The notes under the pieces were generated by a model, which saw nothing but the letters and a program-made list of their open reading frames with translations, was not told the origin of the DNA and ran no database searches. Of a stretch of 64,000 nucleotides of DNA, positions 1 to 64,000 are shown in pieces. The translations under genes were made by a program, and so were the position numbers. This DNA is from Nitrososphaerota archaeon (lineage in GTDB: Archaea; Thermoproteota; Nitrososphaeria; Nitrososphaerales; Nitrosopumilaceae): positions 1 through 64,000 of the forward strand of contig JAJPGU010000028.1 in assembly GCA_021325615.1 (NCBI GenBank), given 5' to 3'. The stretch's first letter is position 1; each line of letters starts with the position of its first letter.

Positions 1-168
1 GTGCTTGCCACGGCGCCTGCCCTGTCTGGTGCCGCAACCATGGACGTGGGCCAGTTTGACTTTCCAATCGCAGCCGGGATAAGGGCATATGACTCGTCAA
101 ACGACACGGTTGCCACAACGGCGGGGACGCAGCAGGTTTACGGCGGGGATGTCTATGCTGCCAGATAA
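1..168 (+). CDS. C-terminal fragment of an unidentified protein (truncated by window edge)
   Basis: An open frame runs from the first base of the window to a TAA stop at 166-168, giving the last 55 residues of a protein that starts outside the window. The fragment is rich in Ala, Gly, Thr and Val and ends in VYGGDVYAAR. No catalytic motif is visible. The composition would suit the end of a secreted or surface protein, but this is a guess. The first codon is GTG and could be read as a start, but no upstream sequence is available to judge it. Confidence 0.5.
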   Translation: MLATAPALSGAATMDVGQFDFPIAAGIRAYDSSNDTVATTAGTQQVYGGDVYAAR

Positions 169-221
169 CGCACCGTAACCCTATATCATGGACGAATTCC
201 TGCCAAGATGAGAATAATTCT

Positions 222-464
222 TTACTGGTGAGAATATTTGAGTATCTTGCCAGTGGTAGTATCTATCAAGACGTCAATAATCTCTTCCTTGAGCAAGCCT
301 ACCTCCATTGATACGCAGCACATGGTTCCCTCAGCTGAAAGAGACCTGAATATTACGGGCGAATGATATTGTTCCAAGAACTTTCTTGCAATGGCAATTG
401 CCCTACTTTCGTTAATGTCTGACCTGTTTTGTGACAATTCTTCATCCCCCCAAACCTGTCGCAT
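222..464 (-). CDS. Small PepSY-like protein (80 aa)
   Basis: Function unknown. The protein carries an A-x-x-IA-x-K-F-x-EQYHS helix followed by strands and ends in IDTTTGKILKYS, the alternation typical of PepSY-like modules, which are thought to act as inhibitors or ligand-binding units. Two other proteins in the window share the same QYHS ... ID-x-x-(T/S)G-(K/R)IL signature: the N-terminal part of the protein at 27582-28154 and the one at 42033-42239. There is no signal peptide or membrane segment, so it is probably cytoplasmic. ATG start at 464; an A+T-rich TATA-like stretch lies about 30 bp upstream, consistent with a short or absent leader. It stands alone, with no operon partner. Confidence 0.7.
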   Translation of the reverse strand: MRQVWGDEELSQNRSDINESRAIAIARKFLEQYHSPVIFRSLSAEGTMCCVSMEVGLLKEEIIDVLIDTTTGKILKYSHQ

Positions 465-798
465 CTTGTCTTTACTGTTGATCTGGAGAATTTAACCATT
501 GAGTGAGTTCAATATGTAAAATTATTAAGTAAAATGACTCTGTCATCATCAAACTCAGCATCCGGCCTTCTGAATATTATTACGTAGAAATTCTAGCGTA
601 GCATCTACCAATATTCTGATAAACTTCTAAAAATTCTAATGAGCATAAAATGAACTTGGTTGTTTGTATGTCCTCGAAGCCCGACAAAACGCCAAGACCT
701 GCAGGCTTGTATGGGGAAACGACGCGTGCTTCCTTTCCATTGGACAGTGACCCCGTAGGCGGACAGGCATCTGGAATGCAGGCAACTGAAGGGCTACG
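465..798. other. Intergenic stretch without a convincing gene
   Basis: Between the minus-strand PepSY-like gene and the plus-strand GH135-type gene there is a gap of 334 bases. It holds the promoter region of the small gene (near 490-497 on the minus strand) and a 50-codon plus-strand frame, 650-802, whose stop overlaps the next start as ATGA. That frame has no recognisable features, so I do not call it as a gene. Confidence 0.5.
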
Positions 799-1548
799 AT
801 GATCTCGATGACCATGGAATTTCGAAAACCAGATGAGGGCAAAACCCACGTTCCAGCGGGGCTCATAGTGCCACTTTATTTCGGCCCAAATGGAGCATGG
901 ACCAAACTTGTCGAAGAAAGTTGCAAGCATCCTGAGATACCAATCGTCGCAGTAATCAACCCAGCAAATGGACCGGGTATGGACATCGACTTGGGATATG
1001 CAATGGGCGTCCGCCTGCTCCAGTCGAGCGGAATTGTCGTACTGGGGTATGTGCATACAAAGTATGGGGCGCGAAACGCAACGGTGGTTAAGAACGAGGT
1101 CGATTTATATGCAGACTGGTATGATGTGGACGGAATCCTGTTTGACGAGATGGCAAATGCGCGGGGGCAGGAATCCTACTACTCAGGCCTCACCATGTAT
1201 GTAAAGGCAAGGGGTATGTCCATGACAGTGGGGAATCCTGGTACGGATACCCTTGTCAGCTATGCCGACACGGTAGACAATCTAATTTTGTATGACAATC
1301 CGGATCTTCCTCCAGAATCGTTGTTTGGGGGCTGGCATTTGAAATTTGACACCAAGAAATTTTCTTTTGTCTCGTATGATGTAAACGCGGTACACCATAG
1401 ATCCCTAAAAACGCTCATGGCAAAGGTTGGGTATTTCTTTGTGACTGACGGGAGCCTTGATAATCCTTGGGGTAAACTCCCGTCGTATTTTGACGAACTC
1501 GTCATACTGGTCAACTCGGCGAGGGCCGTGGCAAAGCAAAAAATCTGA
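799..1548 (+). CDS. Spherulin-4-like (GH135-type) glycosidase, no signal peptide
   Basis: This 249-residue protein is a bare spherulation-specific family 4 domain: GLIVPLYF near residue 22, NPANGPG near 54, GYVHT near 83, ILFDEMAN near 113 and GGWH near 175. Fungal Sph3 of this family (GH135) is a retaining endo-alpha-1,4-N-acetylgalactosaminidase, so the likely substrate is a GalNAc-containing polymer. The acidic pair D116-E117 is present. At the third acidic position, where the paralogue at 19006 has YE, this copy has YD (D166). Unlike the other three paralogues it has no signal peptide or membrane anchor: an in-frame stop lies at 787-789 and the protein begins only about 20 residues before the domain. 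It may be cytoplasmic, exported by another route, or a copy that lost its leader. Starts at 808 or 814 are also possible. Confidence 0.8.
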   Translation: MISMTMEFRKPDEGKTHVPAGLIVPLYFGPNGAWTKLVEESCKHPEIPIVAVINPANGPGMDIDLGYAMGVRLLQSSGIVVLGYVHTKYGARNATVVKNEVDLYADWYDVDGILFDEMANARGQESYYSGLTMYVKARGMSMTVGNPGTDTLVSYADTVDNLILYDNPDLPPESLFGGWHLKFDTKKFSFVSYDVNAVHHRSLKTLMAKVGYFFVTDGSLDNPWGKLPSYFDELVILVNSARAVAKQKI

Positions 1549-1585
1549 ACTCTAGGACATTTTAAAAAGTTAAAGAAAAAAGGAG

Positions 1586-1864
1586 TTAAATGACCATCTT
1601 GACGAGTCGGTCATCGCTAGTCTGCGATACCATGTCGCCTATTTCTTCATACAGGTGCATCAACTTCCTACCTTTCTCGGTAATCCTGTATATCTGGACG
1701 CCCTCTTCGTAACTTATGAGTTCGTTGGCCTCCATGTATGCAAGATATTCCTTGAGCTGCGTGTAGGACAGATACGCCTTGTACATGATCTTTGTCTTCG
1801 TTGCACCAGAGCTTACCGAATCCAAAATCATGGAAACAATTTCAGCCCTGCTTCTGTATTTCAT
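1586..1864 (-). CDS. Small winged-helix DNA-binding protein
   Basis: A 92-residue stand-alone winged-helix protein of the kind abundant in Nitrososphaeria. The first 45 residues give the helix-turn-helix (RAEIVSMIL ... ATKTKIMYKAYLSYTQLKEYL) and residues 48-67 the wing (LISYEEG-x-x-YRITEKG). It is a close paralogue of the protein at 22822-23094 and a distant one of those at 24805 and 41643. It probably acts as a local transcription regulator; the target is unknown. A TATA element at about 1886-1893 lies 24-30 bp before the ATG, implying a leaderless mRNA. It is convergent with the GH135-type gene at 799 and lies upstream of the one at 2044, so regulation of these genes is possible but not shown. 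Confidence 0.8.
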   Translation of the reverse strand: MKYRSRAEIVSMILDSVSSGATKTKIMYKAYLSYTQLKEYLAYMEANELISYEEGVQIYRITEKGRKLMHLYEEIGDMVSQTSDDRLVKMVI

Positions 1865-1975
1865 ACATCATCCGTCAGGGTAATATTATAAAAACAGCTT
1901 GCAGAAGTATTATAGAAGAATTTTCTAGTTTTAGTATGCATCATTCGGTATTTGTTGTGATTCAGGCATCGTATT

Positions 1976-2006
1976 ATTGTTCTAGTATTTTCTACCAATA
2001 TAGAAA
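1976..2006. promoter_or_regulatory. Promoter region with ATTGTTCTAG motif and TTTCTA/TAGAAA dyad
   Basis: ATTGTTCTAG at 1976-1985 matches half of the 16-bp palindrome at 7502-7517 and motifs near 18803, 18989 and 24025. Just downstream, TTTCTA and TAGAAA (about 1989-2006) form an inverted repeat that includes a TATA-like element, AATATAGAAA. It precedes the GH135-type gene at 2044. Its role as operator and promoter is inferred. Confidence 0.4.
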
Positions 2007-2043
2007 TAATTAGGAACCGGGATTTCCATGTAGTGAATTATCG

Positions 2044-4125
2044 TTGCTTGTAATGGGGACTGTGACGCAGTTCTTGTCTGATCTTGAGTTAAACAAAACA
2101 CGTGGGCCTGTCTCATCGAGTTGCAGATACAGGACAGGAAGATACGTCATGGCAACTTTGTTATCCACATTGTCAGTGGTGCTAATATTGCACATGCCAG
2201 CCGTGATGGCTGAGGGAGAACCGGGTGTAATTGTTCCGCTATACAGCTATCCGGGAACAATGTGGGACAAACTCGTCGAGGAAAAAATTGCCCATCCCGA
2301 GGTGCCCATAATTGCTATTGTCAATCCTGATAGCGGACCGGGGACAAAGGACGGCAACTATATCGCAGGTATTCAAAAACTTGAGACCTCGGGAATAACG
2401 GTTTTGGGATATGTCTATACCCAGCATGTGGATGTGACCGAAATCAGAAACGATATCAACGAGTATAAAAATTGGTATGGAGTAAATGGAATCTTCTTTG
2501 ACGCCATGTCAAACACCCCGGGGAATGAAACCTTCTACAAGCAACTGACGTCCTATGTAAAATACATGGGGATGAATGTTACCGTGGGAAACCCTGGTGC
2601 TGACACACTTCCAAGCTATATTGGCACAGTTGACAACATTGTAATCCATGACAACAGCGGGTTTCCATCAGTTCTGATGCTTGGTGGCTGGCACGAGAAT
2701 TTCACAAAGTCGAACTTTTCTTCGATATCGTATGGCGTGGACAGCATAAACCAAACAGATGTAGCCGATTTAGCGCGGCATGTCCAGTACCTTTATGTGA
2801 CTGACTTGAACCTCCCAAATCCATTTGGTGCCCTTCCTAGCTACTTTGACAAGCTTATGGGCATGCTCGAAGTCCAAGGCGGTACAGCGTCCGTATCGGT
2901 AAATGCCTATTCTGAAAGCAACAAATCCCTGGGTGGATTCTGGACTATTGTAAAATCAAGCTCAAACACCACCACCGGATTTACGCCATTTGTCTTTAAC
3001 GCAACGGCGGGAGACCTGTATGCGGTGAGTGTTTCAAATTATGGAAACTACACGTTTGACCATTGGGACGATGGTTCAAAAAATAGCACCAGAATCATCC
3101 GGCCCTCGCAGAACGTGACCCTTACGGCGTATTATGAAACCAACCAGAACCAAACGCTTTTGTCAATCCCATCCAACCAATCCGCGGCGATTTCCAGCGG
3201 AAATCAGTCCCAACCCGCGCAAAAGGCCAATACCACATCCCAAGCATCGTTGGCAGGCAGCCCTGAAAATCTCGGACGTATACAAGCAACCGTGATGTAT
3301 ACCGGGGGAGACAGGGCAGACTATTCGCTTTTGTCTTTCAAGGTATTTCAGGACACCTCGCAGACACCTTATGAGGAGATAGGTTCCGTGTCAAGCAATC
3401 CCTTCTACATCGATAATCTTCCGCTGGGGCACCGGTACAAGGTGGAGGTCATGGCAAACGGGATGGTTTCGGACGTGGAATATGCAGACCTAGAAAAACC
3501 CACGGCACAAATGGGCCTGTACCTGCCATTCCCAGGGGGCATGAGGCTGCACATTTTTTACAACGATGGATACACCCCCATCTCGAATTCAGTAGTGACT
3601 GTAAAATCTCAGGACAACAAGACATGGGCGACTAGCACCACCGACCAATACGGGGAGACTCTTCGGTTTTGGCTAGAGCCGACAACAATGAAGAATAACT
3701 ACTTTATAATCGAAGTACAGATAGGGCGCCATCTCTCCTATTTTTCGAGCCCGGTGTTTCTGTATGCTGGACGGGGGCAAGAAATTAACATCGTTACGCC
3801 ATGGCCGCCCACAGTAGACAGTGCAATTGCGGTAAAAATTTACGATTCAGAGTCACAATTGTATACTCCAAAGGACGGCTCACTCATGGTGGGAGTCTAT
3901 GACAGTAACAATAACAAAATTGCCGAATCGGCGGTCAACCCAAGAGGGGAGGCTGATTTTGCAAACCTGAGGGTGGGAGACTATGTGATACGGGCAGTTG
4001 ATGAATCCAACGGATCCTTGTGGGGCCAATCCCAGATTACACTTGATGGCACCAAGACTGTATTTGATCTCTATGAAGCAAGGCAGGTCCCCGAAAATCA
4101 AACCGCGTCGCTTCTGGCAAACTAG
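2044..4125 (+). CDS. Secreted multidomain spherulin-4-like (GH135-type) protein
   Basis: A 693-residue protein. After a charged N-terminus there is a hydrophobic segment (about residues 36-56, ending AVMA) that looks like a signal peptide. The GH135-type barrel follows (about 60-285), then an Asn/Thr-rich beta domain with a DHWDDGS motif (about 285-375), a low-complexity NQ/S linker, and two or three beta-sandwich domains to the C-terminus (about 405-690). The expected acidic pair FF-D-E reads FFDA (D153, A154), and the third acidic position reads HD instead of YE. The barrel may therefore be inactive or act as a carbohydrate-binding surface protein. Many N-x-T/S sites fit a glycosylated cell-surface protein. 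The start is TTG at 2044; ATG at 2053 or 2149 are alternatives. Confidence 0.82.
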   Translation: MLVMGTVTQFLSDLELNKTRGPVSSSCRYRTGRYVMATLLSTLSVVLILHMPAVMAEGEPGVIVPLYSYPGTMWDKLVEEKIAHPEVPIIAIVNPDSGPGTKDGNYIAGIQKLETSGITVLGYVYTQHVDVTEIRNDINEYKNWYGVNGIFFDAMSNTPGNETFYKQLTSYVKYMGMNVTVGNPGADTLPSYIGTVDNIVIHDNSGFPSVLMLGGWHENFTKSNFSSISYGVDSINQTDVADLARHVQYLYVTDLNLPNPFGALPSYFDKLMGMLEVQGGTASVSVNAYSESNKSLGGFWTIVKSSSNTTTGFTPFVFNATAGDLYAVSVSNYGNYTFDHWDDGSKNSTRIIRPSQNVTLTAYYETNQNQTLLSIPSNQSAAISSGNQSQPAQKANTTSQASLAGSPENLGRIQATVMYTGGDRADYSLLSFKVFQDTSQTPYEEIGSVSSNPFYIDNLPLGHRYKVEVMANGMVSDVEYADLEKPTAQMGLYLPFPGGMRLHIFYNDGYTPISNSVVTVKSQDNKTWATSTTDQYGETLRFWLEPTTMKNNYFIIEVQIGRHLSYFSSPVFLYAGRGQEINIVTPWPPTVDSAIAVKIYDSESQLYTPKDGSLMVGVYDSNNNKIAESAVNPRGEADFANLRVGDYVIRAVDESNGSLWGQSQITLDGTKTVFDLYEARQVPENQTASLLAN

Positions 4126-5276
4126 TTTCTAAGAATACCTGCGTTCCCAATCTTTTTGGTAGGAGTGTTCTCATCGCCTTGGTCCTCCACCGCGGGAAGC
4201 GTGAAGGAAAAGGAGGCGCCCTTCTCGATTTGTGGGTTGTTTTCCGCATCTATGGTGCCTCCATGGGCCTCCACTATGCCTTTGCATATGTAAAGGCCAA
4301 GTCCCGTACCCTTGTCGGATTTTGTGGCAAACTTTGAGAATAAAATGGGAATCATCTGGGCGTCTATTCCCCTGCCCTGGTCTTTCACGCTCACCCTTAT
4401 CCCATCCGACGTTATCTTGGAAAACACTATGATTTCTCCCTCATCCGTAAACTTGATGGCATTGTTCAGCAGGTTGGAAATGACCTGTGCAAGACGGTCT
4501 CTGTCTGCATTAACCATTATCTTTTTGCTATCCGACTGGTGACTTATCCTCACCTTCTTGTTCTCCGTGTGGACCGACTCGTCCTTGACTATTGTTAGAA
4601 TCGTCTGGTTGAGGTCAAAAATTTCCTTCTTCAGTGTTAGCGACTTGCTTTCCAGCCTTGTCACGCTAAGTATGTTTTCGGTCAGCCTCTGAAGCCTTTT
4701 AGCATTTCTTATTATGATTTTTATCTGCGGGTTGGACTTGCCCACCTCTTCTTCCAGAAGTTCGACATTCAGCAATATTGGCATGATTGGAGTCCTGAGC
4801 TCATGTGCGGCTATGTTGATGAATTCTGTCTGCATTATCAGCTGCTTCTGGACTGATTTGAAAAATTCCGAAGTGATTATTTTCATGGATTCGGATTTGA
4901 GTGAGCTCGAAATTATCGGATCCCTTATGGCCTTTTTGATCATCTCGTCTTCCATCTGGGTGTCCCTCAATACCTGGATGAAATTTTCAAGCGCCTCGAG
5001 GCCTCTGCTTACCCTGATGTTTGCCTCCCTAAAAACGGCCTCTTGGTTCAACCTCTCCTTTATCAATGAATGTTTCAGTTGGATGTCTACAGTAGTCTGG
5101 TTTAGCTTATCCCTCACCTGCTCTATCTTTTCAGCCCTTTGGCGGATCATCTCCTCCCTTGCAACAAAGGCATCCTTTTTTATCTTCTCAACCTGCTCCC
5201 TGATGTAATTCTGAATCTTTTTAACCTGTATGGCATGCAGAACGGCCCTGTCTGTTTCTTCGGTTATGTGTGTCAT
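4122..5276 (-). CDS. Soluble histidine kinase at the end of the gas vesicle operon
   Basis: A 384-residue sensor histidine kinase without membrane segments. Residues 1-150 are highly charged and heptad-like, probably coiled coil and a signal-input region. The HisKA box has phospho-acceptor H158 in AAHELRTP. The ATPase domain shows the N box (ISNLLNNAIKF), G1 (VKDQGRGID) and G2 (KGTGLGLYICKG). Its ATG overlaps the stop of gvpG (ATGA, 5273-5276), so it is probably translated from the gas vesicle mRNA by coupling. It should autophosphorylate and pass phosphate to a receiver; the CheY-like protein at 8416-8784 is the nearest candidate. The input could be some feature of the vesicle shell or cell state (inference). 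Its 3' end overlaps the end of the convergent gene by four bases. Confidence 0.9.
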   Translation of the reverse strand: MTHITEETDRAVLHAIQVKKIQNYIREQVEKIKKDAFVAREEMIRQRAEKIEQVRDKLNQTTVDIQLKHSLIKERLNQEAVFREANIRVSRGLEALENFIQVLRDTQMEDEMIKKAIRDPIISSSLKSESMKIITSEFFKSVQKQLIMQTEFINIAAHELRTPIMPILLNVELLEEEVGKSNPQIKIIIRNAKRLQRLTENILSVTRLESKSLTLKKEIFDLNQTILTIVKDESVHTENKKVRISHQSDSKKIMVNADRDRLAQVISNLLNNAIKFTDEGEIIVFSKITSDGIRVSVKDQGRGIDAQMIPILFSKFATKSDKGTGLGLYICKGIVEAHGGTIDAENNPQIEKGASFSFTLPAVEDQGDENTPTKKIGNAGILRN

Positions 5277-5488
5277 GCCCCACCTCCAAGACTTTTTAGG
5301 ATTTCTGACTGCATGACATTGAAATCCTCTTCGGTGATCCTCCCCCTCTCATAATCCAGCCTCAGCTTGAGCAGTCTGGACTTGAGCCAGAGTATCTGCT
5401 CCTTGGACTGCTGTTCCCCGGCGAGTCTGTTGCATTCGTTGAGGACTGATTGGAGGGTGAGCTTCAAGATTAGGTAGGTGATGAGCAT
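5273..5488 (-). CDS. gvpG: Gas vesicle protein GvpG
   Basis: A 71-residue helical protein matching GvpG: a hydrophobic N-terminal helix, then KEQILWLKSRLLKLRLDYE, and the conserved end RITEEDFNVMQSEIL. GvpG is an accessory protein that, in other organisms, interacts with GvpF/L and GvpA during early shell assembly. It starts at ATG 5488, ten bases after the GvpF/L stop, and its stop overlaps the start of the histidine kinase gene. The family is usually about 70-90 residues, so it looks complete. Confidence 0.85.
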   Translation of the reverse strand: MLITYLILKLTLQSVLNECNRLAGEQQSKEQILWLKSRLLKLRLDYERGRITEEDFNVMQSEILKSLGGGA

Positions 5489-5498
5489 CTTCCTTCCC

Positions 5499-6230
5499 TC
5501 AACAGAATGAATAGGGAGCCCAAGGTCCGCTCAGATGGAAAGTGAACCCCTCCTTGGCATACTTTGTCTTTATGGATTCTAGCCTCTTGTGGAACCTTGT
5601 GGCGCCGGCCCTGTCAATCAGATATGCCGCATTGAGGATTATCTGGTCGAAATCTGATCGTAGCAGGCAGCTCTCGGAAACTGTCTTTCCTAGGTCGGAA
5701 TGTATCTCTTGGGACAAGGCCTCTATTCTCCTGTAGGTGTCATTTCTAATCGCCTCATCCATCTTCATTTTCAGAAAGTAGGATGTTCCTTCCCCTGAGG
5801 CGGCAATTTCCTTCTTTATTTTTTTTATCTCGGCATTGTTGTGTGAGACGGTAGAAAATTTTTTCAAATTTGATTCCTCGATTAGAACCTTCAGACCAAA
5901 CTCGTCCTTGCCCCTAATCTTGGCCATTTTTCCCTTGAGATCCTTGTATGATTTTGCAAGCATCTGCTTCACCCCGTCTTCCGACTTGAACATGATTCCG
6001 AATCTGGCAGGAAGGATTGTGCCTTGAGTTCGAGACTGTTCCACCACCCGTTGGTGGTGTGTTATGGACTCTGCATCGGGCTGCATTTCTTTTAATGGCA
6101 CGTTGCTGACTATGGCGCTTATGTCCTTGTATGCCACTGTGAATGCATCCTTTTGAAACAGGCCTGCCTCCCTGAAGGTAACGTCCTGAGATCCCTCCAT
6201 TATGCAATACAGGTACTTTCCATTAGGCAC
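5499..6230 (-). CDS. gvpF: Gas vesicle protein GvpF/GvpL
   Basis: A 243-residue member of the GvpL/GvpF family (typical length 210-280). The N-terminal beta strand GKYLYCIM, the block YKDISAIVSNVPL, the HHQRVVEQ stretch and TILPARFGIMF are characteristic, as is the C-terminal end HLSGPWAPYSF. GvpF is thought to bind GvpA and to prevent its aggregation during nucleation of the vesicle. Many clusters carry two family members (F and L); only one is seen here, so it may serve both roles. GTG start at 6230, overlapping the end of the upstream gvpK-J gene by eight bases, which implies translational coupling. Confidence 0.92.
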   Translation of the reverse strand: MPNGKYLYCIMEGSQDVTFREAGLFQKDAFTVAYKDISAIVSNVPLKEMQPDAESITHHQRVVEQSRTQGTILPARFGIMFKSEDGVKQMLAKSYKDLKGKMAKIRGKDEFGLKVLIEESNLKKFSTVSHNNAEIKKIKKEIAASGEGTSYFLKMKMDEAIRNDTYRRIEALSQEIHSDLGKTVSESCLLRSDFDQIILNAAYLIDRAGATRFHKRLESIKTKYAKEGFTFHLSGPWAPYSFC

Positions 6231-6705
6231 GTTTTTTCACCCTCTTTGTCTTTGTATTGCCCGGGACGGCAGAAAGAGTTGCAAGCAGGTCTAGTGCGAC
6301 AAGTTCGATCTCCGCAACCGAAATGGTAATCCTGCCACCAATCACCACCCCCTTTGACAGAAGACTGTCGATCACATCAACAAGCGATGTTCGGCCTAGT
6401 TGAAAGTCCGGGCTCCTCAGAATCCCCTTTAAAACCCCGTCGACCTCGTTTCTCTCCAGTCCAAATTCCTCCGATATGTGGGACATCTTCTCCTTAATCT
6501 GCATGAAAGCAACCCCGAGACTCTCCACCTCCTCGGTGGTAAGGGTGCCGGATTGCATCCTCCTGCGAGCCTGGCGTTCAAGGACTTGCCTTAGAAGTTC
6601 TACTATGACGAGGACCAGCTTTGCCAGACCCTTTTGAATTTTCTCTCCTTCAAGATTGACCTGTTGTACCTGCGCCTTTTTTGCGGTTTTTATCTCGGAA
6701 AGCAC
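6223..6705 (-). CDS. gvpK: GvpK-GvpJ/A fusion protein
   Basis: A 160-residue protein with two recognisable gas vesicle domains in one frame. Residues about 20-95 match GvpK: LAKLVLVIVELLRQVLERQA, then GTLT-x-EEVE-x-LG and a SEEFGLERNEVD segment. Residues about 104-148 match the GvpA/J/S shell-protein domain: SLVDVIDSLLSKGVVI, then GRITISVAEIELVALDLLATL. No stop or frameshift separates them. GvpK and GvpA/J-type proteins are normally separate genes. A fusion would tether a GvpA-like subunit to the GvpK accessory factor. Start GTG at 6705, six bases after the upstream gene; it overlaps gvpF/L downstream. The C-terminus is very basic (KTKRVKKRA). Confidence 0.88.
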   Translation of the reverse strand: MLSEIKTAKKAQVQQVNLEGEKIQKGLAKLVLVIVELLRQVLERQARRRMQSGTLTTEEVESLGVAFMQIKEKMSHISEEFGLERNEVDGVLKGILRSPDFQLGRTSLVDVIDSLLSKGVVIGGRITISVAEIELVALDLLATLSAVPGNTKTKRVKKRA

Positions 6706-6711
6706 GCGAGA

Positions 6712-6969
6712 TTACCTCCTCGCACTCTTTGTGACTTTCATTTCTACCTTCTTGGGTTGGATTTTCTCCATCTTTTCCCAAGGGAGTTTTATGCCATAGC
6801 GCTTGGCAGTCTCCAAGGATGCGATTACTAGGTTGATTTTAAGGGAGAGCAAATCTACGCCCACTATTGAAACCGTGATGTCCCCTGTAATCACAACTCC
6901 CTTGTCTAGTATCCTATCAACGAGATCTACTATTGTAAGTTGTTGCTGGGTAAGCTGCCTAGATGACAC
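6712..6969 (-). CDS. gvpJ: Gas vesicle protein GvpJ-type (GvpA family minor shell protein)
   Basis: An 85-residue GvpA-family protein: TIVDLVDRILDKGVVI, GDITVSIVGVDLLSLKINLVIAS and ETAKRYGI. It differs from the major GvpA of this operon by a basic C-terminal tail (KKVEMKVTKSARR), as in GvpJ/GvpM/GvpS minor proteins that set vesicle width or nucleation. GTG start at 6969, overlapping the upstream zinc-finger gene by 11 bases. The call to J rather than M or S is by position and tail only. Confidence 0.85.
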   Translation of the reverse strand: MSSRQLTQQQLTIVDLVDRILDKGVVITGDITVSIVGVDLLSLKINLVIASLETAKRYGIKLPWEKMEKIQPKKVEMKVTKSARR

Positions 6970-7210
6970 TCTCTGTTGGTCCCTCTCGTTTCATTTTACA
7001 ATATCCGCACACGCCGCTGTCTTTGAACCAATGTCTCTCGCAAAATCCCTCGAGGTATTCCTCCCCGACGGTCTTTGCAAGGTGCGACATTACAATGTCA
7101 AGCGGAGTCCCGCGCTGACACTCGGGGCATCTCGTAAATACCCAACCTGCACTCATGGCTTTTTTAAGACCGACATCAGTGAATTTGCCGCAAACTAGAC
7201 AAACTGCCAA
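6959..7210 (-). CDS. Small zinc-finger protein inside the gas vesicle operon
   Basis: An 83-residue protein not recognised as a known Gvp. It has paired cysteine motifs: C-L-V-C-G at residues 4-8, R-C-P-E-C near 28-32, then C-E-R-H-W near 57 and V-C-G-Y-C near 67-71. This suggests two zinc sites in treble-clef or ribbon style. The gene lies between gvpA (19 bases upstream) and gvpJ (11-base overlap) in the same orientation, so it is almost certainly co-expressed with the shell genes. It could be a chaperone, an assembly factor or a redox or metal switch; nothing in the sequence decides. TTG start at 7210. Confidence 0.8.
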   Translation of the reverse strand: MAVCLVCGKFTDVGLKKAMSAGWVFTRCPECQRGTPLDIVMSHLAKTVGEEYLEGFCERHWFKDSGVCGYCKMKREGPTESVI

Positions 7211-7229
7211 AGTGATCAGTTCTCTTCTC

Positions 7230-7451
7230 TTACTTTGGCGGAAGTCCCGGAGGGGCTGCTAGTCCTAGCGCTGATGCGTATCTTAGGAAGGTGTCTATTC
7301 CGGATACTACAATTCTTGCTCTTATTACAAGAATTTCGATGCCCACAAGTGACACTGATAGGTTAGCGTCGACCACGAGACCCTTGTCTAACACTCTGTC
7401 GACAAGATCGTAAATGTTCAACATTGGTCGGTACATTTGTTGTTGTGACAT
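7230..7451 (-). CDS. gvpA: Major gas vesicle shell protein GvpA
   Basis: A 73-residue protein with the canonical GvpA core: NIYDLVDRVLDKGLVVDAN, SVSLVGIEILVIRARIVVSG and DTFLRYA, followed by a short hydrophobic tail ending PPGLPPK. GvpA polymerises into the ribs of the gas-filled, water-excluding shell. It is the first gene of the minus-strand operon. ATG at 7451; a TATA element (TTATAAAG, about 7483-7490) lies about 35 bp upstream, so a short leader is expected. The 145-bp region upstream is shared with the divergent GH135-type gene at 7597. Confidence 0.95.
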   Translation of the reverse strand: MSQQQMYRPMLNIYDLVDRVLDKGLVVDANLSVSLVGIEILVIRARIVVSGIDTFLRYASALGLAAPPGLPPK

Positions 7452-7501
7452 TTTCTAGACTAGTCACCTAGCAAATTGTTAGTTATAAAGTTCTATGATG
7501 A

Positions 7502-7517
7502 ATTGTTCTAGAACAAT
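7502..7517. promoter_or_regulatory. Perfect 16-bp palindrome between gvpA and a GH135-type gene
   Basis: ATTGTTCTAGAACAAT is its own reverse complement. It lies 50 bp upstream of the gvpA start and 80 bp upstream of the divergent gene at 7597, behind the gvpA TATA box. A perfect 16-bp dyad in a shared promoter region fits a dimeric regulator site. Half-sites recur near 1976, 18803, 18989 and 24025. Confidence 0.6.
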
Positions 7518-7565
7518 CCTCTATTCTATATTAGTAAGAATCGTCTGAATGCAGTTAAGTTTCAT

Positions 7566-7583
7566 TATTTAAAGAACTAGTTC
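7566..7583 (+). promoter_or_regulatory. TATA box and GAACTAGTTC dyad of the GH135-type gene at 7597
   Basis: ATTTAAAG at 7567-7574 is placed 24-30 bp before the TTG start at 7597, the spacing of a leaderless archaeal promoter. It runs directly into the perfect 10-bp palindrome GAACTAGTTC (7574-7583), between TATA box and start, a position where a bound protein would block transcription. Confidence 0.5.
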
Positions 7584-7596
7584 CAATGGAGCAATA

Positions 7597-8394
7597 TTGA
7601 ACAAAAAAACGATCCTGGCTTTTGCCATTATTGTGCTAGTCCTATCAGTATCTGCATTGCTTCTTTTCAAAGATGGTACCTTCGGAATGGCCGTTCATCC
7701 GCGGTTAAACGGAACGATGGAACTTGTTGTGATCCCATATTTTTCCCCTACCGACTCGCAGTGGCAGGCGATTTACGATGAGGCGCAAGAGTATCCTGGA
7801 ACAATCAAGTATGTCGTCATAAACCCATGCAGCGGTCCCTGCGGGGCGGCGCTTTCTTCAGATTGGGCGCAAGTCATTTCCTCACTAAGGGAGAGGGGGA
7901 TCAATACGCTCGGGTATGTCTATAACACAAACGAGAGCCTTGGTAATATCGACTACTACATGAAAGGGACCGGAGTCCATACGGATGGGATATTTTTTGA
8001 CAATGAAGGGAGCGAGAATGATGTGGGCAGTTTCCAGCAATATGCGGCATATGTGCACCATCTTGGTGGCATCGTGTACATAAACCCGGGATACAATTAC
8101 AGCTACGTCTCAAACTATCTGCTGTCCGGGGAGTCGGACGTTGCAAACATGTACGAGCTTGGGTATGGAGACTCGCACAAAATATCGGAAAACAAGGCCT
8201 TTTCCCCATGGAAAACGAGCGTGATTTTAGGAAATGTTACAAATCCCGAGGAGTTGCGGTCGGGGCTTTCGGAACTTGCGTCAAAGGGGATAGGAATATC
8301 GTATCTTTACGGGGATTCTTATGGTAGGTTGCCGAAATTTTTTTCAAGCGAGGTGGAGGAGGCGGCCGGAACATTCGTTAGGGACGGAAAATGA
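7597..8394 (+). CDS. Secreted or membrane-anchored spherulin-4-like (GH135-type) protein
   Basis: A 265-residue protein with an N-terminal hydrophobic segment (about residues 5-24), either a signal peptide or an uncleaved anchor, then a divergent spherulin-4 barrel: LVVIPYF near 43, INPCSGPCG near 75, GYVYNT near 106, GIFFDNEG near 131 and MYELGYGD near 185. The acidic pair reads D135-N136-E137, so the Glu is shifted or replaced, while the later YE (E187) is kept. It has extra cysteines in CSGPC. Expected role: hydrolysis or binding of a GalNAc-type polymer outside the cell. Start chosen as TTG 7597 because a TATA box is 26 bp upstream. It is divergent from gvpA and shares its promoter region. 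Confidence 0.8.
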   Translation: MNKKTILAFAIIVLVLSVSALLLFKDGTFGMAVHPRLNGTMELVVIPYFSPTDSQWQAIYDEAQEYPGTIKYVVINPCSGPCGAALSSDWAQVISSLRERGINTLGYVYNTNESLGNIDYYMKGTGVHTDGIFFDNEGSENDVGSFQQYAAYVHHLGGIVYINPGYNYSYVSNYLLSGESDVANMYELGYGDSHKISENKAFSPWKTSVILGNVTNPEELRSGLSELASKGIGISYLYGDSYGRLPKFFSSEVEEAAGTFVRDGK

Positions 8395-8415
8395 TCCTCC
8401 TGCCGATGATATGTG

Positions 8416-8784
8416 CTAATTTTTTTCAATCTCGGAGTTTATGTGCGCAACCAAGTCGTTGATAGTTATCGGCTTTCGTATGAAACACTTTACCTCCAAG
8501 TTTGGAAACATCTTCCTGAACTCCTCATAGTAGACCTCAAAAGCTGTAAAGAAGCAGATTTTCACATCGCTGCTTTTCTTTTTAATCTCCCGGTAAAGCT
8601 CAAATCCGTTCATTTTTGGCATTCTAATATCTATCAACAACAAATCATAAGCATTGGGCTTGAATTCTGAGAGTGCCTTCAAAGGCTCGTTGTATGTGTG
8701 TACCTCGAACCCCTTCTTTTCCAAGCCCGTTTTAATTGACGAGGTAATGTCCGGCTCGTCATCAACTACCAGTATTTTCTTCAT
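8416..8784 (-). CDS. CheY-like response regulator (single receiver domain)
   Basis: A 122-residue receiver domain with no output domain: acidic pair D8-D9 in LVVDDEPD, phospho-acceptor D52 in LLLIDIRMPKMNG, the FFTA switch residue region and the conserved Lys in FIRKPI. It probably relays phosphate from a histidine kinase by protein contact; the soluble kinase of the gas vesicle operon is the nearest candidate partner. An ATG at 8802 would add six residues, but the TTTAAAAA element at 8807-8814 is 24-30 bp upstream of ATG 8784, so I place the start there. It is convergent with the GH135-type gene at 7597. Confidence 0.88.
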   Translation of the reverse strand: MKKILVVDDEPDITSSIKTGLEKKGFEVHTYNEPLKALSEFKPNAYDLLLIDIRMPKMNGFELYREIKKKSSDVKICFFTAFEVYYEEFRKMFPNLEVKCFIRKPITINDLVAHINSEIEKN

Positions 8785-8815
8785 CGTGGTTTTTTGCTCC
8801 ATTTTGTTTAAAAAT

Positions 8816-9076
8816 TTACCGTATTTGCATCTTGTCTGCTTTGGGGTCGAAATTAGCCTGAGGCAGTTTATATGATGTGTGATATGAACGTGGCTTGACG
8901 GCTAAAATCTTGATGGTTTTGTAGGCGGGCCACATTCTTGCATCAACCACGACATTTTTAGGAAAATGCGGGGTTTTGCCAGATGTGATTGATGTAAAAT
9001 GGCCATTCCGATCAAAGTTTGGGTTGATTCTCAACCCGTCTCGCGTAATAAATTTCAAACATGTCTTGTCCTCCAT
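8816..9076 (-). CDS. Hypothetical protein (86 aa)
   Basis: An open frame of 86 codons with no family I recognise. The protein is basic, contains one Cys, and begins with MEDKTC. There is no signal peptide, membrane segment or known motif. It lies in the gap between the response regulator and the GvpD/KaiC-type ATPase, in the same orientation as both. An A+T-rich AGAATATTCT element near 9095-9104 sits about 24 bp upstream of the ATG and could be its TATA box. The coding status is uncertain. Confidence 0.4.
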   Translation of the reverse strand: MEDKTCLKFITRDGLRINPNFDRNGHFTSITSGKTPHFPKNVVVDARMWPAYKTIKILAVKPRSYHTSYKLPQANFDPKADKMQIR

Positions 9077-9165
9077 ACATGAATATAATGACTATGGAAG
9101 AATATTCTAGACCTCTCTCCCAGTGAATTTATCGAGTATCAAGCTCAGGCGGACGAGATGGCATC

Positions 9166-10590
9166 CTAAACCATGGGCTCTAGCTTTATTCCATGTTCCC
9201 TTTCTGGTTGGACGACAATGGCGTAAAGGTGCGACCATGGGGTTTCAGACTGGAGAAACATGGTTCCATCCAGTTCAAGGACGCTCAGCCGTATGTCGGC
9301 AACTTGTGATACAATCGTGTGTCTGCTGTCCGGCGATCTCCTTGAAATAAAGATGGACAGATCCGAGTTGGATTTTACCTTCGCCAGGGCACTATTTGCA
9401 CTCTTGCCTGTGCCTTCTTTTGAGGAAGACCTTAAGGTTTCAGCGCTCAATACCGTGAGCACCTTCTTATTTTTATTACGTGTTCTAATTTTTTCAATCT
9501 CCTCCTGTATTTGCGCCATCTGGCTCGAAACTTCTCCCTCCAAGTGGGATTCAACATGTCCTTCAAGATTCGGGAGGACATTTATCAAATCGTCTTGCAA
9601 ACCGGCTGATTTCTGGTATTTTTTTAGGGCATCAAGGCTGCTTTTTTCTATGGGTTGAAACACCATGGGGTTGTTCCCTGCGATGAAATTGACCATCAGC
9701 TTGCTGAGAAAGGCAAGGGCGATCTTTGCGTTTACGTGGGAGTCAAGCTCGATGCTGACTATGGAACCGAGGGGGAACCCGCCCCCAAAAATTTCATCCA
9801 ATTCATGATAACCAGTCGAAAAGTGATTGTCCCTGAGAAAGTTCTTGTCTACGTGCTTTGGGTTGAAGAAATATTCAAGATTAAAGAAATCTGAGGGATG
9901 ATAATGCTCATAGCTATGGAAAAAACCGTAGTTGAGAGAGAAGGTATAAAGCGGTCTGTTGATTCGCACGCCTCTTAGTTTTGACAAGTAGACTTCTCTC
10001 ACTAGCCGCTCATTATGGTGCCGTTGTCTGAGTTCGATGATTCCATCGACCAGAAAATCAAAAGTGTCATCTTCTGGGGACTCCGTCACGAAAATAATCT
10101 TTGCTCTGGCACGCTCCCTCCAAGTCTGCAGGACCTTCGCATTGTTCATCAGTGCCTCCTTATCCATGAGAAACCCAATCGCATCCCAGGTGTCAATCAC
10201 GATGGTCGGAGCCTTGGTATCCATAAGCTCGTTCGTAATGCGTTCGAAGAGAGATCCAGGCTCATCAAGTCTTGCATCTACAAATACGTGTTGTTCTTTA
10301 TTATGCTCCGAGGATTCGGCAATCTCGACATGCCTTGACTTTGGGAAGAAGCTCTCGATCCATGGGTAGTACTGGAAAAGCTGGTCTGGCGAGACGCGTG
10401 TAGAGATATACAGGCAATTTTTGTTCACATCCAAATCCTTAAGGATGCTCAGAGCAAGGGTTGTTTTTCCAGTACCTGTATTGCCCTTAATCAACAAGGA
10501 GAAGGTTTCCTGGCGCAGAAACTGCGAAAGTTCATCTGGTATCCTGACCTCGCTGTATAACGGATGGCCGTTTTCTATATTGCCCATCAT
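9166..10590 (-). CDS. RecA-superfamily ATPase of the KaiC/GvpD type
   Basis: A protein of about 474 residues with two RecA-like halves. The first has a good Walker A (GNTGTGKTTLA, about residues 36-46) and a hydrophobic-Asp Walker B (TIVIDTWDA). The second keeps the KaiC-like frame (GYHELDEIFGGGFPLGS) but its P-loop is lost, so it is probably non-catalytic. The length and layout resemble haloarchaeal GvpD, which represses gas vesicle genes, and KaiC-like signalling ATPases. Its closeness to the gvp operon (2 kb) makes a GvpD-like role attractive but unproven, and no GvpE partner is seen. A TTG at 10611 could start the frame, but a TATA-like element (ATATAAG, 10611-10617) points to ATG 10590. 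Confidence 0.75.
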   Translation of the reverse strand: MMGNIENGHPLYSEVRIPDELSQFLRQETFSLLIKGNTGTGKTTLALSILKDLDVNKNCLYISTRVSPDQLFQYYPWIESFFPKSRHVEIAESSEHNKEQHVFVDARLDEPGSLFERITNELMDTKAPTIVIDTWDAIGFLMDKEALMNNAKVLQTWRERARAKIIFVTESPEDDTFDFLVDGIIELRQRHHNERLVREVYLSKLRGVRINRPLYTFSLNYGFFHSYEHYHPSDFFNLEYFFNPKHVDKNFLRDNHFSTGYHELDEIFGGGFPLGSIVSIELDSHVNAKIALAFLSKLMVNFIAGNNPMVFQPIEKSSLDALKKYQKSAGLQDDLINVLPNLEGHVESHLEGEVSSQMAQIQEEIEKIRTRNKNKKVLTVLSAETLRSSSKEGTGKSANSALAKVKSNSDLSIFISRRSPDSRHTIVSQVADIRLSVLELDGTMFLQSETPWSHLYAIVVQPEREHGIKLEPMV

Positions 10591-10687
10591 TGACTCAAAG
10601 TACCTGTTCAATATAAGAAAATATGGTTTCTGCTCCGTTAGATTATTCGTTTAGGGTGATGTGGTCCATATCATGTCGGACCGGGGG

Positions 10688-10939
10688 CTAAGAAACCAAT
10701 TCCGCAAGTGTCTGTATTTCTTTCCAGCAGGCTCTGTGGTACCACTTGTCGCCATATATGACGTCCCCTTCAGAAAATTTTACCTCGTACCGGCAGGCAG
10801 AGCACGTAGGCAAAAAAAATCCGATTTTTTTCACGCCGTCCTTAGGAATGTTTCTTTTATAGTGATCCTCGTCGTCAACGGTTATCGCCTTGCTCTCCGT
10901 GCCACCCTTGAAACGTGCTGGGGAATCATGTACAACCAT
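10688..10939 (-). CDS. Small LIM-like zinc-finger protein
   Basis: About 83 residues (96 if the start is ATG 10978). The C-terminal half carries C-S-A-C, then 18 residues, then W-Y-H-R-A-C-W, that is C-x2-C ... H-x2-C, a zinc knuckle like those of LIM or PARP-type small fingers. The N-terminal half is charged and lacks motifs. The function is unknown; it may bind nucleic acid or a protein. It stands between the KaiC/GvpD-type gene and glmS on the same strand, with its own A+T-rich upstream region (TAATATTA near 10958-10965). Confidence 0.6.
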   Translation of the reverse strand: MVVHDSPARFKGGTESKAITVDDEDHYKRNIPKDGVKKIGFFLPTCSACRYEVKFSEGDVIYGDKWYHRACWKEIQTLAELVS

Positions 10940-11037
10940 TACAATAAGATATCCATCTAATATTATCTGCATATGCATACAAATTACTAGAAGATGACTC
11001 CGACTGGTCTGAAAAAACCGTCCTAGGAGGGCAAAAA

Positions 11038-12798
11038 CTATTTTACTGTTACGGATTTTGCCAAGTTTCTTGGATAGTCGGGATCCGCATCTTTTTCTAT
11101 CGCCGCAAAATAGGCCAGGAGCTGGATTGGCACAATTTCAAGAAATGGGGAGAGCGGCTCCGCCACGTGAGGGATTCTTATCCAATGATCGTATATGTCG
11201 CTTTGCTTGTCTGAAATGCCGATAACCTTGGCTTTTCTTGCCTTGATTTCGTGAGCACTTGATAGTGTATCAAGATGGGTGGAATCGCTAGGATTTAGGA
11301 CAATTACGTACACGTTCGAGTCTACCAAGGCAAGAGGACCATGTTTCAATTCCCCGCCTGGTAGCCCTTCCGCATGGATGTAGGCAAGTTCCTTAATCTT
11401 TAGGGCTGCCTCAAGGGCTATGGGATAATGAATGCCGCGGCCTAGGACGTAAATATCTGAGGCGTTTTTAAGTTCCCTTGCAATTTCTTGGATCTGCCTC
11501 TGGGAGGCGATTGTTTCTACCATGTGGCCCGAAATCTCTGCAAAATCCGGCAAATTGAAATCTGTCGAGAGCCGGGCACACATTTTGTACAATATTGATA
11601 GTTGGGAGGTGAAACTTTTGGTGGCGGCCACGCCTATCTCGGGACCACAATTGAGTCCGACTGAATGCAGGGACTCTTGAACAAGCGATGATGTCATTAT
11701 GTTGACTATGGATGCGACTTTTGAGCCCCTCGATCTTGCAATTCTGACGGTCTCCATTACGTCTGCGCTCTCCCCGCTTTGAGACAGGGCTATGACGACT
11801 GACTGTTCGTCAAAATAATCGGGATAAAACCTCGATTCGCTAGAAATTATTGGTTCTATCCTCAGCTTCCCGTATTTTAAGAAAATGTGCTTGGCAACAA
11901 GGGCGGCATGGTAGCTGGTCCCGCTTCCTGTCAGGTACGCTGTTTTGGAAGTTCTCAAAAGGCCCACGATTTTATCCATCTCGTTTAGGTGGTTCTCCCC
12001 AGCCTTTACCATGGATTCTGGCTGGTCATTTATCTCCTTCAAGGTGAAATGGGCATAATCTCCCTTGTAAGCATCCGCAAATTCCTTTGAAACCTTGGTT
12101 ATATGGTGTCTCATGGGATTTCCCGAAAAATCAAAAAATTGCAGCCCGTTTGACCCTATTACTATGATTTCGCCATTGTCAGGATATATGACTTCGTCGG
12201 TATGCTCTGCAAATCCCAGCACATCGCTTGATACAAAATAACCCGTCTTTCCCAGCCCGATTACTAGGGGCTCGTGGAACCTTGCCGCTGCAAGGGTGCC
12301 GTCCTCAAATATTGCCACAAATGAATACTCTCCTTTTAGGGCAGCAACTGTCTCCATCATTGAAACTTTCACATCCTTGGTTCTGTCGTATACAAGCTGC
12401 AACATGTTGGATATGGCCTCACTGTCGGTCTCGCTCATGAATGTATATCCGACGCTTTGAAGTTTCTGCCTCAATTCAACGTAATTATCAATTATGCCAT
12501 TGTGCACAATGGCGACTTGACCCGTGCTTGATTTGTGAGGGTGTGCATTCTTGCTGGTGACCTCGCCATGTGTTGCCCATCTTGTGTGGCCTATGCCTAC
12601 ATGGCCGTCAAGGGCCTGCAGGCTTTGTGTTGCCTCGACCTCGGCAACCTTTCCAACGCCTTTTCTTACCTCGATCTTATCGTTATTGCTAATTGCAATT
12701 CCGACGCTATCATAACCTCTGTACTCCATGCGCTTCAAGCCCTTCACCAGAAGATGAGATGCAGCCGTGTTGCCTAGGTAGCCAATAATGGAACACAT
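11038..12798 (-). CDS. glmS: Glutamine-fructose-6-phosphate aminotransferase (isomerising)
   Basis: A 586-residue GlmS. It makes glucosamine 6-phosphate from fructose 6-phosphate and glutamine, the entry step to UDP-GlcNAc. The N-terminal glutaminase starts MCSIIGYLG with nucleophile Cys2 and has GIGHTRWATHG near 72. Two SIS sugar-isomerase domains follow (SGTSYHAALVAKH near 293; GRGIHYPIALEAALK near 453), and the end is the canonical NLAKSVTVK. It is full length. A TATA box (TTTATAATTT, near 12822-12831) lies about 28 bp upstream of ATG 12798. It is divergent from the polysaccharide operon starting at 12940 and could supply its amino-sugar precursor. Confidence 0.97.
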   Translation of the reverse strand: MCSIIGYLGNTAASHLLVKGLKRMEYRGYDSVGIAISNNDKIEVRKGVGKVAEVEATQSLQALDGHVGIGHTRWATHGEVTSKNAHPHKSSTGQVAIVHNGIIDNYVELRQKLQSVGYTFMSETDSEAISNMLQLVYDRTKDVKVSMMETVAALKGEYSFVAIFEDGTLAAARFHEPLVIGLGKTGYFVSSDVLGFAEHTDEVIYPDNGEIIVIGSNGLQFFDFSGNPMRHHITKVSKEFADAYKGDYAHFTLKEINDQPESMVKAGENHLNEMDKIVGLLRTSKTAYLTGSGTSYHAALVAKHIFLKYGKLRIEPIISSESRFYPDYFDEQSVVIALSQSGESADVMETVRIARSRGSKVASIVNIMTSSLVQESLHSVGLNCGPEIGVAATKSFTSQLSILYKMCARLSTDFNLPDFAEISGHMVETIASQRQIQEIARELKNASDIYVLGRGIHYPIALEAALKIKELAYIHAEGLPGGELKHGPLALVDSNVYVIVLNPSDSTHLDTLSSAHEIKARKAKVIGISDKQSDIYDHWIRIPHVAEPLSPFLEIVPIQLLAYFAAIEKDADPDYPRNLAKSVTVK

Positions 12799-12939
12799 TT
12801 CCTGCTAACTTCATCTTTAAATTATAAATCCATTGTTGAACTCTTTCTTGCTATTGTTTACTAGAATAATCATCAGGAAGACTTTACACGTAAAAAATTA
12901 CTCTCACCTTAAAAAATATGGCTATTAGTTTCATACGGA

Positions 12940-13575
12940 ATGAAAAAAATTGAGACATGGATGGATAGGATAACCAATGAATCCAACCTCTGGCTAAATG
13001 CCGTTAAAATGGAGGATGAAGGCAACTATCTGGAAGCCTTTTCCTTTTACCTCAGGGACGCAGAGGGACACATGAAGCAAAATTCCTTTGTTAGGGCAGC
13101 TCTGAGTTGTTCTTGTGCCGCAGACTGCCTAGTAAAGACGGGGGCGCTTCCAGCGGCCCGCCAGCTGTACCATCAGGCGGCGACAATTTATGAAAAAAAT
13201 GGTCACTATGTGATAGGGAATTCCGTCCGAGAAGCGCTCTGGTCATATCAGGAGGCATATGAATACTATATCCTGGCTTACGAAAGGGACAGGGCCCAAA
13301 AGGTCTTCGATATATGCGTCTCGCTTGCAAGGAAGACGAATCCCTTTTCAGGTGAAAAGGAGGCGATGGACTCTCTCCGGCTGAGAACACTCGAGCTAGA
13401 GTCGAACAATTTAACGTACACGCCCAACATGCAAGTTTCTTCGGAAATAGACAATGCCATAGTTAACTTCCTCAAGGAAATGGAACCAAGGCAAGAGCCA
13501 CATGCGGCTCCTATTCTTAAGCGCATATTTGGCAACTTAGAGCGAAAACAGGATGAAAAAAGTATTAATTGTTAA
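12940..13575 (+). CDS. TPR-like protein, first gene of the Pel-like operon
   Basis: A 211-residue, all-helical protein with repeated pairs of helices of TPR/SNAP type: LEAFSFYLRDAEGHM, RAALSCSCAADCLVKTG, AARQLYHQAATIYEKNG and QEAYEYYILAYERD. No membrane segment. It overlaps the following glycosyltransferase gene by 23 bases, so the two are probably co-translated. Bacterial Pel systems also contain TPR proteins (PelE, PelB) that scaffold the synthase; an analogous role is possible but rests on position only. The ATG start is 24-30 bp after an A+T-rich TATA-like element at 12909-12917. Confidence 0.75.
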   Translation: MKKIETWMDRITNESNLWLNAVKMEDEGNYLEAFSFYLRDAEGHMKQNSFVRAALSCSCAADCLVKTGALPAARQLYHQAATIYEKNGHYVIGNSVREALWSYQEAYEYYILAYERDRAQKVFDICVSLARKTNPFSGEKEAMDSLRLRTLELESNNLTYTPNMQVSSEIDNAIVNFLKEMEPRQEPHAAPILKRIFGNLERKQDEKSINC

Positions 13576-15043
13576 CTGGGATGGATACCCAAACTTCCCG
13601 ACGGGCGGGATCTACACCTGGGAGAAGACACTCATCGAGTCTATGCCCAAATATGAATTCGTGGTGCTAAATGTCCTTTCAAACTCTAACAGCAACTCGC
13701 ATTATTCGGTTCCCAAGAACGTAAAGGTCATGGAAGTTCCAATTTTTGGGGCGACCAGATTTGAAGAATACTGCCCATACAAGTACAACCTGGCCTCCAA
13801 AATCTTCCGAACCACGGAGAAAGTCATTAAAAATAAATTCATGCCGCTTTACAGGGACTTTCTCGAATCGGTATTTTCAGACCACTGCGATACTGACAAA
13901 CTGGCGAACACCATAATTGCACTGCATGATCTCATGACAAACTACGACGCAAAAAGATTCCTCCAACACCCGATGACTTGGGACATTTACATGGAGGCTC
14001 TTAACCGTGAGCCTCTTTATCGAAATATAGCTTTTAAGGAGGCATTGACAACATATCAACTCCTTCAACGAAGCATACAACTCTTCTCAATTGAGGTGCC
14101 CGATGTGGACATCATCCATTGCTCCCTTGCATGGTTCCCATCGCTTGTGGCAGTTTATACCAAGAAGGCAAACAAGTGCCCCCTTATTGTGACGGAGCAC
14201 GGTGTCGCATATCGAGAATTGCTTTTGTTTTATAATGCCTTTATGTTTGACGAACCGTCGAAACTTTTCTGGAAGGTTGTCTCACATAATATTGTAAGGG
14301 TTGTTTATTCGGCCGCCGACGTGATTACCCCGGTATGCAAGGCAAATAAAAACTGGGAAGAAAAGCTTGGCGCGGATCCCTCAAAGATCAAGGTGATTTA
14401 CAACGGCGTCAATATAGAAAAATTCAAGCCCATGGATGTTGCAAGAGAGGACAGACGGCCTACCGTAGTTACAGTCGCTCGGGTAGACGCGTTCAAAGAC
14501 ATAGTCTGCCTGGTACAGGCAGTAAAGTATGCCAGGGAGCAGGTACCGGACCTCCAGTGCCTGATATATGGCACCTCCACAAACCTCGATTATTCCCTGA
14601 GGTGTATACGGGCAGTAAAGGATCTTCAACTGGAGGATGCCGTCAAGTTTATGGGAGGTACAAAGGAGCCGGAGAAGGCATACAATGCAGCAGACGCGGT
14701 AGTAATAAGCAGCATTACCGAGGGGTTCCCATTTACGATTATCGAAGCCATGGCCTGCGGAAAGGCAATCGCGGCCTCGGACGTGGGAGGGGTGAGGGAG
14801 GCACTGGAGGGATGCGGGATCCTTGTTCGCAGCAGGAGGCCAAGGGAACTGGGGCAGGCCATGGTGAATTTACTCCGGGATGATGCGCTGCGTAGAAAGT
14901 TTGAGAAGGCGTCCATTGAAAGGGTACACAGGGAATTTACACTTGAGAAATGCATAGAGAACTACAAAAAGGAGTATGATACTCTCATCTCGTCATACGC
15001 AGAGGGGATGGTAGGTGAACCCAAGGAGGCAATCCCGCAATGA
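13553..15043 (+). CDS. PelF-like family 4 glycosyltransferase
   Basis: A 496-residue GT-B glycosyltransferase. The N-terminal part (GGIYTWEKTLIESMP near 19-33, TEHGVAYRELL near 219, then AADVITPVCKAN near 259) matches the domain found in PelF, the soluble polymerase-type enzyme of Pel polysaccharide synthesis. The C-terminal GT4 domain has VTVARVDAFKD, SSITEGFPFTIIEAMACGK with the E-x7-E signature, and VGGVREALE. Likely donor: a UDP-hexosamine. It is soluble and would need a membrane partner, which the PelG-like gene two positions downstream could provide. ATG 13553 lies inside the TPR gene; the stop overlaps the epimerase start (ATGA). Confidence 0.8.
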   Translation: MKKVLIVNWDGYPNFPTGGIYTWEKTLIESMPKYEFVVLNVLSNSNSNSHYSVPKNVKVMEVPIFGATRFEEYCPYKYNLASKIFRTTEKVIKNKFMPLYRDFLESVFSDHCDTDKLANTIIALHDLMTNYDAKRFLQHPMTWDIYMEALNREPLYRNIAFKEALTTYQLLQRSIQLFSIEVPDVDIIHCSLAWFPSLVAVYTKKANKCPLIVTEHGVAYRELLLFYNAFMFDEPSKLFWKVVSHNIVRVVYSAADVITPVCKANKNWEEKLGADPSKIKVIYNGVNIEKFKPMDVAREDRRPTVVTVARVDAFKDIVCLVQAVKYAREQVPDLQCLIYGTSTNLDYSLRCIRAVKDLQLEDAVKFMGGTKEPEKAYNAADAVVISSITEGFPFTIIEAMACGKAIAASDVGGVREALEGCGILVRSRRPRELGQAMVNLLRDDALRRKFEKASIERVHREFTLEKCIENYKKEYDTLISSYAEGMVGEPKEAIPQ

Positions 15044-16014
15044 AAAATGGCTCTGTCGCGGTGGTGACAGGAGGTGCCGGATTCATAGGGAGCCATATAG
15101 CAGATGAGCTTGTTCGAAGGGGAATCGAGACCTATGTCATCGATGATCTTAGCACAGGCTCCCTTGACAATCTCAGGCAGCATGCGGGAAATGACCTGTT
15201 GCATTTTGTTCGCGGTGACGCAAGAAATATTGAAAAATTACTGACGGGCCTGGAAGCGATTGATGTCGTATTCCACGAGGCTGCAATTGCAAGCGTTCCT
15301 CGCTCGGTTTCCGAGCCGATGGTTGTCCACGATGCCAACGTCAACATGTCGCTTGAAGTCATGAATTTCTGCGTAAAAAAGAAGATAAGGAGGCTAGTCT
15401 TTGCGTCTTCGGCCGCCGTCTATGGGGTGATAAAAGACGGCCCCGCCTCAGAAGATCATCCATGCAAGCCTTATTCCCCATATGGTGCCTCGAAAATCGC
15501 CGTAGAGCATTACCTCAGCGCCTACTACCATACATATGGTTTGGAAACTGCGGCCTTGAGATATTTCAACGTGTTTGGCCCAAGGCAGGTTCTTAATGAC
15601 TACAGCGGTGTTATTACCATCTTCATAAACCAACTCCTAAAAAAGGAAACCCCGACAATTTTCGGTGATGGTCTTCAGACCAGAGACTTTGTACATGTAA
15701 ATGACATTGTCCAGGCAAATATGCTTTGCATGGAGTCTGAGAAAGCCAAGGGCGACGTATTCAACGTGGCAACTGGAAAACCTATCTCGATTCTGGATCT
15801 TCTCCTCGTCCTAAAATCGGTAACCAAGAATGATGAACTGCCCCACAGGTTTGGACCAATACGCTCCGGGGATGTCAAGTTTGGGACCGCGTCTGTTGAG
15901 AAAATAAAGAAGGTTCTCGGATTTGCTCCACGTGTCGATATTTCAAATGGGCTTGCCGGATTGGTTGAATACATAAAATCAAACCTTCCCATAAATGTCG
16001 TAAAGGAAGTATGA
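15040..16014 (+). CDS. UDP-hexose / UDP-N-acetylhexosamine 4-epimerase (GalE/WbpP type)
   Basis: A 324-residue extended short-chain dehydrogenase: NAD-binding GGAGFIGSH at 11-19, HEAAIASVPRSVSEP near 88, SSAAVYG, catalytic YGASK (Y-x3-K) near 151 and RYFNVFGPRQ near 174. The AAIASVPRS stretch resembles WbpP/Gne enzymes that interconvert UDP-GlcNAc and UDP-GalNAc. That assignment is plausible, since the neighbours resemble pelF and pelG and Pel contains GalNAc, but UDP-glucose epimerase or a related epimerase or dehydratase activity cannot be excluded. It is translationally coupled to the glycosyltransferase through an ATGA overlap, and its stop overlaps the Shine-Dalgarno sequence of the next gene. 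Confidence 0.85.
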   Translation: MKNGSVAVVTGGAGFIGSHIADELVRRGIETYVIDDLSTGSLDNLRQHAGNDLLHFVRGDARNIEKLLTGLEAIDVVFHEAAIASVPRSVSEPMVVHDANVNMSLEVMNFCVKKKIRRLVFASSAAVYGVIKDGPASEDHPCKPYSPYGASKIAVEHYLSAYYHTYGLETAALRYFNVFGPRQVLNDYSGVITIFINQLLKKETPTIFGDGLQTRDFVHVNDIVQANMLCMESEKAKGDVFNVATGKPISILDLLLVLKSVTKNDELPHRFGPIRSGDVKFGTASVEKIKKVLGFAPRVDISNGLAGLVEYIKSNLPINVVKEV

Positions 16015-16019
16015 GGTGA
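16013..16019 (+). promoter_or_regulatory. Strong Shine-Dalgarno sequence before the PelG-like gene
   Basis: GAGGTGA overlaps the epimerase stop codon and lies three bases before ATG 16023. It stands out because most first genes here look leaderless; internal genes of the operon use coupling or a ribosome-binding site. Confidence 0.6.
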
Positions 16020-16022
16020 AAA

Positions 16023-17663
16023 ATGACAACGCAGTCCTTGACAACCACCAGAGAATCGCGAATATTTGCCCAGAAAGTGGCACGATCTATAATCGAGGTG
16101 CAACCAAACATCAACAACACCGCAGACATAGTGGTTTTGCTTGAATGTCTGGGTTACAGAGTTGAAACCCTGCGCCAACATGGCTTTGAAGACTTTTACG
16201 CCTTGGCAAGACACCTGTACGAATTCATTGCCGTATATGAAACTCGGGAACAGAGCAACGATCTTTTCGTAAAATCTTTTACCATTGAAATGCCGAACAT
16301 CTCAAAACGCGTATCTGAAGGAGTAGGGTTAGTTTTTCCATGGCTAGGATCGCTTGCCCTCCTTTTCCTTACCGGGGTGTCCCTGTGGATGGCAATGGGC
16401 TTTCCTGCCTCGATTACCACGGCATTCGTCTCGGGGGTTTTCCTCGGGGTAGTTGTGACCGAGGGAACCCTCCAGGTATTCAATCGACTCTTCATGTTTT
16501 ATCACGAGCCTGGGAATATAGGTGAGGTAAAGCGACTCATAAGGCGGACATACTCCCTCATCGGGCTGGTCCTCCTTGTCGTCATGGGGATTGTATTTGC
16601 AATCGGGCAGTATGAAAAAATTCCTCTGCACCTAATCGAACTAACTATGATAAGTGCAGTAACTGTCTCGTTGCACAGGGCAAGTTACATGATTATCTAT
16701 ACTCTGAAAAAAGCAGCCACTCTGATAACCTCGTATTCATTGGCTTTTGCAATACTCCTGACTACATACTATTTCGGACAACCTCTTGTTCATGCCGAGG
16801 TAACTCGGTACTTCACCGGGCTATTGCTTGCGTTTGTTTCGCTTTCAGCATTCTCAGTCTATGAACACATCAAGCTGACAAAGACCATAAAGGAGACCTT
16901 GGTGGGGGACAAGCCGCACTTTTACAATCCTATGAGCAGGACTGACAAAACCCTCAAATCGAAATTCCGTGTGCAGCTCTGGGAGGCCGTACCCTATTCC
17001 TTGTATGGTGTTTTCTATGTGGTGACAATGTTTGGTGACAGGGTACTTTCTTGGATATACAACCCAGTAATCGGGCATGGGGGATACGTATTGCCAATGG
17101 CATTCAACGCCGTATATCACAGCGGCGCCGATATGGCATGGATTGTTCTTTTGCCAGGCTCGCTTATCCAGTATATCATGATGTCGCCCATCTATATCCA
17201 AATGAACAACATCAGCATCAAAATAAAGATTTCAGAATCCAAGGATCTTGACGCATTCATCTCTGCCACCTACAGGAAGGTTCTGATAATCTCAATTTCC
17301 GCATCTGTCATTACGGCTGTTCTTCTTAACGTTGTTGCACCGCCGCTGATGCTGCATGCCGGGCTTGCCATGACCAGTGTGCAGATCCTGAGGATTGCGT
17401 CGGTATCCAACGTCCTCATGTCGCTGTTCACAGTGAACAGCGTATTTTTGATGTGGATGAACAAGATTCGACATCTTGGAGTTTTGGTTATCGCCTCTGC
17501 CTTCTTGGTGATATCAACTGGCATCATGCTAGTGCATGGAGGAATTGAAAATCTAACCATCGGATACCTTGTTGGAGCCGCGTTTGCAGGGATCATTTCC
17601 CAAATTTATACCGCAAAGACGATAACCCGAGCATCCAGCATAGTCTTCTCAAAGATCGTCTGA
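16023..17663 (+). CDS. PelG-like polytopic membrane protein
   Basis: A 546-residue protein: a soluble N-terminal part (about 1-100) followed by about 11-12 membrane segments, including VFPWLGSLALLFLTGVSLW near 108, LIGLVLLVVMGIVFAIG, LAFAILLTTYYF and a C-terminal LGVLVIASAFLVISTGIML. The topology and the GDRVLSWI ... LLPGSLIQYI pattern resemble PelG, a Wzx/MOP-like inner-membrane protein that works with PelF to synthesise and export the polymer. Bacterial PelG is about 450 residues; the extra N-terminal domain is unusual. It would translocate the growing chain across the cytoplasmic membrane. Alternative: a different flippase-like protein. Last gene of the operon, convergent with the ATP-grasp gene 12 bases on. 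Confidence 0.7.
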   Translation: MTTQSLTTTRESRIFAQKVARSIIEVQPNINNTADIVVLLECLGYRVETLRQHGFEDFYALARHLYEFIAVYETREQSNDLFVKSFTIEMPNISKRVSEGVGLVFPWLGSLALLFLTGVSLWMAMGFPASITTAFVSGVFLGVVVTEGTLQVFNRLFMFYHEPGNIGEVKRLIRRTYSLIGLVLLVVMGIVFAIGQYEKIPLHLIELTMISAVTVSLHRASYMIIYTLKKAATLITSYSLAFAILLTTYYFGQPLVHAEVTRYFTGLLLAFVSLSAFSVYEHIKLTKTIKETLVGDKPHFYNPMSRTDKTLKSKFRVQLWEAVPYSLYGVFYVVTMFGDRVLSWIYNPVIGHGGYVLPMAFNAVYHSGADMAWIVLLPGSLIQYIMMSPIYIQMNNISIKIKISESKDLDAFISATYRKVLIISISASVITAVLLNVVAPPLMLHAGLAMTSVQILRIASVSNVLMSLFTVNSVFLMWMNKIRHLGVLVIASAFLVISTGIMLVHGGIENLTIGYLVGAAFAGIISQIYTAKTITRASSIVFSKIV

Positions 17664-17675
17664 TGGGAAATTGGC

Positions 17676-18737
17676 TCAGAAATAATTTGGGATGAAAGAG
17701 TTTGACACCTGGACGGACCTGTTGCGCTCGGTGTCCTCGTAGGTGGAATATGGTATGTATACCTCATTCAAATACCTCATGCAGACAAGCCTCTCATACT
17801 TGTTTTTCCTTGGCTCCTCCCTAAATACGACGTTTCGGAAAATAATGTCTGCCTCATTGATTCCGGCCACTGCCCTTAGGGGGGATGTCGCGGAAAATCT
17901 GGGATTTATCTCAAAGGTCTTAATGGTACCTCCGCTCATTTTCCCCTGTATGTTGATGGGTCCGCGGGCGCCAATCTGCAGTGCCGTTTCTTCTGCAACC
18001 TTGCGGACTTCCGCGTAATCGTCTATAAACGCCTTGTAGGTCTGGCCGCCCTTGAGGAATTTACGCATGGAAATTGATGACATTATTTTCCCAGAGGTGC
18101 TAATTGTTACACCAGAGGTAAATTCAGAATCCTCGCCATCCAGATATTCTTGTAGGAAGGGCCTCCATCCAGCTTTTGAAATAATGGAAATGGATGCCTC
18201 CAATTCGTCCTCATCGTGGGCCACGTAGAAATGCAACGATCCGTGCCCCTCCCGGGGCTTGACGACCACTGGAAATCCTGTCCTCCTGACAAATTTTACC
18301 CGGTCCTTCGGAAGGGCGGATTCGGCACATGGCAGTTTCCTTTGTTTCAGGAACCTGAATGTCTCCCACTTGTCGGTGGCGATGGATATTACATCGGGAG
18401 GGTTTGTTATCACCACTGCACCAGATTTGTTTTCAATATCGTCTTTTGCAAGGGCAAGAGGAAAAGTTTCCTCGTCAGATCCTACAAAAACGGCCCTTAT
18501 CTTTTTCTCTAGGCATAATTTTATGATGAAATCAAGGTAATCGGGAGATGTAACTGGAGGTACGAGGGCCCCAAAGTCTGCACGATAAAGCCCTGGAGCC
18601 CGTGGGCTCATGTCCGCTGCGACAATTTTGTATCTTCCATCTGTACCTGCCTGCTGGTTTGCAAGGTTGAGGCATTTCATTATTCCTTGGGCAACAATGC
18701 TTCCTGCAGATGTTACAAGGACATTTTGCGAGTCCAC
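17676..18737 (-). CDS. ATP-grasp enzyme (carbamoyl-phosphate-synthase-like)
   Basis: A 353-residue protein with an N-terminal Rossmann-like pre-ATP-grasp part (NVLVTSAGSIVAQGIMKCL), a central ATP-grasp fold (GFPVVVKPREGHGSLH near 154; FLQEYLDGEDSEF near 192) and the metal-binding FEINPRFSATSP near 277. ATP-grasp proteins of this kind join a carboxylate to an amine or thiol. The substrate is unknown; similar genes in glycan clusters modify sugars or link amino acids, but that is inference. GTG start at 18737 with an A+T-rich element about 26 bp upstream. It is convergent with the PelG-like gene and divergent from the GH135-type gene at 19006. Confidence 0.85.
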   Translation of the reverse strand: MDSQNVLVTSAGSIVAQGIMKCLNLANQQAGTDGRYKIVAADMSPRAPGLYRADFGALVPPVTSPDYLDFIIKLCLEKKIRAVFVGSDEETFPLALAKDDIENKSGAVVITNPPDVISIATDKWETFRFLKQRKLPCAESALPKDRVKFVRRTGFPVVVKPREGHGSLHFYVAHDEDELEASISIISKAGWRPFLQEYLDGEDSEFTSGVTISTSGKIMSSISMRKFLKGGQTYKAFIDDYAEVRKVAEETALQIGARGPINIQGKMSGGTIKTFEINPRFSATSPLRAVAGINEADIIFRNVVFREEPRKNKYERLVCMRYLNEVYIPYSTYEDTERNRSVQVSNSFIPNYF

Positions 18738-19005
18738 AATATGTTATTTGGTTCCTTGGTTTATCTGTTTTTTTAGAAATAAACTGTAATCATTCTATGT
18801 AATATTGTTCTATATTTTGATGAAAACTGGAACTCTGGTACATATTTGTCATTAGTAGATCGGGTAAAATTTCCGCGCTTGTGGAAAATACGACGCGATT
18901 TTTCAGATTTGTAATTTTTCAAAGATACGTGATCCGAAAGATGTTTGTCTTTTTTTGGATGAGCTCTCAGTTTTATTTTGTTATAGTAAATTGTTCTATA
19001 AGAAC
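18738..19005. promoter_or_regulatory. Divergent regulatory region with ATTGTTCTATA motifs
   Basis: This 268-bp gap separates the ATP-grasp gene from the GH135-type gene. ATTGTTCTATA occurs at 18803-18813. ATTGTTCTATAAGAACAT, an imperfect inverted repeat (GTTCT/AGAAC), spans 18990-19007 and runs into the ATG at 19006. TATA-like stretches lie at 18972-18988. The dyad sits where a bound repressor would cover the transcription start. Confidence 0.5.
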
Positions 19006-20724
19006 ATGTTAGAAAAATCAACAAGAACAATCACAGCAATTGCAGCAGCTCTGATACTTCTTTCGACACCATTGCTGGGCACCATGCCACACCAAGCACT
19101 TGCTACTTCTTCCACGGGGATCATAGTACCGTTGTACATGGATCCTGGTAGCTATTGGACACAGTTAATCCAAGTGAAGAACGCTCATCCGTCCGTTCCA
19201 ATCGTAGCAATCGCAAATCCTAACAACGGTCCTGGATCATCCATTGATTCAAACTACGTGAACGGGATTGCGCAGCTCCAATCGGCGGGGATAGTGGTCG
19301 TGGGATATGTGCACACGCTTTACGGGTCCAGAAGTACCACCACCTTGGAAACGGAGATGAACGAATGGCATAACTGGTATCACGTCACTGGAATTTTCTT
19401 TGACGAGATGGCAAATACTGCAGGTTACGAGTCATACTACTCAAACCTTTCAAGCTATGCGGCGTCTCACGGTATGGGATTCACAATAGGCAATCCCGGA
19501 ACCGATACGATTGCAAGTTATATGGGAACAGAGAGCAACCTATGCATTTACGAGGACGTGGGGCTTCCTTCTCTCTCAACGTTGGGAGGGTGGCACACCA
19601 GCTATCCTAAATCCGATTTCTGCATGATAGCGATAGGAGTAGGACTGCCGAGCCAGAGCTATGTTACCAGCGCCTCAAAATACGTGGGATACATCTATGC
19701 GACAAACGATAACCTGCCGAACCCGTATGACACACTGCCGTCTTACCTTGGCAGCCTGGCAGCAGAACTCGACACAGGCTCTTCATCGACCTCCGCACCT
19801 TCGTCACCAACAGGACTTTCAGCCACGGCAGTTTCCACCTCCGAAATCAATCTGAGCTGGAATGCACCCTCAAACAACGGGGGGACTGCAATAACTGGCT
19901 ACGAGGTTGACAGGTCTTCGGACGGGGGCTCTACTTGGTCGACAGTTGTACCAAACTCCGGTTCTACCAGTACGGCATATGCCGACAACGGGTTGTCTGC
20001 AGGAACGCAGTATGCCTACCGCGTATCTGCCATCAACTCAGTCGGAACTGGCACGCCATCTGCAATGTCATCTGCAACTACCCAGAGCGGTTCTGGAACG
20101 AATCCCCCTCCGTCTAACGGACTTTCCATAAATAATGTGAAATCAACATGGGGGGCCACCTCGTCAAACCAGATCACCCTTGCAAATTTCAACGCATCTG
20201 GAGGAAGCGACGGGCTTCTTGTAGTGGGCATTGGCGCCAACAACAACAATGTGGCATCGGTCACATTCGGCGGGGTTCCGCTGACAAAAGCAGTCTCTTC
20301 GTTTTACAACAACGATGCAGAATTCTGGTACCTGAAAAACCCAAGTGGAACTGCGAACATAGTGGTCACCACCGCGGGGGCCACCAAGATAGTAGTTGGA
20401 GCATATTCATTTGCTGGTGTGAATCAAACCAATCCGTTGCCGACCCATGTGGCAAGACACAACACGACTCTTAGCAGTCCAACTGTGTCAATTACCACGA
20501 AATATCCAAATGACATGGTGATTGATTTGCCATCGATCTGGGGAGGGGTGACGCTTGGTTCTAACACATGTGTGCAGGAATGGAACCACAACATATCAGG
20601 CGCAATAACAGGGGCATCTAGTTCGTTGATAGTATCTTCACCTGGAACCGTAAAATGCGGATGGACCGCAAGCAACGGTGACCAGTGGGATGACGTCGCA
20701 CTAGAAATTAGGGCGGATTCCTAA
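19006..20724 (+). CDS. Secreted spherulin-4-like (GH135-type) glycosidase with Fn3 and beta-sandwich domains
   Basis: 572 residues from ATG 19006. The signal peptide is clear (TAIAAALILLSTPLLG, cleavage near HQALA). The GH135-type barrel (about 36-260) keeps all three acidic positions: D133-E134 in IFFDEMAN and E183 in IYEDVG. It is therefore the copy most likely to be an active endo-alpha-1,4-N-acetylgalactosaminidase. A fibronectin type III domain follows (about 268-360, LSATAVSTSEINLSWNAP ... YAYRVSAIN), then a C-terminal beta-rich domain (about 370-572) that may bind carbohydrate or the cell surface. It lies next to the Pel-like operon, as hydrolases do in Pel and galactosaminogalactan loci. 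The start is chosen from the signal peptide and TATA spacing; upstream in-frame codons to 18955 would bury the promoter. Confidence 0.88.
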   Translation: MLEKSTRTITAIAAALILLSTPLLGTMPHQALATSSTGIIVPLYMDPGSYWTQLIQVKNAHPSVPIVAIANPNNGPGSSIDSNYVNGIAQLQSAGIVVVGYVHTLYGSRSTTTLETEMNEWHNWYHVTGIFFDEMANTAGYESYYSNLSSYAASHGMGFTIGNPGTDTIASYMGTESNLCIYEDVGLPSLSTLGGWHTSYPKSDFCMIAIGVGLPSQSYVTSASKYVGYIYATNDNLPNPYDTLPSYLGSLAAELDTGSSSTSAPSSPTGLSATAVSTSEINLSWNAPSNNGGTAITGYEVDRSSDGGSTWSTVVPNSGSTSTAYADNGLSAGTQYAYRVSAINSVGTGTPSAMSSATTQSGSGTNPPPSNGLSINNVKSTWGATSSNQITLANFNASGGSDGLLVVGIGANNNNVASVTFGGVPLTKAVSSFYNNDAEFWYLKNPSGTANIVVTTAGATKIVVGAYSFAGVNQTNPLPTHVARHNTTLSSPTVSITTKYPNDMVIDLPSIWGGVTLGSNTCVQEWNHNISGAITGASSSLIVSSPGTVKCGWTASNGDQWDDVALEIRADS

Positions 20725-20732
20725 AAGCCTTC

Positions 20733-21680
20733 CTACAATCCTTTTTTTATTTTTTTTATATGGGGCACCAGGTCCGTTGCGCCCGAGACCCATTTTAGCT
20801 GCTCTCCTGTTATGAACATGTATGATGGTTCGAATTTGGGGTATGCTTCCCCACAGGAAAAAATGGTCAGTACCATCCCACCGTGGTCTATCTTGTATCT
20901 TTGGCACGGCTCGTGACTCCTAACAATGACCTTGGTGCCAAAACTATCAAGGCAACTCCTCGAAACCGTCTCACCGAAATGTTTTCCGAAAAGTCTCCTT
21001 GATTTCTCAAACGGTACATCCCCCATGCTCCTGGGATCGCTCCATAATATTTCTTCTAGGACATCTTTCCTTGCCTGTAGCTCGGCTGCATTTGAGAGGT
21101 GGTGATCCTGCATGTATCTGGTCTCCGTGGGAGGACCGCCATGGACTAGGAAGAGCTTGTCGCCTACTATTGTAACTAGCGTAAGGAGTCGAAATAAATC
21201 CAGGACTTTATTGTAGGCTGGAGTTCCATGTTCGCCAAACCTCCCGGTAATTTCTGAAGGAAGGCCGTGGGATTGAAAGGGAAAATCCTCGGGAGCCTCA
21301 TGATTGCCACGCATGAGGATTACGACATCGGGATACCTGGATTTCAAATCGCATACCTTCTGAAGAACCTCTATGGATCCTGTCCCGCGGTCCACGTAAT
21401 CCCCCAAAAAAATTATTTTGTTCCTTGGATTTGAAAGAAATTCCTCATTCCTCATATCGCACAGAACCGAATCCAATGCTCCCATATCGCCGTGAAGATC
21501 GCCTACAACTAGTAGGTTTTCTGGAATTTCTAACCTTGTCAGCCCGTTTTTTATCCTCCCGCCTGCTATCTCTCCATTCATCCTCTCGTGTTCGATAGTC
21601 CTTCCTGCATTGATTATCGAGTTTTGAAACTCCATCCAGTTGGTTTGGAGGTAAGGTAGGCCAGAAGTCATTTCCCTCAT
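20733..21680 (-). CDS. PPP-family serine/threonine protein phosphatase
   Basis: A 315-residue metallophosphatase with all PPP signatures in order: GDLHGD near 62-67, GDYVDRG near 92-98, RGNHE near 126-130, and later histidines in LVHGGPP and RSHEP. These bind a dinuclear metal centre that hydrolyses phosphoserine or phosphothreonine, as in PP1/PP2A-type enzymes. Its start overlaps the stop of the TFB gene (ATGA, 21677-21680), which ties the phosphatase to a basal transcription factor. The 3' end is covered by a T-rich tract read as IKKIKKGL on this strand. It is convergent with the GH135-type gene. Confidence 0.93.
   Translation of the reverse strand: MREMTSGLPYLQTNWMEFQNSIINAGRTIEHERMNGEIAGGRIKNGLTRLEIPENLLVVGDLHGDMGALDSVLCDMRNEEFLSNPRNKIIFLGDYVDRGTGSIEVLQKVCDLKSRYPDVVILMRGNHEAPEDFPFQSHGLPSEITGRFGEHGTPAYNKVLDLFRLLTLVTIVGDKLFLVHGGPPTETRYMQDHHLSNAAELQARKDVLEEILWSDPRSMGDVPFEKSRRLFGKHFGETVSRSCLDSFGTKVIVRSHEPCQRYKIDHGGMVLTIFSCGEAYPKFEPSYMFITGEQLKWVSGATDLVPHIKKIKKGL
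20742..20759 (+). terminator. T-rich tract after the GH135-type gene
   Basis: Two runs of seven or eight T separated by one A follow the plus-strand stop at 20724 by about 17 bases. Oligo-T tracts terminate archaeal transcription. The tract lies within the 3' end of the convergent phosphatase gene. Confidence 0.5.
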
Positions 21681-22681
21681 GGGTTCACTTGCACAACTTG
21701 GACTTCCTTGCCCTTTTCGCTAGGGATTCTTGATTCCTTAGTATGATCGAGGGTCGCCTGTCCCTCCGTAGACCTTTCTCTCAACAATTTGTTGATTTCA
21801 AGGCACCTCTTACGGATGGTAATGGTCGTCAACTCCGCGGCTATTGCGACCCTCAGCTGGGTGGTGTGTTCTCCTACCTGCAGGGCAGCAAGGTAGAGGG
21901 CTGACGCGGCAAGTGATATTGGCTTTTTTCCTGAAAGTGTTGGCTCTCCTTCTACCTGTGAAAGGATTTCAAAGGCTCTTCTCTCAGTCTTGCCGCTTAG
22001 TTTTGCCCTTGCCGCTATCCTTGACAGGTATCTCGTCGGTTCTGGAGCCGTGACATTCATCTTCATACAGCGCAGCAAAAGCTTGTAATAATGTGTAACG
22101 TTTCTCCTGCTACAATTTTCCACCAGTACTTCCATCTGTTCCATGGGGAAATGGATTCCTGCATCTTTGCACGCTATGTATATGGTAGCTGCGACGATCC
22201 CAGTAATTGACCTGCCCCTTATGAGTTTCTGGTTCAGGGCCTTTCGATAGATGTAGCTTGCCCTTTCTGCTATTGAGGGACTCATGCCGAGGATTTCTGT
22301 TATGCGCAGGATCTCTTTTACCGCCTTTTTCAGATTCCTTGTCTTGGAATCGTTTGAAATGGCAAATTTATTCAACCTCCTTAATTTTTCAATATCGGCA
22401 TTGCCTTGGATTGCATTCCCATTGGCATCTATGTTTTTTTTGTCGATGAAGGTAGGCAGTCCGATATCGTACATCATGAGGGACGTGGGACTTTTGAGGC
22501 TCTCTCCTTCCATGGTGCTGAAAGACCCCGTATTGGAGTGTGAAAGATCATATGGTGATCCGCGGACCATGCCGCACCGGCTGCAAATTCTCTCACCCCG
22601 TTCTATATCTGAAACAAGTTTCCCCTTGCAGGCGGGACAAAAGTCCTCTTCTATCTCCGAGGCGTTGGTCTCGTGTGCCAT
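21677..22681 (-). CDS. tfb: Transcription initiation factor IIB (TFB)
   Basis: A 334-residue TFB. The N-terminal zinc ribbon C-P-A-C ... C-S-R-C (residues 15-36) recruits RNA polymerase, a B-reader/linker region follows, and two cyclin-like repeats (about 115-205 and 210-305) bind TBP-DNA; ARAKLSGKTERRAFEIL marks the second. A basic or polar tail of about 30 residues follows. Nitrososphaeria often encode several TFBs, so this may be a specialised one. TATA element TTTTAAAG at 22703-22710 lies 24-30 bp upstream of ATG 22681, implying a leaderless mRNA. It is in an operon with the overlapping PPP phosphatase. Confidence 0.95.
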   Translation of the reverse strand: MAHETNASEIEEDFCPACKGKLVSDIERGERICSRCGMVRGSPYDLSHSNTGSFSTMEGESLKSPTSLMMYDIGLPTFIDKKNIDANGNAIQGNADIEKLRRLNKFAISNDSKTRNLKKAVKEILRITEILGMSPSIAERASYIYRKALNQKLIRGRSITGIVAATIYIACKDAGIHFPMEQMEVLVENCSRRNVTHYYKLLLRCMKMNVTAPEPTRYLSRIAARAKLSGKTERRAFEILSQVEGEPTLSGKKPISLAASALYLAALQVGEHTTQLRVAIAAELTTITIRKRCLEINKLLRERSTEGQATLDHTKESRIPSEKGKEVQVVQVNP

Positions 22682-22821
22682 GTAAGCAGGAACTCTTTCT
22701 AGTTTTAAAGCTCTTTGCAGGATAGCTAAGTAATTTTCAAAGCTAAAAATTAGTTAGAAGAATTTTCCTATCTCTTTTTTCTCTAGATTTGTCTTTGATC
22801 CGACTTTTCCAAGAGTGTTTT

Positions 22822-23094
22822 TTAGACGTTGATTGTCCTGCTGTTTGTCTTCGAAGATACCAGGTCGCTAATCTCGTCATAGGCCTGCATGAAATGTCTG
22901 CCCTTCTCAGTCACGCGGTAAATCTGACTTCCCTCCTCGTATCTTATCAGGTTGTTGTCATGGAGGAATTTGAGGTATTCCTTTACCTGCGTGTAGGACA
23001 AGTATGCCTTGTACATTATCTTTGTTTTTGTTGCGCCGGTCCTGGATGCTTGAAGTATCATTGCCACTATCTCAGTCCTGCTTCTATACTTCAA
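22822..23094 (-). CDS. Small winged-helix DNA-binding protein (TTG start)
   Basis: A 90-residue paralogue of the protein at 1586-1864, sharing YRSR-x-EIV-x-MIL, GATKTKIMYKAYLSYTQ and YRVTEKGR. It is a winged-helix module without ligand domain, probably a transcription regulator. The open frame reaches to 23181, but alignment to the paralogue and the TATA box TTATAAA at 23118-23124 (24-30 bp upstream) place the start at TTG 23094. It is divergent from the winged-helix gene at 23273. An imperfect dyad ACAGAA/TTCTGT (23144-23160) sits upstream. Confidence 0.82.
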   Translation of the reverse strand: MKYRSRTEIVAMILQASRTGATKTKIMYKAYLSYTQVKEYLKFLHDNNLIRYEEGSQIYRVTEKGRHFMQAYDEISDLVSSKTNSRTINV

Positions 23095-23272
23095 GTCATG
23101 TAAATAGTGTGATGATGTTATAAAAGTAGTTTGGTTGCCTACTACAGAACAATATTCTGTACCGAAAACTTTTGTCAACAACCTTCCTGATCCTTATGAA
23201 TTGTTTTATAGTAGAAAATATGCGCAAAACTTTATTCCGGTCACCGCCTTTTCTGCGTATCGAGGTTAGATA

Positions 23273-23608
23273 GTGACTAAGAGAAAGGAATTGAGGCTGA
23301 AGCAGATAAAAAAGAGCAAGAGGGAACTAAAAAGGATTGACTGGAATACCGTAAAACGGGTTATCAGCACACTATACCACAATGCCCGCATGAAGAAGAC
23401 ACTCCTTGCCACCGCATGCAGTATGGGTTATGATAAATGTCGTCTCTATATTGATTGGCTGGAGATGATGGAGCTCATAAGAAAGGAGATCAATGACGAC
23501 GGTTTTGAGGAATTGATCCTAACCGAGAAAGGCAGGGCGCTTTACAGCAAGAAGTTTAACATAGAGAACTTTTATGGAAAAAGGATTCATCACATAGAGG
23601 ATTGTTAA
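23273..23608 (+). CDS. Small winged-helix protein, basic N-terminus
   Basis: 111 residues. A very basic N-terminus (MTKRKELRLKQIKKSKRELKR) is followed by a winged helix: WNTVKRVISTLYHNARMKKTLLATACSM, the recognition-helix region YDKCRLYIDWLEMMELI, and a wing ending LILTEKGRALY. It shares the W-x-x-V ... I-x-x-LYY-x-x-A-x-x-K ... ACSM-x-Y-x-x-C layout with the protein at 31701-32042, so these two form a second subfamily. Probably a transcription regulator. GTG start with GAGGT a few bases upstream. Confidence 0.72.
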   Translation: MTKRKELRLKQIKKSKRELKRIDWNTVKRVISTLYHNARMKKTLLATACSMGYDKCRLYIDWLEMMELIRKEINDDGFEELILTEKGRALYSKKFNIENFYGKRIHHIEDC

Positions 23609-23673
23609 ATAAAAATTTCACTTTCTTGGGTGGTGAGAGTCAGTTATTAATTATAAAAAGAAAGTAATCTGAA

Positions 23674-23937
23674 ATGCACGACGAACTGTGTCGAAAATGT
23701 GGTGGGATGCTGACGAACTGGTCGCTTTGTTCCGAATGTCGAAAGCCGATAAAAAGAGTATGTTTGGAATGCGGCCTTCATACTGAGGAAAGGATCCACA
23801 ATGTCTGCCTCTATCATTTGGGACCAATCGATGTGAATCCGCTCTCAACCCCATTTAATCCGCCCGCCGTCGGTAGGAGGGGCATGCTTCAAAGGAATGG
23901 GGATGAATCTAAATCACTGCTAAGCGAAGTGGCGTGA
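23674..23937 (+). CDS. Small multi-cysteine zinc-ribbon protein
   Basis: 87 residues. Three C-x2-C pairs (CRKC at 6-9, CSEC near 19-22, CLEC near 30-33) and a final C-x-x-H-type pair suggest two zinc sites in the first 50 residues; the rest is a polar tail. The function is unknown; it may bind nucleic acid or protein. A TATA element (TTATAAAAAG, 23649-23658) precedes ATG 23674 by the leaderless spacing. It is followed by a T-run. Confidence 0.65.
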   Translation: MHDELCRKCGGMLTNWSLCSECRKPIKRVCLECGLHTEERIHNVCLYHLGPIDVNPLSTPFNPPAVGRRGMLQRNGDESKSLLSEVA

Positions 23938-23950
23938 ATCCTCTGTCCTC

Positions 23951-23957
23951 TTTTTTT
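23951..23957 (+). terminator. T7 tract after the zinc-ribbon gene
   Basis: Seven consecutive T 13 bases after the stop codon of the zinc-ribbon gene, preceded by a pyrimidine-rich CTCTGTCCTC. A likely archaeal oligo-T terminator. Confidence 0.45.
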
Positions 23958-24024
23958 ATCCTGTCAGTAAGGCCAATAGCCGGGCATCAACGAGACCGAA
24001 AACTACGGGAGGGGGATGAATCAG

Positions 24025-24066
24025 ATTGTTCTATAAGTTTGATAGCTGAGTTTTATAGAGAACAAT
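24025..24066. repeat. Inverted repeat ATTGTTCTATAA / TTATAGAGAACAAT
   Basis: The arms lie at 24025-24036 and 24053-24066, separated by about 16 bases. They match except for two extra bases in the right arm. The left arm is the same ATTGTTCTATAA seen before the GH135-type gene at 19006. It sits about 12 bp upstream of the TATA element (24078-24084) of the WbqC-like gene. A regulator site or RNA hairpin; which one is unknown. Confidence 0.5.
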
Positions 24067-24104
24067 ACATCAATCACATTATAATCATATTGGCTTAATT
24101 TTAT

Positions 24105-24818
24105 TTGTTGAAAGCAGTAGTTCACCAGCCTCAATATTTCCCGTATCCTGGATTTTTTCATAAACTTACCCTTGCCGATATTTACGTCGTTATGGACGAA
24201 ACACAATATGATAAAAGATTCACAAACAGGAATAAAATAATTTCAACCAATGGATGGATATGGATAACAGTCCCTATAAAAAAAGAACAGAAATTCCTCC
24301 CTAATGGAAAAGTGGAAATAAACAACGAGTTGTCATGGGGTGCCGAGCACTGGAAAAAGATCCATCAAGCCTATGCGAATGCACGTTATTTCGATTTGTA
24401 TTCACCATATCTGGAATCATTGTACTCTAAAGAATGGAATTTGCTGTTTGACCTTGATTTTGAGACAATAAAGAAGGTTATAGATTGGCTTGGCATCCAA
24501 ATCGAGATTGTCCGGGAATCGGAATTGGATGTCAAAGGAACCTCTACTGACAGATTAATTAGCGCTTGTAAAGCGGTGAATGCCGACACTTATGTCTCCG
24601 GAGGAGGGGGGAAAAATTATTTGGAGGAAAAATTATTTGAAAAAAATGGCCTGAAGCTTGAATATCAAAACTATGTGCCAAGCCCCTACAGGCAAAGACT
24701 TTCGAAATCCTTCATACCTGATCTCTCAGTGCTTGACCTTCTCTTTAATGCGGGTCCAGAGAGCGGGAAGATTATTGCAGGAGAGCGGATGGAAGCAATC
24801 CGAACTACCCTTTTTTAA
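24105..24818 (+). CDS. WbqC-like family protein
   Basis: A 237-residue protein of the WbqC-like family, found in O-antigen and other glycan clusters. The conserved start AVVHQPQYFPYPGFFHKL, the block VVMDETQYDKRFTNRNKI, and VSGGGGKNYL near 163 are visible. The biochemical role of the family is unclear; some members are linked to amino-sugar acylation or glycine transfer. Start TTG 24105 or TTG 24108; ATTATAA at 24078-24084 is 24-30 bp before 24108, so a leaderless TTG start is likely. The 3' end overlaps the convergent winged-helix gene. Confidence 0.85.
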   Translation: MLKAVVHQPQYFPYPGFFHKLTLADIYVVMDETQYDKRFTNRNKIISTNGWIWITVPIKKEQKFLPNGKVEINNELSWGAEHWKKIHQAYANARYFDLYSPYLESLYSKEWNLLFDLDFETIKKVIDWLGIQIEIVRESELDVKGTSTDRLISACKAVNADTYVSGGGGKNYLEEKLFEKNGLKLEYQNYVPSPYRQRLSKSFIPDLSVLDLLFNAGPESGKIIAGERMEAIRTTLF

Positions 24819-25110
24819 ATATGTTTTCCAACTGCCTGTAAGCACTCATGTATCTTTCACCCATTTGGGTTGTCCTAAAAATCGGCCGCTTGGATGCGGG
24901 ATTGTCTTTAAAACTTTCAATTAGCCTGTGAGCCTGCAGAAACTGCAGATATTGGGCTATTTGTTTTGAATTGAGATTGCATTTGTACATGATGTGGGTT
25001 TTCAAGGCACCCTTTTCGCAAACTTCGAGTATGATCTCTACTATCTCTACCCATCCGCGGTTTCCCCAGCCCATTACGCTTTGTTCCGAATAAATGTCTG
25101 TATGAGGCAT
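24805..25110 (-). CDS. Small winged-helix DNA-binding protein
   Basis: 101 residues. After a short leader it reads VMGWGNRGWVEIVEIILEVCEKGALKTHIMYKCNLNSKQ in pieces matching the protein at 41643-41948, one of a third winged-helix subfamily in the window (IMYK-x-x-L-S/N-x-x-Q is shared with all). It probably regulates transcription; the target is unknown. The gene overlaps the WbqC-like gene at its 3' end and lies downstream of, and in line with, the PIG-L gene. The ATG at 25110 is used; ATG 25074 is an alternative. Confidence 0.78.
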   Translation of the reverse strand: MPHTDIYSEQSVMGWGNRGWVEIVEIILEVCEKGALKTHIMYKCNLNSKQIAQYLQFLQAHRLIESFKDNPASKRPIFRTTQMGERYMSAYRQLENIFKKG

Positions 25111-25141
25111 ATGCTAGTAAAAAATAAAAAAATGGCCTCTT

Positions 25142-25840
25142 TCACACGAATTCCAAGACTTCATTGAGATTGCTTATCTGTTCAGTGTTCTTGATCTTCT
25201 CGTAGGGAATGGTCAACAACTTGAAATTCTTGTCAAAACATATCTTTAGAACCTCGAATGCTTCGGCGTATTTTACTCCGGTGTTGAGCCTGCTTTGCAA
25301 GGCTCGATATTCTGCCAACCCCTTAATCGCATTGGCCTTGAGGTAAAGTTTGTTTTGCTGAGACCAAAAAATTTCTATCAATTCAACCTTTTCATAAACG
25401 ACATCGGATATGTCATAAAATATTTTAGGGTCAAAATGCCTTGTAAGGGGGATTTCGTAGGAAAGTACGTTGGAGTTGAACCTGGCAGCTTCTATTGTTG
25501 CCGCCGCGATAGCCCTGTGGTCATGATGTATGTCTCCCTGCGAATGAGTGAGAATGAGATCGGGGTTTGATTGATTTATGAAATGCTCTATATGATTAAT
25601 CAGGTCGCTAGTAACCCCAAGCTTCGAGTCCTCAAAATTGTCTATCCAAAGGTGTCTTGCCCCGATAAATTGGGCAGATCGCCTCAATTCCTCGCTTCTT
25701 GCCTTTGGATCGCCCGAAGCGCTTCCTCGGGTTAGGGTATACATGTATACCTCGTGGCCCTCCCTTGCAGCCTTTATCAGCATCCCGCCGCAACCCAACT
25801 CTATGTCATCTGGATGAGCTCCTATGGCTAGTATTTTCAC
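25142..25840 (-). CDS. PIG-L / LmbE family N-acetylglucosamine-type deacetylase
   Basis: A 232-residue zinc deacetylase: A-H-P-D-D-I-E-L-G at 8-16 and H-H-D-H-R near 108-112 supply the zinc ligands and base. Family members remove acetyl groups from GlcNAc in small glycoconjugates (PIG-L, MshB, BshB). Here the substrate is unknown; with GlmS, the epimerase and WbqC-like genes nearby, an amino-sugar derivative is likely. Intracellular, no signal peptide. ATG start at 25840; it precedes the winged-helix gene on the same strand by about 30 bases. Confidence 0.88.
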   Translation of the reverse strand: MKILAIGAHPDDIELGCGGMLIKAAREGHEVYMYTLTRGSASGDPKARSEELRRSAQFIGARHLWIDNFEDSKLGVTSDLINHIEHFINQSNPDLILTHSQGDIHHDHRAIAAATIEAARFNSNVLSYEIPLTRHFDPKIFYDISDVVYEKVELIEIFWSQQNKLYLKANAIKGLAEYRALQSRLNTGVKYAEAFEVLKICFDKNFKLLTIPYEKIKNTEQISNLNEVLEFV

Positions 25841-25927
25841 AAGTTGACTTGTACCGTATTTTATTTATCTATCTCCTAAAAATCTTCTATATTTTTATCA
25901 CTGACAAATATTATAAAAATTTGACGC

Positions 25928-26068
25928 TCACATGGGGTGTGTTGGTTCTGCGTCTAGTGCCCACTCGTCTTCTTCTTCAATACCCCATTCATCCATCTCC
26001 CCGTCCGATGTAGGATGGCTAGAGGAAGTCGTGTGAAATGGGTGAGTTTTTGACATACTGCTATCCAT
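25928..26068 (-). CDS. Possible small acidic protein (46 aa)
   Basis: A short frame with ATG at 26068, rich in Ser/His at the start and very acidic at the end (EMDEWGIEEEDEWALDAEP). TTTATACT at 26099-26106 could be its TATA box, giving a leader of a few bases. The biased acidic composition hints at real coding, but there is no family to compare with. It occupies part of the 560-bp gap between the PIG-L and TrmB-like genes. Confidence 0.35.
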   Translation of the reverse strand: MDSSMSKTHPFHTTSSSHPTSDGEMDEWGIEEEDEWALDAEPTHPM

Positions 26069-26400
26069 TGAGGTGAAAAATTAAAAAAGTAGGCCTAGTT
26101 TATACTAGAAAATTTTTCCATAAATTTCCAATTTTGAATCTTATGCTTGGAAAAGACTGTCTCACGGTAAGTTTTGTTTGGGGTCTTTGAAGAAATTTAA
26201 AAAAAATCGAGTTTGACTATGTATTAAAACTTAGTATCATTATTATGGATTGAACTCACCTGACACTAAAATATCCCGATGTAGCAATAGCTGAGTGAGT
26301 GGATGGACAGAAGGCGTAATCGGAGACTAGATAGTCCAAAAAGGTTTGAAAGGATCTATTCCCTTCTCCCTGTATTCGAAAAACCGCGGGGGATTCCGGT

Positions 26401-27234
26401 ATGAAGGACGAGATCGTCCAACAAACCCTGTTTAACTACGACTCGTCAAATACTGAATATTTCAAAGGTCATCTGGAAAACCTCCAAAAACAGCTCCGGC
26501 AGTTTGGATTTACCCTGAATCTCTCAAAGGTGTATATCTACCTTGGAAAATATGGGCCAAAGACCGCATTTGACATTGTAAAAGCATTGAAAATCCCGCG
26601 AACCGAAACATATAATCTTTTAAAGTTATTGATGAACAAAGGGGTAGTATATTCTACCATGCAACACCCTATGCGGTTTGCTGCGATCCCGCTTGAAAAA
26701 GCAATATGGGATTTGGTTACGGCGGAGAAACTAAGAGTAGATAGTCTTGAGAAAAACGGGGAAAACTTGGTAACTCTTTGGAGGCGAATCCCGGATTTTC
26801 TGAACGAGGAGGTCCCAGACAGGGATGACAAGTTCCAAATTTTAAAGGGCGCCAACCAAATCCGCGCCCGGGTTTCTGAAATAATTCGAGCGTCAAAAGA
26901 AATACAGATACTGGGGTCTGAAAAGAGCGTCATTGGGTTCTACCAGTCTGATTCCTTCTCAAGTATGGACGGACATGGAAAGACCATGAGGATTCTGGTG
27001 TCAAACATGACATTCATGAATGATATGATAAAAGAACTAAAGAGACTGCGCATTAAAAAGATGCCAAGCGATGTACATGAAAACCTGTGCTTTGTGATAG
27101 GCGGGGATGACCTCCTTTTTTACATCAGGAATGAGACTGAAAACCCGTTGCGCGTGGTGGCTTTTTGGAGCAATTCTAAACTGCTTGCCTCCTCTATGAG
27201 AATGCTATTTGATTCACTGTGGTCAAAGTCATAG
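26401..27234 (+). CDS. TrmB-like transcription regulator
   Basis: 277 residues. Residues about 42-100 form a TrmB-type winged helix (IYLGKYGPKTAFDIVKAL, then PRTETYNLLKLLMNKGVVY). The C-terminal part (about 145-277) begins FQILKGANQIRARVSEII, as in the TrmB effector domain related to phospholipase D-like folds. TrmB proteins sense sugars or other small molecules and control sugar uptake or central metabolism; the ligand here is unknown. ATG 26401. A 33-codon frame (26303-26404) overlaps the start as ATGA but is not called. Nearby glycan genes make a sugar-nucleotide-related signal plausible (inference). Confidence 0.82.
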   Translation: MKDEIVQQTLFNYDSSNTEYFKGHLENLQKQLRQFGFTLNLSKVYIYLGKYGPKTAFDIVKALKIPRTETYNLLKLLMNKGVVYSTMQHPMRFAAIPLEKAIWDLVTAEKLRVDSLEKNGENLVTLWRRIPDFLNEEVPDRDDKFQILKGANQIRARVSEIIRASKEIQILGSEKSVIGFYQSDSFSSMDGHGKTMRILVSNMTFMNDMIKELKRLRIKKMPSDVHENLCFVIGGDDLLFYIRNETENPLRVVAFWSNSKLLASSMRMLFDSLWSKS

Positions 27235-27331
27235 AATTGGTTACAGTCCAAGAGCGATGGCCTCTTCTATGAATATCTTATAGTGCTTTCTACGCAAATC
27301 ATGATAAAATCGTGAATTCAGATTACGGTAG

Positions 27332-27475
27332 ATGCTCGTTAATCGGGAAGAGGAGGGGACAGTTTATGAAAAACTCACGACTCAACAAAGAATACTTGAG
27401 GAAATCCTGCTGGATATCCTGCTAAAGAAGGAGGAGATTCGAAAAGAAAGACGGCATGGGTCTAGAAAAAAATAG
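27332..27475 (+). CDS. Possible small charged protein (47 aa)
   Basis: ATG 27332 to TAG 27475. The product is one predicted amphipathic helix with alternating Leu/Ile and Glu/Lys (EKLTTQQRILEEILLDILL), ending in a basic RKERRHGSRKK. The composition looks coding and coiled-coil-like, but there is no homologue I know. No clear TATA box at the leaderless distance. The remainder of the 347-bp gap holds the promoter of the gene at 27582. Confidence 0.35.
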   Translation: MLVNREEEGTVYEKLTTQQRILEEILLDILLKKEEIRKERRHGSRKK

Positions 27476-27581
27476 CCATGTCACGTGTTACCCTTTAACA
27501 TTAGGTGAAACATGGCCGTTGAAATAATGTACTAGTAGATTATTACAATCATCTTTTATCCGGTTTTGCTAGTATATCCAT

Positions 27582-28154
27582 GTGCAGGTATATTTGAATT
27601 CCAAAATGGTATCCATGATTGCAACCAAATTCTTTGAACAATACCACTCCGATGTAGTTGTGAAGGAGGCGGTGCTTGAAGGTGGTATATGGATGGTGAA
27701 TGTTTCCCTTGGCCTGATTAACAAGCAAAACAAGCAGGTAAAAATTGACGCAAATACTGGAAAAATCCTCGAATATTCCTCGACTGATTATGAGAGGATA
27801 GCCAACGAAATTCTGGCTATAGGTGATGCAATGCGTTATGTGATCATAATCGACGAAAAAGGAACGCGCATTCTCAGTAAAATGAAAGAAGGAAAGGCCA
27901 TTCTTTTCAAAAACGGCGACCAGGTAACAATGATATCCTCTGAATTAAGAACGCTGCGAGAACTACTCAAGTTTCACAATGATGATCTGGGCCCGGCCCG
28001 GTCCATGGTCATTACAAGGGATAGGGTTCATATATTCATCCACTTCGTCCCTGGTGTCACAATATGTTCAAGCTGCGAATGTGGAATAACGAACACCCAT
28101 CTGATGGAAATTTCAGAAAAAATGAAATCAATAATTCGGAGATCGGTGGACTGA
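27582..28154 (+). CDS. PepSY-like domain fused to a DUF6659/roadblock-like domain
   Basis: 190 residues. Residues about 10-62 repeat the FEQYHS ... VKIDANTGKILEYS pattern of the two small PepSY-like proteins in the window. Residues about 65-190 (AMRYVIIIDEKGTRILSKM, then PARSMVITRDRVHIFIHF, GVTICSSCECG) resemble a small thaumarchaeal family with roadblock-like alpha/beta sandwich character. The function is unknown; roadblock-like proteins often regulate GTPases or signalling complexes. GTG start at 27582 because CTTTTAT (27553-27559) lies 24-30 bp upstream. It is followed 19 bases later by the GlmU-like gene, probably one operon. Confidence 0.72.
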   Translation: MQVYLNSKMVSMIATKFFEQYHSDVVVKEAVLEGGIWMVNVSLGLINKQNKQVKIDANTGKILEYSSTDYERIANEILAIGDAMRYVIIIDEKGTRILSKMKEGKAILFKNGDQVTMISSELRTLRELLKFHNDDLGPARSMVITRDRVHIFIHFVPGVTICSSCECGITNTHLMEISEKMKSIIRRSVD

Positions 28155-28173
28155 CAATGGCGGGTGAATTCTG

Positions 28174-29097
28174 ATGCAGGCTGCTACAACGGAATTCCTA
28201 AATCAAGACAGGAAGAAAGTCATTCTTTTTGAGAACAACCCTGATTGGACACTAGATGTTCTAACGCCAACCAACGGATGTCTGGCATCTGATATTTCAG
28301 TCATAGGGAAGCCGCTGGTGGTGTATAACGTTGAAAAAATAATTCAAAAGGATCCGTCAATTGAAAAAATCCTCCTGCCGGTGGGTTTTTCAAATATTGC
28401 CGACCTACTCCAAAACAGGTTTTCAGCCCTGCAGGTTGACGAATATGGGGACTTGGAGGAAGGCCGCAGCGCGGAAGCCATTAGGCTTCCACTCAACTCG
28501 GCTGTATTGGAAAAGGACCCGGGACACGTCATAAAATCAATTGTTTACCCTTGGGACATCCTAAGCGCCATCCTACATATTGTTGGAATTGAAGCCAGAG
28601 AAACCTCGATATCTGAAAACTCATCAATTGCGGAGACAACCGTCCTGAAGGGGCCCTGCATTATCGAGGACGGCGTTTCCATAGATGATTTTAACAAAAT
28701 TGTCGGGCCGACATACATTGGCAAAAACTCTAAAATAGGAACGGGAAATCTTATACGAAATTCCTCCATTGGCGACAACACTACCGTAGGATTTGGATGC
28801 GAGGTAGCAAGGTCCATTCTGGCTGGAAAGAACCGGATTTCTCACCATGATGTCATATTGGATAGCATAATCGGACAAAACTCTTGGATGGGGGCATATG
28901 TTGGGACCACGAATCTTCTTTTAAACAATGAAACTATAAAATACAAACTTGGCTCCACCATAGTCTCTACAGGCCTTGAACATTTTGGCGCTGTAATAGG
29001 GCACGGCTGTGCCTTGGGGGCAGGGGTAATAATACTCCCGGGCAGGTCCATCCAAAAAAACTCGATAATCCAAGCAGGCACGATATTATCCAAGTAA
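28174..29097 (+). CDS. GlmU-like protein: left-handed beta-helix acyl- or nucleotidyltransferase
   Basis: 307 residues. The C-terminal half (about 145-305) is a left-handed parallel beta-helix of imperfect hexapeptide repeats, ending in the acetyltransferase-like GAVIGHGCALGAGVIILPGR. The N-terminal half resembles the sugar-phosphate nucleotidyltransferase fold only loosely (GKPLVVYNVEKII; VYPWDILSAIL) and lacks the glycine-rich nucleotide motif, so it is probably degenerate. The protein may acetylate glucosamine 1-phosphate or another amino sugar, or act as a nucleotidyltransferase partner. ATG start 28174. It follows the PepSY/DUF6659-like gene. Confidence 0.75.
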   Translation: MQAATTEFLNQDRKKVILFENNPDWTLDVLTPTNGCLASDISVIGKPLVVYNVEKIIQKDPSIEKILLPVGFSNIADLLQNRFSALQVDEYGDLEEGRSAEAIRLPLNSAVLEKDPGHVIKSIVYPWDILSAILHIVGIEARETSISENSSIAETTVLKGPCIIEDGVSIDDFNKIVGPTYIGKNSKIGTGNLIRNSSIGDNTTVGFGCEVARSILAGKNRISHHDVILDSIIGQNSWMGAYVGTTNLLLNNETIKYKLGSTIVSTGLEHFGAVIGHGCALGAGVIILPGRSIQKNSIIQAGTILSK

Positions 29098-29644
29098 TCA
29101 GCTGTATTTCTACAATCTAACCGGAAAAAGACAGAAAGGCGCCAGGTAAGTAGATAGGCGTTTCGCATGAACGATATGAACAAATTTTGCTTGAATTTTG
29201 TGCCTAAAATGCTGTTGAATCTTTTGCTGTGTAAACTCAAAGTCACGGACCAAAACTGAGTCTTGGTGAGCCAGATTCATTTCCTTTTTCAATTTTGGAA
29301 TTCTAACTGATAAACTTTCGGTAAGATGAGTACATGTTCGAGTAATTTGTAAACAATTGCGTGAGGGTACTAAACCGCTTGAATAAGACCCTTCGCGGGT
29401 TTTGAATTAGGATTGTAAACATGACAGGTTGTGGAAAAAATCGTGGATTTTACACACTTTGGATGGAGGGTGTTTTGCAATACGCACAGTTGTCGGACAG
29501 GATGCCCACGACCTACTGGTGACAAAAAAGTTCTTGCATAGAGAAAGTCATTGTAAGATGATTTAATAAAATCAAACGATTTTTCAAAATAGAAGATTAT
29601 TACACATGTCTTATAAGAAATGTGAGATAAACAAGGAATCAACG
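29098..29644. other. Intergenic region with no convincing gene
   Basis: 547 bases between the GlmU-like gene and the small membrane protein. Only short frames without coding character are seen. A small hairpin ACCC-TTCGC-GGGT followed by TTTT lies at about 29390-29407 and could end transcription of the upstream gene. This is where base composition shifts toward A+T. Confidence 0.4.
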
Positions 29645-29953
29645 ATGTGGAATTACATCAAACAAAAAATTAGATGTGAAATAAAGATTGGTTCACAAAA
29701 TAAGACTGCGATTGCAATACCACTTATAACATGTCTTTTATTATTGACGTTTGCAGTGTCGACAACCTCGATATTTTCATCTAAAGAAACGAAACAATCT
29801 GTGCAAGCAGAAAAGAATCTGTATCAAAGAGTCGCAAGTTTTATTCCAACAGGATTGTATGTACAGTTGGAACATATCAATGCATACTTGGTGCAGATGT
29901 CAAAAGATCGACATCCAGGATGGATAGCTGGCTATGCCAAACCAACGCACTGA
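29645..29953 (+). CDS. Small membrane-anchored or secreted hypothetical protein
   Basis: 102 residues from ATG 29645 (115 from ATG 29606). A basic N-terminus is followed by one hydrophobic segment (IAIPLITCLLLLTFAVSTT) and a short exposed part ending GWIAGYAKPTH. No known family. The upstream TATA element (CTTATAAG, 29609-29616) favours the start at 29645. The codons are A+T-rich, in line with the stretch that follows. Function unknown. Confidence 0.5.
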   Translation: MWNYIKQKIRCEIKIGSQNKTAIAIPLITCLLLLTFAVSTTSIFSSKETKQSVQAEKNLYQRVASFIPTGLYVQLEHINAYLVQMSKDRHPGWIAGYAKPTH

Positions 29954-30009
29954 GTTTACATTCCTTACCGCTTACATAATTTGGAATCTGAGAATTTGAA
30001 TTTTTAGTC

Positions 30010-31071
30010 TTATTTCAAATCGACTACAAAGCTCCAAGGACCTGTGGCAATCATGTAATGAGATTTGTGCGGCTGCCAGACAGACACAACCGTAGGCTCG
30101 GATCTTATCACATCATTTACATCCTCTAGAATCTGCAAGTCTTTTTTTTGTCGTATCGTCCACGATATCTCTCCTATCTCAAGAGTAATCTTGCCTACAT
30201 CCTCATTCAATGGAGGCGCAAACATGACGCCAATCTTGCTGTGATGTGGATTTCCATCACTCCGATGGCTCCCACCTCTTCTAAGATTGGTAAACCTGTA
30301 CAAAGATCCAAGATCGTCACGTACAGATGCCATAACATGTACATTATTTTCAACCCATTCTCTTGGTTCATCAAAGGTGTATTCTATGCCAAGAAATATT
30401 CCAAAGCCATCGTCGTACATCTCAAGTGATTCAAGAATTATCTCGATCTTTCTGTCTGATATCTTGTTTCCAATCTGAATGATCTTCTTTGGACTATAAG
30501 GCTGGTGCACATGGGATGTTCTAGAGTCGGATGTGACAAAGTGAAACTTGGTCATTTCAGAAATTATATGCACATATGAGACAGGGCTCGCATCAATAAC
30601 TGTGAAATCTATGAAAGGATATCTTGTATCTGATTCCAAATTTTTAATTCTGACGCGGTCTCCTTTTGTAAACGGTGTGCCTCCAAGTCCTTTTGTGTCA
30701 AGATGCTCCATTTTGTATGAAATGTGCCTGCTTGATGCCAGAGTTACGTTTTCTGCCAACATGACTGTCTTGGCCTTTTCAAGTTCCACTACCGGCATAA
30801 TGCCTTCTCCTACATTCTTTAATACGACATCGCTTGGTCGCACAAGCGGCATTATACTTTTTGTATTGTAAACAAAATTGAACTTGGGATCATATGGTAA
30901 CACCGTGCCGTCTAGCGGCAGACAGATGGCCGCAGTTCTTCTTGTCCCAGTCACACAGACTACATTGCCGCTTGATACTCCAAGCCTTCTCATGTCCTCT
31001 TTTGGGATTCTGATGTATGGCTTGCTAAGATCGTCCGGATGTGATGGAATTATCCTAAACGAATGTGTCAA
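30010..31071 (-). CDS. Stand-alone Cdc48 N-domain-like protein
   Basis: A 353-residue soluble protein. Residues about 10-105 look like the double-psi beta-barrel and following lobe of Cdc48/VAT N-domains (YIRIPKEDMRRLGVSSGN, then VAAIC-like strand and MPLVRPSDVVLKNVGEGIMP), which bind substrates or adaptors. No AAA ATPase domain follows; the rest (about 110-353) is beta-rich and unrecognised. It could be an adaptor or substrate-binding protein. The TTG start overlaps the stop of the upstream secreted-protein gene (TTGA at 31068-31071), so both are likely translated together. Fold assignment by pattern only. Confidence 0.6.
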   Translation of the reverse strand: MTHSFRIIPSHPDDLSKPYIRIPKEDMRRLGVSSGNVVCVTGTRRTAAICLPLDGTVLPYDPKFNFVYNTKSIMPLVRPSDVVLKNVGEGIMPVVELEKAKTVMLAENVTLASSRHISYKMEHLDTKGLGGTPFTKGDRVRIKNLESDTRYPFIDFTVIDASPVSYVHIISEMTKFHFVTSDSRTSHVHQPYSPKKIIQIGNKISDRKIEIILESLEMYDDGFGIFLGIEYTFDEPREWVENNVHVMASVRDDLGSLYRFTNLRRGGSHRSDGNPHHSKIGVMFAPPLNEDVGKITLEIGEISWTIRQKKDLQILEDVNDVIRSEPTVVSVWQPHKSHYMIATGPWSFVVDLK

Positions 31072-31682
31072 CCGTAAGTGTATCCGTCATCAAGGTTGTA
31101 GGTGAACTCTATCTCAACCTCGTTTGAACCGCTTGAATCCAAGTAAAAGACCTGGGTGTCAACAGTTATGGCAGTGTCAACAGGCGTGCCGCTGTATGGC
31201 ACATCGACAGGCCCTTCTGATGTCCAAGAGGTCTCAGTCGAGCAGCCAAACGACGTTGCACATTGGTCCTGTTGTGCACTACTAAAGTAATAGATTACAC
31301 CGTTGTAGGTAAACGTGGAAGGATAGTTGGTATAGATGTCTTGGGACTCGCATGGATAGTTGCATGACCCTTGCATCCCATATGACTTGGGAGTCGTATA
31401 TGAAAAAGTGTCGTATGTAGTGTCGGTACCAGAGCATTGATCTGTTGTACTGGCGTAATGCGTACAGTCGACAGCACTTACCTTGTTGTAATATGCAAGC
31501 GATGATACTATCTTTGGTGCCTGCATGTTGTTATTGCTGTGTACCCATGTTGCAGGCTTTATGGCATGAGCTTCTGGAAGTATAGTAACAGGCATTACAA
31601 GGATAGCAAGCATTACCAACAATAAAGTAGCAATCTTAAGGCCGGCTCTCATTTGTCTACCTCTGTTTCTTCTAGTATTCAA
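31068..31682 (-). CDS. Secreted hypothetical protein with several cysteines
   Basis: 204 residues. It has an Arg-rich N-terminus and a signal peptide core (ATLLLVMLAILVMPVTI, cleavage near EAHA). The mature part is Ser/Thr/Tyr-rich with six or more cysteines, paired as C-N-Y-P-C and C-x5-C, suggesting disulfides outside the cell. No known family. Its stop overlaps the start of the Cdc48-N-like gene. It is downstream of the winged-helix gene at 31701 in the same orientation, 18 bases apart. Confidence 0.7.
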   Translation of the reverse strand: MNTRRNRGRQMRAGLKIATLLLVMLAILVMPVTILPEAHAIKPATWVHSNNNMQAPKIVSSLAYYNKVSAVDCTHYASTTDQCSGTDTTYDTFSYTTPKSYGMQGSCNYPCESQDIYTNYPSTFTYNGVIYYFSSAQQDQCATSFGCSTETSWTSEGPVDVPYSGTPVDTAITVDTQVFYLDSSGSNEVEIEFTYNLDDGYTYG

Positions 31683-31700
31683 GCCTCTACGCAGTTTATT

Positions 31701-32042
31701 CTATAAGATCGATGCAGATTCTTCGTACCCTGTGTCGCATATTCCACCCTCAAACTCGTTGTGGTAGAGCTCAATTCCTCTCTCTGTTAATACGAACAAC
31801 TTTCTTCTCTCCCTATCTGATAAGATCTTGACATAGTTTTCACGGATGCACCAGTTGAGATAGAGATCACAGCACTTGTAGTTCATACTGCAAGCTGACC
31901 TGATGACACTTTTGTTATTTGCTCCTTTGTAATACAAAAAGACAATAATGCTTTCCACCCTGTGCCACGTTATTCTTTTCAGTTGTCTTGTTGTAGAAGA
32001 TTCATTTCTATGCGACAATGCATTCATTCTTGAACCGGACAC
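31701..32042 (-). CDS. Small winged-helix DNA-binding protein
   Basis: 113 residues (GTG 32042). The winged helix is RITWHRVESIIVFLYYKGANNKSVI in pieces, then SACSMNYKCCDLYLNWC and a wing ending LFVLTERGIELYH. It is related to the protein at 23273-23608 by the W-x-x-V, ACSM and YDKC/YKCC features. It probably regulates its own operon, which continues with the secreted protein and the Cdc48-N-like gene. A CTTAAATAG element near 32066-32074 lies about 26 bp upstream of the GTG, giving a leaderless start. The N-terminus is basic and low in structure. Confidence 0.75.
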   Translation of the reverse strand: MSGSRMNALSHRNESSTTRQLKRITWHRVESIIVFLYYKGANNKSVIRSACSMNYKCCDLYLNWCIRENYVKILSDRERRKLFVLTERGIELYHNEFEGGICDTGYEESASIL

Positions 32043-32303
32043 AAGATCACATCTAACGGATGCATTCTATTTAAGAGATGCGTATACTTTCATCTATCAT
32101 TTTGTATAACACAACAAGATAAAAAGAATCTTTAACGTGAAAGTAATCTGGCGTGGTCCAAAATATGTTTGATAAATGTCATTGATTCTGATATTTGTTC
32201 CAATATTGTTTGAAGCTTCGAAGTTAGAACATTTTTAGTAAAGGATCTGAGGGTGCGCAGTAGTCCCGATGGCTTAATAGCAATTTTTGTGTGATACGGT
32301 GCA

Positions 32304-33233
32304 ATGACAAATAGCAACTTCAAAAAATACAAGACAAGAACTGCCACAGTCATTGTAGGTGCGTTACTAGTTGGACTGGTATTGCTATCGCCTACTGCGA
32401 TAATGCCAAACGTAAGCGCCCAACAACAATACATGAAACCGCTACCTCTCAAGATGGTAGTGTATAGTCTATCGTCATTAAAGCCAGGTCAAGTTATGAC
32501 CCCTGTCGGCCCAATGAATGCATCCGATGTACATGCAATACCAAACGGTATTGTGGTAGATGATGATGCAATTATAGCAGAAGAGGGTAAGAAACTGCTT
32601 CCTATTTACGATACTTCTACAAATCCACCGGGTATAGGGGCATGGAACGAAGACGCTTATTGGGACTCTACTACAGCGGTAACCTCTTTTACAGGACTTT
32701 GGACAGTACCAAGTGCTCCCACAGCAAGTTATAGCGGAGAACAAGTAGTGTATCTCTTCCCAGCAATTCAAGATGCACGTCCAGCCAACCAAATTGTTCA
32801 GCCGGTTTTGCAGTATGGGTTCGATGGATCTATAGGCGGATCATATTGGTTACTTTCAGCATGGAACTGTGTAGGAACAACATGTTCCCATAGCATGAAC
32901 ACGGTACAAACTACCGCAGGTCATACAATTCAAGGAAGTATGACCAAGTCAGGCAACATCTGGACCACCACTGCGACAGATCAAAACCTAGGTCAGTCAG
33001 CTACAATGCAAAGCAGTACCACCGTTGACTATCATGAGACAGATGTAGCTCTAGAATCAGCCAATCTACCGCTTCAGTGTAGCTATCTACCAGGTAATAC
33101 GGAGTTTACTTCGCTCACTGTAAACAATGGAGGGCTAACTCCAAACTGGCAAACTGAAATAGCTGGAATATGGTGTCACATGAACCCACAGGTTGTTTCA
33201 TCAAGTGACATAATATTGCACACCCAAAGCTGA
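32304..33233 (+). CDS. Secreted protein of unknown function, concanavalin-like appearance
   Basis: 309 residues. Signal peptide ATVIVGALLVGLVLLSPTAI with cleavage near NVSA-QQ. The mature part is beta-strand-rich (FTGLWTVPS; VVYLFPAIQDA; IVQPVLQYGF; YWLLSAWNCVG). I recall similar sequences in secreted proteins of fungi, bacteria and archaea, with a beta-sandwich character like G1 peptidases or lectins, but the catalytic residues cannot be assigned. TTAATAG at 32274-32280 is at the leaderless promoter distance from ATG 32304. A+T-rich codon use. Confidence 0.65.
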   Translation: MTNSNFKKYKTRTATVIVGALLVGLVLLSPTAIMPNVSAQQQYMKPLPLKMVVYSLSSLKPGQVMTPVGPMNASDVHAIPNGIVVDDDAIIAEEGKKLLPIYDTSTNPPGIGAWNEDAYWDSTTAVTSFTGLWTVPSAPTASYSGEQVVYLFPAIQDARPANQIVQPVLQYGFDGSIGGSYWLLSAWNCVGTTCSHSMNTVQTTAGHTIQGSMTKSGNIWTTTATDQNLGQSATMQSSTTVDYHETDVALESANLPLQCSYLPGNTEFTSLTVNNGGLTPNWQTEIAGIWCHMNPQVVSSSDIILHTQS

Positions 33234-33438
33234 TTCAATCTGTATAAAAAACTAAGAAGTGGCAAGATTGACAGCCTCCTTTCTTTTTAATTTATTAAAT
33301 AACGAATTCTAAGAAGATTTTCCTGAGTTCTTGACAGCAATCTTTGACACGTAATGATGTAACTTTTGATGATTCTATAAAACTGATTCAGTTGAAAGTG
33401 ACATTTAATTTATTATTGAGAATTCACCATTTTTCAAC

Positions 33439-34206
33439 ATGATGACTCGTTTTATTCCTATCCTTTTGTTAATTTGTGTTATGGGAGGAATTGGCATGAC
33501 ATATGGGCAACATTATACAAATCATACTCCACTCGAACAATTTAGAGCAGGAGTCCCTGCAAAAGATGTCAAATGTAATGAGGGTTTACAACTAGTAATT
33601 AAATCAGAAGATGGGTATCCGGCATGTGTAAAACCTGAAACGGCGTTAAAGCTTGCGGAACGTAATTGGGGAATATCGATTAGCTTCGTTACAAAAGACC
33701 CTAACCAATCAAATCTGACACTTTTACTTTCTGTAAATTCTACAACAATACAGCGTGGAGGAACTATAGGGATAGACATATCGCTTGAAAATAACCAATC
33801 ACAAGTTCTGACTAGTATGGCAGAAAAACATTGGATACGTAATGATCTAAACACATTGCCATGTTCAAATTTACCGCTTGGAATGTCTGTCATTCGTGGA
33901 TATTATACTGAACATAATGAGACCAATGAAAGCTCGTTGATACTATATCCGAATCCCCCGTGCCCCAAGCCTCCATTAGTTAAAAGCTATGTCTTCCAAC
34001 CTTTAAGTGACAAGGTAAAGGAAAACTGTGATCTGCCGTATTCTTGTCTTGGTTTAGTTGATATGAAGACTCACTTTGCTATCAGTGGTTACTTGGATAA
34101 TCGCGGCAAACTTCATCCTTTCGATGCTGGCACTTACACAATAGTGGGTGGGGATGAATGGGGTGATGTCAAGATACAACATTTCGTGGTTACAAACTCA
34201 AGTTAA
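33439..34206 (+). CDS. Secreted protein with the thaumarchaeal ACVKP-x-T ... AERGW module
   Basis: 255 residues. Signal peptide FIPILLLICVMGGIGMTYG. Right after it comes a two-cysteine module, CNEGLQLVIKSEDGYPACVKPETALKLAERNW (in parts, residues about 47-80), that recurs in the secreted protein at 37975-39057. The remainder is beta-rich with more cysteines and many N-x-S/T sites and has no known family. Probably exposed at the cell surface. TATA-like TTTAATTTA at 33404-33412 precedes ATG 33439 at roughly the leaderless spacing. The gene is A+T-rich like its neighbours from 29.6 kb on. Confidence 0.7.
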   Translation: MMTRFIPILLLICVMGGIGMTYGQHYTNHTPLEQFRAGVPAKDVKCNEGLQLVIKSEDGYPACVKPETALKLAERNWGISISFVTKDPNQSNLTLLLSVNSTTIQRGGTIGIDISLENNQSQVLTSMAEKHWIRNDLNTLPCSNLPLGMSVIRGYYTEHNETNESSLILYPNPPCPKPPLVKSYVFQPLSDKVKENCDLPYSCLGLVDMKTHFAISGYLDNRGKLHPFDAGTYTIVGGDEWGDVKIQHFVVTNSS

Positions 34207-34483
34207 ATTGTTTTTAATTATTGCACTAGTTTTCAGGATTCACTCTGAAACAGGTTTTAAAGTGGGGGAACTAAACTCAGTAGACAAAACCCCTCAAGGG
34301 AATTCGTATCTGAGTATTGTTCTCTCACATAGCATCTGCTTCGTAGTGCTATTTCTTCATCACCGGGCTTGACATACCTAGGCACCAATTTTAGCGGGAT
34401 TCTACAATTTTAAATCGAAATTGAAAATTTTGTTCATAGCGGGTATTCATTTTAGATAATAGCGCAGGGTGAGGGATTTGAAG

Positions 34484-34579
34484 CGCCAGGTAAGGGATTC
34501 GAACCCCTGAGTGCAGAAGCACAACCGCTACCTTGTATGTGATCTCGAGGCGGTCGCCGTACCGCTTGGCTAACCTGGC
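34484..34579 (-). tRNA. tRNA-Ser (anticodon CGA) with a 14-nt intron
   Basis: On the minus strand the acceptor stem GCCAGGT pairs with ACCTGGC; the D arm, a long variable arm (GTGC/GCAC), the T arm with TTCGAAT and discriminator G73 are all present. The anticodon loop region between stems ACCGC and GCGGT has 21 nt instead of seven. Assuming the usual archaeal intron position after base 37, 14 nt are spliced out, leaving loop CT-CGA-GA and anticodon CGA (Ser, codon UCG). The long variable arm and G73 support Ser. CCA is not encoded. Confidence 0.92.
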
Positions 34580-34695
34580 CGCATTAAGGACTCGGATTTG
34601 GGTACATAAATACACTCAGAATAGTGATCATCCGATCGTATGATCAAATACATAATAAAAGATATAAAGTAGATTATTTATCTTAATGGTGTTCG

Positions 34696-34866
34696 ATGGA
34701 GGCAGTAACAAAAAAAACCATCATGATAGAATTCGAGGGGCGAAAACATGTCCTGCCTGACGACTCTACAATTGAAGACCTCCTCATCCAACTGGGGTTG
34801 GCCCCCGACATGCCGGTTCGCCTGGAAGTCAAAGGCGGGGGATTTGTTCTCTTGCGCAATAATTGA
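34696..34866 (+). CDS. Small conserved-looking protein (56 aa), possible beta-grasp start
   Basis: 56 residues: MIEFEGRKHVLPDDSTIEDLLIQLGL, in parts, has the strand-turn-strand-helix look of ThiS/MoaD or ubiquitin-like beta-grasp proteins, but it is short and ends VLLRNN without a Gly-Gly tail. Not a confident family assignment. A TATA element GATATAAAG (34661-34669) lies about 30 bp upstream of ATG 34696. It lies between tRNA-Ser and the small gene at 34911 and is on the same strand as FEN1. Confidence 0.55.
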   Translation: MEAVTKKTIMIEFEGRKHVLPDDSTIEDLLIQLGLAPDMPVRLEVKGGGFVLLRNN

Positions 34867-34910
34867 TAATGGATAGTTTATTATTGATATGGCTATACTA
34901 GCAAAATACC

Positions 34911-35093
34911 ATGGCGAAGACGCGAATCTCGATCACGATTGACGGCAAGACTGCAAAGGCCATCGAGAACTATTACAGGGAAAAGGTAAAATCCGCTGCA
35001 GAAAAGGGTGAGGCGATCCCAAAACTCTCAAACATTTACGAGGAGATAATCGAGAGAGGGTGGGAGGCAAAGTCAAATGCAAAAAAGAAGTGA
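34911..35093 (+). CDS. Small ribbon-helix-helix-like protein (60 aa)
   Basis: 60 residues with an N-terminal strand TRISITIDGKTAKAIENYYREK followed by a second helix (KLSNIYEEIIERGWE), the arrangement of a ribbon-helix-helix DNA-binding protein such as a CopG/Arc type. The C-terminus is Lys-rich. It may be a small transcription factor or nucleoid protein. It lies 55 bases upstream of FEN1 on the same strand, and co-transcription is possible. Confidence 0.65.
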   Translation: MAKTRISITIDGKTAKAIENYYREKVKSAAEKGEAIPKLSNIYEEIIERGWEAKSNAKKK

Positions 35094-35148
35094 GCGGGGA
35101 ATTCCTGACAAGAAAAGCACAAAAGCCAGCCCATCCTAAACCGATTCT

Positions 35149-36177
35149 GTGGGCCTAGACCTAAAACCGCTGTGCGTACGGGAAAAAACTACCTTGGAAT
35201 CCTTTGCATCGAAGGTAGTCGCCATTGATGCCTACAATGCAATTTACCAGTTTCTTGCAATTATCCGCGGTCCAGACGGGATGCCGCTAACCGATTTCAA
35301 TGGTAAAGTCACGAGCCACATTTCAGGACTCTTCTATAGGAACATAAACTTCCTCTCCATAGGAATAAAGCCAGTCTACGTATTTGATGGCAAGCCGCCA
35401 TCACTGAAATCGGCGGAAATCGAGAGAAGAAAACAGGTCAAAAAGGAAGCCACCATAAAATACGAGATCGCAATCAGTCAGGGAAAGTATGAGGACGCAA
35501 GAAAATATGCACAGCAAACGTCTGTCCTAAAAGACGAAATGGTAGAGGACTCAAAGCGGCTCCTTGACCTCTTTGGTATCCCGTACATACAAGCCCCATC
35601 CGAGGGTGAAGCTACTGCCGCAAACCTTACAATAACGGGCCTTGCACATGCCTCTGCAAGCCAAGATTTCGACTCACTCCTTTTCGGAGCAAGAAAACTT
35701 GTGAGAAACTTTACTAACAGCGGTAGGAGGAAACTGCCTAACAGGAATACGACGATAGAAGTTGAGCCTGAAATTATTGACTTGGAAAAGACACTCGGCG
35801 AACTTGGAATAACAAGGGAGCAGTTGGTAGACGTGGGGATAATGATAGGAACCGACTTTAATCCTGACGGGTTTGAAAGGATTGGTCCCAAGACCGCGTT
35901 GAAGGCCATAAAACAGTATGGCGTACTGGAAGACGTACCCCAAATCCGGGACAAACTCAATACTGTAGACTATGGGCAGATTCGCGAAATATTCCTTCAC
36001 CCGAAGGTTGCCCAGGTTTCTGACATAAAATTTGGCATGGTAGACCATGCCGGAATAGCAAAATACCTGACAAAGGAGCGCAGTTTTTCAAGCGAGCGGG
36101 TTGACACGTCCCTTAACAGGCTAAAGAAGGCAATAGAAAAAAAGAGCCATACCTTGGAACAATGGTTCGGCACTTGA
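35149..36177 (+). CDS. fen: Flap structure-specific endonuclease FEN1
   Basis: 342 residues. It removes 5' flaps during Okazaki fragment maturation and repair. The N-terminal nuclease domain has [14 protein letters not shown] near 23, VFDGKPP near 83 and EGEATAANL with the metal-binding acidic residues near 147, followed by [11 protein letters not shown] near 168. The helix-hairpin-helix [19 protein letters not shown] is near 235. The C-terminus LEQWFGT is a PCNA-binding (PIP) box. Length and order match archaeal FEN1. GTG start at 35149, so Gly2 follows the initiator as in other FEN1 proteins. Confidence 0.95.
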
Positions 36178-36325
36178 CTCGTGACAGTCATTTATCATCA
36201 CTGCATGCAAATTTATGAGCCAGCCCCCCAAGCGGTCCTTGTATTATCAAGCCAGTCTCGCATTGTTGGGAAGACGGAAAGATGCGTCATTTTTTTAAGC
36301 AATTTTTGTACCATGGATCTCAAGA

Positions 36326-37951
36326 ATGGCGCATACCAGACATGGCGATGATCTTTATCCTGAAGGTGAGGACCTTCCAGACGTCTCCGGAGTTTCCTTT
36401 GACCATGAGGGCAAGGATGGCAGGAAGGTTGGTTTCCTCTGGGGGGTGGCAACATCTTCGTACCAAGTGGAGGGGGAAATTCTGTCAAACGACTGGTCGG
36501 TATTTTCTCGCTCGGGCTTTGTGAGGGATAAGGTGGATTCCATTGCAAAACTGGCAAAGATCTCCATAAACCTTGAAGACCCGGGAAAGGCTGTTGACCA
36601 CTGGAATCTCAAAGTCTTTGGAGATGATGTAAGGAGGACCAAGTCGCTTGGATTGAACGCTTACCGTCTCTCCATAGAATGGAGCCGTATACAACCTGCC
36701 GGGCCGTCCCAGCCAGGGTCGGACGGGTCTGGATTTGACATGGACGCAATATCACACTACTCTCGGATGCTGGATTTGTTGGACGAGGCGGGCCTTGAAC
36801 CGATTGTAACACTGAGCCATTTCACGCTCCCAAAATGGGTTCTCACCCCACCAACTACGCTGCTAGACGCCGAGGATGCTGATTTTAAAAAGTCGCTTGG
36901 GGGATGGTGCAGCAAAAGTACAGTGGACGCCTTTGTTAATTATGTCAAGTGCATATCCGGTGAGTTCAAGAACCGAATCAAATACTGGCTTACCATCAAT
37001 GAGCCCATGTCCTCGGTTGCCTTTGGATATCTGGCAGGGATCTGGTCCCCGGGGTTTATGGGGGCGGAAGATCGCGCAAAGACCGTCATCTTCAACCTCA
37101 TTGACGCCCACGCTAGGGCATATGACGCAATAAAACAGGTAGCCGGATCCGGCTCGATGGTGGGGATGGCCCATGGGATGGTTTTTCCAAAGGTAAAGAC
37201 GGAAAATGATATACTTGGTGTCAACAGGAAGGCCACAGCGCAGTACGATTACTGTTTTAACAAGGTCTTTTTGGAAGCGATAACGGATGGAATTTTCAAC
37301 CCGACTCTCATGCTTGAAAACAAGGACTGCAGGATCGTTGAGCATTGGAAGGGAAGGCTTGACTTTGTGGGGTTGAATTATTACCGGTCCGTTTACATCT
37401 ACCAAAATGAGTTAATCTCCCTCGTCGTGCCTTGGGCAGGCGGGGTATTCGATGAGGATTTGGGCTCGGCGGGGGCAAGACACAACCTTCTAAACGATCT
37501 AGGGTGGGAGGTTTACCCTGCAGGGCTTTATCGCCTCCTCAAATACCTAGACGACAGGTTCGGGCTGCCGATATTAATCACTGAAAATGGATTTGCAGAA
37601 AAAACCGACACTAGCCGGGGATCTGAAGCCCCTATAGGCATGAGAGCCCCGTATGTTGTATCCCACGCCTGCGAAGTTCTTCATGCCATAAAGGACGGGG
37701 TCGATGTTCTGGGATACCTCTACTGGTCTATCGTTGACAACTGGGAGTGGGACTATGACTACATGCCAAAGTCGCGTTTCGGGCTTTTCAACGTTGACCG
37801 AGAATCAAAGGGTAAGGGGCCACTCCCTAGGGTGAAGACGCTGGGGGCTGAAGCTCTGGAGTATATCGCAAGGCATGGGAAAATTGGGAATGCTGCGGAA
37901 AAGTTTGGCACGATTACTCCGTCTGGAACCGCTCTCTTGCCGCCAAAATAG
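36326..37951 (+). CDS. Glycoside hydrolase family 1 (beta-glycosidase)
   Basis: 541 residues of the GH1 (beta-glucosidase/beta-galactosidase) barrel. FLWGVATSSYQVEG near 52, YRLSIEWSRIQP near 113, acid/base Glu in LTINEPMS near 229, nucleophile Glu in LITENGFAE near 418, and YWSIVDNWEWDYDY near 472 are present, so it should be active on a beta-linked sugar. No signal peptide: a cytosolic enzyme. The first 45 residues are an extra charged leader; ATG 36326 is used. It may recycle glycan fragments linked to the polysaccharide genes that follow on the other strand. Convergent with the gene at 37975. Confidence 0.92.
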   Translation: MAHTRHGDDLYPEGEDLPDVSGVSFDHEGKDGRKVGFLWGVATSSYQVEGEILSNDWSVFSRSGFVRDKVDSIAKLAKISINLEDPGKAVDHWNLKVFGDDVRRTKSLGLNAYRLSIEWSRIQPAGPSQPGSDGSGFDMDAISHYSRMLDLLDEAGLEPIVTLSHFTLPKWVLTPPTTLLDAEDADFKKSLGGWCSKSTVDAFVNYVKCISGEFKNRIKYWLTINEPMSSVAFGYLAGIWSPGFMGAEDRAKTVIFNLIDAHARAYDAIKQVAGSGSMVGMAHGMVFPKVKTENDILGVNRKATAQYDYCFNKVFLEAITDGIFNPTLMLENKDCRIVEHWKGRLDFVGLNYYRSVYIYQNELISLVVPWAGGVFDEDLGSAGARHNLLNDLGWEVYPAGLYRLLKYLDDRFGLPILITENGFAEKTDTSRGSEAPIGMRAPYVVSHACEVLHAIKDGVDVLGYLYWSIVDNWEWDYDYMPKSRFGLFNVDRESKGKGPLPRVKTLGAEALEYIARHGKIGNAAEKFGTITPSGTALLPPK

Positions 37952-37974
37952 GTGAGGGGAGATCCCGCGAGGTT

Positions 37975-39057
37975 TTAAGAAGGCAAGATTTTGAGGAATT
38001 GGCTTACTTCAGAGGTCTGGTTGGGGTGGAAAAACATGAAAAACCCTCCAAGCGGAAGGGCGCGGATCTCGTTGATTGCATCTAGGTTGTCGCTTGCGGT
38101 GCCCCTTTTTTCTACAAGCGATATCTGGACAAACGCCTTTGTAGATGGCGCCTCCTGCTTTATCTGGGCGAGCGCATCCAGAGTATAATTGAAGAACTGC
38201 GGATCCCTTACAAACGCCTGTAGCTGGATGTCTATCATGTCCGCGTGCTTCGCGGCCTCGCCCCAGTCCCATCCCGCATTCCTCAGCTCACCGTAGGGAG
38301 GCATGATCAGGAGCTTGGCACTGCTTCCGGTCCTCACGTTGTATTCCCCGACGGATCTTCTTGCCTGATCGAAAAACCCTATCGACGATTGCTCGCTTGT
38401 AGTAAATTCGGGAGAGAAGGCAGATCCCTTTTCGTAATCGTATCCGATATAGTCAAAACCACCGGGAAGGGTGGGCAACCTGCTTGTCAATGACCTTATG
38501 GTGTTGTATATGGCGATTGCTCGCACCTTCACCCCGGGGGCTACATGCGAGCTTAACTCTTGCACCTTGACGGTTGGGTCGGAACTGCTGATCCCTTCCA
38601 CAATTAGATAGTCTCCTTTCTTGAGATGACTTGCTATCATGCCAACTGTGTTGTTGTATGCAGGCGATGCCGCATTTACCAGGAATGCTAGGGCATAATC
38701 CCTCGTAGGGGGGCCCGTGACAAGATCATGGGAATCATGGCCTTTCAATGCCCAGCCCCTTTCGGCAAGGATAAAAACTGTAGATGGACGTACACAGGCT
38801 GGTGAAAGGTCATCAGCCTTGAACACCAAATCCATGCTTGCGGGGCATCTTATTTGTGAGTCGACCGTGCCCCCCCTCATTTGAATAAGGGGCGGATAAG
38901 GCGTGGCTGGCAGGGCAGATTCCGCAAAGGCGTATTCTGACAACCCGCCAGTGATTAAAAGGGCCATGATGATTCCGCATGGCCACAATCGCGGGATTTC
39001 GTGCGCCCTTCTTGAAACAAGTCTCAAATGATCAGGTTTAATGCTGCAAGGGGGCAT
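37975..39057 (-). CDS. Secreted barrel-like protein coupled to the GT2 synthase
   Basis: 360 residues from ATG 39057, which follows the synthase stop by two bases (translational coupling). Signal or anchor segment LWPCGIIMALLITGGL with cleavage near YAFA. Then the two-cysteine module CPASMDLVFKADDLSPACVRPST with AERGW, shared with the protein at 33439. Residues about 120-360 look like a TIM-barrel-type enzyme: DYLIVEGISSSD, FDYIGYDYEKG, LLIMPPYGELRNAG, HADMIDIQLQAF and GGFFMFFHP. No known family; acidic residues in YDYE and DIQ could be catalytic. Likely acts outside the cell on the polymer made by the synthase. Confidence 0.75.
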   Translation of the reverse strand: MPPCSIKPDHLRLVSRRAHEIPRLWPCGIIMALLITGGLSEYAFAESALPATPYPPLIQMRGGTVDSQIRCPASMDLVFKADDLSPACVRPSTVFILAERGWALKGHDSHDLVTGPPTRDYALAFLVNAASPAYNNTVGMIASHLKKGDYLIVEGISSSDPTVKVQELSSHVAPGVKVRAIAIYNTIRSLTSRLPTLPGGFDYIGYDYEKGSAFSPEFTTSEQSSIGFFDQARRSVGEYNVRTGSSAKLLIMPPYGELRNAGWDWGEAAKHADMIDIQLQAFVRDPQFFNYTLDALAQIKQEAPSTKAFVQISLVEKRGTASDNLDAINEIRALPLGGFFMFFHPNQTSEVSQFLKILPS

Positions 39058-39059
39058 GC

Positions 39060-40949
39060 CTAGGTACTGAGGGTGGACCTCATCGCGCGTCGTAGGGCGT
39101 GAAAGGATCTCTTGTCGTATTTCTTCCAGCGGGATGACCATGCCAGGAGGATTTCCACGGCCTCCGTTCTGAACACGACCTGGTTAATTATGTTGTAAAT
39201 TCTAAGGAGTGGGATGTATGCAATGAGGTCTGGCCTCCTGAACTTGTAAGCGCAGTATGGGTGAAACAAATGTTGTAATCCAAACAACAACAAATCAACT
39301 ATTATTATCTTTGATATGTCATCAAAAATTTCAGCCGCAGGAACGGCAGAGCTATAATATTCAAAGGCGAGGCCCAGTATGAAGAAAGGCAGGGATACTG
39401 CATAGGCAAAGTCTACCCCGTGAGCATACATGCCAAAAAGATACATCATGGTTCGAGGGCCCCTGAACTCCCTTATCAGGCTAAAATTTGCCGACCTTGA
39501 ATAGTAATAGCCAATATTCCAGCGTATTCTCTGCTCCCTGAGTTTTTTCCAATCTGAGGGCTGGTCTGTCCTGAGCACCGCACGTGGTTCCAGCTCGTTT
39601 TTGTAACCGTAACGCCCAAGCCGTATCGTAATTTCACCGTCCTCGCCGTACCTGTCCTCTGCCCATCCTCCAACGCGCATCAACGCATCCTTACTGAAAA
39701 CGGAGAAGGCTCCGGACTGGACCATGATGGAATCGACAAGTTCCTCCTCTCTCTTGTAAAAAAGGTAGAGGAAGATGAAATCAAGTGAAATTATCTTTTG
39801 CCAAATGGATTTTTCCTCCATCGGCACAATCACTCCTGAAACCGAACCCACGGATGGGTCAGAAAAATGGGAGACGATTGGACTTATTGCCCCTGCCTCT
39901 ATGACCGAGTCTGTATCTATCCTGAAAATTATCTGGCCTGAGGTTCTCTTTAGGCCGTATCGGAGTGCCGACCCCTTGCCGGAGTTTGGTATGTTGAAAA
40001 CTACGCCGTCGCAATTTTTCAGGTCCATGATTGCCGATGAGGCCAATTCCCTAGTCCGGTCCGTCGAACCGTCATTTACAACAATTATTTCAGTCCCTCC
40101 GCGGTAGTTTGCCGCAGCCCTGTCGATACTCTCTATGCATCTCTGAATTGTGCCCTCCTCGTTATATGCCGGAAGCAGGAAGGAGATCACTTTGGGTTTC
40201 TGGCGTCCTATCGGGCGTCGTTTTATCCATGCCGGCAGCCTTGCCTCCATCAAGAAATAGGCAAGGAAATTATTGAATGAAAAAATTACCGTGATGTTAA
40301 GTACCAGGTAGCTGAACGTGATCGAGTCTGAACTAATCTGTAGAACTGAAGCCAGGGCATACATCATGATGACTGATGATGCCAGCATCGCTAGAAAAAA
40401 AAGATACTCGTCGATATAGGTGCGGCTGACGAAGGGGCGGACGGGAGTCCCTCTGGGCCAAGTGATGTTCTTGAACAAGCAAGCCTCTATAAGAAAGGCG
40501 CCGACAAGGGAGGCGACAATATAACTCCCGTACAAATAGTCGACCGAAAACGGGATGTGTATGCAATAAAGCGCAGAAACGAGAAAAACCTCGGATGTTG
40601 GAAAAAAAATTGCACAAAGGGCCGCATATGACAGGATTCTCAACCGCATGCTGAGACTGCTGGAGGTGGAGGTGGCAAGGGAGAGAAAAAACACGCCAAA
40701 AAGCAACTGTACGTGTAAAGGAGCCGACACCACTATTGGCGAATAAAAGTTACCAAGATAGAGGCCGCTTGTGGTAAGATATGCAGGTATGCGAAGAAAA
40801 TGGAATGCGTATGCCAGGGATTGGTTTTCAAGCATCTGGATCTGCGAAAACCACTCAAGTGCGAGGATGGAAAAAAATGTGGCGCATAGCAGAAACCTTG
40901 CCGGAAAGTTTAGCGCTATCCTACGGATGAGAAATTTTAAGATTTTCAT
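39060..40949 (-). CDS. Processive membrane glycosyltransferase family 2 (polysaccharide synthase)
   Basis: 629 residues. Seven or so membrane segments precede the catalytic domain (about 250-500): SFLLPAYNEEGTIQRCI, VVNDGSTDRTREL, RIDTDSVIE (D-x-D), GEDGEITIRLGRYGYK (acceptor Glu-Asp) and QRIRWNIGYY (Q-x2-RW), followed by more membrane segments. This is the cellulose/hyaluronan/poly-GlcNAc synthase-type layout, so a linear polymer is expected to be made and extruded. The sugar is unknown. A GAGGTGA Shine-Dalgarno sequence is six bases upstream of ATG 40949. Operon with the secreted barrel-like protein. Confidence 0.88.
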   Translation of the reverse strand: MKILKFLIRRIALNFPARFLLCATFFSILALEWFSQIQMLENQSLAYAFHFLRIPAYLTTSGLYLGNFYSPIVVSAPLHVQLLFGVFFLSLATSTSSSLSMRLRILSYAALCAIFFPTSEVFLVSALYCIHIPFSVDYLYGSYIVASLVGAFLIEACLFKNITWPRGTPVRPFVSRTYIDEYLFFLAMLASSVIMMYALASVLQISSDSITFSYLVLNITVIFSFNNFLAYFLMEARLPAWIKRRPIGRQKPKVISFLLPAYNEEGTIQRCIESIDRAAANYRGGTEIIVVNDGSTDRTRELASSAIMDLKNCDGVVFNIPNSGKGSALRYGLKRTSGQIIFRIDTDSVIEAGAISPIVSHFSDPSVGSVSGVIVPMEEKSIWQKIISLDFIFLYLFYKREEELVDSIMVQSGAFSVFSKDALMRVGGWAEDRYGEDGEITIRLGRYGYKNELEPRAVLRTDQPSDWKKLREQRIRWNIGYYYSRSANFSLIREFRGPRTMMYLFGMYAHGVDFAYAVSLPFFILGLAFEYYSSAVPAAEIFDDISKIIIVDLLLFGLQHLFHPYCAYKFRRPDLIAYIPLLRIYNIINQVVFRTEAVEILLAWSSRWKKYDKRSFHALRRAMRSTLST

Positions 40950-40955
40950 GAAGTT

Positions 40956-40962
40956 TCACCTC
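40956..40962 (-). promoter_or_regulatory. Shine-Dalgarno sequence of the GT2 synthase gene
   Basis: GAGGTGA on the minus strand, six bases before ATG 40949. It marks this gene as one with a 5' leader, unlike most first genes nearby. Confidence 0.6.
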
Positions 40963-41642
40963 TTTGCAAAAGAAAGGCTGGGCATGTGGGAGGTTTGGTG
41001 GAATTTCAATCGCATTGTGATTCCTTTGCTTGAGTTCTAGTGCCGGAATCTTGGTTGGGGAAGGGGTCAACGCATTGTACTGGCCAGGGAGACAATCTTT
41101 GATGTGTGACGTGACCGCTGCTGGGGGTCTGCATCGAAGTCCTTTCTTACCACGATTATTTAACAACTGGCTATGTTTCTTATGGTATAAAATTAATCGG
41201 GATAATCTGAAATGTCGTGATAGAAGAAATTTCACTATGAATTATTCGCCCACTTGATTAGGGCTTGATGTAAATAAAAAAGGCGGATTCATTTTGTCCG
41301 GTCTTGCTGGCCAGTGGGACAAGGATTACCAGAGTCAATGTGAATTGATAGGTTTCAAAGCTCTTTTGTATTTTTTTCAAGAAGATAATTATAAAAAATG
41401 AATCCATATTTTGGAATCACTGGAACAGTCTGTGGGGAGAAAGTCATGTGGAAATGTCGTGGAATGCAGGATTCGGAGGTAAAAAACTAGGGTTTTCTGT
41501 ACTGAAAAACTAGACCATTTCTATTGTTTTTTGATACAAAAAATAGATGCTAAATTCTAAAATACTCAGCCGTGCCAAATTTTAGTGTTGGAAGTATTTT
41601 CAGGAGTTTCCCTCGACGAGCCCCTGTCTTCGGACTTTTGGT
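40963..41642. other. Intergenic region, nothing recognised
   Basis: About 680 bases upstream of the GT2 synthase. Open frames on both strands (for example 41030-41257) have no coding character and overlap the synthase promoter region. There are A+T-rich stretches and a direct repeat AAAAACTAG at about 41481 and 41506. No RNA gene is seen. Confidence 0.4.
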
Positions 41643-41948
41643 GTGATATTAGCAGTGATCGATGGTTTTACTGAACAAAACGTGATAGGCTGGGGAAACC
41701 GAGGATGGGTCGAGATTATAGATATGATATTGGAAATCTGTGAAAAAGGTGCCTTGAAAACCCACATCATGTACAAATGCAACCTAAATTCAAAACAGAT
41801 GGATCATTACCTCAATTTTTTGGAAAATCAAAGGCTTATCGAGATGGACAAGCGGGAGCCATACGCAAAACGACCCCTTTACATCACAACAGGCCTTGGG
41901 CAAAAATACATCCGAGCATACAAGCAGATAGAGAAGCTCTTCAAATAA
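41643..41948 (+). CDS. Small winged-helix DNA-binding protein
   Basis: 101 residues (GTG 41643; GTG 41655 is an alternative). It matches the protein at 24805-25110 closely: GWGNRGWVEIIDMILEICEKGALKTHIMYKCNLNSKQ in parts, then a wing with KRPLYITTGLGQKYI. A winged-helix regulator of unknown target. It is divergent from the GT2 synthase 0.7 kb away and convergent with the small PepSY-like gene. Confidence 0.78.
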   Translation: MILAVIDGFTEQNVIGWGNRGWVEIIDMILEICEKGALKTHIMYKCNLNSKQMDHYLNFLENQRLIEMDKREPYAKRPLYITTGLGQKYIRAYKQIEKLFK

Positions 41949-42032
41949 TTCCTGCCTGGAAGGTATGGATTACTTTCTGCGACTCGCCCCTTTGATTGGA
42001 AAAACAAAAGGCGGAATCAGACAGGCAATGGA

Positions 42033-42239
42033 TCATCCTTGTGGAGATCCAAATGTATTCCAGCCCAGAATTCTGCCAGAATCAGAATCGATGGCGGCCA
42101 CTTTATTCTCTCCTCCAAGGACGGTCACGTGTACGAACCACACCTTGCCTTCTTTGATTGCCTTGGCCTCGATTACAGAGTGGTATTGCGCGAAGAATCC
42201 TGTAGCAATGCGCTTTGCCTTTTCCTCCTCTATTTCCAA
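42033..42239 (-). CDS. Small PepSY-like protein (68 aa)
   Basis: 68 residues with AKRIATGFFAQYHSVIEAKAI in the helix part and a strand ending AAIDSDSGRILGW, the same signature as at 222-464 and 27582-28154. It has no signal peptide. The function is unknown. TTG start at 42239 is supported by a TATA box TTATATAAA (42261-42269) 24-30 bp upstream, giving a leaderless mRNA. It stands alone, between the winged-helix gene and the ThyX-like gene. Confidence 0.72.
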   Translation of the reverse strand: MEIEEEKAKRIATGFFAQYHSVIEAKAIKEGKVWFVHVTVLGGENKVAAIDSDSGRILGWNTFGSPQG

Positions 42240-42373
42240 TGAACATAATTCTGATGAATCTTATATAAAAAAATACCATAAATCCCAAATGCGGGGTTTA
42301 TAGAGGGGCCTACTAGGAAATCGCCGTCAAGGAATTGTGAAGATATGTTATTTTTGGCAGCAAATTAAATGCT

Positions 42374-43990
42374 TCAACGTAGGCGCTTTCGTTTTTCCTC
42401 TATCCGTTTTTCCGCTTCGAATCTTTCAAGCCCGTATGCTTTCAGGTCTACGAATTTTATTATCTGGCTTAGGTTGGGGTGGGATTTTTTAATGCAACGG
42501 TACATCGACTGGGCCACTTTGCGATAATCTGCATGTCCCTGTGGTACAGTCCTAAGCTCCAAGAGATGGGTGGCCTCTCTAAGGTTTAACTTGATAAAAT
42601 AATTGTAATTGTAAGCAAAGGGTACCACATACTGTGCCTGTTCGGGCATTTGGCCTTTCAAAAGGGCGAACACCTCTTTTGACCTATACATGCAGTCCTC
42701 GAAATCCTTCTTTATTCCAAGAGCGATGATTTCTTCAGGCAGGGAAAAGCCGTGGTCTGCTGTCAATAGCTGCCTCTCAAGGGTCAGCACACGGTGCCTG
42801 TGAAGATCGCGGAACATGCCATAGTTAGTCCGCAGGTCGAATGTATACTCGGCCATCTCGAACCCCCTCGGCGGCCTCTGCCTCCTGTTGGCCCTCATCT
42901 CGGAAAACCTTTTGATGATCACTTTCCTTGCGTTGGGGGGCATCTTCCTTACCTGGGAAAGGACATCGCGGTAGGAAAGTCCCGGCGACTGATCGTACAG
43001 CAGCGCCGTTATCACCATGTCTTCTGCCTTTTTCTGTCCTCCTGCATCTACAAGTCTTACAAGGTAATCGCTTGATTTACTTGGTTTGAGGTAACGGGCG
43101 GAAAAATCCTTGGACTCCTTCCGTATCTGGCGAAGATATTTTTGCATTTCCTTCCCATGCGGGTCATCTGACCTCTTTACAAAGGAGCTGATGACCGTGG
43201 AAAGCTCTCGGTGCATCTTGAAGGCAAGGTCCCTCTCCTCCTTTAGTCCGGAGGAATAAAGTATGGTAAGAAGATATTCAAAAGCTCTGCCATTGCCAGT
43301 TATTCCAACATTTGTAAGTGTGGAGGCAGGAAGCAATCCTCTGAGGACGTCGAGCGCCTTTGCTCTGATTGTCGCATTGTATATGCGGGTCGCTGACTTG
43401 ATGTCTGATTCCTCTCTAAGGTCAGAAAAAAGGGCATCTTTACCATCAGAGGTTTTGAATTTCTGGCGATCGATGGGTTCTCTTTCTTGTATGAAGGAAA
43501 TCATCGGCTGGATGTTTTTGGAATACATGTCAAAGTCGAGATTGCAAGAGTCCACATACCTGTCTGCATGCCTTGAATCCATTATGTCAGGTTCAAGAAA
43601 AAATTTGTACCTCCCTGCAACCTTCTTATCCCAGGCAACGTACCGTGAGGATTTCTCAAGGTATGACAAGCCCAGTCTGCGATCCTCGATTTTCTTTACA
43701 GCGATATTTGACACGCCCTCAATTGCGATCTGGGCCTCGCCGAGCTCGGCAACGGAGTCATCACCGTATTCAAGCAAGACCTTGTCGTAAAACTCTTGAC
43801 CGCGGCTTTCGTTGTGGAGAAATTCGTCGAGGAAAACCTTTCGCATGCTCTTGTCGGTGCGGCTATACCTTGACATGAGCGCGCCACGATCCACCTGTCG
43901 CGTGGTGATGATCGCAAAAACTGAATCGTCAGTGTTCGAAAAGTGATCCATGAGGACTTTTTTTTCGTGATCTGAAAACTCCGACAACAA
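42374..43990 (-). CDS. Large ThyX-like (flavin-dependent thymidylate synthase type) protein
   Basis: About 538 residues, roughly twice the usual ThyX length. Two ThyX-like halves are seen: the first (about 40-290) with a degenerate motif region ([30 protein letters not shown]), the second (about 330-520) with [28 protein letters not shown] in parts, where RHR-x3 resembles the ThyX RHR motif, and [20 protein letters not shown] canonical ThyX makes dTMP using FAD and NADPH; this tandem type may have another role. The frame extends to 44008, but the TATA element near 44011-44019 is 24-30 bp from TTG 43990. Confidence 0.78.
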
Positions 43991-44062
43991 GTTCTGGAAC
44001 CCCCACAATTATAATAATTGTTCTGCCTAGTCAGACAACACCACGCGCAAATGCGACCATGT

Positions 44063-44356
44063 TTAGCGGTCGGTCGTTTTTCTAATCTGGATGAGGTCTG
44101 GAGCTCCCTCTTTTGGGGCATTGTGTCTTGACTGCCACCTGAGCAACACTTCTTTGAAAGATTCTGCCTCTGATACATCTTCGGTATACATGAGCGTGGT
44201 CACCCACCTTCCTTCCCCGGCTGTTCCGCCCATGGAGTTCATCCAGAAATCTGTCGGCATGTTTTCAAAGGCCTTGTGGTTTTGGTCCCGGCTCATGTCA
44301 ATCCACCTCTTTGCTACAAAGTGCAGAACTTCATCTAACTCTTCTTTTGTGATCAT
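44063..44356 (-). CDS. Hypothetical protein (97 aa)
   Basis: 97 residues from ATG 44356 (104 from 44377). It contains EELDEVLHFVAKRWIDMSRDQN, then FWMNSMGGTAGEGRWVTTLMYTE, and a polar, basic end. No family recognised, no membrane segment, no cysteine. Appears coding by composition. It lies 70 bases upstream of the ThyX-like gene in the same direction. An ATTTTAAAAT element at 44381-44390 could be its TATA box. Divergent from cdvA. Confidence 0.55.
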   Translation of the reverse strand: MITKEELDEVLHFVAKRWIDMSRDQNHKAFENMPTDFWMNSMGGTAGEGRWVTTLMYTEDVSEAESFKEVLLRWQSRHNAPKEGAPDLIQIRKTTDR

Positions 44357-44489
44357 CGTTGAACCATTACGATACAAGTCATTTTAAAATTACCTAATGT
44401 GGTATAAAAAAGGGAAAAACTTAGCTAAAATGATCTTACAAAAATTTTAAACCTTGTTAACACTTTGCTGGTTATATTAAAAAATTGAC

Positions 44490-45317
44490 ATGTGCCTAAT
44501 GAGCAAAGAAGATGTCGAGTTTATTGGCAAGCAAGTTAAGGACATGTATGGCACATACATTGGAAAAGTCATAGGCACTATAACCGACATAGACGGAAGT
44601 GTACAAACCGTCGGAGTTGACTGTGGTTCCGAAGGGCTGAAACAAGTTCCTTTTGAGCAGCTCGTAGTTCAGGGGCAATATGTGATTTTCATTCCTAGGT
44701 GGAGATTGGATGCCCAGAGGCTGCTGAGGGAAAAGGGCCTTACATTGCGCCGAATCCGTGCGCTGATAGACATCGTATCTGAAAATGACGACATGAAGGA
44801 GGACGCTGAATTGATCCACGAGAAGTATAAGACGAAACTGCTTACTCTGGATGAGACCGAGCGGCATATCAAGGGAAGACTGGAGCAAAGACTGGCAGAC
44901 CTTGACAATCAGCTAAAATCAATCAGGATGCTAAGATTTGATGCCAAATTGCAAAACAAAAGCAATGAAATTTCTGATGCCAAGTATGAGTCAGTCAAAA
45001 CCCACACGGTCGAAATCATAGAGCACATCGAACACGAAAAGGCAGAGATAGTAAACATTCAGCGTAGGATCAACGACCTTTCAGTGGACAGCGTGGAGAA
45101 AACGGAAAGTCCAAAACAGGATATTCATTCAGCCGCCGTTTCCTACCTTGGTACGGTGGAAACAGTACCTTCTCCTCCAAAGATGCCAGTGTCGGCCGGC
45201 GCAGCAGTTGGTGAAAGCAATTCCCAACCATCAACTCCTAAACCGGTTGCCATTGGAGCCGATGGTGAAGAAGATCCTCAAGATTCGGACTGGCTTAAGA
45301 GAATTTCATCGTCTTAG
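44490..45317 (+). CDS. cdvA: Cell division protein CdvA
   Basis: 275 residues. CdvA is the membrane-associated scaffold of the archaeal ESCRT-type division machinery. An N-terminal PRC-barrel (about 10-75: FIGKQVKDMYGTYIGKVIGT) is followed by a long coiled coil (about 80-205: LTLRRIRALIDIVSENDDMKEDAEL, then EKAEIVNIQRRINDL), a Pro/Ser-rich linker, and a short conserved end (DSDWLKRISSS), the region expected to recruit ESCRT-III (CdvB). No cdvB or cdvC is in the window, as is usual in Nitrososphaeria where cdvA is separate. ATG at 44490 or 44499. Confidence 0.92.
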   Translation: MCLMSKEDVEFIGKQVKDMYGTYIGKVIGTITDIDGSVQTVGVDCGSEGLKQVPFEQLVVQGQYVIFIPRWRLDAQRLLREKGLTLRRIRALIDIVSENDDMKEDAELIHEKYKTKLLTLDETERHIKGRLEQRLADLDNQLKSIRMLRFDAKLQNKSNEISDAKYESVKTHTVEIIEHIEHEKAEIVNIQRRINDLSVDSVEKTESPKQDIHSAAVSYLGTVETVPSPPKMPVSAGAAVGESNSQPSTPKPVAIGADGEEDPQDSDWLKRISSS

Positions 45318-45391
45318 CGGTTCGTAGGGATGGGACTCCACTCCACCTCCTTTCGAGCGAACCTTTTTTTTAAAGATGGTATCAACACTGT

Positions 45392-47314
45392 TTGTTGGAT
45401 ACCTCGTATGAGATAGGCTTGGGAAATGATGACCGCCTCCTGCGGAAGCGCGCCTCCGACGATTACGTCAAATTTTGGGAGGAGCAGGCACAAAACCTCC
45501 AGTGGTTTGCAAAGTGGGACAGTCCACTAGAATGGAACCCGCCCTTCGCAAGGTGGTTTGTTAACGGCAAACTGAATGCTTCCTACAATGCCATTGATGT
45601 AATAGCTCAAAAAAACCCAGGCAAGACTGCCATCTTGTGGGAAAATGAAAACGGGCAAACTAGGTCGCTCACCTATGGCGAGATGCTTGTTTATGTCTGC
45701 AAGGTTGCAAACGCTCTCAAGTTACTTGGGGTGGCAAAGGGTGACAGGGTAACGGTATACCTGCCCATGATCCCAGAACTTGTGGTGACTCTTCTTGCCT
45801 GCTCGAGAATCGGTGCAATTCACACGGTAATTTTCTCAGGCTTTAGCTCGCAGTCCATACGCGATAGGGTGGTCGATTCGGAGTCCAAGGTCATAATAAC
45901 AGCAGACGGGGGGTTCCGAAGGGGCGAGGTGGTTCCTTTGAAGAAGGCAGTTGACGAAGCAATTTTTGGGCTTGAGTTTGTAGAACACGTCCTAGTGTAC
46001 AGGCACGCCAACTTGGAGGTGAACTTTGGCAAAAAGGACAGGCTGTGGGAAGACCTTCTTGAAAAAGCCCCCGAACACTGTCCCGCGGAGGAAATGGAGA
46101 GTACCCACCCGCTCTACATATTGTACACCTCTGGAACAACAGGGAAGCCAAAAGGAGTACTGCATGGAACTGGAGGGTATTTGGTACACCTTTACAGCAC
46201 CTTCAAGTGGATCTTTGATATCAGGGATGACGACATTTATTTCTGTACTGCCGATATAGGATGGGTGACGGGGCACAGCTATGTGGTGTACGGACCGCTG
46301 ATGCATGGCGCAACACAGGTTTTGTATGAGGGGGCGCTAGTCTTCCCGACCCCTGGAAGGTTATGGGATCTGGTGGAAAAATACGGAGTGACTATCCTTT
46401 ATACTACTCCTACTGCCTTGCGCATGTTCATGAAATATGGGGACTTGATTCCCAACTCTCACAATTTATCGAGTCTTAGGCTCCTTGGTACCGTGGGAGA
46501 GCCAATCAATCCCGAGGTCTGGCGTTGGTATTTTAATGTGATAGGGAAGGGGCGGTGCCCGATCGTGGATACGTGGTGGCAGACCGAGACCGGGGGCACG
46601 ATGATCTCGCCCGTGCCAGGTGTAGAGACAATCCCGCTAAAGCCAGGTTCTGCGGCAAGGCAGCTGCCTGGAATACATGTAGCGGTGGTCGATGAAAATG
46701 GAAATGACGTGCCCCCAGAAACAAAGGGCTACCTTGTTGTAAAAACTCCCTGGCCTGGAATGCTTCTTACGCTGTGGGGAGATGATGACAAATACAGAAC
46801 GGTATACTGGTCAAAATACAAGAACATGTACTATCCGGGAGATTATGCAATCCGGGACAAGGATGGTTATTTCTGGATGCTTGGGAGGGCAGACGATGTC
46901 CTCAAGGTGGCAGGACACAGGCTTGGAACTGCAGAAATTGAAAGTGGATTTGTCTTGCACAAATCCGTTGCCGAGGCAGCCGTCTGCGGAATACCGCACG
47001 AGGTAAAGGGCGAGGCCATAATAGCTTTTTTGGTGTTAAAGGAGGGCGTGATGCCCGACAAAAAATTAAGGGAAGAACTTATCCTGCACATAAGGAAGGT
47101 CGTGGGACCAATTGCCACTCCGGATAAACTTTACATCGTCTCAAAACTTCCAAAAACGCGGAGCGGCAAGATAATGAGGAGGCTGCTGAAATCCGTTGCA
47201 AACAACGACAAGATAGGGGACGTGAGCACTCTTGAAGATGAGGGGGCTGTCGACGAGGTGCGGTCTGCCTTCGCTGAGCTGGATAAGGCAGTCCATGGGG
47301 ACGGGGTTAGATAG
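45392..47314 (+). CDS. acsA: Acetyl-CoA synthetase (AMP-forming)
   Basis: 640 residues; the typical AcsA length. It activates acetate to acetyl-CoA with ATP through acetyl-AMP. The AMP-binding P-loop YTSGTTGKPKG is near 249, YTTPTALRMF near 330, DTWWQTETGG near 389, and the C-terminal hinge lysine lies in TRSGKIMRRLL near 590, the known acetylation site. An N-terminal ACS domain (YVKFWEEQAQNLQWF) is present. The start is TTG 45392 or 45395, following a T-rich TATA-like element at 45364-45375. The last residues overlap the convergent DUF192 gene by eight bases. Confidence 0.95.
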   Translation: MLDTSYEIGLGNDDRLLRKRASDDYVKFWEEQAQNLQWFAKWDSPLEWNPPFARWFVNGKLNASYNAIDVIAQKNPGKTAILWENENGQTRSLTYGEMLVYVCKVANALKLLGVAKGDRVTVYLPMIPELVVTLLACSRIGAIHTVIFSGFSSQSIRDRVVDSESKVIITADGGFRRGEVVPLKKAVDEAIFGLEFVEHVLVYRHANLEVNFGKKDRLWEDLLEKAPEHCPAEEMESTHPLYILYTSGTTGKPKGVLHGTGGYLVHLYSTFKWIFDIRDDDIYFCTADIGWVTGHSYVVYGPLMHGATQVLYEGALVFPTPGRLWDLVEKYGVTILYTTPTALRMFMKYGDLIPNSHNLSSLRLLGTVGEPINPEVWRWYFNVIGKGRCPIVDTWWQTETGGTMISPVPGVETIPLKPGSAARQLPGIHVAVVDENGNDVPPETKGYLVVKTPWPGMLLTLWGDDDKYRTVYWSKYKNMYYPGDYAIRDKDGYFWMLGRADDVLKVAGHRLGTAEIESGFVLHKSVAEAAVCGIPHEVKGEAIIAFLVLKEGVMPDKKLREELILHIRKVVGPIATPDKLYIVSKLPKTRSGKIMRRLLKSVANNDKIGDVSTLEDEGAVDEVRSAFAELDKAVHGDGVR

Positions 47315-47801
47315 AAATTATATCAAGCTTTGAGGTTGAAGTTATGTTGAATTTGTTTATGAAGCCCGCAGTCACCTCTAGTACGTACTTTGCGGGTTTT
47401 CCTCCGCCGTTGTCGACGGTACAGGTTACGGTTTCAAGGGCAGATTTGCACGGCTGGACATATTTGGCCATGTGAACAATGTTTCCTTGGCTGTCAAACC
47501 ATATTATGTCAAGAGGAAATTGCATATTCAGCATCCAGATTGGTATCACCTGCTCATTGTTCATGACAAAGATCATTCCATTGTCATATGGCATCTGATT
47601 CTGAAACATCAGTCCCCTAGTCCTTTGGGCATCGGTTTCTGCTATCTGAACGTCCAAGGTTACGTTACCTATCTTCACGGTCCCACGCGGAAACTTTACT
47701 TCTGCAAGCTTTGATTCGGAAGGTATTGTCAGGACTCCTACTAACCCGATTATAGCAGCGGTGATGGCTATTGGAATTAATACCTGTCCCCTTGTTGCCA
47801 C
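47307..47801 (-). CDS. DUF192 family protein, membrane anchored
   Basis: 164 residues. An N-terminal membrane anchor (VLIPIAITAAIIGLVGVLT) is followed by a DUF192 domain: VQIAETDAQRTRGLMF, MPYDNGMIFV, the IPIWMLNMQFPLDIIWFD motif and a C-terminal YVLEVTAGF strand. Family members are small secreted or periplasmic proteins of unknown function, some near export or stress genes. Two cysteines (CKSALETVTC) might form a disulfide. Overlaps the 3' end of acsA. Confidence 0.85.
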   Translation of the reverse strand: MATRGQVLIPIAITAAIIGLVGVLTIPSESKLAEVKFPRGTVKIGNVTLDVQIAETDAQRTRGLMFQNQMPYDNGMIFVMNNEQVIPIWMLNMQFPLDIIWFDSQGNIVHMAKYVQPCKSALETVTCTVDNGGGKPAKYVLEVTAGFINKFNITSTSKLDIISI

Positions 47802-47855
47802 AAAGACCTTGTGCCGAGTCTAGTTAAAAACCAATGGACAAAACCTTACTTGCAG

Positions 47856-48200
47856 TTACTTTATCTTTTCCTTAAAGTCGGAGATGTGGGCTGCAAAGTT
47901 TCTGGTCTCGTGGCCTATGTCCGAGATGGTGGCACCGTTGTAGACCTTGTCTAGATACCTGCCGGCTATTATCATCGGGACACCAGCAACGGTAGTAAAC
48001 GGCTCAGGCGAAAGAAGAAAAATGAAGCCTATCTTCTGGATCTTCTTTCCCGGCGCAGGGGCTCGCTGAAGCGCACCAAGGGCCCTTGCAGTTCCTCGAT
48101 CGTCAAGGCTTCCTAGGCTTGAATATATCTCTGCTCTTCTCTTTACAGATTCCCGCATTTTTTTAATTTTATGAATACTCTTCCTAATTCCCTCATCCAT
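47856..48200 (-). CDS. Hypothetical protein with one hydrophobic segment (114 aa)
   Basis: 114 residues. The N-terminal 60 are basic and helical (KSIHKIKKMRESVKRRAEIYSSLG), then a hydrophobic stretch (IGFIFLLSPEPFTTVAGVPMIIAGRYLD) and a charged end. It probably lies at the membrane. I recall similar short proteins in Nitrososphaeria but no function. Placed 91 bases after PINA on the same strand and 55 bases before the DUF192 gene. ATG start at 48200. Confidence 0.65.
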   Translation of the reverse strand: MDEGIRKSIHKIKKMRESVKRRAEIYSSLGSLDDRGTARALGALQRAPAPGKKIQKIGFIFLLSPEPFTTVAGVPMIIAGRYLDKVYNGATISDIGHETRNFAAHISDFKEKIK

Positions 48201-48290
48201 GTCCTACTCAATTTCTGGGATTTCTAGATAAGATTCCATGCAAAAGATCAATTACAACAAGGTGAAGATTTCCGATCAACCAGCCTTTGA

Positions 48291-50099
48291 CTAGTCTTGT
48301 ATGGCCACCCTTATGTCGTCTTTTGACATGACGGCGTTGACCAGCTTCTTTCCGTGGTTTGACCTCTTGGCTATGATTATCCTGCCCCGCTTGCCTACTC
48401 GCGTGGAAATGAGGTGTTTTCCCCTGATGTAGACATCGGCATTCCTTCCAGAATTTTCCGGACTGACTTCTAGAACCATGTTGTTGCCTGACTCGGACAT
48501 TTCAAACCACTCCCCGCTGCCATTGGAGCGCTCCCTTGGCTCTACATCAATGTGAACGCCAAGGCTTTTTTCAAGCTCGTTGATAGTCGAGCCCCCACGG
48601 CCTATTAATGAAGGGATGGAATCCTTGTCAACCCTGACCCGAACTCTGTTGTTTGAGAGTATTTCAATTTCTGCATCGGGATCATACCTCCTCAACGTGT
48701 CCTTTATTTTCGACTCCGCCAGCCTCTCTATGCCGCCTGACCTTGCCTCCTTGGAAATGGGTATGACTATGTTTTCCTCACCATAGGTGTAAATTTCATA
48801 TTCTAATGAATGGTTTTCAAAATTCCTGACCTCTATGACTGGTCTTGCCAAGTCTTGTTCGGTCATTCCGGTTGGCACCTTGACCTTGAATTCCAACTCA
48901 TACACTTTGGATATTTGGCCTGCCTTGATAAAGACAACCGTGTCCAAGATGTGGGGAATCATTCCAAGTTCGACCTTCCCTATGAACCTCTGTATGGCAT
49001 CAAGGGGTGCATTGGCATGTACCACTCCGACCATTCCAACCCCTGCGAGCCTCAGATCGGAGAATACCCTAAAGTCGTGGAATCGTCTAACCTCGTCAAA
49101 TATTGTGTAGTCTGGCCTTACAAGTAGAAGTATGTCGGCCGCGTTTTCAAAGCTACCGTCTAGAAGAGTGTATTGGGTAACCTTCTCGTTAACTTGCAAA
49201 TCCCTTGGCGACTCGAACGTTTTCACAATTTTGCCTTTTCCCGAGTAAAAGTCTGCAAGACTCGATGCAAAGGTGCTCTTGCCAGACCCCGGAGCACCTG
49301 CAACAAGTATGCCTTCGGAGCTGTCTGAAAGCCTTTTCATCAGTTTTTCCGAAATGCTATACTGCTCAAGGGAAAGTTTGACGAGGGGGTGGGTAATCGT
49401 GATTTCATAGCTGCCGGAAAATGGCCTGTGTGTGACCACAACCCTGAAGTCTCGGAACTGGACAACCAATGCACCAGACTTTGAAATCTCGATGACGCCA
49501 CTTTGGTTCACTCTGGCGGATTCCAATAGCTCAGTTGTGATGCCTTCGAGATATTCCTTGTCAAGTGCCTTGTCTCCAAGTTCGACCAAGGAAAACGCGC
49601 CAGGCTTACCCCGTTTCGCCATGGGTTTCGTGCCCTCCTTCAGGTGGATGCTCATTGTCTGGTCGTCGAAATACTTCTCAAACTCGAGATCTTTTACTTT
49701 TACCTGCGGTTTTGAATAACTGGTCTTGATGCCCTCAGCTTGCGCCACGAGAGCCTGAACATAATCTGCCGTGTAAAACGTGGCTGAATTCTTCTTCGCA
49801 ATGTCTTTTATGATTGCGTCGATTCTTCCATGCCTTGCCAGTTTGATATCGTCCATGGTGGGCCGTTCGCCCTCGAACCTGAGCGTGATGTTGTTTTTCT
49901 GGGCAAGGTCGCGGATCTTCCTTATTTCCTCAAGGCCTACAAAGCCATAGTCCTTGTTCTGCGAGGCCTGGGATTGTAACTCGTCCAAAACAGCTACGGG
50001 TATGATTATCTCGCAGCCTGAGAGACTTCCCGACTCTACCATCTTGGTGATCTCGCCGTCTATTATGATGCTGGTGTCTACTACTATCTTCTCCATCAC
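48291..50099 (-). CDS. pina: PIN-ATPase-KH protein (PINA)
   Basis: 602 residues. The order is: a PIN nuclease-like domain (VVDTSIIIDGE at 5, VAVLDELQSQ, IDAIIKDIA, TADYVQA; about 1-135), a PilT/VirB11-type ATPase (Walker A GAPGSGKSTFA near 268, Walker B PDYTIFDEVRR near 320), and a C-terminal KH domain (SLIGRGGSTINELEK near 508). PINA is a conserved archaeal hexameric ATPase that handles Holliday junctions with Hjc and Hel308. All key motifs are present. Start ATG 50099 or 50096. Confidence 0.9.
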   Translation of the reverse strand: MMEKIVVDTSIIIDGEITKMVESGSLSGCEIIIPVAVLDELQSQASQNKDYGFVGLEEIRKIRDLAQKNNITLRFEGERPTMDDIKLARHGRIDAIIKDIAKKNSATFYTADYVQALVAQAEGIKTSYSKPQVKVKDLEFEKYFDDQTMSIHLKEGTKPMAKRGKPGAFSLVELGDKALDKEYLEGITTELLESARVNQSGVIEISKSGALVVQFRDFRVVVTHRPFSGSYEITITHPLVKLSLEQYSISEKLMKRLSDSSEGILVAGAPGSGKSTFASSLADFYSGKGKIVKTFESPRDLQVNEKVTQYTLLDGSFENAADILLLVRPDYTIFDEVRRFHDFRVFSDLRLAGVGMVGVVHANAPLDAIQRFIGKVELGMIPHILDTVVFIKAGQISKVYELEFKVKVPTGMTEQDLARPVIEVRNFENHSLEYEIYTYGEENIVIPISKEARSGGIERLAESKIKDTLRRYDPDAEIEILSNNRVRVRVDKDSIPSLIGRGGSTINELEKSLGVHIDVEPRERSNGSGEWFEMSESGNNMVLEVSPENSGRNADVYIRGKHLISTRVGKRGRIIIAKRSNHGKKLVNAVMSKDDIRVAIQD

Positions 50100-50170
50100 C
50101 TACCCAGCCAAGGACGCACATTTTAACCATAACTGTAATCATGGCCGGGTTTGATGCGCTGGGCTGATTG

Positions 50171-50539
50171 CTAACTGTTAAACTGGAGAACTTGCATTAT
50201 CTTGCCAAGGACGTCCTCAAAGTTAAAGGGCTTGAGTATGTAGGCTGCGGCTCCCTCTGTAATGCATTCCCTGATCACTCCCTGGTCGTCGCTTGCCGTG
50301 ATCATGATGACCTTTGCTTTTGGCCTGATTGTAATTATTTCCTTTAAAACCGCAAGACCATCTTTTTTCGGCATCGCCATGTCTAGGAGAACAAGGTCGG
50401 GATCCGACTTTTTGAACTGCTCTAGGGCCTCAAGTCCGTTTGCGGCTTCAGCGATGCATTCGTGCTTGCCTATTGCTATGATGTCTCTGAGAACCATTCT
50501 GATGGCATCGGAGTCGTCTGCTATCATTATCCTTGCCAC
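50171..50539 (-). CDS. CheY-like response regulator
   Basis: 122 residues, one receiver domain: IADDSDAIR with acidic pair D8-D9, phospho-acceptor Asp in LVLLDMAMPKKDG near 53, IMITASDD and the Lys in YILKPFNF. No output domain, so it signals by protein contact. It follows the HPt gene by 41 bases on the same strand and faces a membrane histidine kinase gene. Together the three could make a phosphorelay from kinase through HPt to receiver. Confidence 0.92.
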   Translation of the reverse strand: MARIMIADDSDAIRMVLRDIIAIGKHECIAEAANGLEALEQFKKSDPDLVLLDMAMPKKDGLAVLKEIITIRPKAKVIMITASDDQGVIRECITEGAAAYILKPFNFEDVLGKIMQVLQFNS

Positions 50540-50580
50540 ACCTTACAGTTTGCCGGCTGACTATTTAAGTTCAGAAGGGA

Positions 50581-50949
50581 TCAAAGACCTGACACCTGTG
50601 GCAGTATGTCTCGTATGTTTTTTTTAAAATCAGACAAGCTGGACCCATGTAGACCGGAAAAATTTTTCTTCATATCGCTTACGGCGCCGACAATAACGTG
50701 AAAGGATCCGCGGGTCTTACCCTTGCATATTACGTGAACAATTACAACCTCCGTCGCTTTTGCCATTTCTCCCACATCGTCTTCGCCTATCATGGGGGCG
50801 AGTCCCTTGAGCTTATGAAGATGCCCCTTTATCTCCTTGGAATTCTCGAATATGCCTGAATCGTCCTTGCAACGAATGACTGCTTTTTCAAGAGCAGCCA
50901 ATTCGGACTGGATTTCCTGTCTTGCAACCTGGAGAAACTCGTCGGACAT
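50581..50949 (-). CDS. Histidine phosphotransfer (HPt) domain protein
   Basis: 122 residues, mainly helical. The HPt signature H-x-L-K-G is seen at HLHKLKGLAPMIGED, with H45 the likely phosphorylated residue. Helices on both sides (FLQVARQEIQSELAALEKAVI; DDVGEMAKATEVV) would form the four-helix bundle. It carries phosphate between a kinase or receiver and a response regulator. Divergent from the membrane histidine kinase at 51016 and followed by the receiver gene. Stand-alone HPt genes are not common in archaea. Confidence 0.8.
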   Translation of the reverse strand: MSDEFLQVARQEIQSELAALEKAVIRCKDDSGIFENSKEIKGHLHKLKGLAPMIGEDDVGEMAKATEVVIVHVICKGKTRGSFHVIVGAVSDMKKNFSGLHGSSLSDFKKNIRDILPQVSGL

Positions 50950-51015
50950 TTTAACTAATTACTATACCTATTTCATACAAGCTTTTATAGGCTTGCGCGC
51001 AGTCTCCCTATCGAA

Positions 51016-52890
51016 TTGAAGCTAACTCAAAAAACATACTTGTTACTCGGGATAATAATCGGAGTTTCAGCAGTAAATCTTTTCCTCTTGCTTTCCATTT
51101 CGCAGCAAAACCTAGATGTGTTGCACTCGATAAGTGATGCCGACGACCTCAAGGTGATTGTAGAGAGAATCGAAGGCACTGCAAATTCGATAGCAGGCGG
51201 TAATGAGACCGACAGACAGACACTGGTGAACGAAATTGCCGATTTTGATAGTACATATGCAGTCTTAGGGACTGGTGGCACCTATCAGGATACCACAGTT
51301 GTTGGAGTTCCCTCACAACTGCATCCAGTGTATGAGGCGGTGGGAAATTCGTGGCAGGTATACAAACAAGACACGGAGAAGATCCGGCAGGAATCCGTTT
51401 TTGATCCTAAAGTGAAGAATGCACTCACCTATATCTTGGGCAAAAACGGTGATTTAATTTCCCTTACAAATGGGGTGGTAAACGATCTAGCCACGCTTGA
51501 CAGGAACTATAACAAACAGAAGATGATCGCAGCAGAAATGGTAAATGTTGCAAAGGATATCGGGCAGAACACATTGCTAATATCCATCGGAGAGGGAAAG
51601 AATGCTACTGAGGCAATTCGTAAGGATAGGATTACCTATGATGCTGATCTGAAAACCCTTGAAGGGATGCCCCTTGACGACCCTTCGTATGCCCAATACG
51701 GTATAACGCAGCAAAATTTGCCTCTGATTCCAAGGTCAAACTCGGGTTCCTTGAGGTCCATTGATCCGCTTTGGGCTGCTGAAAAAGCAAAACTGGAATT
51801 TGTTGAAAATAATACCTTAATTTCAAAGGAATTTGGCTCAGCACTGGAGTCCCTTGACGACCACGGGACGGACCTGCTCAAAATTACCTCGCAATTTGTC
51901 GATGAATGGAACAAATTTGTAGACTCTAACTTGCGCCAAAATGTTGTAATTGTCCAGGGACTGCTCATTGCTGACAGCGGGGTCTTCGCGGCGGTCTTGA
52001 TATCGATTAAAAAATCCCTCGGGCCCCTGAAGATGCTCACCAACCAGATCGTGAGGGTGAGAGAGGGGATTTTTGGAGAGCCTATAGATTATGTTTCAGA
52101 CGATGAAATAGGAGAACTTGCCACCACCATAAACTCACTTTCTAGTACAATCCAGAGGAAAGAGGAGGAGGCTAAGAAAGTGGAAATTTCGAAGGACGAG
52201 TTTCTTGCCATGATCACTCACGAGCTTAAGACGCCGCTTGTGCCAATCCAGGGATATTCCGACATACTGCTTGGGGAACACTTGGGCCCGCTTAACAAGA
52301 ATCAAAAGGACAGAATCGAAGTTATCAGATCAAGCGCGGCGTCGCTCTTACAGCTTATATCCGACCTTCTCGACGCCCAGAAGCTCGAACTCGGTCAACT
52401 CAGGATAAAAAAATCCACTCATAATATACGGAAAACTATAGAGAACACCATCATGGTCATGCAGCCGCAGGCCATGGCAGACAGGATCGCGCTAATTCAT
52501 ACCCTCGACAGGGATGTCTACGCGGAATACGATGAAGAGAGGATAATCCAGGTGCTCACGAACCTAATAAAAAACAGCCTAAAGGCGACGCCGCCAAAGA
52601 CTGGAAAGATAGAAATTTCTGTGGAAGAAAGAGCTGACGAGGTAATCGTTTCCGTAAAGGACAATGGAAAGGGAATACCGCAAGACTCTATCGAAAAAGT
52701 CTTCAAAAAGTTTTATCAGGTAGACACCTCGACAACCCGAGAATCCGGCGGAAGTGGACTTGGCCTTTCGATATGTAAGGGAATAATTGACGCGCACGGT
52801 GGGAAAATATGGGTTTCGAGCGAACTCTCGAAAGGATCAATGTTCTCATTTGCACTTCAAAAGGGAAACTCATCCAAAACCCCCGTATAA
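51016..52890 (+). CDS. Membrane sensor histidine kinase with extracytoplasmic domain
   Basis: 624 residues. TM1 (YLLLGIIIGVSAVNLFLLL, about 8-26), a large extracytoplasmic helical sensor (about 30-310), TM2 near 312-332, a HAMP-like linker (KMLTNQIVRVREGIFGEPIDYVSDDEIGEL), then HisKA with the phospho-His in MITHELKTPLVP near 400, and the ATPase: N box LTNLIKNSLKA, G1 VKDNGKGIP, G2 GGSGLGLSICKG. TTG start at 51016 with TATA element TTTTATAG (50983-50990) about 26 bp upstream. The ligand is unknown. It is divergent from the HPt and receiver genes, probable partners. Confidence 0.93.
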   Translation: MKLTQKTYLLLGIIIGVSAVNLFLLLSISQQNLDVLHSISDADDLKVIVERIEGTANSIAGGNETDRQTLVNEIADFDSTYAVLGTGGTYQDTTVVGVPSQLHPVYEAVGNSWQVYKQDTEKIRQESVFDPKVKNALTYILGKNGDLISLTNGVVNDLATLDRNYNKQKMIAAEMVNVAKDIGQNTLLISIGEGKNATEAIRKDRITYDADLKTLEGMPLDDPSYAQYGITQQNLPLIPRSNSGSLRSIDPLWAAEKAKLEFVENNTLISKEFGSALESLDDHGTDLLKITSQFVDEWNKFVDSNLRQNVVIVQGLLIADSGVFAAVLISIKKSLGPLKMLTNQIVRVREGIFGEPIDYVSDDEIGELATTINSLSSTIQRKEEEAKKVEISKDEFLAMITHELKTPLVPIQGYSDILLGEHLGPLNKNQKDRIEVIRSSAASLLQLISDLLDAQKLELGQLRIKKSTHNIRKTIENTIMVMQPQAMADRIALIHTLDRDVYAEYDEERIIQVLTNLIKNSLKATPPKTGKIEISVEERADEVIVSVKDNGKGIPQDSIEKVFKKFYQVDTSTTRESGGSGLGLSICKGIIDAHGGKIWVSSELSKGSMFSFALQKGNSSKTPV

Positions 52891-52922
52891 AGTAAAATAC
52901 CTGCCGGCTTGGATCTTTTAGT

Positions 52923-54338
52923 ATGTTGGAGGACTTGGCTGAGAAGACGCTGCAATACGCTCTTGCAAACGGGGCTCAGTACTGTGACGTGAGGGCAGAG
53001 TCGGTTACCTCCAGCGGGTTCCTATTTGAAAACGGACAGGTCGAACATTCTTCATCTAGGCTGGACAGGGGTTTGGGAATTCGGGTTCTGGCAAACGGCG
53101 CATGGGGGTTTTATTCCATGGCCTCTCCAAAGTCAATGGAGAGTGTTAGGGATGGAGTGCTGAGTGCCATTAGGGGGGCTCTTTTCTATTCTCATGCAAA
53201 GAAGAAAAAAGTAATTCTTTCAGATTGTAAGGCGCACGTGGACACTGTTATTCAAAAAGCAGCCAAGGTGCCACGTATGGAGGACATGGTCGAGATTGCT
53301 GCGGACTGCGATAGGAGAATTAGGGGGCAGAAAAGGATTCACAAGTCCTCCGTCTTGGTTCAAACTGATGAATTTCAGAAATATTTTGTTAACAGCGAGG
53401 GGGCAAAAATATTTCAAAGCCACACCGATACCTTTGCATCACTTTCGGCAACGGCAAGTGAATCGGGGCTTTCGGAGACTGTAAGCACAACGGAGGGCGG
53501 GAGGGGTGGCATGGAAGTATTTGAAGGTGAAAATGACCTTACAAAGCGCGCTGAAATGATATCCGAAAAGGCCCATCATCTGGTGTGCTCGAATCCTGCA
53601 AAGGAGGAAAAGACTACGGTTGTCATGAATCCAGACTTTGTTGCCTTGCTCACCCATGAAATCCTAGGTCATCCTTCAGAGGCGGATAGGGTCCTAGGAA
53701 AGGAAATGGCATGGGCGGGAGGAGCATGGTGGGCAGGAAAGATTGGTAGCAGGGTGGGATCTGAACACCTTAGCGTAATTGACGACCCTACGATCACGTC
53801 CAGTCTGGGCTGTTTCAAGTATGACGATGAGGGAGTGCCCTCCTCCAGAAAGTCGCTTGTGGAAAATGGCATACTTGTGAATCACATGCAGAGCAGGGAG
53901 ACGGCATATCTATTTGGGACCGAGCCTAATTCCTCGATGCGTTCAGCGGGATTTTCGTTCATGCCGTTAATACGAATGGCTTGCACCTGCATTGGGTCGG
54001 GGGACTGGGAGGCGGAAGAAATGATCAAAGAAGTAAAATCAGGATATCTTATTTGTGACATGAAAGTACCATCCATAGATATGATGAGGTACAATTGGAG
54101 CATCTCTTGCCAGTATGCGAGAAGAATTGAAAACGGTGAATGCAAGGAGCTGGTCAGGGACGTCATCGTAATGGGGAATTCACCCGAATTTTTCAAATCA
54201 ATTAATGCCGTGGGAAAGGATTTCACTGTTAGGCCAATTACAAACTGTGGCAAAGGGGATCCTATGCAGATTATGAGGATGGGGAACGGCGGGCCACACA
54301 TAAGGGGCACAGCAACTGTGAAAAGTGTGGGGATCTGA
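52923..54338 (+). CDS. tldD: TldD/PmbA-family metalloprotease
   Basis: 471 residues. The N-terminal part (DVRAESVTSSGFLFENGQVE) and the C-terminal Zn-binding HEILGH (H-E-x3-H, near 240) place it in the TldD side of the family; TldD works with TldE/PmbA to degrade unfolded peptides. A second cysteine ligand may lie in NCGKGDPMQIM near the end. Only one family member is in the window; partner genes may be elsewhere. It is followed one base later by the uracil-DNA glycosylase gene, so it belongs to a plus-strand operon with two DNA glycosylases. Confidence 0.9.
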   Translation: MLEDLAEKTLQYALANGAQYCDVRAESVTSSGFLFENGQVEHSSSRLDRGLGIRVLANGAWGFYSMASPKSMESVRDGVLSAIRGALFYSHAKKKKVILSDCKAHVDTVIQKAAKVPRMEDMVEIAADCDRRIRGQKRIHKSSVLVQTDEFQKYFVNSEGAKIFQSHTDTFASLSATASESGLSETVSTTEGGRGGMEVFEGENDLTKRAEMISEKAHHLVCSNPAKEEKTTVVMNPDFVALLTHEILGHPSEADRVLGKEMAWAGGAWWAGKIGSRVGSEHLSVIDDPTITSSLGCFKYDDEGVPSSRKSLVENGILVNHMQSRETAYLFGTEPNSSMRSAGFSFMPLIRMACTCIGSGDWEAEEMIKEVKSGYLICDMKVPSIDMMRYNWSISCQYARRIENGECKELVRDVIVMGNSPEFFKSINAVGKDFTVRPITNCGKGDPMQIMRMGNGGPHIRGTATVKSVGI

Positions 54339-54339
54339 A

Positions 54340-54921
54340 ATGGCGGAGAGCCTTGAGGACGTCAGGAAATCCGTAACATCATGCATATTGTGTGACCTTT
54401 CAAAGAGTAGGACGCACGCCGTTCCAGGATCGGGCGGTCCAGATACGGACGTGATCTTCATAGGCGAGGCGCCGGGTAGGAATGAGGATCTCCAAGGAGC
54501 GCCATTTGTGGGCGCGGCGGGGAGAATTCTCTCAGATGCCTTGGAACATGCTGGATTTTCGAGAAGCCATGTTTACATAACAAATGTGGTAAAGTGCAGG
54601 CCGCCTAACAACCGAAGGCCTGCGGTTCAGGAAATAAAATCATGTTCTGTCCACCTGCAAAGGGAGCTCGAGGTCATCAAGCCAAAAATTATCTGTGTTT
54701 TGGGGAACACCGCTTTTGGTTCCTTGCTTGGCGGGGGAGAAATAACGAAAAATCGAGGTAAACTCATGAAAAGGGATGGAAAACTATACTTCGTCACGTT
54801 TCATCCTGCGGCAGTAATATACAACCCGCAACTTGCAGGGGTTCTAAAGGATGACCTGAAAAAACTTCACAGTTTGATTGGCAAGATAAAAATGGGAATC
54901 CCTGTACCTGTTGATGAATGA
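54340..54921 (+). CDS. Uracil-DNA glycosylase, family 4/5 type (4Fe-4S)
   Basis: 193 residues from ATG 54340. Cysteines C15 and C18 (SCILC), one in NVVKCRPP and one in IKSCSVHL near 100 would ligate the 4Fe-4S cluster. Motif A is FIGEAPGRNED near 43, and the base-binding VTFHPAAVIYNP near 151 is conserved. The enzyme removes uracil from DNA, important for repair of deaminated cytosine. The stop overlaps the start of the 3-methyladenine glycosylase gene (ATGA, 54918-54921). A GTG 15 bases upstream is possible but overlaps the tldD stop. Confidence 0.92.
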   Translation: MAESLEDVRKSVTSCILCDLSKSRTHAVPGSGGPDTDVIFIGEAPGRNEDLQGAPFVGAAGRILSDALEHAGFSRSHVYITNVVKCRPPNNRRPAVQEIKSCSVHLQRELEVIKPKIICVLGNTAFGSLLGGGEITKNRGKLMKRDGKLYFVTFHPAAVIYNPQLAGVLKDDLKKLHSLIGKIKMGIPVPVDE

Positions 54922-55505
54922 AACCCATCCCACGTTTATTCTATCAAAGAGACACCGTGGATGTTGCAAGGGACTTGCTTGGCAAGACACTAGTGAGGAA
55001 AATAGGACGCAATCTTATGGGGGGGCTAATATGCGAAACGGAGGCATATCGGCACAAAAAAGACCCTGCCAGCCACGCCTTTCGCGGCCAGACTGAAAGG
55101 AACAGGCCAATGTTTGAAGAGGTCGGCAAAGCCTATGTCTATTTTACATATGGGATGCATTATTGTGTAAATGCAGTGGCTAGGGATCGAGCAGAGGAAG
55201 CAGGAGCGGTTCTAATCAGATCACTTGTTCCAAGGTCGGGGCTTGAGTTCATGATGAGGCGGCGCAGGACGTCCGTTCTTTCCAATCTTACCAGCGGGCC
55301 TGCGAAGATTACCCAAGCACTTGAGATTACAAAAAAACAATGTGGCGAAAATCTGACGAAAATTTCGGGACTCTATATTGCAGAAGGGATTCCAATACCC
55401 GAACATATGATTGAGGCAAGGCCACGGATTGGGATCAGCATCGCAACTGAAAACCTCTGGAATTTCAGAATAAAGAAAGAATTTCTCAAGGGTGGTGGCG
55501 ACTAG
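54918..55505 (+). CDS. 3-methyladenine DNA glycosylase (AAG/MPG type)
   Basis: 195 residues of the AAG/MPG fold: LARDLLGK-type start (VARDLLGKTLVRK), GLICETEAYRHKKDPASHAF with the catalytic Glu, VYFTYGMHYCVNAV near 74, and a C-terminal PRIGISIA-x2-LWNFRI. It removes alkylated purines from DNA. It is coupled to the uracil-DNA glycosylase gene, making a small base-excision repair operon, and overlaps the convergent HtrA gene by four bases. The C-terminus is short compared with mammalian enzymes. Confidence 0.92.
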   Translation: MKPIPRLFYQRDTVDVARDLLGKTLVRKIGRNLMGGLICETEAYRHKKDPASHAFRGQTERNRPMFEEVGKAYVYFTYGMHYCVNAVARDRAEEAGAVLIRSLVPRSGLEFMMRRRRTSVLSNLTSGPAKITQALEITKKQCGENLTKISGLYIAEGIPIPEHMIEARPRIGISIATENLWNFRIKKEFLKGGGD

Positions 55506-56695
55506 GAGGCGGGCCTTGCTGCCAACGTTACCGGAATCTCCAGAGTCTTACCTTGTCTGTCCACGGTAAGAACAACCTTGTCACCTACGGACTTTTGATC
55601 ATCCAGATAGGCTATGACCTCGTCTATGGACTTTATGGGGTGCCCGTCTATGGCTGTTATTATGTCTCCCCCATGGGGAATGTTGTTGTCATCAAGCGTT
55701 GCAGCTATTATGCCTGCTTTTGATGCCGGGCTTCCATTTACGACGTTCTCTACGATTACTCCCTTGAAGTTGCGGGCAAGTCCATTTGCCAAGGCCACAT
55801 CGGGGTCAAGGGTCCTTCCTGCTATGCCGAGGTAGGGGTGCTCATATTTTCCGGTCTTAATTAATACTGGGACGATTTTCTTGATGGTGTTAGACGGGAT
55901 TGCAAACCCTATACCTGAAAAGTCTCCTGTGTTTGTCTTGATGGCGGTGTTCATCCCAATGACTTCACCTTGTAGGTTTAACAGGGGCCCTCCAGAGTTT
56001 CCGGGGTTGATGGCGGCATCAACCTGAATTACATCCGGGATGGAATATTTTGTGTTCTCGTTTGGAAGGAGCCTTGCCAAGGCGCTAACAATTCCTGTCG
56101 TCATGGAATCACTGAGGCCGAAGGGGTTGCCTATCGCAACGACCTGCTGGCCAGGCTGAAGATAAGAGGAGTTCCCAAGGGGGAGGGGTACCAATTTTTC
56201 ATCCGAAAAATCATCGATTATCTGAATTACTGCGATATCGTTATCGGGGTCTGTTCCAACCACTTTGGCGGTGTACGTGTTTCCATCAATGAAAGTAACA
56301 TTGACGGTGCTCGAGCCGTCTACAACATGATTGTTGGTTATGATGCGGCCTTGGGTGTCGTATACAAATCCTGATCCCAGCCGTGTTGACTGCCCTGAAA
56401 GAGGCTGACCATTTATGATTATGGTCTGGTCTGTGGTGGCAACCTTGCTGGTTATCTGGACCACCGAGTTCTCCGTCTTCTTAAAGAGATCTGTCAAGGT
56501 AGAATCGGACTGCGGATCGGCGGGGCTTGTCTGGTCAGTTGCCCCGTGCGACCCCGGTGATACCTGTGCGGCTGAAGGGTTTTGGACAGCAGCTTGGGAA
56601 ATATCACCCGATGTTCTACCATTGGCGAATTGTACAACAAGTGCTACCGATAACACGATTATTACCCCGATTAATGCCGCCTCTGTCTTTTTCAT
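55502..56695 (-). CDS. HtrA/DegP-type serine protease
   Basis: 397 residues. An N-terminal signal or anchor (LIGVIIVLSVALVVQFANG, about 8-26), a Ser/Ala/Pro-rich linker, then a trypsin-like domain with His in ITNNHVVDG near 120, Asp in DNDIAVIQ near 148 and Ser in GNSGGPLLN near 227, and a C-terminal PDZ domain (about 300-390: VENVVNGSPASKAG, GDIITAIDGHPI). Extracytoplasmic quality-control protease or chaperone. ATG start at 56695, convergent with the DNA repair operon. Confidence 0.92.
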   Translation of the reverse strand: MKKTEAALIGVIIVLSVALVVQFANGRTSGDISQAAVQNPSAAQVSPGSHGATDQTSPADPQSDSTLTDLFKKTENSVVQITSKVATTDQTIIINGQPLSGQSTRLGSGFVYDTQGRIITNNHVVDGSSTVNVTFIDGNTYTAKVVGTDPDNDIAVIQIIDDFSDEKLVPLPLGNSSYLQPGQQVVAIGNPFGLSDSMTTGIVSALARLLPNENTKYSIPDVIQVDAAINPGNSGGPLLNLQGEVIGMNTAIKTNTGDFSGIGFAIPSNTIKKIVPVLIKTGKYEHPYLGIAGRTLDPDVALANGLARNFKGVIVENVVNGSPASKAGIIAATLDDNNIPHGGDIITAIDGHPIKSIDEVIAYLDDQKSVGDKVVLTVDRQGKTLEIPVTLAARPAS

Positions 56696-56789
56696 GTGGT
56701 AACGTTTGTGAAATAGTGCAAAGCAGAATAATATCCTTTACGAATCTTTGTTAATCTCAACATAAATATACGCACTAAGGTCTTAACAC

Positions 56790-57287
56790 GTGTTGGCAAA
56801 GAAACAAAAGAATAAGGCAAAAACCGCCTCGTTTCCGAAGGGCACTGTTATTTTCATAGCCGTAGTAGTGGCGGCTGCCGGCGCTGGAGTTTACTATCTC
56901 ATGACTACGTCCACGCCAGTTAACGTGGATCATCCTGTATTTGCTGCGCCTACTAATCTATACATAATAGGTCTTCATGACCCGACGCAGGGATATCTCT
57001 ATGAACAAGAGTCTACAAGACAGGCCCAGAAATCTCTATCAAGCGGCGTGCCTGATGCTTCAATACACATACCCAAAGGAACCTTGGTATCGCTCCATTT
57101 CATAAATGAGGACAAAGACACTCAGGCTCCCATGGACCTTAACATCGATGCATTCAAGGTGCATACCAACAAGCTCGGCTATTTCCAGGCCCAGACAATC
57201 AACTTCGTAGCCGACAAGGAAGGCACATACACATATTATTCGAACCTACACCCTGAGATGAAGGGTACCATAACGGTGGACCCGTGA
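56790..57287 (+). CDS. Membrane-anchored cupredoxin-like protein lacking the copper cysteine
   Basis: 165 residues. An N-terminal anchor (VIFIAVVVAAAGAGVYYL, about 20-38) and a cupredoxin fold (about 60-165) facing outside. The C-terminal loop reads YYSNLHPEMKG: the His and Met copper ligands of a type 1 site are there, but the Cys of the usual YYC-x-x-HPEM is Ser. A blue-copper site is therefore unlikely; another copper site or a structural role is possible. GTG 56790 or TTG 56793; TATA-like ATAAATATA at 56763-56771. Possibly linked with the next small membrane-protein gene. Confidence 0.82.
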   Translation: MLAKKQKNKAKTASFPKGTVIFIAVVVAAAGAGVYYLMTTSTPVNVDHPVFAAPTNLYIIGLHDPTQGYLYEQESTRQAQKSLSSGVPDASIHIPKGTLVSLHFINEDKDTQAPMDLNIDAFKVHTNKLGYFQAQTINFVADKEGTYTYYSNLHPEMKGTITVDP

Positions 57288-57338
57288 TGGCGCTGAAGAA
57301 CAACCCATACAAGATGAAACGTGCGGGGAATCTGGAAC

Positions 57339-57722
57339 ATGATGGACGATAAGGAAGGACTTTCCAGAATAGACATACTGAGCACACTTGACAACTTCAT
57401 AGAAAGAATATTTGAATTGAGGAGAATACTGCTTAGCATCTCGGTATCTGCACTTGTCCTAGCACCGCTTGCGACAGGCCTCTCTATCTTCCTACTGACA
57501 CACCCTAGGTTCTATGCAATGCTGCAAAACGAGCATGAGTTTGGAACCATCCTTGGCATTCTACTCGGCGTGATAATCTCAGTTTCCGTCGTGTGGATAG
57601 CTACTGGCGTAAAACAATATGTCACACTAAAGTCATGGGACCAAAAGTACAAGGAATACCAAAAACAAAAGGACGAAATCGATAGGAGAATAGCTTCAGA
57701 TTACGGCTTGGAAGAGGATTAG
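57339..57722 (+). CDS. Two-helix membrane protein of unknown function
   Basis: 127 residues from ATG 57339. Two membrane segments (LLSISVSALVLAPLATGLSIFLL near 35 and ILGILLGVIISVSVVWIATG near 72) flank an exposed loop, and a charged coiled-coil-like tail follows (KSWDQKYKEYQKQKDEIDRR). I recall such proteins in Nitrososphaeria but no function. It lies about 50 bases after the cupredoxin gene in the same direction. A start at 57321 is possible. It overlaps the convergent winged-helix gene by four bases. Confidence 0.7.
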   Translation: MMDDKEGLSRIDILSTLDNFIERIFELRRILLSISVSALVLAPLATGLSIFLLTHPRFYAMLQNEHEFGTILGILLGVIISVSVVWIATGVKQYVTLKSWDQKYKEYQKQKDEIDRRIASDYGLEED

Positions 57723-58051
57723 CTGCCGTTTTCAACCGAGTCACTTTGAACCTTTTTGCGTGGAAACAACCTCTCATAAGGTTCCAAAATCGTCTTGCAG
57801 AATTCCAACCCTTTCTGACTTGGTTTGTAAATGGTTATCAGCCTCTTTCCCAACTGTCTCTCCTCTCGTAAAATAAGACCATTTGATTCCAACTCGTCCA
57901 GAATGGGCTTGTGTTTCTTGAGATTCAAACCACAAAAGCTTACCAAAGATGTCTGATTGAGCTCACCGTATTGAACAAGCATGAGGATTATGTCCTTTAT
58001 GATATAGATTCTGTCCCTGTAGGAACTTGAACCAGACATTTGTCGTCTCAA
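57719..58051 (-). CDS. Small winged-helix DNA-binding protein
   Basis: 110 residues. A winged helix is seen in residues 12-85: YRDRIYIIKDIILMLVQYGELNQTSLVSFCGLN in parts, LKKHKPILDELESNGLI, and a wing LGKRLITIYKPSQKG. It probably regulates transcription; the target is unknown. It is a different subfamily from the others in the window. Convergent with the membrane-protein gene. Starts at 58051 or 58036 (MSGSSSYRDR) are both possible. Confidence 0.75.
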   Translation of the reverse strand: MRRQMSGSSSYRDRIYIIKDIILMLVQYGELNQTSLVSFCGLNLKKHKPILDELESNGLILREERQLGKRLITIYKPSQKGLEFCKTILEPYERLFPRKKVQSDSVENGS

Positions 58052-58094
58052 GAATGGCCACTAAATATAATCTCTGGTTGTTCCTTTGGGATCT

Positions 58095-59537
58095 CTAATA
58101 ACCTCTTGCAAACATTGCCTCTGTCTTGCCAGGTGTTCCGCAAACTATGCATGGCATGTCGGGATTCTTTGCGTCAAACGGTATGACCCTGATGTCCGCC
58201 CCTGTGTCTTCCTTTATTGTTTCCTCACACTTTTGGTTTCCACACCATGGAGAGCGTATGAACATTCCAATCTCTATCTCTTTTTTGAACTGTCCAAGGT
58301 CTGACACGGTCTTTGTCTTTTCATTTAGCAACCGCTTAGCCCTTTCAAAAAGGTCTTTTTGGATTACATCCAGCGCTTCGACTATGCCATTTTGGAGGTC
58401 GTCAAAGGAGAGGTCAGACTTGTTTCTATTATCACGGCGAGCAAGAACTACCTTGTTCTTTGCTAGGTCTTTTGGGCCTAACTCAATTCTGAGTGGGACT
58501 CCCTTCATCTCCCAATCGTTGAACTTGTAGCCAGGAGTAAATTCATCCCTGGCATCGACATGTATCCTCAAGTCTTTTTTTGAAAGCGTCTCTCTTATCT
58601 CGTTTGCCTTCTTTAGGACTTGGTCTTTGTCATTCTGGGATGAATAGATGGGAATTATTACTGCTTGGATGGGGGCAACCCTGGGTGGGAGTACGAGTCC
58701 CCTGTCATCCCCATGCACCATGATCAGGGCGCCTATGAGCCTCCACGACACGCCCCACGAGGTCTGCCATGCAAACGTCTCCACATTCTGCGTGTCAAGG
58801 AACTTAACGTCAAATGGTTTTGCAAAATTCTGCCCTAGAAAATGGGAGGTGCCCATCTGCAAGGCCTTCCCGTCAGGCATTATGGATTCCATGGTAGTGG
58901 TATAAACTGCCCCCACGAATTTCTCCTTCTCGCTCTTTTTTCCTATTATTACAGGAATTGCAAGCTCTTCCTCCACCGTTTTTCTGTAAATGTCGAGTAT
59001 TGTCATTACCTCAACTTCTGCCTCCTCCTTTGTTGCATGGACAGTGTGGCCCTCCTGCCACAGGAATTCTGAGGTCCTCAGGAAAGGTTTTGTGGATTTG
59101 ATCTCTGCTCGTAGGGCTGAATTCCAGAAGTTTATTTTCAGGGGAAGGTCCCTCCAGCTTTTGATCCATTTTGAATACATGGAGTAGGCCAGGGTTTCTG
59201 ATGTGGGCCTCAAGGCAAGCCTATCCCCTATCTCGCTTTCTCCTGAATGAGTCACCCAAAACACCTCCGGGGTAAAACCAGCGAAATGGGTTGATTCCTT
59301 GCTCAAAAGAGATTCCGGAATAAGAACTGGTAGGAAACCGTTCTCATGACCCGTAGCCTTCAGTTTTTTATCGATTGATCCCTTTAGGTATTCCCAGATG
59401 GAATACCCGTAAGGTCTAAGAACAATCAGGCCCTTGACTGGAGCATAATCTGTCAACTGTGCTTTTATCACAACTTGAGTATACCATTCGCTAAAATCCT
59501 CGTTTTTTTTGGCGGTAATCCCAATTTCTTTGCTCAA
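58095..59537 (-). CDS. proS: Prolyl-tRNA synthetase (archaeal type)
   Basis: 480 residues, the archaeal/eukaryal-like ProS. Class II motifs: motif 2 region (TSETLAYSMYSKWIKSWRDLPLKIN in parts), ATP- and proline-binding WRLIGALIMVHGDDRGLVLPP, the anticodon-binding domain (about 285-400), and a C-terminal zinc-binding domain with C-G-N-Q-K-C and C-I-V-C-G near the end. It charges tRNA-Pro. Length and domain order match the family. ATG start 59537. Confidence 0.96.
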   Translation of the reverse strand: MSKEIGITAKKNEDFSEWYTQVVIKAQLTDYAPVKGLIVLRPYGYSIWEYLKGSIDKKLKATGHENGFLPVLIPESLLSKESTHFAGFTPEVFWVTHSGESEIGDRLALRPTSETLAYSMYSKWIKSWRDLPLKINFWNSALRAEIKSTKPFLRTSEFLWQEGHTVHATKEEAEVEVMTILDIYRKTVEEELAIPVIIGKKSEKEKFVGAVYTTTMESIMPDGKALQMGTSHFLGQNFAKPFDVKFLDTQNVETFAWQTSWGVSWRLIGALIMVHGDDRGLVLPPRVAPIQAVIIPIYSSQNDKDQVLKKANEIRETLSKKDLRIHVDARDEFTPGYKFNDWEMKGVPLRIELGPKDLAKNKVVLARRDNRNKSDLSFDDLQNGIVEALDVIQKDLFERAKRLLNEKTKTVSDLGQFKKEIEIGMFIRSPWCGNQKCEETIKEDTGADIRVIPFDAKNPDMPCIVCGTPGKTEAMFARGY

Positions 59538-59577
59538 TCGACATCGTTTCCGGTAATGTACTAATGAGCCTTGTGCT

Positions 59578-59862
59578 CTAGAGCGGGTCGCCTTTGCAAA
59601 GAACTTTTCCAGTTATCCTGCTTTGAAAATTTGAGCATACAAAACACTGGATAAAGGGAACCTCTTTCTTCAGGATGGGACAGTCTACGGCTTCCTCCTT
59701 CATTTTCTTTAACATTTTGGGGCTGACTCCTTTGAGTTTCAACTTCCCCTTGTCATCCATCATTCCTGAGGCCTTGAGTTCCTCCTTTGTCTCATCCGAT
59801 AATCGGTTTGATGTTGTGGCGCCCTTTATTGGAACCTCGTATTTGTGGGGAAGCTCGGCCAT
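59578..59862 (-). CDS. Small conserved-looking protein with cysteines (94 aa)
   Basis: 94 residues from ATG 59862 (97 from 59871). A basic, helical middle (KLKLKGVSPKMLKKMKEEA) is followed by a cysteine-rich end: CPILKKEVPFIQCFVCSNF and VLCKG, four Cys that could bind zinc or an iron-sulfur cluster. No known family. The start at 59862 is favoured by TATATTG (59886-59892) at the leaderless distance. It lies 40 bases upstream of proS on the same strand. Confidence 0.65.
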   Translation of the reverse strand: MAELPHKYEVPIKGATTSNRLSDETKEELKASGMMDDKGKLKLKGVSPKMLKKMKEEAVDCPILKKEVPFIQCFVCSNFQSRITGKVLCKGDPL

Positions 59863-59962
59863 AACTTTCATCTTGTTATCTTGAATATATTGCTAGTGGT
59901 ATGGTGCCAACCAGATCGCTTAAGATTAATATATTCTGCATCATTCCACAAAGCAGAAACTG

Positions 59963-60613
59963 ATGTTAGCAATTTTTGATGTGGAAGGAGTTTTACTAGA
60001 TGCTGAGTTCCTTCCCATCTTGGCGGAAACAATCAACAAACAGGATGAGATATGGGAGATAACTCGCCAAGGAATCAAAGGCGCAATAAATTGGGAGGAT
60101 GGTCTTAGGAAGAGAATCCAGCTACTTCGAGGCATAGACTTTGAAACGTGCAAACAAGTTGCAGACTCGCTCAGGGTGATGACTGGCGCAAGGGAGGCAT
60201 GCTATGCCCTAAAGGCCGCTGGATGGAAGATAATGGCAGTCTCCGGCGGATTTACAATTATGACTGACAGACTTAAGGATGAACTGGGTCTGGATTATGT
60301 CTTTTCAAACGAACTTGTCTTCAAAAATGACAAACTTGATGACGTGATAATCCATGTGGATTCTGACAAGGCCAAATCCGCCATCATAAAAATACGCGAG
60401 TGGAAGGAAAGGAAGGATGACATCGTAGTGGTTGTGGATGGTGCGAACGACGTCAAGCTTTTTGACATCTGTGGACTTGGGGTTGCCTTCAGGGCTCAAG
60501 ACATAGTAAAGGATCTTGCCACCGTCACACTCGAGGAAAAGGACCTTTCGAAATTAATAGGCATAATAAACAAACACTATGGGTTAAATATTCGCCCGCA
60601 AACTATTGCCTGA
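59963..60613 (+). CDS. HAD-superfamily phosphatase, SerB-like
   Basis: 216 residues. HAD motif I reads FDVEGV (D6, E8) where SerB has D-x-D; the nucleophile D6 is kept but the second Asp is Glu. Motif II Ser/Thr is in MAVSGGF near 94 and motif IV acidic residues in VVVVDGANDVKLF near 158. The cap region resembles phosphoserine phosphatase. It may produce serine or dephosphorylate another small phosphate ester. TATA-like TTAATATATT (59927-59935) lies upstream of ATG 59963. Confidence 0.8.
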   Translation: MLAIFDVEGVLLDAEFLPILAETINKQDEIWEITRQGIKGAINWEDGLRKRIQLLRGIDFETCKQVADSLRVMTGAREACYALKAAGWKIMAVSGGFTIMTDRLKDELGLDYVFSNELVFKNDKLDDVIIHVDSDKAKSAIIKIREWKERKDDIVVVVDGANDVKLFDICGLGVAFRAQDIVKDLATVTLEEKDLSKLIGIINKHYGLNIRPQTIA

Positions 60614-60653
60614 TCGGAATACAATTTTAAGAAGTTGAAACATAATTTCCCAA

Positions 60654-61388
60654 ATGGTTATGGAAGTAATCCCTGTCAAGTTACACGATGATGTAAAAAA
60701 GGGGGATAACCTTGCGGGGTATCTTGTCTTGGCATGCAATGACCTCAGAGACGGAGACATTGTGGTTTTCACGCAGAAAATTATCTCAAAACAGGAGGGC
60801 CAAACCATCGACCTTGCCAAAGTTCATCCAAGCTTGCTCGCTACGGGAATTGCAAGTGAATACGGGAAGGATCCTAGGATAGTACAGCTCATTCTTGACC
60901 AATCAAAACGGATAGTTCGCATGCATGGCGGGATAATCATCTCCGAGACTATCCATGGTTTTATTTGTGCCAACGCGGGGGTTGACGAGAGCAACGTCAT
61001 GGGGGGGTACGCAACGTTGTTGCCAGACAATGCCGACAGGTCAGCGGAGGAGCTACGGAGGAAAATTAAGGAAACAACGGGAAAGGAGATCGCGGTTTTG
61101 ATATCTGACACGTTTGGCCGTCCCTTCAGGCAGGGGCAAACAAACGTAGCCATAGGCATGGCGGGTATGAGGGGGATCCTAGATTATGCAGGAAAGAAAG
61201 ACGATTTCGGGAGAACCCTTAGGATAACGGCAATTGCAATTGCAGACGAAATTTGTTCTGCTGCGGAACTCGTGATGGGAAAATCACTTCACATTCCTAT
61301 TGCCATTATAAGAAACTACACACATGATTCGTTTTCTGGCTCCATGGGGGAAATCAATAGGCCCCGATCTATGGATTTATTCAGATGA
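60654..61388 (+). CDS. cofE: Coenzyme F420-0:L-glutamate ligase
   Basis: 244 residues matching CofE: the N-terminal MEVIPVKLHDDVKKGDNLAGYL, GDIVVFTQKIISKQEGQ near 42, then SDTFGRPFRQGQTNVAIG near 160 and YAGKKDDFGRTLRIT. It adds glutamate residues to F420-0 to make the deazaflavin cofactor F420, used by Nitrososphaeria. Other cof genes are not in the window. An ACAATTTTAA element at 60621-60630 is at the leaderless promoter distance from ATG 60654. Confidence 0.94.
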   Translation: MVMEVIPVKLHDDVKKGDNLAGYLVLACNDLRDGDIVVFTQKIISKQEGQTIDLAKVHPSLLATGIASEYGKDPRIVQLILDQSKRIVRMHGGIIISETIHGFICANAGVDESNVMGGYATLLPDNADRSAEELRRKIKETTGKEIAVLISDTFGRPFRQGQTNVAIGMAGMRGILDYAGKKDDFGRTLRITAIAIADEICSAAELVMGKSLHIPIAIIRNYTHDSFSGSMGEINRPRSMDLFR

Positions 61389-61440
61389 TTGAAATTTGAA
61401 AACAAAGATTATATTCACAAGTTGGGACAAGCGATAAACA

Positions 61441-62361
61441 TTGGATAAACTTAGTGCAGAACTGCACTGCCACAACGAGTTTTCAAACTTTCATCTGGGC
61501 CTTAAAGAAACTCCGTATGACTGTGGTGTCACCGTTGAAGAACAGCTTGAGCAAGCGTACATCCAAGGACTCGACGCGTTATTCATCACAAATCATAACA
61601 CACTTGACGGCTATACCCAACTGGTTCAATACAAGGAAAACCATGAAAAGTTTAGAAAAATCCAAATCTATCCGGGAGAGGAAATAACGACTGACCAAGG
61701 AATACATATTCTTGCCTATGGCCTGACGTCCACAATAAAGGCCGGGCAGAGTGTCGAGGTCATATTGGACAATATCCGTTCCCAAGATGCAATCTCCTGT
61801 GCCCCACATCCCTTTGCGCTAAACAATGGACTAAGGGAGGGTGCGGCACTCTGTGATCTAATTGAGGTCTTCAATAGCAACAACGTGGATAGATACTCCA
61901 ATATGCGTGCCTATAATTTTGCCCAGTCGACAGGAATGAAGGGGGTTGCAGGGAGTGACTCTCACGTGGTGTCTACCCTTGGGCGCTGTGTAAATGTGAT
62001 AGAGGCAGAGAATAACCTTGACGGCGTATTGCGGGCGATGAAGAAGGGCAGGATAACAATTGGACGAACAGGTTACATAACCAGCAGCGAAATGATAGAG
62101 CATGCAAGGTACAAGATAAAAAATTCAAAGGAGGACATAATTATGTATTTCAAAGAAAACCACCCCCATCTGACGGGAATCTGCCGGTTCTTGATCAACG
62201 CGTTTGAATCAAATCCGGACAGCATTGTCTGGACAGCTGTTTACAAGGTGGCAGTGCATCTTACTACGAGACTGTCCAACAAAATCAATTTCAAAAATCA
62301 GGATTATAACATCCTGTACGAAAGGAACCTCCGAGCTATATTGCCAATGATATTGACCTGA
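61441..62361 (+). CDS. PHP-domain phosphoesterase
   Basis: 306 residues. The PHP metal-binding motifs are present: ELHCHNEFS near 7, LFITNHNTLDGY near 46, YPGEEITTDQGIHILAY near 77, APHPFALNNG near 121 and GSDSHVVSTLG near 176. The enzyme should hydrolyse a phosphoester in a polyphosphate or nucleotide; the exact substrate is unknown. The C-terminal 90 residues form an extra helical part. TTG start at 61441. It follows cofE by about 50 bases. Confidence 0.87.
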   Translation: MDKLSAELHCHNEFSNFHLGLKETPYDCGVTVEEQLEQAYIQGLDALFITNHNTLDGYTQLVQYKENHEKFRKIQIYPGEEITTDQGIHILAYGLTSTIKAGQSVEVILDNIRSQDAISCAPHPFALNNGLREGAALCDLIEVFNSNNVDRYSNMRAYNFAQSTGMKGVAGSDSHVVSTLGRCVNVIEAENNLDGVLRAMKKGRITIGRTGYITSSEMIEHARYKIKNSKEDIIMYFKENHPHLTGICRFLINAFESNPDSIVWTAVYKVAVHLTTRLSNKINFKNQDYNILYERNLRAILPMILT

Positions 62362-62474
62362 CCAAAATTTTCTGCACATATGAATAGCTTTTAATATTAC
62401 TTTACTAGCTTTTCGTATACTGGTGAATAGGCATTTCAGAATTATCTCCAACCAAGACAGTAGACGTAAGAGGA

Positions 62475-62672
62475 ATGTTCTGCCCGGAACCGGTTTTTAG
62501 GACGAAGATAGAAATGGAACGATTATCCGTGGGTAACATCCTCAAAATAATTGCGGATGACCCGGCGTCGGAGGAGGATATATCAAGATGGGTCAATCGA
62601 AACGGACACCAATTACTGGGCATTAACAAGTCCGGGAAAGATATTGAATTTACCATCAAGAAGGTGAAATAG
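62475..62672 (+). CDS. TusA/SirA-like sulfur-carrier family protein, start codon unclear
   Basis: 65 residues from ATG 62475. C-P-E-P (Cys3) is the family's cysteine motif, followed by LSVGNILKIIADDPASEEDISRWV and GHQLLGI, as in TusA. The family normally begins with a strand such as VDVRG before CP. That strand (TKTVDVRG) is encoded in frame just upstream, but no ATG, GTG or TTG lies between the TGA at 62424 and ATG 62475. The real start may be ATT 62433 or ATA 62427. A sulfur carrier or redox protein. The next gene is cysteine synthase, six bases on. Confidence 0.8.
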   Translation: MFCPEPVFRTKIEMERLSVGNILKIIADDPASEEDISRWVNRNGHQLLGINKSGKDIEFTIKKVK

Positions 62673-62677
62673 GTCCC

Positions 62678-64000
<1,323 letters not shown>

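Follow-up and report, generated by a model that had tools for sequence, protein, structure and literature searches.

The question raised by this locus is whether an archaeon can make a polysaccharide of the kind built by the bacterial Pel machinery and by the fungal galactosaminogalactan (GAG) pathway. A first-pass annotation of the window, which here means the whole stretch of 64,000 nucleotides that was analyzed, had proposed that PelF-like and PelG-like proteins make a GalNAc/GlcNAc polymer that is trimmed by a secreted spherulin-4 protein. All of its ORF positions were reproduced (Table 1), and its reading was upheld in large part, with corrections. Ammonia-oxidizing soil archaea carry a compact form of the bacterial Pel machinery for biofilm polysaccharide. 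The "fungal" hydrolase family that cuts such a polymer was encoded in every searched genome with this locus, which suggests that a galactosamine polymer is both produced and trimmed by these cells. We consider it probable that the locus is a chromosomal operon for a secreted α-GalNAc-type polymer trimmed by Spherulin4/GH135. The first-pass annotation did not include the ATP-grasp gene, the three further Spherulin4 genes, the PIG-L/WbqC pair (24105-25840), or a second glmS.

Table 1. Features of the window, with strand and supporting matches.
Feature	Position	Strand	Match
Spherulin4, no evident signal peptide; third catalytic Glu replaced by Asp	799..1548	+	
Secreted Spherulin4 with changes in the active site (FFDA, E to D)	2044..4125	+	
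Divergent Spherulin4 with N-terminal anchor/signal	7597..8394	+	
glmS (glutamine-fructose-6-phosphate transaminase)	11038..12798	-	NCBIfam glmS, 616 bits
Soluble TPR/alpha-solenoid protein, first operon gene	12940..13575	+	weak SNAP/TPR Pfam matches
PelF-type GT4 glycosyltransferase with DUF3492 N-terminal domain	13553..15043	+	NF038011, PF11997
NAD-dependent UDP-sugar 4-epimerase, UDP-HexNAc C4-epimerase type	15040..16014	+	PF01370, PDB relatives
PelG-like MOP-superfamily membrane protein, extra ~100-aa N-terminal soluble domain	16023..17663	+	
ATP-grasp protein (PRK12767 family)	17676..18737	-	NCBIfam, 312.7 bits (cut-off 218)
Secreted Spherulin4 (GH135) with fn3 domain	19006..20724 (ORF 18955/19006)	+	PF12138, 142.6 bits
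TFB (TFIIB) paralogue flanking locus	21677..22681	-	PF00382
WbqC-family protein, adjoins PIG-L	24105..24818	+	PF08889, 232.6 bits
PIG-L/LmbE-type N-deacetylase, no signal peptide	25142..25840	-	PF02585, 91.7 bits

The four core genes are tightly coupled. The TPR and GT4 ORFs overlap by 23 bp (12940-13575 and 13553-15043), the GT4 gene meets the epimerase gene in an ATGA overlap (epimerase start at 15040), and the sequence GAGGTG lies immediately 5′ of the pelG ATG (16023). The gene order TPR-pelF-epimerase-pelG is kept in every one of the 20 untruncated named loci of Nitrososphaeria, and because the block is seen again in dozens of genomes, a chance arrangement is excluded. The convergent ATP-grasp gene is part of this conserved block and occupies the same place in most loci. 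The TPR gene is divergent from glmS in the Nitrosotalea loci and in three others (L024, L083, and L130); the genome carries two full-length glmS genes, the locus-associated copy and one on contig C6.

The assignment of the glycosyltransferase as PelF was confirmed by profile searches. Over residues 15-475, the protein scores 152.6 bits against the NCBIfam PelF equivalog NF038011, for which the cut-off is 100 bits, and it contains the PelF N-terminal domain DUF3492 (PF11997, 112 bits) and an EX7E motif (EGFPFTIIE; TEGFPFTIIEAM). The equivalog cut-off was passed in 10 of 200 genomes, and the identical 10 genomes are PelG-positive. The protein is a putative UDP-GalNAc polymerase; for both the GT4 and the SDR families, the sugar and the linkage are not fixed by sequence.

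The epimerase retains the SDR motifs GGAGFIG (GxxGxxG) and YGASK (YxxxK). Its best solved relatives are 6wjb/6wj9, which we take to be PelX, and 6dnt, followed by WbpP (1sb8) and WbgU. The nearest characterized relatives act on UDP-HexNAc and include WbpP, in line with the first-pass assignment. The suspicion that the TPR protein might correspond to PelE did not hold. Compared by hhalign with three proteins taken as PelE from their position between pelD and pelF, it aligned over 14 columns (E 0.043), a search for a transmembrane segment in it found none, and its AF2 model is all-helical (pLDDT 80) with SNAP-like TPR proteins as the nearest folds. The TPR protein is likely a scaffold for the synthase.

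The PelG assignment is carried by relatives of the window protein. In a direct search, the window protein itself had no Pfam or NCBIfam match and fell below every library threshold. However, Pfam PelG (PF16933, cut-off 29 bits) was matched by eight of the ten archaeal homologues scanned, and the cut-off was passed in three genomes (G121, G072, and G156) by homologues that are 37-47% identical to the window protein. A further PF16933 match, in G036, was not counted due to a gene context (L031) unlike that of the locus. The window PelG family could be aligned to canonical PelG across 397 columns by hhalign. Searching the genome contigs with the single PelG sequence gave no match, whereas an alignment-based search recovered 21 loci, all from Nitrososphaeria. 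The AF2 model of the protein (pLDDT 78) matched MOP transporters in Foldseek (E 2e-6), and a MOP-superfamily flippase fold is predicted. Neither of the two findings that would have spoken against the first-pass proposal was made: the polytopic protein falls in the MOP superfamily and resembles PelG, and the GT4 carries the N-terminal domain of PelF.

The Foldseek matches include MATE, MurJ, and WzxE, which, along with the missing direct PF16933 match, could indicate that the MOP protein acts as a flippase akin to Wzx or MurJ and that the product of PelF and the epimerase is no free polymer but an oligosaccharide on a lipid carrier, destined for N-glycosylation or for the S-layer. We regard this as unlikely, since the GT4 protein scores above the equivalog threshold for PelF, the operon is without any second glycosyltransferase, and the co-occurring GH135 family is endo-acting and requires a polymer substrate.

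The Spherulin4 protein encoded at 19006 has a signal peptide, aligns to the Sph3 structure 5c5g, and keeps all three catalytic-site residues, Asp/Glu/Glu (FFDE...E). Sph3 acts specifically on poly-GalNAc in its acetylated form (PMC9135694). We infer that the archaeal protein would be an endo-α-1,4-N-acetylgalactosaminidase, and it could stand in place of the hydrolase half of PelA. Two of the other copies in the window (799 and 2044) have changed catalytic residues, which counts against the polymer-trimming account.

The first-pass link between this secreted hydrolase and the biosynthetic genes was borne out by co-occurrence and adjacency. A PelG-like gene is present in 36 of 400 genomes of the order, and Spherulin4/GH135 was found in 36/36 PelG-positive versus 7/364 PelG-negative genomes (p 1.3e-44, uncorrected for shared ancestry). 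Within the genus, the counts are 14/14 and 1/19, respectively, again uncorrected for shared ancestry. A Spherulin4 gene lies at most 2.5 kb from pelG in 19 of the 36 PelG-positive genomes, and in Nitrososphaera the two genes co-occur although they are unlinked. The seven PelG-negative genomes, some of which are incomplete MAGs, indicate that Spherulin4 can exist alone.

These counts bear on a second explanation, namely that Spherulin4 attacks fungal GAG or bacterial Pel, as a source of food or in competition, and lies near PelFG by chance or because the region is a general glycan island. The GH135 proteins of Gagatemarchaeaceae were interpreted in this way, as fungal-wall degraders (PMC10640624), several of the copies are secreted, and a few genomes have Spherulin4 without PelG. 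Even so, the co-occurrence with a biosynthesis gene persists where the genes are unlinked, pelG is adjacent in most PelG-positive genomes, and bacterial pelF operons also contain Spherulin4. The linkage to the PelFG locus argues against a role in fungal-wall degradation, and we find this explanation quite improbable.

The polymer-making system is of the PelFG type and is not a full Pel operon. Profile searches of the locus proteins found no PelA, PelD, or PelB/C-like genes, as expected for the reduced machine originally proposed, and no CE4 deacetylase was found across the genome. The sole locus-linked deacetylase candidate is the PIG-L protein, which has no signal peptide. Since the searches detected no secreted deacetylase, we predict that the polymer stays largely acetylated outside the cell, which agrees with the preference of Sph3 for acetylated poly-GalNAc. 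Within the 200-genome set, the genomes with a PIG-L orthologue (at least 67% identity) are precisely those that are PelFG-positive, and the WbqC/PIG-L pair recurs in other loci. The PIG-L, WbqC, and ATP-grasp genes suggest a modified hexosamine, which the main account leaves unexplained and which counts against it. In an unlikely variant, PIG-L, the WbqC/BshC-like proteins, and the ATP-grasp protein would act on the hexosamine precursor before polymerization, taking off its N-acetyl group or exchanging it for another, to give an N-modified polygalactosamine with no extracellular deacetylase; we know of no such route for Pel or GAG. That the locus instead makes a bacillithiol-like hexosamine metabolite, with the GT4 as BshA, PIG-L as BshB, and a BshC/WbqC-type ligase, would fit the co-occurrence of PIG-L with the locus and its position beside WbqC in Nitrosotalea and beside a BshC-like protein in Nitrososphaera, but is highly improbable since the GT4 scores 86.6 against a BshA cut-off of 273.7, yet passes that of PelF, and PelG and Spherulin4 are left unexplained.

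Compared to bacterial Pel (pelABCDEFG, or pelDEA(DA)FG in Gram-positives), the archaeal locus shares a core of PelF and a PelG-like protein, a 4-epimerase, a (here putative) α-galactosaminidase in the locus and, in some cases, linked glmS/galE, as in a Paraburkholderia pel locus with both genes. It differs in that it also lacks a recognizable PelE, its PelG is strongly diverged and has an N-terminal domain, its hydrolases are separate GH135 proteins, and its host is an archaeon. The bacterial comparison covered plasmid-borne loci, among which those of Deinococcus, Streptomyces, and Kocuria (L086, L087, L090, L091, L122, and L124) encode the PelF nearest to the archaeal one, and the archaeal PelF clusters with this Deinococcus/Actinobacteria type (93/84). 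These loci likewise lack PelD, several have an epimerase, and they have a polytopic partner protein with a homologous N-terminal domain. They also carry Spherulin4 (Streptomyces and Kocuria) and/or GH114-type genes (Deinococcus and Streptomyces, as well as Thermus) beside pelF. However, they have no TPR first gene, their order is pelF-partner-epimerase, the partner is not named PelG by any library and has no detectable match to canonical PelG, and the Deinococcus QL22 locus has an Agd3-like deacetylase in addition. The fungal GAG cluster (Uge3, Gtb3, Agd3, Sph3, and Ega3) similarly has a UDP-HexNAc epimerase and Sph3/GH135 beside the synthase, but Gtb3 is unrelated to the archaeal PelF GT4 and PelG, and no Gtb3, Agd3, or Ega3 was found among the Pfam matches of the archaeal locus proteins.

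The family identities, the operon, its conserved synteny, and the co-occurrence are established from sequence; in the mechanism that we propose, the sugar (GalNAc and not GlcNAc), linkage, transport direction, TPR role, and a role in aggregation or biofilm are inferred. The dedicated GlmS copy and housekeeping enzymes would supply UDP-GlcNAc, from which the epimerase would form UDP-GalNAc. PelF, held by the soluble TPR protein, would polymerize it in the cytoplasm, and PelG, as a MOP-type membrane protein, would carry the chain over the one membrane of the archaeal cell. The emerging acetylated chain would then be cut by secreted Spherulin4/GH135, which would set its length or release it. If true, this would add archaea to the bacteria and fungi in which Pel/GAG-type polygalactosamine is known and would give soil ammonia oxidizers a named candidate matrix polymer. 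Archaeal GH135 proteins, published as likely fungal-wall degraders, would instead process the polymer that the cell itself makes. The locus also points to a minimal synthase of PelF, PelG, and the TPR protein, without PelD and c-di-GMP control. None of the papers searched described Pel genes in archaea, two Pel surveys make no mention of archaea, and no paper joined spherulin-4, GH135, and archaea. Lastly, the TFB paralogue (family F9) that flanks the locus was found in six of the compared loci, including those of Nitrososphaera, and is possibly a dedicated regulator.

Judged from its sequence, this archaeal cluster is a PelFG-type polygalactosamine locus, and a conserved one. The first-pass annotation of a Pel-like locus stands in this form; the locus is not a full Pel operon. 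The gene coordinates and overlaps that it listed agree with an ORF check. The GT4 protein scored 152.6 bits on the PelF equivalog, above its cut-off of 100, and contains the DUF3492 domain, which confirms its proposed identity as PelF. Across other Nitrososphaeria, the order TPR-pelF-epimerase-pelG was kept in 20 of the 20 named loci not cut by a contig end (a 21st, L084, starts within pelF and was left out), most of which have a convergent ATP-grasp gene downstream. In genome G156 the epimerase lies upstream of pelF, and in locus L072 pelF is broken into two ORFs. Two additional families, f4 and f20, of the same order also have the module, again with glmS, KaiC-like, PIG-L or WbqC genes close by.

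Features of the archaeal locus, its surroundings and compared loci
Feature	Location	Coordinates	Strand
Spherulin4 protein, no signal peptide	window	799-1548	
GvpF/L gas-vesicle protein	window	5499-6230	-
KaiC/GvpD-like ATPase	window	9166-10611	-
glmS	window	11038-12798	-
TPR gene	window	12940-13575	+
pelF (GT4)	window	13553-15043	+
Epimerase	window	15040-16014	+
pelG (polytopic)	window	16023-17663	+
ATP-grasp	window	17676-18737	-
Spherulin4/GH135	window	19006-20724	+
Calcineurin-like phosphatase and TFB paralogue	window	20733-22681	-
WbqC	window	24105-24818	+
PIG-L	window	25142-25840	-
Agd3-like protein (CBM87 plus deacetylase)	L086, Deinococcus sp. QL22	14940-17090	
Second TPR-protein paralogue	L030 (G156)	12924-13460	
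pelF, PelG-like protein, second GT4	L127 (G467)	2501-5523	
GvpF/L-like ORF	L129 (G253)	3162-3896	
PIG-L and BshC-like protein	L025, Nitrososphaera	4231-5916	
PIG-L and BshC-like protein	L028, Nitrososphaera	3640-5292	

The PelG assignment holds at the level of the family, although the window protein itself had no match in the Pfam/NCBIfam library searches. PF16933 (PelG) matched 8 of 10 scanned family members, and homologues in three genomes passed its cut-off. A profile-profile comparison with canonical PelG aligned 397 columns (E 1e-4, probability 55%), with the invariant archaeal DR..SW opposite the bacterial DK..FW. The AlphaFold model (pLDDT 78) matched MOP-superfamily transporters (MATE, MurJ, and WzxE). 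Unlike canonical PelG, the archaeal protein carries an extra soluble N-terminal domain of ∼100 residues, which matches the polytopic pelF partner of Deinococcus, Streptomyces, Thermus, and Kocuria at modest probability (37%, E 4e-4).

The proposed UDP-HexNAc-type epimerase is supported by its nearest relatives of solved structure: 6wjb/6wj9 and 6dnt come first, then WbpP and further 4-epimerases, WbgU among them. We take 6wj9-6wjb to be PelX, the UDP-GlcNAc C4-epimerase of P. protegens. PelX has been described as critical for Pel (PMC9135694). The suggestion that the TPR protein is PelE was rejected, as the protein is soluble, all-helical, and SNAP-like with no PelE likeness detectable by comparison. 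The second TPR paralogue in G156 lies beside the locus and adjoins another epimerase-family gene.

Within the plasmid collection, Deinococcus, Streptomyces, Thermus, and Kocuria have the closest PelF proteins. In a tree built on a small, plasmid-only taxon sampling, the archaea form a single group (100/100) that joins this type (93/84), separate from PelD-type loci. Like the archaeal locus, the Streptomyces and Kocuria loci contain Spherulin4 genes; those of Streptomyces, Deinococcus, and Thermus have genes named endo alpha-1,4 polygalactosaminidase (GH114 confirmed where scanned). The Deinococcus sp. QL22 locus, on a bacterial plasmid, has a GAG-like set of genes, and its Agd3-like protein combines CBM87 with a deacetylase. 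A Paraburkholderia pel locus has galE and glmS; the archaeal counterparts are the epimerase and a second copy of glmS. Outside the class, L127, from a distant family of the phylum, encodes a PelF 36% identical to that of the window, adjoining a PelG-like protein of 511 aa and another PelF-like GT4; PelFG may thus occur there as well.

PelF over the cut-off and a PelG homologue selected the identical 10 of 200 class genomes, all among the 12 with Spherulin4. A PIG-L orthologue of at least 67% identity occurs in exactly these 10, with weaker ones (53-61%) in five more. Among 400 genomes of the order, PelG was found in 36 and Spherulin4 in 43. Spherulin4 is present in 36/36 PelG genomes versus 7/364 others (p 1.3e-44), 14/14 versus 1/19 within the genus (p 1.8e-8), and the association persists outside it (p 3e-30), all three tests ignoring shared ancestry; the pattern is repeated in several genera of four families. 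In 19 of the 36 genomes, pelG has a Spherulin4 gene no more than 2.5 kb away. In the Nitrososphaera genomes Spherulin4 is unlinked yet present, so the signal does not come from linkage alone. All three active-site residues are kept in the Spherulin4 protein at 19006 and not in two others of the window. The protein encoded at 799 is possibly cytoplasmic since it has no signal peptide.

In the pathway we propose, GlmS would supply UDP-GlcNAc, on which the epimerase would act ahead of PelF; PelF would polymerise with the TPR protein as scaffold, PelG would translocate the polymer, and Spherulin4 would trim it outside the cell. An acetylated polymer is the coherent prediction because Sph3 is specific for poly-GalNAc (PMC9135694) and a CE4 family search of the genome, in which other deacetylase families could still occur, found no CE4 deacetylase. 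The Pel surveys examined do not mention archaea, GH135 in Gagatemarchaeaceae was interpreted as fungal-wall degradation (PMC10640624), and AOA gene-content work treats EPS genes in general terms only. The archaeal gene combination was not found in the literature searched, which left subscription journals largely outside.

The phosphatase and the TFB paralogue are neighbours of the locus not only in Nitrosotalea but also in Nitrososphaera (L025, L028, and L029) and are possibly a dedicated regulatory pair. The GvpF/L and KaiC/GvpD-like genes also lie near the locus, and a GvpF/L-like ORF was seen by eye near that of the distant genome G253. The PIG-L neighbour is WbqC in Nitrosotalea and a BshC-like protein in Nitrososphaera, and these two neighbours share an HQP motif.
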